From: Paratinospora sagittata
Taxonomy: Eukaryota > Streptophyta > Magnoliopsida > Ranunculales > Menispermaceae
Length of the DNA: 64,000 bases
Assembly: GCA_035771175.1 (NCBI GenBank)
Contig: CM069605.1
Span: forward strand, 25,312,288-25,376,287
Reading direction: 5' to 3'
In this document: positions 1 through 64,000 of the stretch, one piece after another
Layout: every line of letters starts with the position of its first letter
Numbering within the stretch: the stretch's first letter is position 1
Translations under genes and position numbers: made by a program
Notes under the pieces: generated by a model
Database searches by the model: none
Told to the model about the DNA's origin: nothing
Seen by the model: only the letters and a program-made list of their open reading frames with translations

Positions 1-1710
1 GCCAATACCTACAATTTTACCCTTACCATTGTTGCCGAATGTCACGTCTCCTCTAAGTTTGTGGCAATGCTCAAGAAGACAGATTTATCTCCACTCATGT
101 GTCTTGAGTAGCCACTATCTAGATACCAATAGTGTTTCTTGGATCCATTCTACACCACATAGAAGACCTTGACTTTGATACCCAAGTTGCTTTGGGTCCT
201 TCAAAGTTAGCATCCTTCAAAGTGGTCTTCTCTACCCAAGCTAGCTTACCCTTCTTAATTATCTTAAGGGGGCATCTAAGTATGGTGTGGCCTTTTCTAT
301 TACAATATTGGCAAGTGGGTATCTTGGTCAACAAATTATTATATATTTTTTGTTTTGACCTTTTAGTATACCCAAGTTCGGCTTTATCAAAGGCGCATCT
401 ATGTGACCCTAGCATCATATCAAAAAGCTTTTGTCCATTTATGAATTTGTTCACAATACCAGACAAGTCATCAACACTCTTCTTGAGTGTCTCAAGCTCT
501 TTTCTCATTTGTTCCTTTTCCAAGGTCATGGTCTCAATGGTCTCTTGTTGAGATTCAATTTCTTCAAGAACCTTCAATAATCTTTTCTTAAGCTTTGTGT
601 TCTATTTGACTTCTTTATCAAAACATGATTTCACATAATCAAAATCACTAGAATAAAAAAGATCATCACAATCATCATAAGGTTCGGTTTTTACCTTAGT
701 GTTTTCTATGAGACAAATTACCTTTTTTTCTTCTCCTGAATCTGAACCCTCATTACTAGAGCTCAAGTCATCCCATGTAGCCTTGAACACTTTCTTATCT
801 TTCTTTTCTGGATTGAAGTTCTTCTTCTTTTTATTGGGACATTCATTTTTTATATGTCCTCGTTTGTTACAACCAAAACATATAAGTTCACTAGGTTTGG
901 CTCCAAATTTCTTTTCTTTGTGAAACTTATGTGCTGAGCTAGACTTTCCTTTCGTCTTCATGAGGCGGTTAAGTTTCCTAGATAACATGACAACTTTATC
1001 ATCGATTGTTTCATTATCGGTTGACCCATCGGAATCAATTTCTACATTTGGTGCTAGGTCTTTCTTCCCTTTGTCCTTTACCTTAGGTAGATATTGGTTT
1101 TCCTTAAGTTTTAACTCATGGACCATAAGGGAGCCAACAATCGAATGTGTATTCAGCTAAATTCTTCGCTTTTTCAATTGCGGTAACCTTGGGTTCCCAC
1201 ACTCTAGGTAAACCTCTCAAGAATTTTCTAATATTTTCCTTTTAGTCATACACTTTTCCAAGTGTCTTAATCTCATTTAGGCTTTTTGTGAACCTAGCAA
1301 TGGCCTCGGCTGTATGGTTTTAGATTCTATCATCCTATAAATTTTGTATTTCTCCACAAACATTTGGAGTTTGGACTTTTTAACTTGAAGTGTCCCTTCG
1401 TGGGTGACTTCAAGTTGTTGCCATAGTTCTTGCATTGTTCCACATGCGTTAACTCTATTGAACTCATCACAAGAAATGCTACAAAAGAAAATGTTGAAAA
1501 CTTGATTGTTCAACAACTCTATTTTCTTTTCTTTTGGGCTCTACTCGTTTATGATTTTAGGAACCTCTATACCGTCAACTATTTTGGTGGGGGTTTCAAA
1601 TCCATTGACTACTACATTCCACATCTCTATGTCTTGGGCTTTTAAGTAAAATCTCATCATAGTTTTTCGGTGCAAATAGTTATCTCCTTTGAAAAGAGGA
1701 GGCCTATGAG
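1..1710 (-). pseudogene. Ty1-copia (SIRE-like) gag and start of pol, degraded
   Basis: Read on the minus strand this is the gag region of a copia polyprotein. Near 1690 there is a gag start (MRFYLKAQDIEMWNVV type), then ELWQQLEVTHEGT near 1400, a CCHC zinc knuckle (CFGCNKRGHIKNEC) near 850, a coiled-coil stretch near 500, a second knuckle-like CQYCNRKGHTILRC near 290, and at the left edge the DSG-RHMSGDKS motif that opens the protease/pre-integrase region. The frames at 1516, 1126 and 577 are the same, but they are separated by in-frame stops (for example TAG at 602-604) and frame breaks between 1130 and 1280, so the gene is dead. Integrase and RT would lie outside the window. Gag would form the particle and bind element RNA in the cytoplasm. 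SIRE-like is the best lineage guess from the two-part gag and LTR type. Confidence 0.8.
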
Positions 1711-1781
1711 TAGATTGACATCAACCAAGAGTACAATCCTCAAACATTTGTCTTACCATAGATATCAAAGATGGTTAACCT

Positions 1782-1793
1782 GCTCTGATACCA
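1782..1793 (-). promoter_or_regulatory. Primer binding site (initiator tRNA-Met type)
   Basis: On the minus strand this reads TGGTATCAGAGC, the standard plant retroelement PBS complementary to the 3' end of initiator tRNA-Met. It lies two bases after an LTR end of the form GGGCCAACA, which fixes the LTR boundary at 1796. Confidence 0.88.
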
Positions 1794-1795
1794 AT

Positions 1796-4700
1796 TGTTG
1801 GCCCAGATACACGTCCAAGAGTGTGGTGAATTAGACGGTTGCAAGTTTTTACCTTTCAAAAATTAATTAAAAGTAAATGTGTAGGTAATGTAAATGGCAA
1901 GAGACAAAACATAGGATTTAACGTGGTTCGACACCTTTAGCCAACGTTTACGACTTGATCTCCTTGATCAAGATTTTTCCAAAACCTCCCATTAAGGATC
2001 CTAATTTAAGGGTGAGGATCAAACTGGTTATAAACACTCACATCATAGGTGCGAGTTACCTTTACAAGAGTCTAATCACTCTTCTCACAACTCACAGTGA
2101 CTGTAACGCCCGTACCTTAAGATGACGTCATTTTGACCCGTAGAGTACCCGTATACATATTTGATGCTTGATACTTGTTGGTTCGAGTGTATTTGCATGC
2201 TTTTAAGTTGTTTAATGTGTGCATAAAGTTTCGAAATGATCGGAGACCAGTTTGACATCGAAACATGCCGAAAATGGTGTTTTGGATCAGTGGAGCTCGC
2301 TCCATGGAGGAAGCAATTTTTGTAACTGATTACATCAATGGCGTGATCTCCTAGATCCGTGGTCCGATTGAGCTGAAATTTTTTCAAATTATTCTTCTTT
2401 GATATATATTCATTGTGAACGGTCAAGATCTTGATCGGAGTTGTTTATTGTGAGATATAAGACTCCAAACACTGTTTAACAGATTTGCTGATTTTCTTGT
2501 GCAGTTTTGATCAAACGGTTGGATATCGTAATTCCAGAGTTGGATTGAGTTGAAATTTTACCAGAAGGTTGGTAACTGACTCATAAAACTTTTTCACAGT
2601 TATGATGTTAAATTGGTGAGTCGTTTGCAAGAAATTGATTATCTAAGTGAAAATAATTGCAATAAAAAAAATACTATTCCTTTTATTTAAGTGTTTTTTC
2701 AAGTGTGGGCCCAAAATGCCACTTAACCTCTATATAAGCCATTGGAACGTGATTTCTCTCATTTCTCACTTCCAAAAGAGGCTAAGGAGCTTGGAGAAGA
2801 GGAAAAGAAGAGGAGAGGAAAAAGTAGAGAGAAAACAAGGGTTTTGGTGCTTTCATGCCCAAAATCCCTCCAAGGTATATCATTCTCTCTCATTTTCTTC
2901 ATTCTATCTCTTTAGCATGTGAATGCAAGCTTTATTTTGACTTAGGGTTTGTATGAATCCCAAAATTTAAGGAAGTGGTGGAAAACCAATAGTGGACTTA
3001 GGTCTTGAATTTGAGATATGTATATCTAGAGGATCTTGGGAGTCCCTAAATGGTGAAACTCCCAATTTCTTGTCTTGGAAGGGTTATATGGATTTGACCT
3101 AAACTAGGATTTTGGACTTAGGGTTTCCTATTCAATTTGCATATGATTTATGTGGATTAGATGGGTAAATGTGGAGGTATGGAACTCCAATTTACTGATC
3201 TTGATTAGTGGATAACCCTAGTGTAGTGTAATTTTGGTCTAGGCCATGTCATTTGGGAAATTATCATATAATTTGGGGATTTGCTCAAATTGGGGCTTTT
3301 GACCTAAACCAAGTCAATTAATTAAATTTACTTGAGAATTATCTAATTGGACCCAAATTGAATGAAATTATGGGTTTAGAATGGTTGGACATGTGTTAGA
3401 ATTGAATGACCTAGTTCAATTTGGCTTTATGCCTATTGTAGAGATTTTTTCCCAAATTGGGGTATATGCTATGTATTGGCTTGAATTAGGGATTTTGACC
3501 TAGACTTGGTCAATTGATTAAATTGACATGAGATTAGTCTAATTAATCTTATTTATGATTGAATGTCATGTATTATAGTGGTTGGATTAACCTATTGCAT
3601 TCAATTGGGTTAAATGTGGGTTTAATTTAATATTAAATAGTTAAATTGAGCAATATGGAATTGGCTCATGGGTTTGACTACTTTAGAATATTAATTGGCT
3701 TTTGATTTGGGTTTAAACATGGTGGTTTAGCATACTTTAAGGCTGATTTTCAATTTTGGTAAACCATGTTATTTCAGGATCTTATGGTTGATCTATATAA
3801 CCCAAATAGTCCAATTGGAGATTGTGGTGCATTAGGGTGATTGTGGCATTCTAGTGCTCTTTCTTGGAATTGCAAGTTAGATTGGCTAGGTCTAGCCAAT
3901 CAAGGGTGAGTGTTTCTTTTACTTGTGAATTCTATATGTGGCATTGTAGTATAAAATGCTTTAAATGCTTGTATAATGTAGTATGCATGATTTATTGAAT
4001 TCATGAACTGTATTTGAGCATAATCAGTTGGGAAAGAAGTTGAGTTATGTGCATTCCCTAAGCTTGGAATTTCTTATGAAATCCCATTGGGCCGACCGAA
4101 AATCCTCCATTGTAGACCTTACAAAGAATTTTTAGGGGTTTTGTATGTTAGGATTCGCCTAGACATGGTACTTGTCTTGGTGGCGAATCCTATGGTTCAT
4201 ACAATCCATAAGAATTCTGATAGATACGGGTAAGAAGTCGCTCGAGCATGGGTTTCGCGCACATATGGCCTTTATATTGATTTTTACTCAAGAGGTGTTA
4301 GGTTGCAGATGTGTGTTTATAAAATGGTATGCATTATCTTGTTTCTGGCATGAAATATTATATTGGCATGTACGTAGTATTGCTTACACCCATGATTATT
4401 TAAATGGTTTTAATGATTCTTGCAATGTTTTACTTAAATGCATATATATGTTGCCACTTGTATAGAACATTTACTGAGCTTGTTGTAGCTCACCCCTCAT
4501 CCTTATCTTTTCAGGATCTGATAGGAAGGGAAAAGGGAAAGCTTAGCTGCGAAGCGTACTCGTACTGTTGTTGACGTAGGTATTTAATACTTTTTTGCAA
4601 TTTATTTTGATAAATTGTACTATGTAACATCTAATGATTATACTTAACATTTAGATGAGTTTGTACTTATGGTTAAGTATATTATGTACTTTTGAACACT

Positions 4701-5920
4701 ATGAACTTGGAGAAAAAAATTTTGGTTGTCATTTTGGATATGTTTTATATGATGATCTTATATTATGCCCATGTGTTTATTGTTGTGTATTTAGGATTAT
4801 GGCTTGTGTTAGAAGGCTTATCGGGACGCCGTGTATGTCGAGGGAGGATATACACAAGGTTCTGTGCCGGTCATGTCGTCACGGATAGTGGGTCGTGACA
4901 GTGACACACATTACTTTACAAGAGATTTTAAGATGAAGATTACAAATTTGAAGATGCTCTCTTACCAAGAACACTTCACAACTTACAGTGCAACTTTTGA
5001 TCTCCTCAAGATTGCTCAACAAAAGAATGGAAAATAATGCACAGTGCTGAAAAGAGGAAGTTCTTCAAAAGCTCTGAAACCTTTGCGAGAAATTTGAGGT
5101 TAAACTTGATCAAAGTGTAGGAGCAAATCAAATCTTGTTTGAAATCTTGAGTATTTTGAAATACTTAACTTTCAAAACATTTGTTATGCTTGTCTTCAAA
5201 TGAGCACAACTTTAGTATATATAGAACAGCAAGCTTAAGTTCAAAAACTATGGTTTCAATATCTAAGATGAGCAAGAGAGATTTGAAATTCAAATCTTAC
5301 GTTTACAGGTCAAAGATGGAGATCTTTTATCAATATAGTATGCAAAAGAACGTTAAGAACCCTGAAAAAATGGTGTAACATAAAAAGAGAAAGAAGAGTA
5401 TACACAATGTTTGAAAAACCCAGAAGCTGTCAGTGCTATCTGACAGACACAACTAGCGCATTGGTGAGTCCTCTAGCATGCCGGCAAGCTTTCTAGCAAA
5501 CTAAGACAGTGTACTATTTTTGGTCTCTAGTAAAGGCACTGGCTAGCTTGCTAGCCAAGTGACCTAGAGCCCCCCAACTTAAACATGGGCTCTCCAGCGC
5601 ACTGGATCACACTTCCAAAGACTTGGAAATTCTCAGCATGCATTGCTAGCGCTCGAGGCCTTGAACACTTAGAAAATTTTCTTTTTGGAGATCAATGACA
5701 CTCCAATAACATGAAAAACATTTTAACTCAAGATCAAACACTTTTAAATCATTTAGAAGTCATTGAAACTTATTCAAAACAATTTGAAATCCTTTTTATG
5801 CAATCAATGGTGAAGATTAAAACAGTTTTTGTAAACTTACAGTATTTTGAAAAAAATAACTTTTGCAGAGACAAACTTAGAGAGATATTTCAAACTTAAG
5901 ATCAAACTAAGACATAAACA
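1796..5920 (-). mobile_element. 5' LTR of the SIRE-like copia element, split by a solo LTR
   Basis: The LTR is read on the minus strand. Its 3' end (GGGCCAACA) abuts the PBS, and its 5' end is probably TGTTTATGTC at 5920. Without the 2799-bp solo LTR at 2102-4900 and its TSD copy, it is about 1.3 kb. The part right of the insertion (5400-5660) has several short GC-rich repeats containing GCTAGC or TAGCGC, comparable to the palindromic upstream motifs in other LTRs of this window. The outer end is inferred from the TG/CA rule only, because the partner LTR is not in the window. Confidence 0.7.
2102..4900 (+). mobile_element. Solo LTR, Tekay/Del-like Ty3-gypsy family
   Basis: A 2799-bp TG...CA unit starts TGTAACGCCC and ends GGTCGTGACA. 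It is flanked by perfect 5-bp duplications GTGAC (2097-2101 and 4901-4905), so both ends are exact. There is no internal region: it is a solo LTR left by LTR-LTR recombination. TATATAAG near 2741 is the likely TATA box. About 130 bp downstream, a purine-rich leader ends at a donor-like AAGGTATAT (2870s), and an acceptor-like TTTTCAG lies at 4508-4514. The sequence is related to the LTRs at 13653-17887, 42277-45821 and 59727-62761. The small open frames inside are not genes. Confidence 0.9.
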
Positions 5921-7575
5921 TTACATGAAAATTTGTCTTCGTCAGCTTGAGCTTGATCTAGATTGACTTCACAAACAACTTGAGCTTGAATATCTCCAAC
6001 AACCTTTTCTTGATGTAAGCCTGATAACTTAGTTGTGACACTTAGAGACAATACAAACAAGTTGTTATAAATGTTGTTTGTAATCATCAAAATTCTGATT
6101 CGGATTCCGACCATGAGGGACATTGGTCCTATAATATTCTCCCAGCTGATCAAGTCTTCAATCTGGTCCTTCAGGTTATAACAGTCGCCAGTGTTATGAC
6201 CACGACCACGGTGGTACCTGCAATATTTCCTTTGGTTTCTTCGTTCTGCTTCTGCTCTCATAGGGCGTGGAGGTTGTATAAGGTTTCAGTGTTCTGCCTC
6301 TGTAAGGACTTGCTTAACGGGGAAGGTGAGCAAGGTATACACCAACTTAACTCGTTGGAACTGGGGTTCTCCAAGCCTTTTCCTTTATCTTCTTTTTATT
6401 TCCTCTTCTTTGAGGACGTTTTGTCTTTTGTTTGGACGTCCCTCGTTATCTTCATCTCTTCTACATTCATGTACTTCTTTGCTCGGATGAGCAACTTTTT
6501 CTAGCTTTTAGCCGGGCTCTTAGCTAAAAACTACCAAAATCTGCTTACTTGGACTCCTGCCATTGTAACAATCAATTCCACATCGGGTGAGTATCCTTCT
6601 ACCTAGGATGCTTCATGTGTGAAGCATGCTATGTAGTCCTTAAAGGGCTCGGATTTCCCCTGTCTCGCGAAGCCCCACAAATTGACTAACAAATGATCGT
6701 TCGAATTGGTCGAAGGAGCAGATAGATCTGGGCGGTAGCCCCTGAAACCAACTCAAGGCCGCGCTAGTCCACTTATATTGGAAAGCCAAGCAAAGGGTTT
6801 AATCAGTTGTTATGTATAATTTCATCCAAGACTTATACTTGGTTAGGTGATTGACTGGGTCCTTCTTCCTGTTGTATAAGTACTTCTGGGTCCTTCGTGG
6901 ATCTTATCCACGAAAGGCAATTCTGTTTCCCCTAAGATCGCATCTACAAATGACTGGGCTCTCGACCCATCCCAGACTTGGATAGTCTGGGACTGGTCGT
7001 CATCTTCGTAGTCGTGGTATCTAATTAAAGGGTGGCGTTCGCAGCCCCTGGGTTCAGCAGACCCCTCTATACCTCGATCAAGGTCGAGATCTCTTCCTGC
7101 ATGTATCACAATAGATCTTCGATATTAGTGGGGGAAACTCTTTGTTGGTTGATTCTTGGATGCGGGAGACGGACTGTTGTTCCATCATCATCGAGATTGG
7201 AAGACTTTGTTCATCTTGTTCTTTCGAGTTCCGGGCGGGTTTCGCAACTTTTTTATTTCAACACTCATTTCCAATTGCCGAGGATTCGCCTATCACAGAC
7301 ATAGTGTGATGGGTTGCTCAATTCGCTCCAGGATCCCTTACATTTAGTTGACGTTCTCAACCATTGTTCCAATTTTTCGCTCCATGCTCCCAAGTCGGAG
7401 CTGAGTGGCTCGATACCCTGAGGCGACTTGGGGGGGTGAAGGTGGGGTCTTCCACGACGGAGTTGGCGAACTGGTTCTTGGTTCATAGCTTCCTCCTAAG
7501 GGGGTTGAATGTTATTCTCACTCATGGTATTCGGGCAACGAACTTTAAATGTCATTCCCTACAGACAACGCCAAA
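5921..7575 (-). pseudogene. Ty3-gypsy (Tat-like) gag remnant
   Basis: Minus-strand fragments match the gag of Tat-lineage plant gypsy elements: a knuckle-like KYCRYHRGRGHNTGDC near 6210 followed by DQIEDLI, and upstream the segment ETELPFVDKIHEGP near 6890, which resembles the start of the conserved gag core. An N-terminal frame starts at 7486. The fragments are in different frames with many stops. The rest of gag-pol is missing on the left, where the SIRE-like LTR begins. No function is expected. Lineage assignment rests on motif style alone. Confidence 0.65.
7553..7574 (-). promoter_or_regulatory. PBS-like site of the Tat-like element
   Basis: On the minus strand the sequence TTTGGCGTTGTCTGTAGGGA resembles the TTTGGCGCCGTCTGTGGGGA block found at the 5' end of the internal region in many plant Tat-type elements. 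It sits directly downstream (minus strand) of a possible LTR end at 7576. Confidence 0.55.
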
Positions 7576-8138
7576 TGTTTCTTTCAAAAATCTCTTGCGT
7601 TTGGCCGCGGACTGATGCTGGCTGTCTGAATATGAAGACTGTCTGCTCCTCCTCCAGAACCTTCTTAAGGGACTGCCTCGCTCCAAACTTGCAAAAAGGT
7701 GGTGACACTGGGTGGATGTCACCAAAACCACTCCGATGCCTAAGTTAAATATTGTAAGAGAAAAAGTAGAAGTATGTAGATCTAGAGGTTTCGAGCATAC
7801 CTATTTTTGAAAAATGAAGTCCATTTTATAGTGGGAGGGGGTGCTATTTGCATTTAATGTCATGCTCCATTAGTAGGAGTAAATTTTAATTGCTCTAGCA
7901 TTGCTCTATTACAATTGGACATTCGAGTGTTGCTCTTTTAGTGATTAGAGACACTTGGGCGACAAATGTGACTACATCAATCAAGGGTACAATGAGATTC
8001 TATTTTTTATTTTTTTATGTTGACTTTTTTGAGTTGATGTTTGTATGTTGACTCTTATGACTTAATAGTGTGTAGAGCTCCCACTTGCATAAAGTGTCAG
8101 TTGTAGGGCTCATTTGCCGAACAAGAGTTTTTATCACG
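7576..8138 (-). mobile_element. Probable 5' LTR of the Tat-like element
   Basis: From the PBS-like site rightwards the sequence has LTR character. On the minus strand a TATA-like CTATAAAATGG lies at 7821-7832. The inner boundary (TG at 7576) is reasonable. The outer boundary (CA at 8138) is only a TG/CA guess, because no second LTR or duplication is available to test it. Confidence 0.4.
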
Positions 8139-8881
8139 AATTAAGGTTTTTGTATGTTGCTCCCATACGCATTATGTGCAAGAAGGAAATAATTTATAAG
8201 GGAATCAAAACGGAACAGCATAAGTGTGGCTGACCCAATTATAAAGAAAAATAGTACACACCATGTGCCAATGAGAAATATTTGTTTTTGATCATACATG
8301 GAACATACTCATCCCATGGAAAGGGAGAATGATAAGCTCAAGATATAGTTGGGATAGAGTAGAAAAATCAATTGGGTGTCTATTCTGTAGATACTTGGCT
8401 TGGATTAGAATACCAAAACTACTTGGCTTGAAACCTTTAAATCTCAAATTCGTGGGTACTATTCTTAAGGAGTTCTTGGATTGTGGAAGTCAGTTTTGTG
8501 CTCCACTTCGTGATATATACCGTATTTTGTTTGATTTTATTTGTATGCTTTCTACAGTTAGATTTTACTTTTTTTTAAAAATAAAAATAAAAATACTAAT
8601 AGCTAGTTTTACAACAGATCGAATTGGAATGTAAACTAATTTTAGCTACTTTGCAAAATGGAACATGCATCCATTAAAACCATTAAATATATGACCCATA
8701 AAATTTATTTTATTCAAAACTGAAAGTAGCAGTAATTACAAGATGACACGTTCATTCGCTTGTACCTCTCACACACACACATACAGACAAGAACTTTTCC
8801 TTATGATTTTTATCAAACCGATAAATTACACAAGAAAAGAAGAGTTCAAACTAATTTTGTTGCTAATTTCATCTTATAGAT
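8139..8881. other. Non-coding stretch, no feature recognised
   Basis: AT-rich sequence on the 3' side of the peptide gene. A 101-codon open frame at 8329-8634 (plus) has no recognisable motif and lies in low-complexity sequence. I see no transposon termini and no RNA gene. It may contain the 3' UTR and polyadenylation signals of the gene at 8882-9369. Confidence 0.4.
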
Positions 8882-9369
8882 TTAATCCAAGCCTTGTGGG
8901 GGCGTGGGAGGAGGAGTCAACCAATTTCCCATTTTTGGGTTGGTGTTCGGCCCCGGCTCTTGATAGTCGCCCATCACTTCAATCATCTCTCTTGGATTTT
9001 CCTGTAAAAAGCACACAAGAAACAAACCCACGCACCCATTTGTTAATTAGAAAAAAAATCATGGTAATTAGTGAAATAATACCAAAATAAGGATCAAAGA
9101 AGAAGTCATAAGTGATAGAGAGACCATTAGAAGAGTGTATTCTTCTCTCCCAATTCCGTTTAATTCTCTCCCTAATCCTTTACAGAACGGGAACCAATAA
9201 TTAATGACATGTAATATAAAAAAAAAAATCCATAAACGAGTATACGAATTGTTGTTAAAAATGGAGAAGAGAGCGCAGCAGTAATAGGAATGGTATTACC
9301 TTGAGAGAAGAAGAGAGAGAGAACAGCTGCTACAACAAGTAGAATCTTAAGAAAGTAATCACGACCCAT
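8882..9369 (-). CDS. Putative secreted PSY-like peptide precursor, two exons
   Basis: Exon 1 runs from ATG at 9369 down to 9300 and encodes a textbook signal peptide: basic start MGRD, hydrophobic core FLKILLVVAAVLSLFFSQ. It ends at AAG|GTAATA, a good splice donor. Exon 2 (about 9001 to 8882, stop TAA) follows TTTTTACAG and reads ENPREMIEVMGDYQEPGP, then NTNPKMGNWLTPPPTPPQGLD. The DYxxPxxN core followed by a Pro-rich tail resembles PSY-type tyrosine-sulfated growth peptides, which are secreted and sensed by receptor kinases. The usual His near the end of the core is absent. Problem: joining the two obvious splice sites leaves a phase mismatch. An acceptor 12 bases further in (exon from 8988) restores the frame, or a micro-exon is missed. 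Otherwise the gene is broken. It is the only strong host-gene candidate here. The family call is inference. Confidence 0.55.
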
Positions 9370-9612
9370 CAGTACTCCTACCAAGTTTATGAAGAGAATT
9401 GTGTTCTTATGCGTATTTGTGAATCAGAAAGTGTTAAATCAGAATAGTACCACCGCGCCGCTGGTTATGCTTGTAGATCTCAGATCAGTAGCTAACGCAT
9501 GCTTTTGTGAGTATTGACAGTAGGTTTTGCCACTTAAGGTGGGTACAGAAACGAGACTCTCCCCCTTTTATCTGTCTAGAAAATAGCAAATCGGGGTGGA
9601 TCTCCATGCCTC

Positions 9613-9630
9613 TCTATATTTATAAGACCA
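9613..9630 (-). promoter_or_regulatory. Putative TATA box of the PSY-like gene
   Basis: On the minus strand CTTATAAATATAGAG lies about 245 bp upstream of the exon-1 ATG, a plausible plant TATA position for a gene with a leader of about 200 bases. The interval holds no competing upstream gene. Confidence 0.45.
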
Positions 9631-9639
9631 CATATCTTT

Positions 9640-10073
9640 TAAAGAAAAGATAAGAAAAAAATAAATATTGGGGAAACGCTTTTTCGGTGATTTTTGAAAC
9701 TCTTCCTCCGGAGTTGACATTTAAGAGTTGGAATAATGGTTGATTATTTTATTCTGTGTTACATTGAATCTCCCCCATAACACCTTATTGTGTTTATGCA
9801 TCCTGTGTTCAGCTCTTCCATTAGAGCAACAAGGTCAACTGTGGAGGATGTATATTAATTAGAGATTTGTTAAGAATCCAATACTTCGGCATTTGAGAAC
9901 GGATGTAACATGGTTATTAGACTTATAAATAATTAATTATGTTATAAATGTATTTAAATATCATCATATTATATCTCATAGAAAAATGCTAAAGGTATGC
10001 TCTCTCCGACTCTTATTCTACAATGCTAGTGACGTTTTAATGCTCATTTCTCTCTCTTCAACCCTTTTTTTAC
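9640..10073. other. Upstream flank, nothing specific seen
   Basis: AT-rich sequence between the putative promoter and the hAT-like element, without repeats, long frames or transposon ends that I can recognise. It may contain distal promoter elements. Confidence 0.35.
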
Positions 10074-10794
10074 TCTCCATCTAAGGGTGACAATTTAGAC
10101 CATTTGGCCTGGCCGGTCCTGCCGGGCCTAAGAATAATCAGGTCGAGCCGGACCAGGCCTTATAAAATTCTGGGTCAGGTCGGGTTCGACCGATATTAAA
10201 AAATCTTGGCTCAAGCTCGACCCAAAAAAATATATGGGTCGGGCCTTCTGAGCCGTTGGACCGGGCTTTTGGACCACCAGTGTAACTAAATACATATTTT
10301 AATGTTAGAATAATTACAATAAAATATAAAATTTTAGTTCAATAATTAAATAAAACATACAAATGATTATTTGATGGCAAATAATTTTCCTATGTATATA
10401 TCACATTTATTTAATTTATTTAAAATGTGTTGATTCATTCTAATCATTAAAATAAGTGAGTTTATATATGTAGTTGGATAATGTTTTTTTTTTCATAATT
10501 TTAGCCCAACCCATGTTATTATAATTTAGTTAAATTCATTATATATTTATATCTAGCCCTATATACTTTTAGAGAGTATACTTAATGAAGTATACCTGGT
10601 AAAGTTTTTTTTTTTTTCAGAGAGTATACTTAATAAAGTTGAAATGCTGCAAAATAAAAATGATACAATATAATATAAAATATATGCTTATATTCTTAAT
10701 TAATTATATGTACTCTTTTTTGTATTATATATTTAATTAAACATACTCTTAATTATGTATATACAATACAAATATATACCCTTAATTATATAAG

Positions 10795-11344
10795 TAGGGG
10801 TGGCAATATAGGTAACGACACAATAACACGACACGAAACCGACACGAAATAAACGAGTTTGGGTTTTGCATAAACAGGTGCTGGTCAAAATAGGATAAAC
10901 CCGATTAGACACGATTAAATTTCAGGTCAAAAGCAGGTCGACCTGCTAAACCTGAAATTGACCCGTTTAACACGATTATATTTTGTATTGAAACTTATGT
11001 TATGTGTGAAGAATTTTTAATATTTTATGTTATGTGTTGAGACTCTAACTTTATAATATTTTATTTGGTCTTTACTATATGGTCGTATAATTATGATTTT
11101 TAATTTTTTTATTTATACGCTAATTTAGAATTTATATATGATAAATAGGTTAGAATAAACTTGTTTAAGCTTTAAGGGTTATAAACAGGTTAACCTGTTT
11201 AACCTATTTATTAAACGTGTCGAGTTTGAGTTTACATATAATGACATGTTATTTAAACTTGTCATGTTTGGGTTTACAATATAGTTCATTATATACGATT
11301 ACGACACGACCGATTACGACACGACAACATGAATTGTCACTCCT
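10795..11344. mobile_element. Second hAT-like element nested in the first
   Basis: A 550-bp unit starts TAGGGGTGGCAAT and ends with the complement of AGGAGTGACAA. It is flanked by TATATAAG (10787-10794) and AATATAAG (11345-11352), 8-bp duplications with one mismatch. Subterminal ACACGA/TCGTGT motifs repeat at both ends. It has no coding capacity. Confidence 0.75.
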
Positions 11345-12148
11345 AATATAAGTATATAACACTCTTGATTATTGTGTTTTTCTTACTACACATACTTTAT
11401 ATACTCTTAATTGCACTGACACTCTTGATTATGTTTTTATCTTTCATTTTCTAAACTCTTAATTATAAATATATATGTGTGTGTCTGTGTGTGTCTGTAT
11501 GTATAATATATTCTCTAATTATATATTCTCTTAAATCTTAATTATGTTTTATTTTTTGTCATTTTATACTCTAATTATATACTATATATACTCTAATTAA
11601 GAAATAGACTATGTATGTGGATTATTTGTTTTATTTAATTTATCTTAAATATGTGTTGATTCATTCTAAACATTAAAATGTGTGAGTTTATATATATAGT
11701 TGGATAATGTCTATCTTGCAAAATTGTAGCTCAACCCATGTTATTATAATTTAGTTAAATTCATTATATATTTATATCTAGCTCTACATACTTTTAGAGA
11801 GTATATTTAATAAAGCATACTTGGTAAAGTTTTTATTTTTTAAGAGAGCATACTCAACAAAGTTGAAATGCAACAAAATAAAAATGATATAATATAATAT
11901 AAACTGTATATATATAATATCTTAGTTGATTATATGTACTTTTTTTCATATTATATATGTAATTGAACATACTCTTAATAATGTATATATAATACAAATA
12001 TATATCCTTAATTATATAATACTCTTGACTTGATTAAATATATATTACACACACTTTATATACTCTAAATTGTAATAACTAATAACACACTTGATTATGT
12101 TTTTTTATTTTTATTTTGTAAACTCTTTTATCTATATATGTATGTATG

Positions 12149-12202
<54 letters not shown>
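12149..12202. repeat. (TA)n microsatellite
   Basis: About 50 bp of uninterrupted TA dinucleotides inside the AT-rich interior of the hAT-like element, next to other AT- and CA-rich simple repeats (11470-11500, 12300-12345). Confidence 0.9.
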
Positions 12203-12206
<4 letters not shown>

Positions 12207-12775
12207 ACACAATGTATGTATAATATATAATATATATGCTTTAATTATATAACACAATCTTAATTATGTTTTGTTTTTTTTCATTTTATATACTCTTAAT
12301 TACACACACACACATATATAATATACATACATATATATATGTCAATGTGTATGTGTAAATTTGTAATTAAGAGTATATTACACATACACATATATTTATT
12401 TTATAATAAATATAAAATATATACACGTGTATGTATAATCGAGATTAAGATTGGGCCTTCGGGTCAGGCCTTTGGACCAGGTTAACGGATAGGGCTGGGT
12501 CTAACTATATGATCTCAAACCCGTCCAATAAGTTTTGGGACCGGGCCGGGGTGGCCCATATAATAGTTGGGTCCGGGTCTGGATCGGGCCATTTATAGCG
12601 GGCTGGGTCAAGCTAATGGGCCTCGGGCAAAATTTCCACCCCTATCTCCATCACGTCACTTTCCTTTCTATTCTTTCTATCCGTTCACCCTTTTTTCCCT
12701 TTAAAAAAAACCCTTTTTTCAATAATTAAAACTAATATAATATCTACACCTAATAAATCATTAGAAACTGATATA

Positions 12776-13138
12776 TGTTGCAAATATGTTTAATATCCAA
12801 ATAGTAAATACATGTACTATACACATGTTACAAAAAGTTCAGTATACAAGTGGTATATATATCCAAGTAGTGTATCTATTCAAATGATATATGTATTCAA
12901 GTTATATATGTATACGTATACATGTATGTATACCTTGCCATATGAATCATGTGGGTTGATGGTAGCTCTCTCCCTATAAATAGGGGAGAGAGTTGAGAGC
13001 AATTGTTGTAGAGAAAAAGTGAAGAGAAAATGTATGAAAATTGTATGGCGAAATGATGGAAAATAAGAAGAGAAAATGGAGAATGAAATCTAGCATTTCT
13101 TTGAGTATTCATTGATTATTCTGATTTAGTTTACAACA
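12776..13138 (+). repeat. 5' LTR of the Ale-like copia element
   Basis: The 363-bp LTR includes the TATA-type sequence CCCTATAAATAGGGG at 12972-12986 and an AG-rich leader. It matches the split 3' LTR closely, apart from scattered substitutions and small indels. Confidence 0.88.
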
Positions 13139-13155
13139 CGTTATTAGCACGAAGG
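13139..13155 (+). promoter_or_regulatory. PBS-like site of the Ale-like element
   Basis: CGTTATTAGCACGAAGG directly follows the LTR end ACAACA. The related CGTTATCAGCACGA is common at this position in Ale-type plant copia elements and is thought to pair with an internal part of a tRNA. The T at position 7 is a likely decay change. Confidence 0.6.
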
Positions 13156-13682
13156 CTCAGCTTAATCAAGGAGTTCAATCATAAAAGGTATATTAAGGTA
13201 AAACTTCATGAATTTTTATCATGCTCATTTATTTAATGTATTTCCAATTACACTACAGTTTTTATTTTGATTTTGATTACATAGTCTGAAGCTACGTAGA
13301 GAAACTCATATAGCATGAAACTATATTGATATTTGGTTTACGTAACCTGAAGTTACGTAGAAGAATTTATAGCTTGAAACTATATATTAAGAAATAATTT
13401 TCTAGCCAAGAGCTATATTTTTCATAACCAGAAGTTATGTTATAATTTCATTTATTTATTTATTTCTCTAACATCTAACGTACCATATAATTTATATACT
13501 CTAACATTATTATAAATTTTCATGTGAAATCACATTAGTTTTGTCCACATGACCCATATATTTGTGGATTTGTAAATTAGCTTGAAGCTAATATAATGCA
13601 TTAACACTAATATTTTATTTTATTATGATTCATTACTAACATTAACGATGACTGTAACGCCCCAAAAGTCTTTTAATCTAGC

Positions 13683-15271
13683 CATAACCCATTTGTATTT
13701 TGCCCGAACTCTGTGCGTTTGCTTCATAATGTATATTAGGTGTGTATACATATTTATTATGAAGTTTTATTAAATTCTAATTGAACCAGTGAAATACCCT
13801 AATGTCACGTACGTGAGAATAGTTTATTTTGGATGAACCTAGAAATTGGCCTAATGTCACGTACGTGAGAATAGTTCATTTAGGATGAACCTAGAAATTG
13901 GCCTATTGTCACACACGTGAGAATAAACAAGTTTTGGCAGATTTTCAAGTGTGGGCCCAAATTTGTGTATTTAAGCAACCAACACCCAAAATTAGCTCAT
14001 TTGCACGTTTTTGAGCTTGGAAAAGAGGGAAAGAGGAGGAGAGGATAAAAAGTGGAGAAAAGCTAGGGTTTTGGTGATTCCTTGCTAAAATTACTCCCAA
14101 AGTATGTGTAATTTCTCCTTTTCTTCCTAAAATCTCTTTGTGGTTGTGTAAATGGGCATGATTTTGACCTAAGGATGGGTATGAACCATTGTTTGGGGGT
14201 GTTCCTAACCTAGGGTTTACTAATTTTTTCCCTTTTAAGCTTGTTTATGGAAGAAACAACCCTCTAAGACCTAGATCTACACCTAATGTGCATTTTGCAA
14301 GCACTTCACCACGTTTTTGGTGGGTGCGTGGGTTAGGGTTTTGTTGAAAACCCTTAGGGCCGAGATGTATGATAGGGATTTGGGTTGCTAGGTTGATTTG
14401 GAACCAAATGGAACCATTTTACCCAATTTCTAGCAAGAAATTGGTGGAGCTAAGTGTAATGACCCTAAACCTAGAGAATGAACATAGGGTTTTCCATCCA
14501 AGTTGCTTGCAATCTATGCTGATTTAATGGCTAAATGTGGATAATTGATTGTCCAATTTACTGATTTTGAATGATAGACAACCTAGGTGTAGTGTAAAAT
14601 TGGCCTAGGGCTTGATTTTGGGACTTTGTCCAAAATTGGGACTTTTGTTTTAAATCAAGTCAATTGATTATATTGACTTGAGACTTGTCTAATTGAACCC
14701 AAATTGAATGGAATTGTGGGTTTATAATGGTTTAGCTTTTGTTGGAATCGAATGAGTTAGTTCAATTTGACTTTATGCTCTATTGTAGAGATTTTTCCCA
14801 AATTGGGGCATATGCTATGTATTGGCTTAAATTGAGAATTTATGTGGTTTATGATCAATCTTTCATGGTTTGAATGTTAAATGGTGCTTTAACTTGGATA
14901 GCCATGAATAGGCCTAGACTAAGTATTTGTCTTGGGTTTTGAAATTGAGTTCTTATATGTGGATCAGTATGGATGTTGAGGTTGATCATGAGAAGATGAA
15001 ACTTATGATAAAGCCTAGGCATGTATGGGCCTATTAGTTGTGGAATTGATCATGTATATTGTTTATGTATGGGTATGATCATGGTGATTAACGTACGTGC
15101 ATGTGATCATGATTTACAGGATCGTGATTTGGATTTGGAATCGATGTTGATCCGTGTGTGGTTTGTAGCTTGCGTGGCTTGGTTGTGAGTAGTTCATTTT
15201 GTTTATCACTTGTGTCATCATATTAAATTATACTTGTATGTTGAATGTCATGAAATATCATTGAGAAAATG
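13683..15271 (+). repeat. Copy A of a ~1.59-kb tandem duplication
   Basis: It begins CATAACCCATTTG and ends GAGAAAATGCA. It includes a further small tandem repeat of about 60 bp around 13798-13920, built on GTCACGTACGTGAGAATAG, which copy B lacks. Confidence 0.88.
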
Positions 15272-16810
15272 CATAACCCATTTGTATTTTGCCTGAACTC
15301 TTTGTGTTTGCTTGATAATGTATATTAGGTGTGTATATGTATTTATTATGAAGTTTTATTAAACTCTAATTGAACCAGCGAAATACCCTAATGTCACGTA
15401 CGTGACAATAGTTCATTTAGGATGAACCTAGAAATTGGCCTATTGTCACACGCGTGAGAATAAACAAATTATGGCAAATTTTCAAGTGTGGCCTCAAAAT
15501 TGTGTATTTAAGCAACTAACACCCAAAATTGGCTCATTTGCACGTTTTTGAGCTTGGAAAAGAGGGAAAGAGGAGGAGAGGAGAAAAAGTGGAGAAAAGC
15601 TAGGGTTTTGGTGATTCCTTACTAAAATCTCTCCCAGGGTATGTGTAATTTCTCCTTTTCTTCCTAAAATCTTTGTGGTTGTCTAATGAGCATGATTTTG
15701 ACCTAAGGATGGGTATGAACCATGGTTAGGGAGTGTTCCTAACTTAGGGTTTACTGAATTTTACCCTTTTAAGCTTGTTTATGGTAGAAACAAACCTCTA
15801 AGACCTAGATCTACACCTAATGTGCATTTTGCAAGCACTTCACCACGTTTTTGGTGGGTGCGTGGGTTAGAGTTTTGTTGAAAACCCTTAGGGCCGAGAT
15901 GTATGATAGGGATTTGGGTTGCTAGGTTGATTTGGAACCCAATGACACCATTTTCCCCAATTTCTAGCAAGAAATTGGTGGAGCTAAGTGTAACGACCCT
16001 AAACCTAGAGAATGAACATAGGGTTTTTCATCTAAGTTGCTTGCAATCTATGTTGACTTAATGGCTAAATGAGGATCATTGATAGTCCAATTTACTAATT
16101 TTGAATGGTGGAAAACCTAGGTGTAGTGTAAAATTGGCCTAGGGCTTGATTTTGGGACTTTGTCCAAAATTGGGACTTTTGACCTAAATCAAGTCAATTG
16201 ATTAAATTGACTTGAGACTTGTCTAATTGAACCCAAATTGAATGGAATTGTGGGTTTATAATGGTTAGAGTTTTGTTGGAATTGAATGAGTTAGTTCAAT
16301 TTGACTCTATGCCCTATTATAGAGATTTTTTCCAAATTGGGGCATATGCTATGTATTGGCTTAAATTTTGAATTTATGTGGTTTATGATCAATCTTTCAT
16401 GGTTTGAATGTTAAATGGTGCTTTAACTTGGATAACCATGAATAGGCCTAGACTAAGTATTTGTCTTGGGTTTTGAAATTAAGTTCTTATATGTGGATTA
16501 GTATGGATGTTGAGGTTGATCATGAGAACATGAAACTTATGATAAGGCCTAGGCATGTATGGGCCTATTAGTTGTGGAATTTATCATGTATATTGTTTAT
16601 GTATGGGTATGATCATGGTGATTGATGTACGTGCATGTGATCCTGATTTACAGGATCTTGATTTGAATTTGAAATCGGTGTTGATCCGTGTGTGGATTGT
16701 AGCTTGCGTGGCTTGGTTGGGAGTAGTTGTTCATTTTGTTTATCACTTGTGTCATCACATTAAATTATACTTGTATGTTGAATGTCATGAAATATCATTG
16801 AGAAAATGCA
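15272..16810 (+). repeat. Copy B of the ~1.59-kb tandem duplication
   Basis: It begins CATAACCCATTTG directly after copy A and ends at the same GAGAAAATGCA motif, after which the LTR continues as unique sequence. The two copies are clearly diverged by scattered substitutions and indels, so the duplication is not recent. Confidence 0.88.
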
Positions 16811-17892
16811 TGTGTTTATTATGTTTTGAAATGGCATGCATTGAAACTCTAGAGGGCTTTAGATGTTCCAAGCTAAGTTCCCTAGATGTTGCGATATCTA
16901 GGAGGCTTGTACATGTCGCCAAACTGACTTTTCTAGAAGGCAGAGGCAGAATCTTCTATAAATGAAGGTTAAGGGTATGAGGCTGACATACCCAAAGGCG
17001 GTAGAGTATCTAATACCTCGCCAGGCTAGATCATTTCACTAAGGCTAAAAGTGAATGATCAGGATGAGATGACCCTAGGGTGCAAGTTATACTTCAATAT
17101 GGGAGGACCGACTTACAGTCTATAAATATAACTAAGGGTCGGTGGAGTTTTGAAATGTACATGAAATGGTTGAATGCTTATTTTACTATGTGTTTTGTGT
17201 TTCACATACTTATGAGCATTATTTCATGCATGTGCATAATATATGGCTTTTATGATATATAATTGATGGCACAATTGAACACAGTTGACTGGGCATAGTT
17301 GGCTCACCCACTCACTCTCTTTTTAGGTCCTTCAGATAAGGGCAAAGGCATTGCATTTACTTAAGGGCCTAGCCACTGGAAAGCTAGGGACATCTTGATG
17401 TGAGTCTAGGTTTTGTGTATGGTGATGGATGTCTTCTTCTACATATGTATATCTTTTGTTTATTTTGATACATATGTAATCTATAACACTTGTTAAACCT
17501 AAATGGTGAGGGTTTTTGTATGTTGTTGTATATTGGCCCTGGGCCTTGGACATTTGATGATGATGAGTCTGGGCATGTTTCCTTAGACTATCTTGGTTTA
17601 TTTTGATGATTATGATCATTGTCTTCTGCTTATTGGGAGATCATTATTATTTTGATTAATGTGGATGTTTATGATGATTTTAGAACTGTTAGTCTATCAG
17701 GTGGTTGTTGTTTGTTGAAAAATAATAAAATGGGGACTTTATGGAGAGTCTGGTTGAGGCTGGTAGGGTCTTGATCATCCCATGGGATGATTTGGGGTGG
17801 TCGTGGATGCCTACGCTAGACGTCCCGCCTCGGCATTCTGCACGCCGATCCTTGAGAGATGGCGGTCTGGGGTGTGGGGTCGCCACATTGAC

Positions 17893-19913
17893 ACTAACAT
17901 TTTAGTTTATTATGATGATTACTGACATTAACGTTGACACTAACATTTTATTTTATTGTGATGCATTATTATACTAACATTGACACTAAGACTAACAGTG
18001 ACATTAACTTTTCCTTTTATTATGATGCATTAATATACTAACTTTTTCTTTTATTATTGAATAATTATTTATGATTAATTGGTTATTTTAATTATTTAAT
18101 TAATTTTGAAGATTTAACATTTTGAACTATGGACAAGAAGACATAACCTGAAGTTTATTGACATCTCATGACAAAAACTCATAGCTTTTTATTTAAAGGT
18201 TCATCACAATTAATTGTACTTGAGTTGCAATATTACAATCATATGGACTCAAAGTTCATTATGGCCAAATGACTAAATGCACTTGATGTTGCAATATTAA
18301 AGTTTCATGAGATAAATTGTATATTTGAAGAAAACATATTTGAGAAGATAAATTATCTCGCATGTGCTCTTGAAGAAGCAATACAAAGACTGTTAAAATC
18401 TTCTCAAGAAATTTTTTGATGAAAATCACTATGCTCATCGACTTAAATTTTATATCATTCCCCGAAGTGAATGCTACTTTAATGATCATGAATATGACTT
18501 ATAACGAAGGCCATGATCATGGATGAGAAAATTAATATGGCAAATGCCATAATTAAAATTATTATAAAAACCATGATGATTATAATTTTGAATATGGTTA
18601 CAACTATCTATTTGAAACAAATTTATTCCGTTCCACCAGAAGTTGAGTAATCCTATCGTAACACAAGATAAATGTTTATCTATGTGCTTGCTTTAGGTGT
18701 GGAATGAAAAGAATTTGTGATGTACCTGTTGTATATCAAATATCTCAATAAACAAAAAGAGGTTAAATTGAAAATATATTCATGGCTCTAGAAGAGTGAA
18801 TATTATGTTGTCAAATGAAACAAAATTTTTATATTTGTAATGCCTTATAATATATCAGATCTAGAAGATCTTGGTAGATTTTAAAGATATCTAAAATGAT
18901 AGATATCATATATTTAAAGAATATGTTTATATTGCTTGAAAATGTTTAGAAAGGCTTATTGCTTGAATTATTGGCTTATTATGATATTATGAGGTTAATT
19001 GAAAGGATATTGTGATCAAGAACTGGAAGTTCTTTGACACAATATATTTATATTTTGCCACAACTTGCCAAGTCTCTGGGACATCAATGATACTTTAAAT
19101 AATGACATCATTTGGCCAAGTTTCATCTATTTATATGTCTACCTTATAATTGCCCAAAGTTTTGAGATACTTTTAGAAAAAGTATTAGTATAACGTTAGA
19201 TGATCACAATAGTAATATGAAGTGTATTCGTAATAGTATTGAAAATTCAATTATTGGAATGATTATTCAATGAAATTGAAAGTTGCTGAAAAATGGCCGA
19301 AAATTAGGCAAACTCTAATCATTCAATTAGAAATAGTGCATTAAGTTAATAACTTTATAAACAACTTTAGCCCTCATCATTTTGCATCTCAATGCAAAAG
19401 AAGGAAGTTTTTGTAGGCAATGGCGCAAAACCGATCTAATACCTGTGGAACGGAAGGTGATGGATCTAATGTGACCACCAATCACATCCAAAAGATGTGG
19501 AAGATATGTTCACCAGAAGAGTAAGGGATCCAATGGTGATGGATCCTCTAATAAATACTCTAATAAATAATCTGTATAATCATGGGGTGGAGCGACCAAT
19601 CTTAGATGAAGTAGAAAGACTGTTTATGGAAATTCGAGAGATATATGCGTGGCATTGGACACAACAACAAACAAGCACATTAATGGTGCTTTCGGTCATG
19701 ATCGGTAACCCAATTATTAGGGTCATAGTACAACATGTATCCAGATAATATTTGCCAGAATATGTATTCGACAATTTTTGGCACGGACTTTGGGGGTCTG
19801 GGTTGCCCATATTAGTTGTATATAAGTATGACTAAGTGTGCATCACAACTATGTAAATCCATATCAACATAAATAAATATATTATTGATAAATAATAAGG
19901 AATACATTGAGTT
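17893..19913 (+). other. Degraded internal region of the Ale-like element
   Basis: AT-rich sequence in element orientation, full of stops, with short runs typical of decayed copia gag/pol but no motif I can assign. The 83-codon frame at 19497-19748 contains a possible Ser/Gly-rich linker remnant but no domain. I call no gene here. Confidence 0.4.
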
Positions 19914-20752
19914 TTAGTGATCTGACTTGCCCCCAGAACTTGAAGCTAGTTGGATCAAAAGTTGATCTCGCTCCTCACGGAGCTCTATGTTCTCCTCCAA
20001 CACACGGTCAAGGGAATCTCCTAGACCAATACCTTCTTGTTGTAGGACATAGTTTTCCTGCAGTAACCCCACAATCTCTCGCTACAAATCACTAGTCTCC
20101 TAATGAAGAACGACAGTCTCTTGCTTTAATATCTCGTTCTCATCAGTTAAAGTCTTCATCAAATATTTCGTAAATGCTACTTTATTATCTCTATCATTAA
20201 CTTGTTCAATCAAGGTCTCTACCTCTTTTTCGAGATAGATAACCCTCTGTTTGAGTTGTGCCAAATTTTTTAACTCTAAGGAAAGAATATGGTATATAAA
20301 AGTTTCCTAGAAAAGAGAAAAAATAAATTTTAGTTCAAAAATAAATAAAAAAATAAAATAATAATAATAATAATTACCTTAGAAAGTTGGGACAAAGGTT
20401 TAAGCGAGCGTTCCTCAAGAGATAGAGAAAAATATTTTTCGACCTTAGCTTTAAGAATATCTATAGTAAGATCATCATAGTTTAGCACAGTGAAACCAGA
20501 CAAAGATTTCACGTCATCTTCCTCATTGGAAGATTTGACTACATCGGTTTGATTAGAAGATCAGACCGTAGCAGAGGAAGAACTAACTTTAGGACCCCTA
20601 CGAGGAGGTTTTGCTCTGGGAGGTCGCTGAATCGATTTCTTTTTCTTAACTTTCTCTAAAGGAGAACCCGGTACAATAATGGTTGTCAGCAAGTCGGTGT
20701 TAGGATTAGAACTAGTTCCCTCTTTGCCCTTGGCACCAGTTAACAAATCCAT
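19914..20752 (-). pseudogene. Intron-containing coiled-coil pseudogene, antisense in the copia element
   Basis: Start ATG is at 20752. Exon 1 (20752-20378) is 125 codons in phase 0, with a basic, Lys/Pro/Arg-rich segment and an acidic segment. The intron (20377-20307, 71 bp) has a clean GTAATT donor, a T-rich tract and a TTTTCTAG acceptor. Exon 2 (20306-19914) reads as a long Glu/Lys/Leu-rich coiled coil and ends in TAA. Three in-frame stops (one TGA in exon 1, two TAGs in exon 2) break it. I do not recognise the family. A spliced gene on the opposite strand to the retroelement suggests a captured or inserted host-gene fragment, or an antisense accessory ORF of the element. Confidence 0.6.
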
Positions 20753-22436
20753 TTTACTCTAACTATCACAAATTGTACTGTAGCAATGAGCCCTTATTCT
20801 TTTACCGTTCAGTTTAAATAAAGAAATTATAAAGAAACAAGTGCAGTTGCACATGTAATATTTTAAGATAGATGACATCGACACAACAAAAATTATGCCG
20901 ATATGACAATTGGTGTCTATTCTTTTTGAAAAATTTGTCACCAACAAATATAATATTGGTAACACAACGACATGTCACAAGTCATTAAGAGTATAACAAT
21001 TATGGTATGTTGTACAAAGTAAATGACAATAATTACTGTACGATATGACATACTATACAAACTAAATTACGTTGATCATAAATACTTTTGCTCAATATAT
21101 AGCAATTTTCTTACCATTAGGGGGAGAAATAGCCAATTCCAAAAGAATTGTGCGCAAAATTGCTAGAATGCAATACAAGCTAGTGTAAGGAAATCCTCTT
21201 ACATTCAGGGGGAGAAAAAAAAATGTCAAAAGAATGACATGTAAAATTTTTTGACAGACAACATAAGTTATAAGCTAATGTGAACTAGAAGTTCAAATGA
21301 TAAGTTAAAGTAAATGATAAATTCACATGATCCATCATATGCAAAAGAATTTATAAATTAGTTAACTGATATATTCATCTTTAGTCCCTGAAGGACAATT
21401 TAGAAATGACACACCTGAAATGTGGTTGACCAATCAAATCAAAGTACACAACTTTCTAAAAGAGGAAGTTATATGCAAATGATTGATAACTATATAAGCA
21501 TTCCGAAACAAGAATGGATTGACAAATAAATATACCATAAAAGGTATACAAGTATCTCTGAAGAGATATAAATTGAGAAATAAACATACTTTGAAGAGGT
21601 ATGAGAATCTCCTGAAGAGATATGAATTGAAGAATAAATTTGTAATCTGTTTATATTTAAATCCATTCATATTTGAAAACTATGGAATGAAAATAATATT
21701 GCTCCTGATAATATTTTAAAGTGTACTTTTGATATTATGGGATCCCAAACCATATAAGAATGTCGACATTGAAAAAGTAGAAAAGAGCAAGATCAAATAT
21801 AGCTAAACTCATTGAAAAATAGAGAGCTATCTGAACCAGAAATTTTAATACCTAAAGAGGTAAATCATATTAGATATACAAGTGGAAATATATTAATCCA
21901 TGGATAATTATGTTATATGTGAAAATCTCTAAAGGATTTATGAGTTATACTTGAAGCTTCAAAATGATGATCCCTGAAGGATCTGAAAGGCCTGAAATAC
22001 GTACTGCATTAATATTTATATTGATCAATATGCATATATATTTTCATAATTGTATAAGTGCGCATTCTAACAATCATATTTGCATATGCACTTTATTCAT
22101 TTCATTGTTGCATATGTTAAGACTTTTGAAAAGTTTATTAGAATATATTTATCAAGGGGAAATTTGAGATAAAGATCCTGAAAAATTAATTTTTTGTCTC
22201 GGCCTGCAAATTGAGAATTTTCCAAGTGAGATTCTTGTCCATTTATCAAATATATTAAAAAAAAATTTAAAGAAATTTCATCTGGACAAGAATATCCATT
22301 AGACTCCCCAATATTGTGAGATCATTGAAAAGTGAATAAAGATGATATTCACTTTCATTAAAACAATGAAGAGCTAGCTAGTCTTGAAGTACCATGTCTG
22401 GATGCAATAGATGCTCTTATATAAAAAATTGTTTTC
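20753..22436 (+). other. Degraded internal region, no gene recognised
   Basis: AT-rich sequence of the copia element with many stops. There is a local repeat of a segment built on GAAGAGATATGAA/GAAGAGGTATGA (about 21555-21640). The short open frames show no conserved motif. Confidence 0.4.
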
Positions 22437-23060
22437 TTGCAGGATATAGCTCTACACCAGATTAAAATGGTGCTAAGAATGCATTATGTTATCTCCAAGA
22501 AAACAAGCAATACTAGTTTATCTTATTCAAGAAAGATAAAGATAAAACTGGTTGAATATGTAAATGCTAAATATTTGTCAGACCCCTACCATACTCGATC
22601 CCAAGCACAATCTCACTTATAGTGATATTGTCATATTATGGAGATCTGTGAAGCAGACAATAGTTGCTACATCTTCAAATCATCCAGAAAAAGTATCGCG
22701 ACTCCTGAAACAAGTAAAAAAATGTGTATGGATTACATAAATGATCTTAAATCAGAGGATGTCTTACAGTGTTATAAGAAGATAATACAACATGTATTGC
22801 GCAATAATGAAAAGCTTATATTGAAGCCAATAAAGCTAGATATATTTCACAAAAAGGTTTTCTTCACACATGAGCTACAAAAGAATGATAAATAAGATTG
22901 AGCAACTTATTTATCAAAGTTTTGCCAATTACAAAGAAGATTATATACAATATTGAGATGCATCAACTCAAAGATATTTCTGGCAAAGAAACAGAACTGA
23001 ATTCTCCCATGTCATCTTGAGAGGAGAATTAAAAAGGAATTATTATTTAGTGTATTGTAC
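22437..23060 (+). pseudogene. Ale-like copia RNase H and pol C-terminus, degraded
   Basis: Read in three frames, this shows the order of a copia pol end: KLVEYVNAKYLSDPYHTRSQ near 22550 (RNase H motif of the LVGYADAGYLSDPHKARSQ type), WRSVKQTIVATSSNH near 22645, CVWIT near 22730, FFTHELQKNDK near 22860, and the usual C-terminal run before the 3' LTR. Frameshifts and stops separate every segment. In an intact element RNase H removes the RNA strand during reverse transcription. Confidence 0.75.
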
Positions 23061-23239
23061 TTTTTTTTTCCTTCGCTATGGTTTTGTCCCACTAGGTTTT
23101 CCTAGCAAGGTTTTTAATGAGGCAGTCCTAACAATATCAGGGTCCAATAGAATATTATACTATTTTTCCTTCACTAAAATTTTTCCGCTGGGTTCTCTCT
23201 AGTAAGATTTTAACGAGGCATATTCTACAATGATGAATA

Positions 23240-23252
23240 TTTAAAGGGGGAG
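23240..23252 (+). promoter_or_regulatory. Polypurine tract of the Ale-like element
   Basis: AAAGGGGGAG immediately precedes the 3' LTR start TGTTGTAAAT. It would prime plus-strand DNA synthesis in an active element. Confidence 0.8.
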
Positions 23253-23347
23253 TGTTGTAAATATGTTGAATATCCAAATAGTAAATACATGTACTATACA
23301 CATGTTACAAGAAGTACAATATACAAGTTGTAATACCCTGTATTTCA

Positions 23348-23387
<40 letters not shown>

Positions 23388-23416
23388 ACTATTTGAAATT
23401 TTTACTATTTGGGCAA

Positions 23417-23762
23417 CGCCCGAACGTTCTGGCAGGCGCCTGAACGTTCTGGCATGGCGCCTGAACGTTCTGGCAGGCGCCTGAACGTTCTGGCATGGCG
23501 CCTGAACGTTCTGGCAGGCGCCTGAACGTTCTGGCATGGCGCCAGAACGTTCAGGCGCCATGCCAGAACGTTCAGGCGCCTGCCAGAACGTTCAGGCGCC
23601 CTGCCAGAACGTTCAGGCGCCTGCCAGAACGTTCAGGCGCCTGCCAGAACGTTCAGGCGCCTGCCAGAACGTTCAGGCGCCATGCCAGAACGTTCAGGCG
23701 CCTGCCAGAACGTTCAGGCGCCATGCCAGAACGTTCAGGCGCCTGCCAGAACGTTCAGGCGC
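23417..23762 (+). repeat. 17-copy GAACGTTC array in the 5' LTR U3
   Basis: Units of 20 or 21 bp, each with GAACGTTC plus GGCGCC and TGCCA. The first six units read CTGAACGTTCTGG; the last eleven are in the opposite orientation, CAGAACGTTCAGG. The switch falls at about 23538-23545. The array stops about 10 bp before the TATA box. Confidence 0.95.
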
Positions 23763-23769
23763 AAAAATC

Positions 23770-23778
23770 TCTATATAA
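23770..23778 (+). promoter_or_regulatory. TATA box of the Tekay 5' LTR
   Basis: CTATATAAG lies directly after the array. Transcription of the element should start about 30 bp downstream. The same site is at 33444-33452 in the 3' LTR, from where transcripts could read into flanking DNA. Confidence 0.75.
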
Positions 23779-24889
23779 GAAACCTCCTCATTTCTCATTT
23801 CTCACACCAAATCACCTTCTCTTGTGATTTTTCTTCTCCTTTCCACGCTTTCTAAGTTTTTAGTTTTTGAGACTCTCTAATCGAGACTCCCGGTGCGGTG
23901 CAACAAATTTCTGTCCGGAGAAGAGCGCCAGATCTGAAAGCGGTGCAACGAAGTTCCGTCCGGAGAAAAGCACCAGATCTGAAGGTGGGGAACGAAACAT
24001 AGGTTTGCGTGTTTCATAACTTTTATTAAAGTTTACATTCAATTATTATTATGTCTACTATTCATTTACACTGCATTATATCAATAATGTTTATGACCTG
24101 AATGTCCTAACCTTGCACGTCGTGATACCGACCCTAATAAGGATCACTAGACGATGCCAAAGTCAGTCTAAATGTCAAGAAAAGACCAGACCAGTAGACT
24201 AGACTAGTTCATGCATTGGCATCATACATATCACCACCTAGGGACGTATATGGTTTATGACTCATAGAATAGTTAGAAGCATTGCTCACTATTCATATTA
24301 TTTCTCTGGAGAGGGACGTACATGTGAACCTGGCTACGCCAGGGAGGGACATCAGTACGTGAATCCAGAGCGTCGTTCCTGAGGAGGGACGTACAGTGAG
24401 AACCTGGCTTCGCCCGGGGAAGGACACCAGTACGTGAACTCAGGCGATGTACGTTCATCAAACCATTAGTACGCGACGGTGTCATGCATACATGCATATT
24501 GATTGATTATGATGCTTACATGTGTATTTAAGATATTTGATATTGAAGTATGCTTTATTAATTGTTATACTCATGCACTATTTACCCACTGAGCGCGTTA
24601 AGCTCACTCCAATATTATCAAATCTTTCACAGGAAATTAGGGTGGACTGGGTGCAGGTTATGGGGCCCACATTTTGTACCCCTTGTATGAATCATTGGGG
24701 ATTTTGGGAGTATGTTCCCTTGACCATTTTATGTACAAAAGTATTCTGAATCATATGAAATCAGATTTGTACTGTGTACCGTATTTCCGCTGCGCATTCT
24801 GTTATTACCATTATGATTGTTCCAAATGCACGCCCCGTCCGAGAGTGTACCGCCGGTTTAGGCGCGTCCGGGCGGGGTGTGGCATTTAA

Positions 24890-24901
24890 TGGTATCAGAG
24901 A
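24890..24901 (+). promoter_or_regulatory. Primer binding site of the Tekay element
   Basis: TGGTATCAGAGA matches the initiator tRNA-Met PBS (TGGTATCAGAGC) at 11 of 12 bases and starts six bases after the LTR end. Confidence 0.88.
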
Positions 24902-25771
24902 GTACGGTCCACGGCCCGCCCAAGTCCACCAAATTAGGGAAAGAAACTATAGTTGATTTAAAAATACATATAGTAATAATTTATTAGAAACTATATGTGT
25001 AGTTATTATTGAATATATGTATCTATATACATTAGTGTATATGAGGTACGTATAAAAAAAAAAAAAAAAAAAATTTACTTTTCAAAAAATATTTATTCGA
25101 ATATTCGGGAAATAAAAAAAAAAAAAAAAATTTACTATTTGAAATTTCTAAAACTATATATATATGACTTCCATATATAGTTAGGATTAAAAATAACTAT
25201 ATATGATTTTTATATAGTCTCAATTTCCAATATATATAGTTGCGTTATGAAAACTATATATATAATTATGATTAACTATGTCTATACATTCATATGTGAA
25301 TATGACATATATATACATTTTAAATAGTTGATTTTTGGAAACTATATATAGTTATGAGTCGATATGTCTATACATGTGAATACGACATATATACATCTCA
25401 TCACTAATGAAAGAAAATTTCATGATGGCATAAACATCAACAGAAAACTCGAAAATAATGTCTAGCAGACAAGACATAAATCTTAAAATAATTAAATATG
25501 TCTATACATTCATATGTAAATATGACATATATACACATTCCAAATAGTTGATTTTTGGACACTATATATAGTTATGATGAAATATGTCTATACATTCATA
25601 AGTGAATACGACATATATGCATCAAATCACTAATGAAGAAAATCTCATGCTGGCATAAACATCAACAGAACACTCGAAACAAATGTCTAGCAGACAAAGC
25701 ATAAATCTTAAAAATATTAGGAATATATTTTGTGTCTTGCACACAAATTTATTTTCCTTTCCGCAAAAAGA
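24902..25771 (+). other. AT-rich leader of the Tekay element with ~219-bp duplication
   Basis: Untranslated leader. Two poly(A) runs (25050s, 25110s) are followed by TTTACTATTTGAAATTTC, the same words that follow poly(A) at the LTR start. A segment of about 219 bp is duplicated (about 25277-25494 and 25495-25720), each copy with two TATGTCTATACA words and one TCTAGCAGACAA. There is no coding frame. Confidence 0.7.
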
Positions 25772-27364
25772 ATGACCTCAAGGGAGGGAACATCTTCTAC
25801 TAGCAGGGAACCAATTCCCACTAGACTAACGGAATTGTCCAAACGAGAGGTTGTGACTATGAGGAGCATCGACAATGGCGATCTCCGCCTCCGTCCAATC
25901 CTTCATGACAAACTCGCAGCACTGGATTGGTTAAATATAACCAAAGTCGAGGGTCAAGTCTCTTACAACTTGGTTAGATCCTTCTATGAAGCCATGAATT
26001 ACGTGGGACTTCACGGAGAGACGATCAGCCCTCACTTAGAGACAACAATCATGGGAACGACAATTCCTATCAATATCGCGATTATTGCTCGCCTTTTGGA
26101 GATTCCGATTGAGGCAATAATTATTGATCCACATGATCCCCAGGCAGTTGCAGCGACCGCCGAATCTAATGCACAACTGTTTAATTTCGTCGCCAAAGAG
26201 CCATACACTCAATCAACATACACCAACCTCCCAAACAATCATCTTAAGCCATCTCTTGTCGGCCTCGGAAAGATTGTATACGGCAACATCTTGCCAGAAA
26301 GGGGTACTAGGGGCACTATGTCAAGGGCCCAACTCCTTGTGCTGTATTGCATAGAGAAGAACATAAAAGTCTCTCTACCACACATCATCATCCAACAAAT
26401 GTTGAGGGTGATTCAAAACCCTTTAAAGAAGGAATTCCTCGGCTACGGAGTCTTGATTATGAGGATCCTTCACGAGGCCAACGTTGACACTTTCGATGGA
26501 ACGTCAAAGCTGATCACTGAACCAGTTACAGCATCCTCTATCTTCAAGACCTATGGCACAAGTGGAGGGGTAACTGACGAAGAGGTATTCGGCACGACAA
26601 ACAGAACTGTCGAAAGAATGAGGGACAAGCACGGGCGTTGCCTTCGCAAATGTCGACGCAAGATGCCTGTCAGAGACGGCCCAAATAATGATTCAAATCC
26701 CAATCCTACATCAAACCCACCCCTGAATACTGATCCAATTGATCCACCACTTACTGACGAAGAATTATATGCCACACTAAATTCGCCACTACAACGTCAT
26801 GATAGACAAGGTCCACAAGCAAACCCACCAACTTGGAACGTGCCAACTCAAGGCAACACTTCGTACCAAAGATTTCCACCTTCTGCGGTACAGTATCAGC
26901 CCGTTCCACAAGTTGCTGTAAACTAACAACAACAGTACTGGGCCTCACCAAATCTTGGAGGACCAAACATTCCAATGAGCCCATTGTTCCCAACTTTTTC
27001 ATCTCAAACAAACCAAATTATCCAAGGGGTTCCGGTTAGGGGATCTCCGCACAATCAATACAGCTATGTTCCACCTCAGAACCACCCATACAACCAATAC
27101 TTTCCTCAAATGCCTATGGCCTACCCTTCACCTACGAGACAACCAACCCACCAACCACCAATGGGACAACCGACTAACCTACTTGAACGGTTAGATGAAA
27201 TGGCATCCAATATTGCTGCACTGAAAGAAAGCCACAATCATGTATTAACTCGTTTGCAAAACTCCAACGCAGAGCGAGCACACTCTCAACCTTCTGTTAG
27301 TAGTCATTCTGTACATAACAGTAGATCTCAAAGAAATGGTGGTAGGCAAGAACGTCAAAATTGA
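25772..27364 (+). pseudogene. Extra ORF upstream of gag-pol (plant-transposon-protein-like), one stop
   Basis: Starting at the ATG before TSREGTSS, a single frame runs 531 codons, interrupted only by TAA at 26924-26926 (a CAA-rich context, QVAVN then QQQYW). Residues 40-240 form an alpha-helical globular domain (VSYNLVRSFYEAMNYVG, LLEIPIEAI, SRAQLLVLYCIEKNIKVSLP, GYGVLIMRILHEANVD) that resembles the 'putative plant transposon protein' accessory domain seen in several plant retroelements. The C-terminal half is Pro/Gln/Asn-rich and ends in a short coiled-coil-like helix (NLLERLDEMASNIAALKES). It lies in sense orientation before gag-pol. Possible roles are nucleocapsid-like, RNA-binding or env-like, but none is shown. 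The frame's near-integrity suggests recent function. Domain assignment is from memory and not searched. Confidence 0.65.
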
Positions 27365-28144
27365 TTACTGGCAATGTAAATTTTTCTATTATATATGAAT
27401 GAAATGTTTTGTTTAAGACTATCTTTGGTGGGCCGACTTACAACCATTCTTTCTTTTGTATCACTAACTTTGGAGTGGTATGGGACACAACAAAATTGGA
27501 TGATACTAAATAAAATGTGGAAGTAAGAAAACCCACGACCTTGTGTGAAAAGAAACACTTGGAGAAAGTTGCATTACTAATATTATCACTAAGTTTACAC
27601 GGTATGGGACGAGTAAATTTGGACGATACTATTAGTGAACTTCTATTCAACCAATGTTTTTAGAGACCGTGTTCATACAACTTAACTTGGTTTCCACCCT
27701 TATTACTGAATTCATGTGGTATGGGACATATGAACTTGGATAATAATCGAACAGACTAAGAGTAAGCGTTTGAATGCATAAGCTTGCGATAGAACGTTAG
27801 ATTAGGATATTTACCGAGGCACATCTTAGAATTCTTATGACTCGTATGGATTTTCAATGAAATATATGTATGTTCACGAACACCAAAACAAAATCATTTT
27901 AAATCCTTGCAAAGTTTTCTACTTATTATATAAACATTCTAACCTTGTTTGTTTTTACACCATGGCCACACATACGAGATATATAAGATTCTTTGATTCC
28001 TCAACAACAACTTTACACTCTACTTAGAAAAATAAGTGATTTTAATATTACAGTACTCTCGAAATTGTTGCTGAGCATACTACAACATTATACTTACCTA
28101 CAGTTTCTTAATCTTGGTTTTCTTTCCTCCTTGCCAGTGAGAAA
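27365..28144 (+). other. Non-coding spacer between upstream ORF and gag-pol
   Basis: 780 bp without a long frame. It contains three spaced copies of a motif around GGTATGGGAC followed by TTGGATGATA (near 27476, 27600 and 27717; spacing about 120 bp). A sub-promoter, splice acceptor (TTGCCAG before the gag start) or internal translation signal could lie here. Confidence 0.6.
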
Positions 28145-31100
28145 ATGCAAACCAGGAAGAGAGGAAGGCCACGTACTGTTCGTCCTACAGTTGAGGCACC
28201 TCCTGAGATTCAGGAACCGCCGCCTCCGACAACAGCACAGGCCACACCCGACACTACCACTACATCTGGGCAGGCAATACCACCACCACCCGCACCCTTT
28301 GCCATGCCTTCAAGCATTGAAACCTTCTTCGCTGGATTTGTTGAGGCAATGAAAGTCACTGTTCAAACTGCTGTTCGTGAGACTGCAGCCAGTCAGGTTG
28401 CCACGGTACAAGCACCTATAAAATTTGGGTCGGACGCTCAAACCGATCAGATTACTAAATACAAGCGACTACAACCTCTTACTTTCGATGGCACCATTGA
28501 TCCTGATGAGGTGCAAAAGTGGCTAGATGAGTCAAAGAAGGCTCTTGATGCAATGGGAGTCGATGAGACTCGCAAAATTCCACTAGCAACTTACCAACTT
28601 GTTGGTGGAGCAAACAAATGGTGGCTCACAGTGAAAGAAGACCCACGGGTCAATATAGCAGATATGACTTGGCACCAGTTTGAATCAATGTTTATTGATG
28701 AGTATTTTCCCAGCGCGGTGACAAAGCAGAAGCGCCAGGAATTTGCTAAGTTATATCAGGGCACCATGACCGTCAGAGAATATGCTGGAAAATTCAAAGA
28801 ATTATCTGTCTACTCTCTCTCCACCATCTCAACGGAGCGAGATAAGTCCGAGAAATTTTATAATGGCCTTCGCCATGACATTCGGCAAGCCTTATCGATC
28901 TTGGACATCAAGATTTACAAGGAGGTTGTTGACAAGGCCATGAGCTTTGAACAAGAGAAGCTCTTACAAGAACAGCGAATGAATAAGGGCAAACGACCTG
29001 CACAATTTTCCCCACAAGGCTCACAACAGGGCAACAGGAAAAAGCCCTACTACAATCAAAACCCAGCCCTCCCAGCCCCGGTTTCGCCGAATGCAGGCAC
29101 AACACCTGCGACTGAACCTTTTAACTCTAACCACCAGGGTTTCCGAAATCATGGCCGTGGCGGTCGTTATGGACGAGGTGGCCGTAGCAACGGAAATGGC
29201 AGAGGTGGTGGCCGACACCACAATCAACAAGGCCAGCACAATAATCAGAATGGCCAGCAAAACCATCAGCAGTACAGGCCAACTTGTTACAACTGCGGCC
29301 AGAAGGGCCATGTCAAACATCTTTGTCCGCACCTTCAGCAACCTATTCCTGCTATTCCAGTCCAACAAGCACCACCTGCTGCTAATGCCCAACCCAGGCA
29401 GACCCAGCCGAACCAGGGTCCACGGAATCAGGGCAGAGCATATGCCATCGCTCACCAACCCCTCCAAGACAATAATGTCGTCGAAGGTACCTTTCCTTTG
29501 TTCAATACCTTGGTGCATGTTTTGTTTGATTCAGGTGCTACGCATTCTTTTATATCATCAACATTGGTAAGACATTTAGGCCTGCATCCTGAACCCACAA
29601 CCATCACACTCCATGTCACATCACCATTCGGATCGGGTACTGACGTGAATTTGCAGTGTTCTCGCTGTGAGCTTCGAATGTCCGAACAGATAATATATGC
29701 CGATCTTTTTGTGATGGATTTTGATGACTTCGACATCATCCTCGGCATGGACTGGCTGGCACCACTGCATGCAAAGATCGACTGTATGACCAAGCAAGTT
29801 CAGTTAACTTTGCCTACAGGAGAGTTTGTCAAGATTCAGGGAACAAGACAATGGATCCACAAATCAACAGTTGCCCTTCTCAAGTCACAACTTCGAGCGT
29901 TGTCTCTTGGAAACGACAATGAATCACCAGCTCTGTACCCTCCCGAAGTACGCGATGTTCCGGTCGTATCTGAATTCCCAACAGTTTTTCTTAATGACCT
30001 TCCTGGTCTACCTCCAGTTAGGGAATTTGATTTTGAGATCAACCTCATACCTGGGACAGGGCCTATCTCAATTCCACCATATCGAATGTCCAATGTTGAA
30101 CTGGTCGAATTAGACAAACAACTTAAGGAATTAGAGAGTACTGGCTTCATCCGAAAGAGTTCATCACCCTGGGGCGCTCCAGTTCTGTTTGTTCGCAAAA
30201 AGGATGGTTCGTTACGACTTTGCATCGATTATCGCAAGTTGAATAACGTCACCATCAAGAACAGATATCCGTTGCCCAGGATCGATGACTTATTCGACCA
30301 ACTTCGAGAAGCCAAATACTTCTCTAAGATTGATTTACGGTCCGGTTATCACCAACTCCGGATCCGGGAGTCAGACATCACCAAGACGGCGTTCAGAACT
30401 CGGTACGGTCATTACGAATTCTTAGTTATGCCGTTCGGTCTAACAAATGCCCCTGCTGCATTCATGGATTTGATGAATCGCATATTCAGGTTATACTTAG
30501 ACCGATTTGTGGTGGTTTTTGTGGACGACATCTTGATATATTCCTCAACCGAAGACGACCATAAACTACATTTGACGATCGTCCTCCAGACCTTACAAAG
30601 ACACCAACTGTATGCAAAGTTGAGTAAGTGCGAATTTTGGGCAAAGCGAGTTCAATTCCTAGGCCATGTGGTTTCAGGCAATGGCATTGAGGTAGATCCT
30701 TCTAAAGTTGAAGCCGTTTTAAACTGGAAGCAGCCTACCACTGTTACTCAGATTAGGAGTTTTCTTGGTTTGGCTGGCTATTATAGACGCTTCATCAAGG
30801 ATTTCTCAAAGATTGCTGAACCTATGACCAAGCTCACTCGAAAAGACGTGCGCTTTATCTGGAATTCCGCCTGTGAAGCATCATTTCAGGAATTGAAAAA
30901 ACGCCTCACGACAGCACCTGTACTTATCACTCCAAGAAATGCAATTGGATTTTCATTATACACCGACGCCTCTCTCCAAGGCTTAGGTGCCGTGCTAATG
31001 CAAGAAGGCCAAGTGGTTGCATATGCGTCCAGACAACTGAAGATTCATGAGGGTAATTACCCAACGCATGACTTGGAACTTGCCGCTGTTGTATTTGCAC

Positions 31101-32863
31101 TAAAGTTATGGCGTCATTACCTATACGGTGAACGCTTTGAGGTCTTCTCGGATCACAAGAGTCTTAAGTACATATACACTCAGCGAGACCTTAACCTCCG
31201 CCAACGACGATGGTTGGAATTCTTGAAAGATTATGACTTTCAACTCCAGTACCATCCCGGAAAGGCCAATGTTGTGGCTGATGCCCTGAGTAGAAAATCT
31301 TATGTTGCTTGCACTCTTAACTATGACATGGGAAAGTTGGCTACAGAGTTGGAAAACTTTAACCTACAACTGAACATAGAGGGACCAAGACCACGACTCT
31401 CTCAATTATCAGCTACCTCTGACCTTGTTCGCAAGATTTCAGCTACTCAAGCCAATGACCCTATGTTAATGGAGAAACGAGAACTTTTACTCAGCGGGCA
31501 AGACCTTCCTCATTGGTCAGTCTCTGACGACGGAGCCGTTTTCTATAAAAAACGTCTTTGTCTTCCGAACGATCCCGAGGTTCGGAAAGACGTGCTTACT
31601 GAGATGCACTGTTCGAGATATGCCATGCATCCTGGGGGTGACAAGATGTACCAGGATGTCAAGCGACAATTCTGGTTTTCTGGAATGAAGAAGGCAATTG
31701 CAGACTTCGTTGCTCGATGTCTTGTTTGCCAGAAAGTTAAGGCAGAACGCAGACTTCCCTCTGGCCTTCTCCAGCCGTTACCTATTGGAGAATGGAAATG
31801 GGAGAACATCGCAATGGATTTTGTTACAGCCTTACCTCGAAATAATAAAGGGCAAGATGCTATCTGGGTTATCATTGACAGACTCACCAAGTCTGCACAC
31901 TTCTTGCCAATAAAGTTCACGGATACTCCCGCCAAACTTGCAGAACTATACGAAAGAGAGATCGTACGCCTTCATGGCATACCACTCACGATCGTCTCTG
32001 ATCGAGACCCTCGCTTCACCTCACACTTTTGGAAAAGCTTCCAAACTAGAATGGGTTCTAAGATCACTATGAGCACAGCCTTCCACCCTCAGACTGATGG
32101 GCAGTCAGAACGGCTTATCCAAATCTTAGAAGACATGCTACGATGCTGCATTTTGGACTTTCATGACGGATGGGCAAAGTATTTGCATCTAGCTGAGTTT
32201 GCATACAACAACAGCTACCAAACTAGTATCGGCATGGCACCATACGAGGCTCTCTATGGTCGGCCTTGCAGATCTCCGGTATGCTGGTTAGATATGGTAG
32301 ACCGACCGCAGTTGGGCCCTGAACTAGTTCAAGAGACTTCTGAGAAGATCACACTAGTAAAGGAACGACTTCGTGTTGCACAAAGTCGACAGAAGAGCTA
32401 TGCTGACAAACGACGACAGCCTCTGGAATTTGATAAGGGGGACTTTGTTTTTATACAAGTCCAGCCCACCCGAGGTGTCAAACGCTTTGGGATCAAAGGA
32501 AAGCTCTCCCCGCGGTATATCGGTCCATTTCCGATCATTGAACGTATTGGCAAACTTGCATATCGTCTGTCCCTTCCATCGTCCATGCCTAAGGTTCATG
32601 ACGTTTTTCACGTATCTATGCTTCGCAAGTATCGTCCTGATCCTTCGCATATCATCCCTTTAGTCGAGGTTCGGGTTGAGGAAGGAAATAGGTACCAGGA
32701 GACAGCAATCCAGATTTTAGATACAAAAACTCAAGAACTACGGCACCGTAGCATACCACTTGTGAAAGTGCTCTGGGATCACCACGGCGTAGAGGAAGCA
32801 ACATGGGAACTAGAATCAACAATTAAACAAAAATACCCTGAATTGTTTTCTAGCACCAACTGA
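28145..32863 (+). CDS. Intact Ty3-gypsy Gag-Pol polyprotein (Tekay lineage)
   Basis: One 1572-codon frame. Order: Pro-rich N-terminus; gag core about residues 108-280; Gly/Arg/Asn/Gln-rich basic linker; zinc knuckle [14 protein letters not shown] at 381-394; aspartic protease DSGATHSF at 462; reverse transcriptase with [11 protein letters not shown] near 690 and the catalytic VDDILIY at 793-799; RNase H with YTDAS near 941; integrase HHCC zinc finger (H1155, H1162, C1192, C1195) and a D,D-35-E triad at D1225, D1286 and E1322; then a GPF/Y-like segment and a chromodomain-like tail ([18 protein letters not shown]) near residues 1535-1555. All catalytic residues I can check are present and there is no stop or frameshift. 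Gag and Pol share one frame, as is usual for this lineage. The chromodomain-like tail is thought to guide integration into heterochromatin. Start: first ATG of the frame, just after CCAGTGAGAAA. Confidence 0.96.
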
Positions 32864-33088
32864 TGAAGTGATACGTTGTATTATTTTCCTTTATCAATAT
32901 CAGGATGAAACATTGTTTACACCTATCTTAATACATTGTTTCACTTCAAGAACTACCAGATGTCTGAAAATAATATCAATGGATAGAGTATTACACACAT
33001 GCAGTGGCCTCATTCACAGCCTGCGGCTACTTCTCAAACCGCCAACCCCCATCACTACTTGACTTGATTTCGAGGGCGAAATCCCTTT

Positions 33089-33101
33089 AAGGGGGGTAGA
33101 G
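33089..33101 (+). promoter_or_regulatory. Polypurine tract of the Tekay element
   Basis: AAGGGGGGTAGAG immediately precedes the 3' LTR and would prime plus-strand synthesis. Confidence 0.85.
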
Positions 33102-33120
33102 TGTAATACCCTGTATTTCA

Positions 33121-33165
<45 letters not shown>

Positions 33166-34558
33166 ACTATTTGAAATTTTTACTATTTGGGCAACGCCCG
33201 AACGTTCAGGCGCCTGCCAGAACGTTCAGGCGCCTGCCAGAACGTTCAGGCGCCTGCCAGAACGTTCAGGCGCCTGCCAGAACGTTCAGGCGCCATGCCA
33301 GAACGTTCAGGCGCCTGCCAGAACGTTCAGGCGCCATGCCAGAACGTTCAGGCGCCTGCCAGAACGTTCAGGCGCCTGCCAGAACGTTCAGGCGCCATGC
33401 CAGAACGTTCAGGCGCCTGCCAGAACGTTCAGGCGCAAAAATCTCTATATAAGAAACCTCCTCATTTCTCATTTCTCACACCAAATCACCTTCTCTTGTG
33501 ATTTTTCTTCTCCTTTCCACGCTTTCTAAGTTTTTAGTTTTTGAGACTCTCTAATCGAGACTCCCGGTGCGGTGCAACAAATTTCTGTCCGGAGAAGAGC
33601 GCCAGATCTGAAAGCGGTGCAACGAAGTTCCGTCCGGAGAAAAGCACCAGATCTGAAGGTGGGGAACGAAACATAGGTTTGCGTGTTTCATAACTTTTAT
33701 TAAAGTTTACATTCAATTATTATTATGTCTACTATTCATTTACACTGCATTATATCAATAATGTTTATGACCTGAATGTCCTAACCTTGCACGTCGTGAT
33801 ACCGACCCTAATAAGGATCACTAGACGATGCCAAAGTCAGTCTAAATGTCAAGAAAAGACCAGACCAGTAGACTAGACTAGTTCATGCATTGGCATCATA
33901 CATATCACCACCTAGGGACGTATATGGTTTATGACTCATAGAATAGTTAGAAGCATTGCTCACTATTCATATTATTTCTCTGGAGAGGGACGTACATGTG
34001 AACCTGGCTACGCCAGGGAGGGACATCAGTACGTGAATCCAGAGCGTCGTTCCTGAGGAGGGACGTACAGTGAGAACCTGGCTTCGCCCGGGGAAGGACA
34101 CCAGTACGTGAACTCAGGCGATGTACGTTCATCAAACCATTAGTACGCGACGGTGTCATGCATACATGCATATTGATTGATTATGATGCTTACATGTGTA
34201 TTTAAGATATTTGATATTGAAGTATGCTTTATTAATTGTTATACTCATGCACTATTTACCCACTGAGCGCGTTAAGCTCACTCCAATATTATCAAATCTT
34301 TCACAGGAAATTAGGGTGGACTGGGTGCAGGTTATGGGGCCCACATTTTGTACCCCTTGTATGAATCATTGGGGATTTTGGGAGTATGTTCCCTTGACCA
34401 TTTTATGTACAAAAGTATTCTGAATCATATGAAATCAGATTTGTACTGTGTACCGTATTTCCGCTGCGCATTCTGTTATTACCATTATGATTGTTCCAAA
34501 TGCACGCCCCGTCCGAGAGTGTACCGCCGGTTTAGGCGCGTCCGGGCGGGGTGTGACA
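33102..34558 (+). repeat. 3' LTR of the Tekay element
   Basis: 1457 bp, starting TGTAATACCC and ending GTGTGACA. It matches the 5' LTR base for base, as far as I can see, after the array. It has about 41 A (against about 37) and 12 array units (against 17), all in one orientation. Confidence 0.95.
33198..33436 (+). repeat. 12-copy GAACGTTC array in the 3' LTR U3
   Basis: Units of 20-21 bp, all in the orientation GAACGTTCAGGCGCC(A)TGCCA, stopping about 8 bp before the TATA box at 33444. Confidence 0.95.
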
Positions 34559-34838
34559 CAAGTGGTGTATGTATTCAAATGATACATGTATTCAAGTTAT
34601 ATATGTATACGTATACATGTATGTATACCCTCCCACATGATGTATGTGGGTTGGTGGTAGCTCTCTCCCTATAAATAGGGGAGAGAGTTGAGAAAAATTG
34701 TTGTAGAGAAAAAGAGAAGAAAAGATGTATGAAAATTGTATGGAGAAATGATGGAAAATAAGAAGAGAAAATGGAGAATGAAATCTAGTATTTCTTTGAG
34801 TGTTCATTGATTATTCTGATTCAGTTTACAACAATATA

Positions 34839-35697
34839 GATATTGTATAACATTTTAGTTTTATTATATTATACAAAGGCACAAAACTTAAACCCGTTAA
34901 AATTAGAATTCTCTGTACGCACTTTTTTTTTTTTTTTTTTAAAGTTCTATAAGAGCACTTAAGCATTGAAAAAAAGTACAAAAAAGGTTAATTTCACAAA
35001 ACTTAATGAAATTTATAAATATGCCAAAATAAATAATTATTAACTATATCAATATATGAGTAAGTGTTATTTTTTCCATTGGCTTAGAGAGTTGGCTAAT
35101 TTTAATTTAGTTGTGTTCCTTGTATTGTTTTTTTGTTCTTCATTATCTCAATGATATTTTTGTTTCTTCTAAAAAAAATGTTATTTTTGTCCTACTTTAA
35201 CAAGATATAAACTTTATACAAGAATGTAAGTTAATTAATAACATAGACTTAAAATAAACCCAATAAAACACCTATCCGTTGTATGTATGCAATAATTAAT
35301 TAGATAAAGTGATATGAAAAAAAGAAAGAATTTCTTGAAATTTTTTAAATGATCACTTAAAAAATATACATTAAAAAATTAAAGATAATGCACATAATTA
35401 AATTGAAGAATAAACAAATTCAAAGTTTGATAAACTTTGAATGAGATTGCATTAATTTTAAAGAATAAAAGTATATTTGATTTCAGATATATAAATTAAA
35501 AATAAACAAATTCAAAGTTGGATGAAAAACATGAAGAAAGAGGCAAAAAAGTAAATGACGTGGACCAGCTTATATTGAAGAAGTGTGTTGTAGCACGTCT
35601 TGGTCAATGACGTGGAATATATCACGTCTGTGGGCGTTGGGAAAACGTCGGGTATAGGCATCTCCCTAGCACGATTCTATCTCATAACCCCCATTCA
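34839..35697. other. AT-rich flank, no gene seen
   Basis: Sequence outside the Ale-like element: poly(T) near 34930 and many A/T runs. GACGTGG and CACGTC words near 35560-35640 could be ACGT-type elements of a decayed promoter or MITE. I see no convincing frame, RNA gene or termini. Confidence 0.35.
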
Positions 35698-35992
35698 TGA
35701 TATGGATTTTGTAACCACTAAATTAGTGATGGATTTAACTATGGAACCAATGAATTTAACTTTATAACCATTGGATTTATTAATAGGTTGTAAATTAATT
35801 TAATATATCAATTATGGATAAGAGCCCATATAAAGGGGTGCTTGTAAACAATGTACACAAGATATACACAAATCTAGCACAAGTCTAGATCATTATGAGA
35901 ATAAAATCTCTCCCCCATTTCTCTATTTCTTCTCTCAAACATCACTCCTTTTATTTGTTTATTTGTAAAAGTTCTTCTTTCATTTTACAACA
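35698..35992 (+). repeat. Short Ty1-copia LTR (Ale-type) with following PBS
   Basis: A 295-bp TG...CA unit (TGATATGGAT to TTTTACAACA) with a TATA-like CCATATAAAGG near 35829-35839. It is directly followed by CGTTATCAACACAAAAAGC, the same PBS type as at 13139. The internal region ends after about 200 bp, where antisense copia RT begins, so this is a truncated element or a solo 5' end. I could not find a matching duplication. Confidence 0.65.
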
Positions 35993-36209
35993 CGTTATCA
36001 ACACAAAAAGCTCTTGAAAATGAAAGAAATTGTTTGTCTAAATGGAAATTAAGGTATATTGGTGGTAAGATTGCGTATTTTATTCTTTTATTTGATATTG
36101 AGTTATTTTACATTGTCAAAATATATGTATATATTATTTTATATTTTGTTCATAGCCTCAGGTTATGCAGAGAAATAAGTATCAAAGTAATATAGACCTT
36201 ATCGTTGTC

Positions 36210-36318
36210 TATAATCTTTCAATACAAGTCTCGCCTTATATTTATTAATTGATCAATCTGCTTTCAGTTTTTTCTTGAAAATCCATTTGGAACCTAGTGG
36301 TTTACAACCAGGAGGAAT
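36210..36318 (-). pseudogene. Tork-like copia reverse transcriptase N-terminal fragment
   Basis: On the minus strand: PPGCKPLGSKWIFKKKLKAD, then INKYKARLV, the conserved start of the copia RT domain, with one in-frame stop. It continues, across the SIRE-like insertion, from the sequence at 51257. Everything downstream (rest of RT, RNase H) is lost on the left. Confidence 0.85.
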
Positions 36319-38109
36319 TGTTGATGTAACTACTCACACCAAAATTTGTTTTGATGATTACAAACAACATACTTGTGATAACTAATCTATTTGACGTAGT
36401 TGTTTCAGTGCTAACTAGATACATCAAATGGATTCAACTGCATTGTCAAAGCATGTGGAAGGAACAACACTTTACGAAGATTCAAGAGCTTTATGGTTGT
36501 ATTTCTTTATTAGAATCTTAGCATTCTAGAGTAACATTTACTTGTTCCAACCACATGATTTGCATCTTTTCAAAAATCATTCATATAGTTTATCATTCTC
36601 ATGCATATACATTATGATATAATTAATCATGCATGTACATATATTAGTCTAATAATTATGTTATCACTTAGTTATAATTGTTTATCATACATATATTGAT
36701 CAGTGTTCAACATGCATTCGTCTTGTCAACTTTGCATGGTTTTATCGTTTCATGTGTATTATACTTATTGCTTTGATCATTGGTTTAATCAATAGAATCA
36801 CTCATGTTTAACTGTGTTAATTATACCTTAATCGTGTCAAAAATGTTTTAAAATGTTTTAAAATGTTTTTGAAAATGTATAAAACCTAATATGATAAAAA
36901 AAAAATTGAGTTTCTTTCACTTCTTAGTGCAGGAACGCGCTCCTGAGCTTTTTCCTGAGACTTAGTGATTTTTTATCAGGGTTTAAGGAACGCGCTCCTA
37001 TGGCTTTTTTCGAGACTCATAATTTTTCTAATAAGGGAAAAGGAACGGGATCCTTTAAGAAGGAACGCGCTCCTGTTGCAAAGGAAAAAATAGGAAAAAC
37101 TTTAAGAGTTAGTGGTTCTTGTTGAAGGAACTCGTTCCTATGCCCAATGAACATATTGAGGAACGCGCTCCTTGATTGGAGAAAAATCTGAGATTTTTCA
37201 GATTTCAAACCAAAAACGCGTTGTTGTGTTAAGGAACGCGTTCTTGTGCCTTGGTGTGGTGTTTATCTATAAATACCACATTTGCTCATTTGAAGAGCAA
37301 CTTTTGGAAAACTGAGAGAACTTGTGCATTTTTCTTGTTAGTCTTTATACAAGCAAACAACAAGTTCTTGAGTGATTTAAACATTCTTTCAAAGCAAAAG
37401 TTCAACAATATTTGATCTATTGATCCAATCTTTCGAATATTTCTCCACATCTTCCTAAACCTTGAGAAACTTAGGAGTTTCTCTTGTGCAAGTGTTCAAG
37501 ACGATTTGAGTGCTATATACATCTTCTATTGAGTCTTGATTGTGATTTTTCTTATCCAACTTCTCACAAGAAGAATCTTGGAGCTTCAACCTTACCTAGT
37601 GGGGTATACGTTTCTATATATAGATTCTTGTGATATTGGTTTATGCAAATTAGTTTTGTGCCTATATTTCATCTTTAAAACAGATTTTGTGTTGATTGTG
37701 TTTGTGAGACCCTATCTTGATCTTCATAACAAAATACCTTGTTTAGTGGTTTCATAAATAGTTTGAGATATCAATTCATATGTTAACATCATATTATATT
37801 GAATCAAAATTTTTGATCATACTTGATTTGTTTGATTCTTGCTCTTAATCACACATTCATTTAAAATCATCATGTTTTGATCATAATGGTATATTGATTC
37901 TCGAGTTTTAAGCTTATCGTTGTTTAGAATCAATATCTTGATTGTTGTGCATATTCGATTCATTGTTTTACATCACATCTATTTGAATCGATTGCATTAG
38001 AAAAAAAACCTATTTCAACACTTTGCATCATTTAAAATCATAGTGGTTGAAATAGTATTGTTGACTCATTCAAAATTGTAAGCTTATATTTAAAATTGTA
38101 AGCTTATAT
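36319..38109 (+). repeat. Left arm of a 3.5-kb inverted repeat (SIRE-like LTR, plus orientation)
   Basis: It matches 48969-50750, the first ~1.78 kb of the element's 3' LTR. It carries repeats of AGGAACGCGCTCCT type at 36930-37240 and a TATA box TCTATAAATACC at 37266-37277. The last ~500 bp of the LTR are missing here: at about 38109 the sequence turns back on itself. Confidence 0.88.
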
Positions 38110-38111
38110 TT

Positions 38112-39830
38112 AAGCTTACAATTTGAATGAGTCAACAATACTATTCCAACCACTATGATTTTAAATGATGCAAAGTGTTGAAATATGTTTTTTTTCTAAT
38201 GCAATCGATTCAAATAGATGTGATGTAAAACAATGAATCGAATATGCACAACAATCAATATATTGATTATAAACAACGATAAGTTTAAAGATCGAGAATC
38301 AATATACCAAGATGATCAAAACTTGATGATTTTAAATGGATGTGTGATTAAGATCAAGAATCAAACAAATTAAGTATGATCAAAAACTTCGATTCAATAT
38401 AATATGATGTTAACATATGAATTGATATCTCAAACTATTTATGAAACCACTAAACAAGGTATTTTGTTATGAAGATCAAGATAGGGTTTCACAAACGCAA
38501 TTAACACAAAATCAGTTTTAAAGATGATAATATAAGTAAAAATTGATTTGCATAAACCAAAATCACAAGAAACTAGTTGTAGAAATGTATACCCCACTAA
38601 GTAAGGTTGAAGCTCCAAGATTCTTCTTGTGTGAAGTTGGATGATAGAAATCACGATTGAGACTCAATACATGACGTAGAAAACACTTGAATCGTCTTGA
38701 ACTCTTGCACAAGAGAAACTGTCCAAGTTTCTCAAGGTTTAGAAAGATGTGGAGAAATATTTTGAAGATTGGATCGATAGATCAAATATTGTTGAACTTT
38801 TGCTTTCAAAGAATGTTTAAATCACTCAAGAACTTGTTGTTTGCTTGTATAAAGACTAACACGAAAACTGCACAAGTTCTCTAGATTTTTGTAAAAGTTG
38901 CTCTTCAAATGAGCAAGTATGGTATTTATAGATAAACACCACACCGAGGCACAAGACGCGTTCCTTAACACAGGAGCACATTTCTGGTTTGAAATACGAA
39001 AAAGTTCAGATTTCCCTCCAATTAAGGAGCGTGTTCCCTACTTAAGGAGCATTTTCCTCAATATGTCCGTTGGGCATAAGAACGAGTTTCTTCAACAAGA
39101 ACTACTGACTCTTAAAGTTTTTCCTATTTTACCCTTGGCAACAGGAGCGTGTTCTTTTTCCCTGATCAGAAAAATTGTGAGTCTCAGAAAAAACTATAGG
39201 AGTGTGTTCGTTAAACCCTGATAAAAAATCACTGAGTCTTGGGAAAAAGCTCAGGAGCGTGTTCTTTTACTGACACGTGAAAAAAACTCAATTTTTTTTT
39301 ATCATTATAGGTTTAGGACATTGTCAAGAACATAGACTAACATTTTAAAATATTTTGACACGATTAAGGTATAATTAAAACAGTTAAACATGAGTGATTC
39401 GATTGATTAAACCAATGATTAAAGCAATAAGTATAATACACATGAAACGATAAAACCATGCAAAGTTGACAAGGTGAATGCATGTTAAACATTGATCAAT
39501 ACATGTATGATAAACAATTATGACTAAGTGATAGCATAATTATTAAACTAAAATATGTGCATGCATGAGAATAATAAACTATATGAATGATTTTAAAAAG
39601 ATGCAAATCATGTGTGGTTGGAATAAGTAAATGTTACTCTACAACACTAAGATTTTAATAAAGTAATACAACCATGAAGCTCTTGAATCTTCGTAAGGTG
39701 TTGTTCCTTCCACATGCTTTGACAGTGTAGTTGAATCCATTTGATATATCTAGTTAGCATTGAAACAACTACATCAAAGACATTAGTACCGTGATGATAT
39801 TGTTTGTATGCATCAAAACACTTAGAAGAG
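38112..39830 (-). repeat. Right arm of the inverted repeat (same LTR, minus orientation)
   Basis: Reverse-complement match of the left arm throughout, including the TATA box (GGTATTTATAGATA, near 38920-38935) and decayed palindromic motifs. It is more diverged than a fresh duplication would be, with many transitions (CGCG motifs turned to CGTG). It is followed by ATTGGGCCAACA and the PBS. Confidence 0.85.
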
Positions 39831-39876
39831 TACTAAGTGGAAAACCACTTAGATCAATAAATATTGGGCCAACAAG

Positions 39877-39891
39877 TGGTATTAAAGCGAG
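39877..39891 (+). promoter_or_regulatory. PBS of the SIRE-like element (decayed)
   Basis: TGGTATTAAAGCGAG differs from TGGTATCAGAGC by two transitions. It lies two bases after the LTR-type end GGGCCAACA. Confidence 0.75.
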
Positions 39892-39931
39892 TTTTTGCAC
39901 TCAAAGTTATCTAACAATTTCTTTGAGTAAG

Positions 39932-41095
39932 ATGACAGGACAATGCTCAACTAGCTATCAAATAGACAATAGCAAATACACCAACAGACCATCATTGTTT
40001 AGAAAAGAAAATTTTCATGAGTGGAAGATTCTCATGAAAACATTTATGAGATCACAAGATGTCGTTCTTTGGGAAATGGTGGAAAATGGCTATACTCTTC
40101 CTGACAAGCCCACTGAGCTTTGGACAACTCAAGAAAGAGAAGAGTATCGTCTAAGTTCCAGGGCGGTGTATGCCTTATTTTGTAGTCTCCCAGATAACGA
40201 GTTAGACCAAGTCAGTGAATGTGAGACTGCAAAAGAAACATGAGAATTGCTTCATTTGGTTCACTGTGAGCCACTTGATAACAAAAAATCAAGGCTCAGG
40301 GATGCAGATAAAAGATTTGAAGATTTCAATATTCCTGAAAATGAACCAATTGAAGAGGTGTGTTCCAGATTCAGATTTATTCTTGAAGACTTAAAAGGAT
40401 CTGAATCAAGAGATACCATATGAGATTAGCATCGTATGCTTTGCTGACAAACTTCCGAGTTATTGGGCTGAAAAACTTACAAGCACAGCAAAAGTGTTTA
40501 ATCCATGGGAGTTCACCTTGGAAGAGTTTTGCAACTTACTAAAATCTATAGAAGCCAAGGATGATACAACAGTAAGAACTAAAGTGCTTAAAAGATCGCT
40601 TGAAAATTTCAAGTTCTCACATGAGGAAATAGTTGATGAGGGACTTAATAGGTTGATAGAATTAGCAAGTGATTTGCAAAGTTATAGAATAACCTATCCT
40701 CATAAAATATTGGTTAAGTATTTCTTAGAGGGTTTCCCAGACAAATGGAAGTACAAAGTGGACTTTATTGAGATGTTTGACGATCCGTTTAACAATAGCT
40801 TTGAGAGAATTCTTTATGTGTTAAGCAGACTCAAAACCACCTCAGAAGAAAGTGAACCTTCATCCGAAAGAAGAGAAATGCTTGCCAACTTACCAAGTGA
40901 TGATGACAGAAATAGAATGGATGACAGCGAAACATCATCATTGGTAAATGATCAATACGATGAAGAAGAACAAGTTGAGGATGACCAATCACTAAGTTCC
41001 ATATCTAGTGGTTCACTCATTTACACCTCAACTGATGAAGACAAAGATCTGAATATTCAAATTAGCATTCGAAGGTTTTCAAAAATTCTAAGATG
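39932..41095 (+). pseudogene. SIRE-like gag, broken
   Basis: From the ATG at 39932: MTGQCSTSYQIDN, then the conserved FRKENFHEWKILMKTFMRSQDVVLWEMVENGY segment of copia gag. A TGA in a Trp-type position (near 40241) interrupts the motif KET-ELLHLVH. The frame continues to about 40420, where a shift moves it to the frame of 40494-41095 (WEFTLEEFCNLLKSIEAKDD, then a second gag-like unit with FLEGFPDKWKYKVDFIE, then an acidic Ser/Asp/Glu tail). Gag would assemble the particle. The zinc knuckle and all of pol are absent. Confidence 0.8.
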
Positions 41096-42271
41096 AAAAA
41101 TGTGGATTAGGAAACTACTTGGATGCAACAAAGACTCAAACAACACAATTGATGATCAAAATGCAAATTTGGAGGTTCCTTGAAGTGCTTCATGATCGGT
41201 CTTCTCTTGTGGGTAACACTTCTATTTAAATTCAAATATTTATATTGTGTTATTCCACAAATGGTCTGAACATATCCTCTTAAACATAAATTAATTGTGT
41301 ATTAAGAGATATGTCTATGTTGAAGCATCTAATATTCATTTAAGCATGATACTTGTCATATCATTTTTATTGCATACATCATGTTATTGATGAGTGCTAT
41401 ATACTTAAGGGATGAATGAGTTGGATAAACTTTTCATGTCATACTATGCCTAATTATAATATTTGTATGATTTTGAAAATATCTTAGGTTTAATTAAAAA
41501 GATTATCATATCCTTTTGCCTATGCTTCAAACTTAATTGATTTGATCAAGTTAGGAATTATGTATATTTTGATCATTGATTGAGATATGTAATGTGTACT
41601 TGTGTATCTTGTGAGCTTGCTAGAATTGATTATCATATATTCACAGGGAGAATTTTCATCTATATTAAATGAATCATGTGTCTCAAATTTTTATGTGTAT
41701 TATTCCATTTAATATTGAACTACGTTATTGAGTATTGATACTTAATTGATATTATGATATTTGCTCAATTTGAATGGATGTATGTATATTTGAACTTAAT
41801 ATATTCTATTACTTCCAATGTGTTCATGTGAATGTGTGTATGATTATTTTATGATCACTTGAATACATTATCTATGATAATCTTGCATGTATTATTTCCA
41901 ATAATGATGCATGATTCATTAATGTTAATCTTGTATGAATTATTGTTGATGTACATGTGTGTGTGTGTGTGTGTTAATTTGGAGTGAATGATCTTGATTA
42001 TAGTGTTTTTATTATTTTGATGTGTGTATCATTTACTTAGAAATGACCAAAACTTTTCTTGAATAATCATAAATTATCAACTTAATCAAAGTGGAAATCA
42101 AGAAAATCAAAATTAAAGTGTTTAAATGTTTTGTGTTCTTAAGGAACACACTCCTACAAAGAAGAATGTGCTCCTTTGCATGAACACCAGAAGGTGTTCT
42201 ATAGAGAACATAGGAACGCGCTCCTCTTAAGAGAAACATGTTCCCTAAGTTTGATAACAAATCAGTCAAGC
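41096..42271 (+). other. Non-coding internal region of the SIRE-like element
   Basis: AT-rich, no frame. It contains a (GT)n run near 41957-41974 and, at 42137-42240, several GGAACACACTCCT/AGGAACGCGCTCCT words like those in the LTR U3. Confidence 0.45.
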
Positions 42272-42276
42272 AAACC

Positions 42277-45200
42277 TGTTGCGACCCCTCTCCGAGAGAC
42301 ATCACGACCACCACAATACCCCAGATAATGCCACTACACGACAAAACTTGAAGCACTGATCTACGCAAAAAATACCTAACCAAAACCTGATAAACACAAC
42401 ATATAACCTGTATATGACAATTATAATTAAACTAAAATCGAAATCCATCATTCAAAACCAAATCAGATCAAATTCATCACTAATTACATGGTTCAATATC
42501 TACAAATATATCCATATGAAACTCAACCAAGAGTCCATCATCCCAAGGAAGTCATATACAATTCACATACAGTTTATGTGTTACATACATATATACTGTG
42601 ATAGTTATATACAAGTTTCAAAGCACAAAAAAATAAAAACTGTACCCAAGTCCCCAAAAATACAAAACCTACATCCAAAAGTAGAAGAGAGGCCACTCGC
42701 ATGTTAAGCCTTGCCTTTTTCTTTCGGATTTGAACCGGAGAAAAGTAGGGTAAAATGGGGTGAGCTCAACTAGCTCAGTGAATACTTCTCATAGTAATCT
42801 CCACATATGCATTTATATAAAACATGTATGCCATTGGAAAAACACATTTATAAACCTAATGCATCAAGGAAATCATAATATATATGGTTCCAACTAAACA
42901 TATGATTTATGCATCATTTTCATAAAAGTATGCAAACGCTTCCATGAGGTCATAACATGATAACATTGCCTACACTTCCCCCATTTGCGCTATAGGGTAC
43001 AGGTCAACATGTTATCCAACACTAATCCTCCTACCCTTTCATTCCCTAGTGATTCCGAAAGTCCTTTCCATAGAGTACCAATTAACTAAAAACTTGATGT
43101 GTGCAAACCGCAAGTGTACGGTGTCAAGTTATAATATAAAATCGATGAGATATCAAGTTGTCATCCTCTAGGATTGACACTCACACTAAATATAGTTTCA
43201 CTAACCCTAACTTTATTTTGAAAATCAAAGTTGAATGATTAATAAACTAAAAACAACAATTAAACAAGAAATATATAAAAATAGAAAATTATGGGAATTT
43301 GGATGAAAATCAATATGGCAAAATGTCTAGAGGTTCAATCTCTCCTCACTATCAACTATGCCTAGAAATATGCAATATTCATCAATTTGAGTTATAGTTT
43401 ATAAGCCAAAATCCTGAGATTTCTAATACCCTCTCTCGAGTGCCGCATTAGAGCACATTCTTAGGAAATTAAGTTCAATCTATCAATAAAACCCAAAAAT
43501 TCATTAAGTTTTATGATTTTCCCTAAGACTTCATAAAACTCCATAAATCTATCGATTCTATGGTCGTTTCATGTTATGCTTATCTATTCTAACCCAGAAA
43601 ACCCTCTATCTAGTGCTGCCTTCCATGTTTAGAATCAATCAATCCGTGATCAAGGGATCAATAGCATTGAGAGTAGAAAAACATAAATAAACAAACAACT
43701 CTATTAATGAATAATCAAAAGTTTAAGAACATGACATAGTTTCTAGTTTGGATTGATTTACACCTCTAGATAGAGGATTTAGTTCATGAATAAAGACATT
43801 AAAGCATGAAATAATATGATGAACATGAATCTAAAACTAGGAAAACCAAGTAGAAGGAAGGAAAAGTGTTGGAGGTTCTTCAATAGTCTTCAATCTTGCT
43901 CTTCTCGGCTTCAAACCCTAGCCGTCTTCCTTGCTCTCTCTTCTTTTCTCTATGATCCTTCTCTCCTCCTCTTAAAACCCTAAACCATGGTCTTTATATA
44001 GCTACAAGTCCATAGGAAGTCGTTCAAGAAGTGTCCAAGTCGAACTAGGAAAGTTCGCAACAAAATTAGAAAGTTTCTATTTTGACTCACACATTCACTT
44101 TCTTTCTTGCTATTTTTCTTCTTTTTATACACTCCAAATCAACCTAAAAACCATTTCATATTATATTATTTCAAGTAAAGAATCCGTAGAAACAAACCAC
44201 ATCCAATTCGGAGTTAAGTTGAGAAAGTTATGGTCAAAATACAAAAGTCGAGCATAATCAAATTTCCTGGCTGCCGCGGTGCCCATTCCTAGCGTCGTGG
44301 CGCCCAGTTACGGGTTTTTACACCTGTTCTTCCTGATTTTCCTGAAATGGATAAAATTCGCATTCATTGATCAATTTCAAGCCATATATGCCTAATTGCA
44401 TAACCACGACTAAACATGATCAATTATACAAATCCTACTAAATTCCCAATATTTACCAATTCCTAGCTTAAGTCCCAACATATCCAACTTAGGCCAATTC
44501 ATCAATCACCATCATAGTCTATGTAGGAATACTACATAGCCCCACAATTCATGATTCAACCCCTATGCATCCATCATGCCTAATTTCATGCTCATATAAT
44601 GACTAGGCCTAGCCCAACATAAGTCAATTTCATTCCATCCCATGCTCAATTTAGCATAATCTAGCTCAATTTAGGCTCAATTAACTAATTTCTATCTCAA
44701 TTAAACACATTCAAATCCATTGGACCAAAAGCCCCAAATTGGGCAAAAATCTCTACAATGAGACATAGGACAATTGTACTAATCACCCTTCCACATCATG
44801 AGAAACCATCAATTAACACTACCAATGGTTCAAGCATGTCTATTTATGCAACGTAAGTCACATGCACTCCAAATGGAAAGCTATAGGTCACATTTTAAGA
44901 GTTAGGTCAAATCCAAAGAACACCATCTAATCTCAAATAAAAATTGGTGCAAAAGCCACCAATGTGTTCTACAATACTCTAGAATCCCCTTTCCAAGACA
45001 TGCACCTCGTTTCCAACAGTTCTCATTGAAACCCTAACCCCTTGCACCACCAAAAACGTGGTCAAGTGTCTGGAAAACATATATTGGGCATAGATCTAGG
45101 TCTAAGAGACATATCCATACCATTTCCAAGCTATTTTGGGTACATACAAACAAAATCCTAACTTAGGTCAACCCAAAACCGTGAGCTATAGAGAAAACTA

Positions 45201-45821
45201 CACCATTAGAAAGCTTGCTCTCACCTTTAATGGTGTTTTCATGGAAAGAAATGGAGAAAAACACTTACTTTGGGTTGATTTGGTGAAGAAACCCCCTTTG
45301 GAAGCCTAGGTTTTCCTCTTCCCTTTCTCTCCTTCATTCTTGGTCCAAATGAGGAAGAAATAAGGTTTCCTCTCCTTTATTCTGCGTGCATTGGGCCATA
45401 TTTCCCTTTAAAAAACTGCCTACATTTGTGAGGAGCGCACTTCTCAAACCCAGCAGTGCGTTTCTAATTTTTTTTGAGTTAATTTTGCTCTCTGTCTGCG
45501 CAAAGAGCGCACTTTTCCCAGCAGGAGCGCTCTTCTCTCCTGCCCAGCACACTCAATCTAGAATTTTTCGTTACGCGCTCAATATACGTCAGAATTTCGT
45601 GTATAATAGGTCAATTTCTATGTAAAAACACGTTCTGGACTCCTTTTTAATATCCCCAAGTCCATTTGAGACATTCCTCATAAAGTTGTAAATGAATCAA
45701 CATAAAATTACATAGTCTACAAACAAAATACGAGTATAATACACATCCAATACGTACAAAAACATCTAGAGTTGGACATTCTACGTCACCATGACATCAT
45801 ATGAGAATGTGGGTCGTTACG
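42277..45821 (-). mobile_element. Solo LTR (Tekay-like), minus strand, split by an Athila-like LTR
   Basis: Perfect AAACC duplications (42272-42276 and 45822-45826). On the minus strand it starts -GTAACGACCC (first base C, so TG has mutated to CG) and ends GGTCGCAACA. Without the inserted piece at about 43095-44335 it is about 2.3 kb. Near its start it has AGGAGCGC/GAGCGC repeats (45430-45545), and near its end a GAGC...GAGCTC stem-loop (42762-42776). Confidence 0.85.
43095..44335 (-). mobile_element. Athila-like LTR nested in the solo LTR
   Basis: Plus-strand text TGTGCAAACCGCAAGTGTACGG, followed by TGTCAAGTTATAATAT and TCATCCTC, is the PBS-proximal LTR end typical of Athila-type elements, also present at 57908. 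Later blocks (CCCTCTCTCGAGTG, CAAGTCCATAGGAAG) match that copy. The right boundary is approximate and I found no clear duplication. Confidence 0.6.
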
Positions 45822-45826
45822 AAACC

Positions 45827-46210
45827 CGAGAGTCATTCTCTCTTATCCTCTCCGCTATTTTCTTCTCTCTCTCTCACCCAATTTTCTTACCTTGTGTTTA
45901 TAGTGTTTTGATTGTTCTAAATTCATTTCCCATCACTTCAACCACCAAATTCATCATTTTCATTGCCAAAAACACATCAAAATCCATTCATTTTTCATCG
46001 TAACTGCTATCTTTTACTGTTTTCACGTTTTCAATTTCGTATTTCTCCCTCATTTTTCAATGGAAATTCAAGTTTCATAGCTTATTTTTCTCATCCCCAT
46101 TCCGTCCTCGACTCTTCACCTTCGTTTCGACTCGTTTTGTCTCCATTTTCACTACATTTTCAATCAAAACACTTGTGGTATCTTTGTTTGCACATGTAGT
46201 GTTTGACAAA
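45827..46210 (+). other. Spacer before the env-like ORF
   Basis: A T/C-rich stretch (TTCTCTCTCTCTC) without frames, as often found before the third ORF of SIRE-like elements. It ends at GACAAAATG. Confidence 0.4.
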
Positions 46211-48490
46211 ATGCCCCCAAGAAAAACAACCGTTTCAAAACGTCGATTGGAGATCGGTGAATCCTCCACACCTGTACCCAGGCCTACACAGGGACGTGTA
46301 GAGGTTGGGGAGTCCTCCACATCCACTCTACTTTCCACGAGGTGACCCTGTGCCTCACGACCACCTCCTCGCGAGCCCTCACCTTCATTACCATCATCTT
46401 TATCCTCATCGAATGATGATGTCACACTTTTAGCACCTGCGGCTTCACCCACATCACGACCTCCATTTCTAGGCGTTGTCGTTCGACCCTTCAACACTCG
46501 ACGGCTCTCTCCGAGCTTCCGAGTAGATTTTGGCGACTTCACGAGGATACATATGCCTTTTTTCACCACTTTACTAAGATAAGATGGGAGCAGTTCCTTT
46601 CTCATGGCGATACTATTTATACTGAGTTTGTCAAGACCCCTTTCACAATCCCCTAGGGAATCCAGACCGACACAGTACCGAGATGCCTCTGCAACCCCTG
46701 CCAGAATATCGAGGTAAACCTCGGATCTCTATTTGATACAATCGATACTGGTACTCCATTTAATCTAACAATCTAACGTACATACAACCGGCTCAGTCTG
46801 TCTACAGGTATTAGAGGATATGCTCAGATAATGTATTTTAGAATATGGTGGGAAGTGGGAAGAGTATATACATCTGTGTGAATTTGCATATAATAACAGT
46901 TATTAGTCTAGTATCTGCATGGCTCCTTTTGAGGCATTATATGGGAGGCCATGTAGATCACTAGTTTGTTGGACTGAGGTAGGGGATACTACTTTGATCG
47001 GTCTCGTTTTTACTTTGGGCTTATTCTTGTTCTTGGAGATAACCCTCTTTATTATTGCTCCAGGATTCTGGGTATCAATATAGATATATCTCCATCCATT
47101 GTGGATGAGATATTTGGTTTTTCCTCTGCTAATCTTACTTATTCCTACTCTGGGGAGGATGACGAGATGGTATTTCCTAACTACGGTCAGATCATTGCTT
47201 TGAGGATCATGTCAGTAGTGGAGCCTGGTCATGGGGTGTTGACAGTGTCCAACACCATCTTCGGACTACGGCTCAAGATCTTCCACAACATCATCTCGAG
47301 GGTTATCATTCCTCGACTGAGCTTGTGCATGAAGGTAAAGCCTCTCTAGGCCTTTTTGCTTTGGTGCATGCACAGTCGCACCAGTATTCGCCTGTCCCAC
47401 ATTATCGTTAATCACATCACCGAGACATGACATTTCAATAGGGTACTGCCTTACGACGCTTTAGTGATATTGCTCGCTAAGTGAGCAGGAGTTGGTTTTA
47501 CGAGTTTCAGGGTTTCGACGAAGCCAAACAAGAAAAAATTTATTGGAGAGAACACTATCCAATCACTCGGATATCAGTGGGTAGGACGCATCCGGGATTG
47601 GGTGAATATTTCCAGGAGACGTCAGGGCAAGGGCACCAGATTCATTTTCGTTTGATCCTCAAACAGAGCAACCAGAGCCTGACACAGAGGAAGCAGGGGG
47701 CGCACCTCCAGTAGCTCATTCGCGTGGACGAGAAGTAACACCAGTCTAGCCCCAGGCTGTGGCACCCTCTGGACGTGCCCGTGGTAGAGCGAGATTCTCA
47801 GATACCGGTGCTTCATCTTCATGCACCACGCCACAATTAGATGTACCAGGCCCCTCCTCTTCAGCTCCTTTAGATCCAGTTCTACAGATGCTGACGGAGA
47901 TACGAGACCAGCAGCAGATATTGCTTACTTCTTTCTCTGCCATGGAGAAGAAGTACGATGATCTGGCCTGAGTTGTCCATGCTCATAGAGTCTTGCTTTT
48001 GATTCGACTCAATCGATCTACAATTGACAAGACTCATGGGTTTAGCTTCAGTCAGGAAGATATCTTTGGCGACAGAGAACAACCTGCACCATTACCGAGC
48101 TTTCATCGGCCTGCTTTGCCTATTCGTCCCGCTTAAGCTTCTGATACCTTCTCCAGTAGCCACTGCCTTAGCTCTGATCCCTTTATCGGCAGCACCTCCG
48201 AGGATTCCCACTCCCAGGTTGCATCCTTTATTCGCTTTCGCATACTCATCTCTGGGTTTAGTGCTTTCACTTCCACACATTTCTCCACCATCTCCGGGCC
48301 GTGACTAAGTTATTCATTCTGGCTCCTTATCTGCTACCTCATCTACTGCTACCAGTGTTATACCTGATGCAGATGCTGGTACCACCCCCACGAAGGATGA
48401 TGCCCCGACATCACCAGATATATTCGTCAGGTTAGGATCTCTTGGTCTTCGATCGTCACCTCCGTCATAGGCACACCTGTTTTTTTTATG
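46211..48490 (+). pseudogene. SIRE-like env-like / accessory ORF, degraded
   Basis: It starts MPPRKTTVSKRRLEIGESST at 46211, a Lys/Arg then Ser/Pro-rich N-terminus. After several stops, a domain near 47060-47440 reads GINIDISPSIVDEIFGFSS ... YGQIIALRIMSVVEPGHGVL ... IFHNIISRVIIPR, similar in style to the plant-transposon-protein domain of retroelement accessory ORFs. A helical, Gln-rich tail follows near 47860-47960 (LQMLTEIRDQQQILLTSFSAMEKKY). Position between pol and the 3' LTR is where SIRE-type elements carry an env-like ORF. No transmembrane segment is evident and the frame is broken repeatedly. Confidence 0.55.
46795..47000 (+). pseudogene. Ty3-gypsy integrase fragment
   Basis: It reads VLEDMLR, then [16 protein letters not shown] with a stop, then [14 protein letters not shown] and VCWTEVGD. 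This is the C-terminal integrase core of gypsy elements and aligns with residues 1326-1388 of the intact gag-pol at 28145-32863. Gypsy sequence inside a copia env-like region means a patch inserted by recombination or a truncated insertion. Confidence 0.85.
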
Positions 48491-48968
48491 TTTCAAAAGA
48501 AGGAGAGATTAGTATGATTTTGGTCTGATTGACTAGAACATTTTGTGCACATACTCAGGGGAAGAGTTTATACACTCAGGGGGAGTGTTTGGAGTTGGAC
48601 ATACATTTTGGAGATGTTCTATTTTTTTTTTTGTTACACTTTTTTACTCTTTGTGTACTTACGTTATTTGTGCTTTATTTTTTGATATACGCATCTATGA
48701 TGATCAAATGTATATGTTTGATTTGACTATATTGATATACATGTACATTTTGTGCTAATTGATCATATCTTTGAGTGTGCTTTTATTGGTATCTGATTGA
48801 TTACTCTCCACATGGTATTGAATGTTAAATTTTTTATTAAGTGTTATATTCTTAAAAGTGGCATGATATAATTATTCACTTCACTCATTCATTCACTTGA
48901 GAAATCATGCTTCTTGTTTCAATCTGGCCAATAGTGAATTTGTTTGAAATCATAAAAAATGGGGAGAA
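48491..48968 (+). other. 3' untranslated region and polypurine tract of the SIRE-like element
   Basis: It contains two CATACTCAGGGG / CACTCAGGGGGAG words (48549-48590) and ends AAAAAATGGGGAGAA directly before the LTR, the likely polypurine tract. Confidence 0.65.
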
Positions 48969-51256
48969 TGTTGATGTAACTACTCTTACCCAGTTTTGTT
49001 TTGATGATTACAAACAACATACTTGCGATAACTAATCTCTTTAATGTCGTTGTTTCAGTGCTTGTTAGATATATCAAATGGATTCAACTGCACTATCAAA
49101 GCATGTGGAAGGAACAACACTTTACGAAGATTCAAGAGCTTCATGGTTGTATTTCTTTATTAGAATCTTAGTGTTCTAGAGTAACATTTACTTGTTCCAA
49201 CCACACATGATTTGCATCGTTTCAAAAACCATTCATATAGTTATCATTCTCATGCATATACATTATGATATAATTAATCATGCATGCACATATATTAGTT
49301 TAATAATTATGTTATCACTTAGTTATAATTGTTTATCATACATATATTGATCAGTGTACAACATGCATTCATCTTGTCAACTTTGCATGGTTTTCTCATT
49401 TCACGTGTATTGTACTTATTGCTTTGATCATTGGTTTAATCAATCGAATCACTCATGTTTAACTGTGTTAATTATACCTTAATTGTGTAAAAAATGTTTT
49501 AAAATGTTTTTGACAATGTCTAAAACCTATTATGATAAAAAAAATTCTAGTTTCTTTCACTTCTTAGTGAAGGAACGCACTCCTGAGCTTTTTCCCGAGA
49601 CTTGGTGATTTTTTATCAGGGTTTAAGGAAACGCGCTCCTGTGGCTTTTCCCGAGACTCAAAATTTTTTTGATAAAGGAAAAGGAACGCGCTCCTTTAAG
49701 AAGGAACATGCTCCTGTTGCCAAGGAAAACATAGGAAAAACTTTAAAAGTTAGCGGTTCTTGTTGAAGGAACCCGTTCCTATGCCCAACAGACATATTGA
49801 GGAACGCACTCCTTAAGTAAGGAACGCGCTCCTTGCTTGGAGAAAAATCTAAGATTTTTCAGATTTCAAACCAAAAATGCACTCCTGTGTTAAGGAACGC
49901 GTTCCTGTGCCTTAGTGTGGTGCTTATCTATAAATACCACACTTGCTCATTTGAAGAGCAATTTTTGCAAAACTTAGAGAACTTGTGCATTTTTCTTGTT
50001 AGTCTTTATACAAGCAAACAACAAGTTCTTGAGTGATTTAAACATTCTTTGAAAGCAAAAGTTCAACAATATTTGATCTATTGATCCAATCTTCCGAATA
50101 TTTCTCCACATCTTTCTAAACCTTGAGAAACTTAGGAGTTTCTCTTGTGCAAGTGTTCAAGACGATTTGAGTGCTATATACATCTTTTATTGAGTCTTGA
50201 TTGTGATTTCTCTTATCCAACTTCACCCAAGAAGAATCTTGGAGCTTCAACCTTACCTAGTGGGGTATACGTTTCTCTATCTAGATTCTTGTGATTTTGG
50301 TTTATGCAAATCAATTTTGTGCTTATATTATCATCTTTAAAACATATTTTGTGTTGATTGCGTTTGTGAGACCCTATCTGGATCTTCATAACAAAATACC
50401 TTGTTTAGTGGTTTTATAAATAGTATGAGATATCGATTCATGTGCTAACATCATATTATATTGAATTGAAGTTTTTGATCATACTTGATTTGTTTGATTC
50501 TTGGTCTTAATCACACATTCATTTAAAATCATCAAGTTTTGATCATCATGGTATCTTGATTCTCGAGCTTTAAACTTATCATTGTTTAGAATCAATATCT
50601 TGATTGTTGTGCATAATCGATTCACTATTTTACATAACATATATTTGAATCGATTGCATTAGAAAAAAACCTATTTCAACACTTTGCATCATTTAAAATC
50701 ATAGTGGTTAGAATAGTATTATTGACTCATTCAAGATTGTAAGCTTATATTGTTGAGAGTGTTATTGTACAGTTCTCTATATCTTTTGTAATCTTGATGT
50801 ATTGTTGACTTGATTAATTCAACCAAGACATTTCCATATTTTGTACGGCACGTAACCATGCCCGCAAGTGGGTTACAAGTTGTGGCTTTCTAGCCAAGCC
50901 CTAATTTAGGCTAGTTTGTGGCTTTCTAACCAAGCCCTCGTGTAGGTTAGTTGTTGTGCCTTTTCTAACCAAGCCCTTGTGTTGGTTAGAGTGTAAACAA
51001 CTACTAATCACGCCCGTAAGTGATTAGCCAATAGCGTATTGGGAAATCCTGATCGTGGTGATTAGGTAGTGGGTGTAGGTTCAAGGGGAATCGAACTACT
51101 CTAAATCCTTTGTGTTCATTTATCTTTCCTGCACGTAGTATTTGGATTGTTATGTACTGCGCACATTGCTTGTTTAATTAAAATATCTGAAAGGTAACAC
51201 GAAAATTCGCCAAGTCCAATTCACCCCCCCTCTTGGACTATAATACTATGCCAACA
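48969..51256 (+). repeat. 3' LTR of the SIRE-like element
   Basis: 2288 bp, TGTTGATGTAAC to ATGCCAACA. U3 holds a row of AGGAACGCGYTCCT-type motifs (49571-49905, the last a perfect palindrome), and the TATA box TCTATAAATACC is at 49928-49939. The leader part contains five tandem 24-25 nt hairpins (50852-51027) and ends with the CTTGGACTATAATA block usual before the LTR end. Confidence 0.85.
50852..51027 (+). other. Five tandem covarying RNA hairpins in the LTR leader
   Basis: Stems: GTAACC/GGTTAC (50852-50876), CTAGCC/GGCTAG (50890-50914), CTAACC/GGTTAG (50926-50950 and 50965-50989) and CTAATCAC/GTGATTAG (51004-51027). Each hairpin is 24-25 nt with a loop starting near GCCC. Base changes between stems are compensated on the other side. 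Confidence 0.75.
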
Positions 51257-52396
51257 GGAAGATCCACTAATTTCCAAATATGATTTTGCTTGATAGAAGC
51301 AATTTCGCTCTTGATGGCCTCTTTCCTCAAAGGTCCTTCAAAAGGGTTTACCGCCTCTTTGAATGTTCGAGGTTCACTTTCAAGCAAGTAAGTCAAAAAA
51401 TCTGGACCAAACTATTTTTCAGCTCTTACTCTTTTGCAACGTTGTGGTTCTTCAACAATTTCATTATCTTGCTCTTGGTCCTGACTATTCTCAATAATAG
51501 TTTTGAGCGTTCGATTTGACGAACTTGACTCTTCCTTGGATTTACAAAGGAATACATATTCAAAGAACGATGCATTTCTAGATTCCATTATCGTATTTTT
51601 GTGTATGTATGAGATTTTAGATTCATGCACAAGAAATTGATAAGCACTATTGTTCTGTGCATAACCAATGAAGATGCAATCAACAATTTTTGAACCTATT
51701 TTTACCTTTTTAGCTGGAGCTATAGCCACTTTGGCAAGACATCCCCACATTCATAAAAACTTTTAGGAAGGTTTCCTTCCTTTCCATAACTCATATGGGG
51801 TCTTATCTTTTATTTTTCGAGGTACTTTCTTAAAAGGTAATTAGCTGACAAATTGGCTTCTCGCCACATGTTCTGAGGCAACCTAGAACTTATCAACATT
51901 GCATTCATCATTTCCTTCAAGGTACGATTTTTTTCCTCAACAACACAATCTGATTGAAGCGAATAAGGCGCTGTGGTTTCATATATGATCCCGTGTTATG
52001 CATAGATTTCACCAAAAGGTGATTCATACTCACCACCTCAATCACTTCTGAACACCTTAATCTTGCTATTGAGTTGATTCTCAACTTCATTTTTATAGAG
52101 AATTAATTTCTCTATAACTTCGTCCTTGCTTTTTAGCAAATACACATAACAATATTTTGTGCTATCATCGACAAAAGCAATACAATACTTGTTGCCGCCC
52201 GTTGTTTGTACAAATTTTAAATCACATATATCACTGTGAATTAAATCAAGGGGTTAGTGTTTCTTTCAACATTTCTAAACGATAACCTTGTTAATTTTGC
52301 TTCAACACAAGTTTCACACTTATGTTTTGAATCAATTAAGAAAGCGGGCATGTGATTTATGTTAATTAATCTATGCAAAGTATCATAATTTATGTG
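51257..52396 (-). pseudogene. Tork-like copia integrase region, degraded
   Basis: On the minus strand from 52396: HINYDTLHRLININHMPAFL and KHKCETCVEAKLTR (GAG-pre-integrase zinc finger), then DICDLKF..GGNKYCIAFVDDSTKY (first catalytic Asp), VFRSD-GGEYES, CVVEEKNRTLKEMMNAML (catalytic Glu region), WKGRKPS, WGCLAKVAIAPAKKVKIG, FIGYAQNNSAY and MESRNASFFEYVF, and at the left end IKSEI-SIKQNHIWKLVDL leading into RT. Several stops and shifts are present. It reads on into 36210-36318 once the SIRE-like insertion is skipped, and from 54502 once the solo LTR is skipped. Confidence 0.88.
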
Positions 52397-52401
52397 TCCT
52401 G

Positions 52402-54496
52402 TGTTGATGTAACTACTCTCACCTGGTTTTGTTTTGATGATTACAAACAACATATTTGTGATAACTAATCTCTTTGACGTAGTTATTTCAGTGCTAACTA
52501 GCTATATCAAATTGATTCAACTGCACTGTTAAAGCATGTGGAAGGAACAACACTTTACGAAGATTCAAGAGCTTCATGGTTGCATTTCTTTTTTAGAATA
52601 TTAGTGCTGTAGAGTAACATCTACATGTTCCAACCACAACTTGATTTGCATCTTTTCAATAATCATTCATATAGTTTATCATTCTCATGCATATATATTA
52701 TTATATGATTAATCATGCATGCACACATATTAGTTTGATAATTATGCTATCACATTGTTAAATTTGTTTATCATGCATATATTGATCAGTGTTTAACATG
52801 CATTCATGTTATTAACTTTGCATGGTTCTATCGTTTCATGTGTATTGTTCTTATTGCTTTGATCATTGGTTTAATCGATTGAATTACGTGTGTTTAAATT
52901 TGTTAATTGAACCTCAATCTTGTCAAAAATTGTTTTTAAATGTTAATCTATGTTTTTGACAATTTCCTAAACTTATTATGATAAAAAAAATCTAGTTTTT
53001 TTCACTTCTTAGTGAAGGAATGCGCTCCTGAGCATTTTCCCGAGACTTAGTAATTTTTTATCAGGGTTTAAGGAACGCGCTCCTGTTGCCAAGGGCAAAA
53101 TAGGAAAAACTTGTAGAGTCAGTGGTTCTTCTTAAAAGAACCCGTTCCTATGCCCAACAGACATATTAAGAAATGTGTTCCTTAAGTAAGAAACATACTC
53201 CTTTATTGGAGGACAATCAGAGATTTTTTAGATTTCAAACCAGAAATGCGCTCCTGTATTAAAGAGCGCATTCATGTGCCTCGGTGTGGTGTTTTTCTAT
53301 AAATACCACACTTGCTCATTTGTTGGGCAACTTTTGCAAAACTTAGAGAACTTTTGCATTTTTCATCTCAGTCTTTATACAAGCCCAAAATAAGTTCTTG
53401 AGTGATTTAAATCTTCTTTCAAAGCAAAAGTTCTACCACATTTGATCTATTGATTCATACTTCCGAAAAGTTCTCCAAATCTTTCAAAACTTTGAGAAGC
53501 TTGGGAGTTTCCCTTGTGCAAGTGTTTAAGATGTTTTTAGTGTTATCTACATCTTCTATTGAGTCTTGACCGTTGTTGATCGTGATTTCTTTCATTCAAC
53601 ATCGCACTAGGAGAATCTCAAAGCTTGAACCTTACCTAGTGGGGTTTACATTTCTATATCTAGATTCTTGTGATTTCTATACCTAGTGGGGACTACTTTG
53701 GTACTCATATCATAATATATTGTTTAGTGGTTTCATAAATAGTTTGTGGTATCTATTCATGTGTTAATGCTATATCATATTGAATCGAAGTTATAAATCA
53801 ATACTTGATTTGTTTGATTCTTGATCACATATTCATTTAGAATCATCAAGTTTTGATTATTATAGTATATTGATTCCTGTGCTTTAAACTTATCATTGTC
53901 AGAATCAATATTTAGATACATGCGCATATTCGATTCTTGATTTTACATCATATATATTTGAATCGATTGCATATTTGAGAAAAACCTATTTCAACACTTT
54001 GAATCATTTAAAATCATAGTGGTTAGAATAGTAGTGTTGACTCATTCAAGATTGTAAGCTTATATTGTTGAGAGTGTCATTGAACACTTATCTATATCTT
54101 TTGTAATCTTGATATATTGTTGACTTGATTAAGTCAACCGGGACTTTACTATAATTTGTACGACATGTAACCAAGCCCTGGTGTAGGTTGGTGTTTGTGG
54201 CTTTCTAACCAAGCTCTTGTGTCGGTTAGAGTGTAAGGCTTCTAATCACGGCCGTAAGTGATTAGCCAATAGTGTATTGGGAAAATCCTGATCGTGGTGA
54301 TTGGGTAGTGAACGTACGTTCAAGGGGGAACCGAACCACTTTAAATTCTTTGTGTCCATTTATCTTTCCTGCATTTGTTATTTTGATTGTTACCTATTGC
54401 GCACTTTACTTGTTTAATTAAATTATCCAAAAGGTAACACGAAAATCTGCCAAGTCCAATTCACCCCCCTTCTTGGACTATAATACTGGGCCAACA
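52402..54496 (+). mobile_element. Solo LTR, SIRE-like
   Basis: 2095 bp, TGTTGATGTAAC to GGGCCAACA, with perfect TCCTG duplications (52397-52401 and 54497-54501). It is related to the LTR at 48969-51256 but clearly diverged. TATA-like TCTATAAATACC near 53297-53308. Hairpins corresponding to those of the 3' LTR are at 54169-54189, 54205-54229 and 54242-54265. It interrupts the copia pre-integrase coding sequence. Confidence 0.92.
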
Positions 54497-54501
54497 TCCT
54501 G

Positions 54502-54993
54502 GTCTATCATGTAACAAATTGAAATACTTGAGCAAATAAGCAGAAAAGCTAGTGCTAGCTTTATTCATTTTTGGCTTAATATTCATTATATCGAGCTTAA
54601 AAAGCTCATAATATCTCTTTCCATAAAGATTCCACTTTTGGATAGTACAACTATATCTGACTCAAAAATTATACGGACTCCTTGCTTGTTCAGCAGCGAA
54701 CCAGACACAAAGTTCTTTCAGATTTTCGGCACATACAACACATTGTTTAGAGTCAGCTATTTCCCAAAGGTCATTTTCAAGATCACTTTTCGTTGATCCT
54801 TGATCTCAGACGTAGGAGAGTTTCCCATGAAAAACATCTCCCCATTTTCACTTGGGTCAAAGGAAGTGATCATCGGACTTTTGAACTCTTCCCACAAAAA
54901 CACATAAGAATGATCCTCCGCTAGAGATATAAAGTCTGCTGAAGCATCACTCCAATCTAATGGAGGAATGTCATCGAAATACTCCACTCGCAC
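54502..54993 (-). pseudogene. Tork-like copia protease/pre-integrase fragment
   Basis: Minus strand: FDPSENGEMFFMGNSPTSEI, KVILKMTFGK, LTLNNVLYVPKI, NFVSGSLLNKQGVRIIFESD and FKLDIMNIKPKM, the run between protease and integrase of Tork-type polyproteins, with two stops. The upstream part (54860-54993, ending at an in-frame Met) no longer resembles copia, so the join with the next segment is uncertain. Confidence 0.78.
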
Positions 54994-55421
54994 TTTCCAC
55001 CTGTTTATGCATTGGCTTTAAAGCACCTCTAAATAGTGTTGGATATCATCATCAACCACCCCAACTTTAGCTTGTAGCACTTGAGCAAACCGATCCTCAA
55101 AGGCAAAAACACACTCCGTGAGGTCCAAACACCCCTCCACATTGGTAGGCACCAAATTAACATATGGCGTAGTAAGATCACCCTATTGCACATCTATAGG
55201 CACCTCTTGATCATCACAGTCAAGCACATCCACCCGGTGAGATGAACTCATTTTTTCTACTCTCAATGCTTCATAGCGGTGCATCTCTTCTAGAATACTC
55301 AATGGTGGTGGTGGTGGTGGTGTCATGTCTTGACATAATGAATCAACCCCTTGATATCTTTTTCATTGCTCAATGTGATGGCATTGTATTGCTCCTTAGG
55401 ATTCATCTCGGTAGTACTAGA
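54994..55421 (-). pseudogene. Athila-like gag C-terminal fragment
   Basis: Immediately left of the solo LTR the minus strand reads SSTTEMNPKEQYNAITLSNE, the conserved Athila gag end (STTEVNPKEQ..AITLRSG type), then a (GGT)n-type low-complexity run (55304-55322) and an acidic segment near 55200. It continues the gag at 57316-57790. What lies between 54994 and about 55200 I cannot assign. Confidence 0.6.
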
Positions 55422-55426
55422 CAATG

Positions 55427-57315
55427 TGTTATCTCAATGAACCCCATGACATGAATGTTTTGATGATTCCAAATATCTCTAGTTGGTCTATCTAATGATC
55501 TTGTCAAGTGTTTCAGATTTATCAAGAATCAAGATCAAGGAACTGTGATCACAAGCCTATTGAACATCAAAGTAAAGTTCTGAATCTATTAGTACTTAAA
55601 ATGTAAAGTCTATCGATCATCTTACTTTCAGCAAGATTTTTATCGTTTGCATATTTTGATCGTAACGTTTTAATCGTACCTTATGATTTCTAAAGTATTG
55701 GTTTTGATTAAAAAAAACAATGATGTTTTATCTAGTTTTAATTGAGAAATCAAAAATATTTTTTATAAAGTCTTTTAGGATGCTAATGTTTTAGCAGCGC
55801 CCTCCTGGACTTGATGAGTCAGGACGCTGATAAAATGTTAGGATGCTCAAGGTTGAGTTGAACTATTTAATAAGAACGCTTACTCGTTAGTAGTGACCTT
55901 TCTCTTATCAACCTTTGAGAATGTCAGGACGCTGACTTAGTTTCAACTCGCTGAAAGATCTTTAAATCTTTAAGTGATTTCTATCTTTAAGGACGTTGAT
56001 AAGTTATAAGTTGAATGAATTATTAGGACACTACTTGTGTAGGAGCGTCCTCATCTTTAGAATCAACTTAAATAACTTTCAGGACGCTCACCATCCGTCA
56101 GCCGCTTAAACATTGTTTTAAAACTACTTTTAATAGGTCAAGACGCTTACTCTTGAGTAGCGCCCTCATTTGTTTTGCATTTTAAAACAAAGCAGGACGC
56201 TTACTGCGAAGTAGCGCCCTCATGTTTTAAGTTGTTTAATTGTCAAAGCAAGTCAGGACGCTTATTACTTAGTAGCGACCTCATTTCATTGTTCAGTAGG
56301 ACGCTAATGTTCTATTAGCGCCCTCAAAGGAACAAAACGACATAAATAATATTTTTACTATTCTAACATGTATGTATTTTTTGCCACTTTTCAGAACAAC
56401 TTTTCGTAAAAAATCAATTTTTTGTATTTGTAAGAGATATTCTCTGAATCACGAACCACGTCTTCTAAAATTTTCCTTATTCGTGTGTCTGGAGAAAAAC
56501 AAAATATTCATGAATTGTGCAGTTGCCATTTTCGTGGTATATTCTAGCTTTTGTGAGTAAACGTCCATATTTGAAATTCAAATTCAAATGAACGGCTTCA
56601 TCTTTACAAGTCTATAAATACAGACACTTAACAAATTGTTAAGCACCGAAAATTCTCTGAGATAAAACACTTTTTGAAAGTTAGTCGAATTTTCTTCAGG
56701 TCAAGAAAACGTTTAAGTCGATTTGTTTTCACAATAGTTTTCTTTGAGACTTTACGTATTCAAAAGATTTTCATATTAAGCTAACATTTTATTTTTATCT
56801 GAAAATCTATTTGAAGTTTTGAACTGTTTTCACTCAAATTGTTCAGCATTGTTTTAACTTATATCATTCTTGCTAAAAGAGTAATTTAAGAGATAGTTCA
56901 TAGGATACAGTTGTACTCAATTTCATATCCTGTATACTGTATCAAGGATGTAACAGTAGTTACATAAACAACTGAGTTGATATTCTTCGGTCAACGAAGA
57001 AATGGTAGTTCTCACACCCGTAAGTTGAGATAGGTTGGTCTTACGCCTTGAAGCTGAGCAGTGTAACGGTTGTTCGCACACCCGCAAGTTGAGAAAAGGT
57101 GTAACGGTTTGATCTTCACCCGTAAGAAGGTCTATAGTGATAAGGTTAAAATTCTAACTGAGGAGGTTAGGTAGTAGACGTAGACAAGTAGCTGAACCAC
57201 TATAAATCGACTGTGCATACTTGCTTATTTTTCTGTACTTTAATCTTGCCGTTGTAATTAATTTTAAATTTTCTAAGTGTCCAATTCACCCCTATTGGAC
57301 ATAACTGGGCCAACA
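55427..57315 (+). mobile_element. Solo LTR, copia-type (SIRE-related)
   Basis: 1889 bp, TGTTATCTCA to GGGCCAACA, with perfect CAATG duplications (55422-55426 and 57316-57320). U3 is full of AGGACGCT...AGCGCCCT hairpin motifs (best four at 56141-56324). TATA-like GTCTATAAATAC at 56610-56621. Near the 3' end, hairpins with CACCCGTAAG loops are at 57011-57029, 57075-57093 and 57111-57132. Confidence 0.92.
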
Positions 57316-57783
57316 CAATGAACCACATTGTTGGGCATTCATGTTTGGAGGTACTTGCCCCACTTGAACTTCCAAATTTTTGATTAATGCCTGTGTCTCC
57401 ACCATGAATGAGCTCAACATATCCTCCAAAGAAGACTCATCCTCTACTTGATAGTAGAAATTTGATTGAGGTTGCAAGACATTCCATGAATTATCATAGG
57501 AGTAGTTCTCATGGTTATAAATACCAGAATGGTAATGATAGGGTAAAGGGTCACCCATCAATCATAAGCCCAATGGTTACCATATTGAACTTGCTCCATA
57601 TATGAATCAAATCTTGAACACCCCATGCTTGCAACTCCCATTCTCTCTATAGTAGGTTGAGATCTTGCATCTTGAAGTTTGGATATTTGAAGTTGAAGAT
57701 TGGACATTGATGCCGACAACGCTGTAATAGGATCAACTAGCCTGAAACTATCTTGGAAAGTTGAGTGGTTGAAATTGTATGCC
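57316..57783 (-). pseudogene. Athila-like gag N-terminal/middle fragment
   Basis: From ATG at 57783 (minus): MAYNFNHSTFQDS, a helical segment ITALSASMSNLQLQISKL, then after a frame break SLEDMLSSFMVETQALIKNLEVQVGQ, the conserved NLEVQVGQ motif of Athila gag. The coding sequence stands directly downstream of the PBS at 57884-57905, as expected, and is broken by a shift near 57560 and by the solo LTR. Confidence 0.7.
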
Positions 57784-57883
57784 ATTGCTCTACAAAAGAA
57801 ACTAAAAAGAAAAGAAAATGAAAAGGAAAATCTAAATTAAAATCAAAGTTAATGGACACGATATTAGTGAAAACTAGTAATTA

Positions 57884-57905
57884 TCCCCGGCAACGGCACC
57901 AAAAA
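57884..57905 (-). promoter_or_regulatory. Athila-type primer binding site
   Basis: Minus strand TTTTTGGTGCCGTTGCCGGGGA, the tRNA-Asp-like PBS block characteristic of Athila-type elements (usually TGGCGCCGTTGCCGGGGA). It lies next to the LTR end at 57908. Confidence 0.82.
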
Positions 57906-57907
57906 CT

Positions 57908-58830
57908 TGTTACACGCTAACCCGCAAGCGTACGGTGTCAAGTTATAATATAGTCCGATAAGATATCGAGTATCATCCTCAGGGATTATTACTACACTAG
58001 ATATCACGTTTTAACCCTAATTTTATCTAGAAAACCAAATTCGAATGATTGAGTGATTAAAAGCAAAAACTAACACAACTACGTATTAAATTAACAATGC
58101 AATATAAATCAAATAGGAAAATCAATGGTAGAATGGTCTAGAGGTTCGATGTCACCTCACTATCAACTATTCCTTTATATCCATTTTTATCATTAAATCA
58201 GTTCTTCATTTATAAGTCAGAAATCCTAACGTTTCGAATTCCCTCTTTTGAAGCAACAACTAGAGCATATTATTGTCGCCTTGGCTTTACTCTTTCAATG
58301 AAAACCAAAGATGACAACAACTCATTAAGTTCTATGATTTCCACCTAACGACTTCAAAGGTTCTCGATCTCCTTGTGAGTCTCACGATTGCCTAGGTTAT
58401 ATTTTCCAAATTCCAACCCAAGGTACCCTCTTGTGAAACATCTGCCTCAAGTTTATGATCATCTAATCCGTGATCAATGAATCAAAAGCATTACACCCAG
58501 AGAAATATAAATAAACTATAAAAACTTTATTATCAATAATTAAACCATAAAACTAGACATAGTATTAAGCTTGGATCAATTGACACCTCTAGAAAGAGGC
58601 TTTAGTTCATGACTAAAGACATAAAAACATGAAATATAAGTTCGAACATGAATAAGAACCAAGAAAAGCAAACTAGAATGTGTAGAGATTGTGAATAGTC
58701 TTCAATGTAGATCTTCCTCTCTACTTTGCTCCAACCATAATCCTCTTCTTCTCCACTCTATGATGATTTAGAAACCCTAAAGAATGGTTTATATAGAGCC
58801 ACAAGTCCATAGGAAGGCTCTTAGACGTAG
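57908..58830 (-). mobile_element. Athila-like 5' LTR, truncated
   Basis: The PBS-proximal end is at 57908 (plus-strand text TGTTACACGCTAACCCGCAAG) and it runs right with the CTCAGGGAT and CCCTCTTTTGAAGCA blocks. Similarity to the copy at 43095-44335 stops near CATAGGAAG (about 58830), so the outer part is missing. Confidence 0.7.
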
Positions 58831-59294
58831 ATGCTAGAGCGAGAACCATCGAAGCTATGTGCAGATGAGGCATGTAGAGAGTGGAACATTGACGTAGATC
58901 TAGGTGTAGTTATGTTTAAGATGTATTTTTGCTGCGTACTCGTGTATGTAACATAATGTACCCTTTGTACCTTGTACCCTTCTCTATTTACGGAGGGTGA
59001 ATAAAAAATCTATGTTGATGTCCATAATTATTCGCACTCCGGTTCTATGATTTGTTGTGTATTACTTGGATTTCAGAACTGGGTGTGACACCCTATGTGA
59101 TAACTTTGGTTTTTTGTGGCCTTACACGTTGGATAGCCAATAACTTAGGAGTGCAACAAAGTCTTCTTCCTTTAGTTATCATTCCAGTGACACTCCTCTT
59201 AGCGAGGATGTGTCATGCGCTTCAGATTTCTTTCTTCATTGTGGGGATTCGAGAGATGACGGTGTGGACCGTGAGATGCGAGGCCAGGTGGTTG
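58831..59294 (+). other. Unassigned flank, possibly the end of a gypsy LTR
   Basis: The first 260 bp end in GGGTGTGACA (59081-59090), the terminal words of Tekay-type LTRs, so they may be a truncated LTR in plus orientation. The rest (an 86-codon frame at 59052-59312) shows no recognisable domain. Confidence 0.4.
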
Positions 59295-59726
59295 TTGACT
59301 GAGGGTGAATAATTGTGTCGCAAGTGCACGACAATCAAGTAATAATATAGTCCCAAGGTGAGTTGGGTTATCGTCCTATGGGAAAGTTAATTCTACTCTT
59401 AGAAATGCCCAAAACTACAATAATTTTGATTTTATTTAGGTGGTAAAAATGGGATGATTTAATGTGTTGGAATTTAAAATGAATAAATTAAAACTAATAA
59501 AAGCAAATTGAATAAAAATGGGAGAAAATCAATGAATAAAATTCCTAGAGATTGATTTTACCATGTTTATTTTATGGGTATCAAAAGATTGTATTAATAA
59601 ATTATATTTTGGGTTTATAAATCATGAAAATTTAATCATCCAAATCCCTCTCCTGAGTGGTGCTTTGAATATCTACCCTTAAACTATCAACTCCTTCTCT
59701 CGAGCGTAAGTAAATAGATCAAGACT

Positions 59727-62700
59727 TGTGGCGACCCCGCACCCCGGACCACCAACCCCGCTAGGAATGGCATGCGGAATGCTGGGGCGGGACGCCCGGC
59801 ATAGGCATCTCAAACCAATCCTCAACCCTCGTGAGGGGGTTGAGACCCTACGAGCCTTATCCCAAACAACGACATAATATAAAAAGGGTACTAAACAAAA
59901 CTACCAATCATATTAATCATCCAAGACAAGAGATAATCCATAAATATGAACCATAAATAAAACCATAATCCCTAAAGTTTATCAAGATGGACATACACAT
60001 AAAGTCCAAAACTAAGGGTACAAAAAAACCGTCATATGTCCACATGGTCTATCTAACAAGTCCCAACTCACCCATACTACAACGTGGTAAGTGTTATAAT
60101 TACATAGTCCAAAATATAATACTTCATAATTTAAAACACAGTTCAATCAAAATGCCTCTCAACTCACATCGAGGCCTTGGATTCTCTCGCCGGCAAGGCC
60201 CTCAAGATATGACTACTCATTTGCCCTTATTCAGGACAGAAGGACCTGAAAGAGGAAAATGAGAATTCAAATATGTTATTCATACTCATCAATAAATATC
60301 ATGTATGCATGTCAATGTGTAGCATGATTAAAAGCTCATAACATATAGATATCAAGCATTTATAATAAGTTCGATGCAACTAAAAGCTTATCAATTTGGA
60401 TCCACATTCCACATGCATCGGGGTTACTAGTGCACGTCTATTTCACCGTACCGTTCTCATCCCCAGTCATGTTAATTTGGGGTTACTAGTGCATGTCTAT
60501 TTCACCGTACCGTTCTCATCCCCAAATATTTCCTTTTTAAAACCCTCCTATGACAAGGTTAAGTCCCCCTATTAGCCAGATAGATGGGCCCAACCAAAGT
60601 CATAAGATTTTCTCAAATTAATGCATCATTTAAAACATTAGGACACATTCATGCTTTCAACATACAATATATATAAGTGATATGATGACATAAAAGATAT
60701 AATCATAAATGAAGTCTACTCACAACCAAGCCTCGTGAGAGTATCTAACCACACACGGACACCAAACCGAATCAACCCAATCAAGGTCCTGAAACATTCA
60801 TCAATATCAAACCATACATCAATTTCTATGCTCAATCACATAGACATTACACATCAACCCTAAATCAGCCTACATATAGACAATAGGCCTAAATCCCATC
60901 TAATCCCACCATTCAACTCAAATCACATGACTTAGGCCTCTAATGCATAGTTCTCATTCATAAACCATTCAATTAATCAAAAATACTGATTTTCAATTCC
61001 TTAAGCATAAACGTGCTCAAATTGGGTCATTTGATCACAAGTAGGCATAACCCATGATATGGTCACAACCACCAAGTCAGTAGCATAATCAACCCTAATC
61101 ATGCTTAATTAAACATAAGTTGCATCAATTCAATGATTCTAGGCCAAAAGCATCAAAAGCCCTAAAATATGAAATTTTCCATACTTAGGCCATATTGCCT
61201 ATTTACACGAGGTCACCATGTTCAGCCATGTATATCACTGATTTTGCATCATGGGTTCATCAACAATGGCAACTAGGTCAACATAGTTGACATGCAAGCT
61301 ATTTGGAAAGGTCTAAGTTCATATTCTAAATTTAGGTCTAATACAAGCAACCCTACCAATTTCTTCATTTAATATTCAGTTCAGATGTATCAATCTACCA
61401 ACAGAAATATTTAATCACAAAATCAACCGTACCGATTGAAGTATGTTACGAAACAAACCTTATGTCCAAAAATCAGCTCAATCCGACGGTGGACCAAAAA
61501 GAAAATATCTTTGATGAACAAGTCTCTAATCAAACAATTTCTCCTTTCCTGTTGCAAATACTCAACCTCAGATGACTATATCACACAACATACTTAACCC
61601 ATAAACATCTCCACCGTTCATAATTCAGAAAGATCAGTTTTAAACCACATAACCAAATATCATATCCATCCAACAGTAGATTTAGGAGACCTATTAGTTT
61701 GATCCAAACTACGCGAGAAATCCAGACTTTCCGACCAGCTTTGTTTGAGAAGTCATATCTCTTAGACGAAAACTCCAATCAAAATCTTCACCGACCAGAA
61801 TTAATACCCATAAGATACGAACTTGCTGACAAACGTTGAGCTCAATCTGACAATATAGTACCAAGATCCAGCTCTTTGATGAAAATGTTGCTGAGACTTT
61901 CCTCAAAGCAACTCCCTCTTTCTTTCTCTTCTTCTTTCCTTTCTCTTCTTTTTTTTCTTTCTCTCCACTCATCTCACCCTCTAGGACTTCTTTGGGGAAG
62001 AGAAGTAGGGCATGGGACACTTGTCCACTCTCATGCACCAACCTTAACATGTGTTGGAGAGGAGAAATGGGGCATGGGACACTAGTCCATTTTCATACAC
62101 CAACTTGACATGTATTGGAGAAGAGAAATGGGGCATGGGACACTTGTCCATTCTCATGCACCAACTTGACATGTGTTGGAGAAGAGAAATGGGGTATGGG
62201 ACACTTGTCCATTTTCATGCACCAACTTGACATGTATTGGAGAAGAGAAATGGGGCACTTGACATGTATTGGAGAAGAGAAATGGGGCATGGGACACTTG
62301 TCCATTCTTATGCACCAACTTGACATGTGTTGGAGAAGAGAAATGGGGCATGGGACACTTGTCCATTTTCATGCACCAACTTGACATGTGTTGGTCTCAT
62401 ACTACCCATACCAACCACATGTACTTTAACTAATCTCATGCTTCCATGTATTTTAAATGTCCAATCCATTTCATACACCAAATTTTCATTCTCATTTATC
62501 CTTTTATTCAATCAATCCTAACCCATATCAATTCATGGTTTAATGGGCCCATGCATAAATAATAACATATGCATTATACTTTAATTTAACATGACCCATA
62601 TACAATTTATAATGCACATATTTATATACATTATCAAGCGTCAAATATACAAACATTAAACAACCATCAAACAAACACCAAACATATCAAGGCAACACAT

Positions 62701-62761
62701 AGAGTTTGGGCAAAATGCAATTGAGTTATGGGCTAGATGAAATAATTTTTGGGGCATCACA
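59727..62761 (-). mobile_element. Solo LTR (Tekay-like), minus strand
   Basis: 3035 bp. On the minus strand it starts TGTGATGCCCCAAAAAT and ends GGTCGCCACA. Flanks AGACT (59722-59726) and AGAAT (62762-62766) form a one-mismatch duplication. It contains a duplicated GGGGTTACTAGTGCA-CTATTTCACCGTACC segment (60420-60520) and a 61-bp tandem repeat (61995-62396). Its acceptor-like CTCTTTCAGGTCCTTC (minus, about 60240) matches the position of TTTTTAGGTCCTTC at 17321 in the related LTR. Confidence 0.87.
61995..62396 (-). repeat. 61-bp tandem repeat array
   Basis: About 6.5 copies of a unit with GGGACACTTGTCCAT and CACCAACTTGACATGT. Periods are 62, 61 and 61 bp, then one shortened unit, then 61. GACACTTGTCC contains a palindromic GGACA..TGTCC dyad. 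Because 61 is not a multiple of 3, every frame stays partly open, giving spurious frames on both strands. Confidence 0.92.
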
Positions 62762-63773
62762 AGAATGCTTTAAATTCTATAATTCATTTTAATGGATTTC
62801 AAAGAGGTTCATAGGTCTCCTGACTCAATATTACTCCTCTAGGCTGCAATTTCTTAGATCAGATTCAGTACCACATCTCCCAAGTGTAAGATATTAAATC
62901 TAAGATCAATTAAAGAGTGATCAGCAATTCAAAGGCATTAAGTATAGATAACTACAAATAAATTCGGAACTTTGATAAAAAACACATAAACAACATTTAT
63001 CCCACAAAACCAAACATAGATCAGCCAATCTCTAGACTAAACAATTAGTTCATATTCATATTCAAAGATACAAGATAAAGATCTAAAGAAAAAATCATGG
63101 AAACAAGCTAGAATAAAAGAGAAATGGAAGAAAACCCCCTTTTACATGTGAAATCCCCTTCTTCTTCTTTTCCAGAATTTGCAACTCTTTCTTCTTCAAA
63201 CCTTTCTCTTGCCTCTTTTTCAAACCCTAGCAGTCTTTTTTCTCTTCTCTATTCTCCTTTCAAACCCTCTCACCATGTTCTATTTGAATTAAGGAGTCCA
63301 TAGAAACAAACCGCATCCAATTCTGAGTCCAATTGGCAAAGTTATGTTCAAAATACGAGAACATGTGCAGTTGGGTTTTTGTGCAGCGCCACGGACCCAA
63401 AACATTGCTCTGTGTGTTTTTTTCCTATCTTTCACTCCTCTTGCACATGTATATTCATTCTAACTTCTTGTACTTTGTTTCCATCATCCAAACTCACCTT
63501 CACATCATCTAAACACCTACAAAATAAAGCAAATCTAATTGAAAATACTATAAAATGAATAAAAACATTAAACTAAAAAGAAATGCACTCAAATTATGTG
63601 ATTCCTAAACTATCAACATGTATCAAAATGTAATTTATTCATGATAAAAACCTGTAAAAGCCTAAGATAACTCCTAAATGAACCTAAAACAACTTAAAAA
63701 CTAAACAAATGAATTTAAAAATCTAACAATTTAATATGCAAAACAACTAACTAAAACTCAACTTATCATTGAC

Positions 63774-64000
63774 CTAAGTGGTTTTCCACTTAGATTCACC
63801 TAAGTGTTTGATGCTAACAAACAATATAATCATGGTGTTAATGGTTGAATTGAGCATGTTTCAGCACCCAGGATAAGTCAAAAGGCCAATACAAGAGTCA
63901 AGTGATCTCCAGTCAACTCAAGTGGATCAAACAAATTCAAAAGCTTGGATGAGTTGACTCGAAGATAAAGGATGAGAACTTATACGCATAATTAAAATTA
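63774..64000 (+). other. Flank, possibly the start of a SIRE-like LTR
   Basis: CTAAGTGGTTTTCCACTTAG (a perfect stem around TTTT) followed by AAGTGTTTGATGCTAACAAAC matches, in reverse orientation, the sequence at 39800-39860 beside the SIRE-like PBS. This suggests a SIRE-family LTR running off the right edge. Confidence 0.45.

Follow-up and report, generated by a model that had tools for sequence, protein, structure and literature searches.

A tandem array of near-palindromic units upstream of the TATA box differs in copy number and orientation between the two LTRs of a young Ty3/gypsy retrotransposon

A short unit carrying a heat-shock-like dyad is repeated every 20-21 bp upstream of the TATA box in both long terminal repeats (LTRs) of a retrotransposon from Paratinospora sagittata, and the locus raises the question of whether this array is a control region and, if so, for which kind of factor. 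The window, i.e., the whole stretch of 64,000 nucleotides that was analysed, contains the complete element. The host of the array is a young, coding-intact Ty3/gypsy retrotransposon, with the following parts:

23324-23328, target site duplication CAAGT, 5' copy, 5 bp
23329-24884, + strand, 5' LTR, 1556 bp, TGTAAT...GTGGCA
24890-24900, + strand, primer binding site TGGTATCAGAG, after the 5' LTR
25730-26926, + strand, extra ORF in sense orientation before gag, TTG start, 398 aa, PF20167 Transposase_32 (E 3.2e-17)
28145-32863, + strand, intact gag-pol ORF, 1572 aa in one open frame
33089-33096, + strand, candidate polypurine tract AAGGGGGG, picked by eye
33102-34558, + strand, 3' LTR, 1457 bp, TGTAAT...GTGACA
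34559-34563, target site duplication CAAGT, 3' copy

The reverse transcriptase (RT) and RNase H precede the integrase, which places the element in Ty3/gypsy. Domains above the Pfam cut-offs in gag-pol were gag, protease, RT (RVT_1, 683-842), RNase H (906-1030), the integrase zinc-binding domain (Integrase_H2C2, 1143-1200) and SH3_Tf2-1, while the integrase core rve (1223-1315; 24.9 of 32.6 bits), a zinc knuckle (20.3 of 20.8 bits) and a C-terminal chromodomain (PF00385; E 0.0022, 18.3 bits for a cut-off of 25.1) fell below them. The element is probably of the chromovirus type, the chromodomain match being weak. In its domain order, SH3_Tf2-1 and weak chromodomain it is similar to what we take to be the Tekay/Del lineage of chromoviruses, from which the U3 array and the extra PF20167 ORF before gag set it apart. 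The most frequent additional ORFs sit between pol and the 3' LTR, according to the available part of PMC7264820; for the 398-aa ORF, in spite of its Pfam match, no homologue at E <= 0.001 was found among 3188 candidates. A protein search with RT-RNase H gave at least 7947 matches; among the best 120 listed the names given were those of plants, at 40-75% identity, and the best over RT-RNase H among the matches listed was an ENA protein at 75% identity.

The youth assigned to the element by the first-pass annotation was borne out by near-identical LTRs, the target site duplication, a primer binding site presumably of the initiator-Met tRNA type, the candidate polypurine tract and the open gag-pol. 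When the array and a run of A are set aside, a single substitution separates the two LTRs over 1184 bases compared (1128 + 20 + 36, the 1128 including the last six array bases); the remaining differences are one T bordering the A run and the length of that run. At substitution rates of 0.7-1.3e-8 per site and year the insertion would be roughly 30-60 thousand years old, with the wide error of an estimate based on a single change. The flanks of the element match 12776-12851 and 12864-13138 at 93%; these two stretches, 12 bp apart, look like a paralogue without the insertion. Directly before the insertion, at 23240-23328, a purine-rich GGGGGAGTGTTG stretch was noticed by eye; it resembles what we assume to be the start of a copia 3' LTR, and the young element may thus be nested in a copia element.

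The array and its surroundings in U3 are laid out as follows:

23349-23385, + strand, A run in the left part of U3, 37 bases in the 5' LTR (41 in the 3' LTR)
23417-23762, + strand, U3 array of the 5' LTR, 17 GAACGTTC cores 20-21 bp apart
23422-23536, - strand, inverted block, 115 bp, identical to the reverse complement of 23642-23756 and of 33255-33369
23545-23762, + strand, direct block of the 5' array, 11 units
23772-23779, + strand, TATA box TATATAAG of the 5' LTR
33200-33436, + strand, U3 array of the 3' LTR, 12 cores in a single orientation throughout
33446-33453, + strand, TATA box of the 3' LTR

The cores lie at 23422-23756 in the 5' LTR and at 33200-33430 in the 3' LTR, with steps that are always 20 or 21 bp (means of 20.44 and 20.27 bp). 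Thus the copy numbers and the period given in the first-pass annotation held, as did its statement that the array runs up to the TATA box: in both LTRs the array is flanked within U3 by the A run and the TATA box, and ends 9 bp upstream of the latter (array end 23762 and TATA start 23772 in the 5' LTR). The exact nGAAnnTTCn dyad that had been described is present in all 29 cores. The 10-mer AGAACGTTCA, said to be in each unit, is found in 16 of the 17 and 11 of the 12 units (27 of 29) but not in the first unit of either array, which reads CGAACGTTCT in the 5' LTR and CGAACGTTCA in the 3' LTR; its 27 occurrences on both strands of the window are all inside the two arrays, against 0.11 expected for the window from 100 shuffles. 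The repeat unit GCCnGAACGTTCnGGC is a near-palindrome, and the linkers between cores are of three types plus one junction form. Given the unbroken spacing, the core is unchanged in every unit within both arrays; the units were located by the exact core, and a recently amplified array would be uniform in any case.

The two arrays also differ in orientation. The first six of the 17 units in the 5' array are inverted, a block that the earlier description overlooked and that the 3' array does not have. With a prime for the opposite strand, the linker order of the 5' LTR is a' b' a' b' a' (junction) b a c a a a b a b a, and that of the 3' LTR is a a a a b a b a a b a; the junction form TGGCATGGCGCCA and linker type c are confined to the 5' array. 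The 115-bp inverted copy begins at a palindromic core: the left edge is common to both LTRs up to the first core, save the A run and one T, and beyond this palindromic first core the LTRs continue in opposite orientations. Short near-identical repeats in both orders are difficult to assemble and a single copy was seen, so that an assembly error has to be considered as the source of the inverted block, but we regard it as improbable, since the TGGCATGGCGCCA and c linkers are unique to the 5' array and a plain mis-join of units from the 3' array would not supply them.

A plain inversion was insufficient as the origin of the flipped block: in 53,822 segment inversions keeping at least 16 cores, none yielded an all-direct 5' array, at least one abnormal linker being left each time. 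The history of the array would therefore include more than one step, and a plain flip seems a less economical route than an inverted copy from template switching combined with one or more other changes. One substitution in 1184 LTR bases next to 17 versus 12 units indicates that the array changes much faster than its surroundings. Since error-free reverse transcription should leave identical LTRs, the array would have been recast after they were last identical, either during the final copying by reverse transcriptase or since then, in the chromosome. The palindromic GAACGTTC and GGCGCC would allow the array to slip and to switch strand during copying, by which both the copy number (12 or 17) and the orientation (six units flipped) could be recast.

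We interpret the array as a promoter-proximal tandem binding-site array in U3, acting as an upstream activator for some dimeric factor, and give this reading a probability of about 0.5. The unit is near-palindromic, and its ligand would hence likely be a dimeric or oligomeric factor. The U3 repeats of the tobacco element Tnt1 likewise lie upstream of its TATA box. In the available part of PMC2923131, Tnt1 is described with BI and BII repeats in U3, an additional BII repeat in some copies and template switching in U3, and the BII boxes bind defence-induced factors according to an excerpt of PMC3316501. The element studied here shares with Tnt1 short U3 repeats of varying copy number (the BII-type pattern of tandem U3 copies) and possibly the template-switched U3, by analogy and not by membership: Tnt1 is Ty1/copia and has another repeat sequence, whereas here a Ty3 element bears 12-17 near-palindromic copies, of which six are inverted in the 5' LTR. 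Should transcription be driven by the array, this one insertion would contain a pair of LTRs that are nearly alike except for the number and orientation of their sites. Such a pair would serve as a natural experiment on two questions: whether a large number of weak sites can stand in for a single strong stress element, and how fast a retrotransposon promoter is rewritten during copying.

The same lability would be expected of a neutral minisatellite, an unstable GC-rich palindromic repeat that expanded in U3 through slippage and has no regulatory function. The rapid change beside a single LTR substitution fits this explanation, and so does strong self-pairing: folded as single-stranded DNA, the 5' and 3' arrays gave z of -32 and -13, and none of 100 and none of 200 shuffles, respectively, were as stable. 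The position in the upstream promoter slot of a recently active element, 9 bp from the TATA box, and cores that stay unaltered in an unbroken run while the linkers vary speak against neutrality, neither of them strongly, and we hold this alternative to be tentative, at clearly less than even odds. The composition of the arrays also stands out, with about 64% G+C against 36% in the window and a CpG observed/expected ratio of 1.01 and 1.05 against 0.61, in accordance with the CpGs noted earlier in each unit as a possible methylation switch. A role as silencing trigger could be modelled on these properties: the 5' array folds as one long hairpin (minimum of -224 kcal/mol, single-stranded DNA), so read-through from outside might give hairpin RNA and siRNA-directed methylation of the CpGs, dense at a ratio of about 1. 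The element's own RNA, which starts after the TATA box, would include only the 3' LTR array without the foldback block, and such a trigger appears very improbable.

The binding-site array could be read by heat shock factor (HSF) or by bZIP factors as special cases. HSF control was proposed in the first-pass annotation, which was right about the exact dyad and its site in U3. The proposal was weakened by comparison with known heat shock elements. Canonical elements require three contiguous pentamers (PMC7010933, in excerpt), and no unit out of 29 has three or more contiguous alternating nGAAn/nTTCn pentamers. The rule for sequence-varied elements in the same excerpt tolerates, among three pentamers, a single mismatch at a base other than the key G/C; under it 16 of the 17 and 11 of the 12 units pass, by means of the TGCC before the dyad. 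This rule is permissive, because a search of the same kind also finds 2 canonical, 3 gapped and 19 varied sites in the window outside the arrays. As a control, the core was fixed and the other 12 bases were permuted, and 18% of 20,000 artificial units passed some three-pentamer rule.

On this basis each unit would count as a weak element (nTGCn-nGAAn-nTTCn), and HSF trimers would drive the retrotransposon under heat through the combined effect of 12-17 such units. Besides the 27 of 29 units that satisfy the one-mismatch rule, AGAACGTTC equals the first nine bases of the idealised heat shock element AGAACGTTCTAGAAC given in an excerpt of PMC10283073, the core sequence of which is also used in PMC4326385. 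Elements with a 5-bp gap were bound comparably in Drosophila (PMC7010933, in part), and a step of 20 bp corresponds to four pentamers, so that units spaced by 20 remain in register; the steps of 21 bp break it. Heat-induced Ty3/gypsy elements are known from pine, Cryptomeria and pitaya, as a table in the accessible part of the review PMC9780303 lists. Among the titles and abstract beginnings listed in searches of the open-access literature, none described an array of heat shock elements in the LTR of a plant Ty3/gypsy element.

Against an HSF array stand the lack of canonical elements in all 29 units, the 18% of permuted controls that pass, and the two motifs per unit, which are fewer than the three or four adjacent nGAAn motifs, with a minimum of three, to which the heat response of LTRs is tied in the available text of PMC5059998. 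There the two-motif nTTCnnGAAn, of which the array dyad nGAAnnTTCn is the mirror arrangement, is a non-functional proto-element whose duplication gave the strong element of ONSEN. The 10-11 bp between pentamers of successive dyads also miss the adjacency spacing of that text, in which gap and step forms are mostly insufficient for a heat response, with the exception of ROMANIAT5, which rose 42-fold in Brassica rapa with no more than a step form. For a synthetic promoter built from four copies of the three-pentamer AGAACGTTCTAGAAC, the response in Arabidopsis was not regarded as strongly specific for heat, although staining followed heat in four out of five lines and appeared in one without heat (PMC10283073, in excerpt). 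These motifs leave heat control as a possible, though not a favoured, reading, and HSF, the best named candidate, is rather unlikely to be the outcome.

ONSEN/ATCOPIA78 and other heat-responsive COPIA families resemble the present element as young plant retrotransposons whose LTRs contain nGAAn motifs. ONSEN carries four adjacent nGAAn motifs, a 4P element bound by HSFA2 (PMC5059998, in part), whereas the element here is Ty3/gypsy and has pairs of adjacent motifs, one pair per unit, with the pairs set apart from each other. It is conceivable, as a long shot, that a Ty3/gypsy promoter was built from many sub-threshold heat-shock dyads, avidity replacing the single strong element of ONSEN. The near-palindromic unit could work in both orientations, so reverse transcriptase might re-deal number and direction in each round and make responsiveness a fast-evolving dial.

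Other factors were sought with a panel of 36 plant consensus strings, not curated matrices, and 33 of these had zero matches in either array. A loose E2F-like string matched six times in the 5' array (0.78 expected) and three times in the 3' array, and the strict E2F string was absent from both; E2F was not favoured as ligand because most units are without even the loose string. GAANNTTC and AACGTT match every core. The latter is an ACGT-core T-box through which bZIP factors had been suggested to act, and its presence in 29 of 29 units follows from its being contained in the core by definition. T-boxes are weakly bound by bZIP factors. They are given as 'potentially targeted' by bZIP in an excerpt of PMC8309469. 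In the scan for HSF and bZIP motifs that had been advised, the T-box was thus confirmed in every core, but the G-, C- and A-boxes and the TGACG half site were all missing from both arrays, and a bZIP array seems quite improbable.

Pairing across the core centre holds at positions 1-4 and 6-8. The symmetry beyond the core (6-8) could be used by a dimeric factor and would be unneeded by a heat shock trimer, which is suggestive only. The period had also been taken to set all dyads on the same side of the DNA. At 10.5 bp per turn they drift by about -309 (5') and -274 (3') degrees over the arrays (R of 0.15 and 0.29); they hold one face only near an overtwisted 10.2 bp per turn (R of 0.96 in both arrays).

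In viral contigs, an RT-RNase H scan confirmed none of 7 stretches, and an exact 16-mer scan gave 12 single matches that were taken as chance and not as relatives. Three spaced GAACGTTC cores occurred in 11 viral-contig stretches, among them L015:4598-4646 with cores about 20 bp apart; one viral stretch, of which 151 bases were inspected, had AT-rich linkers unrelated to those of the array.

Elsewhere in the window, a direct duplication of several hundred bp was seen at 13683-15984 (offset about 1.5-1.6 kb, 92-95% alike), and a repeat family with several copies in both orientations at 36299-39787, 48949-50669 and 52382-54496, inside which lies a 406-bp inverted pair (37669-38074 and 38122-38527, 95%). 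A 61-bp tandem repeat occupies 61992-62394 in several copies, with higher-order periods of 93 and 154 bp. A 200-aa ORF at 40494-41096 (+ strand) matched the copia-type gag PF14223 at 28.2 bits, barely above the cut-off of 27.
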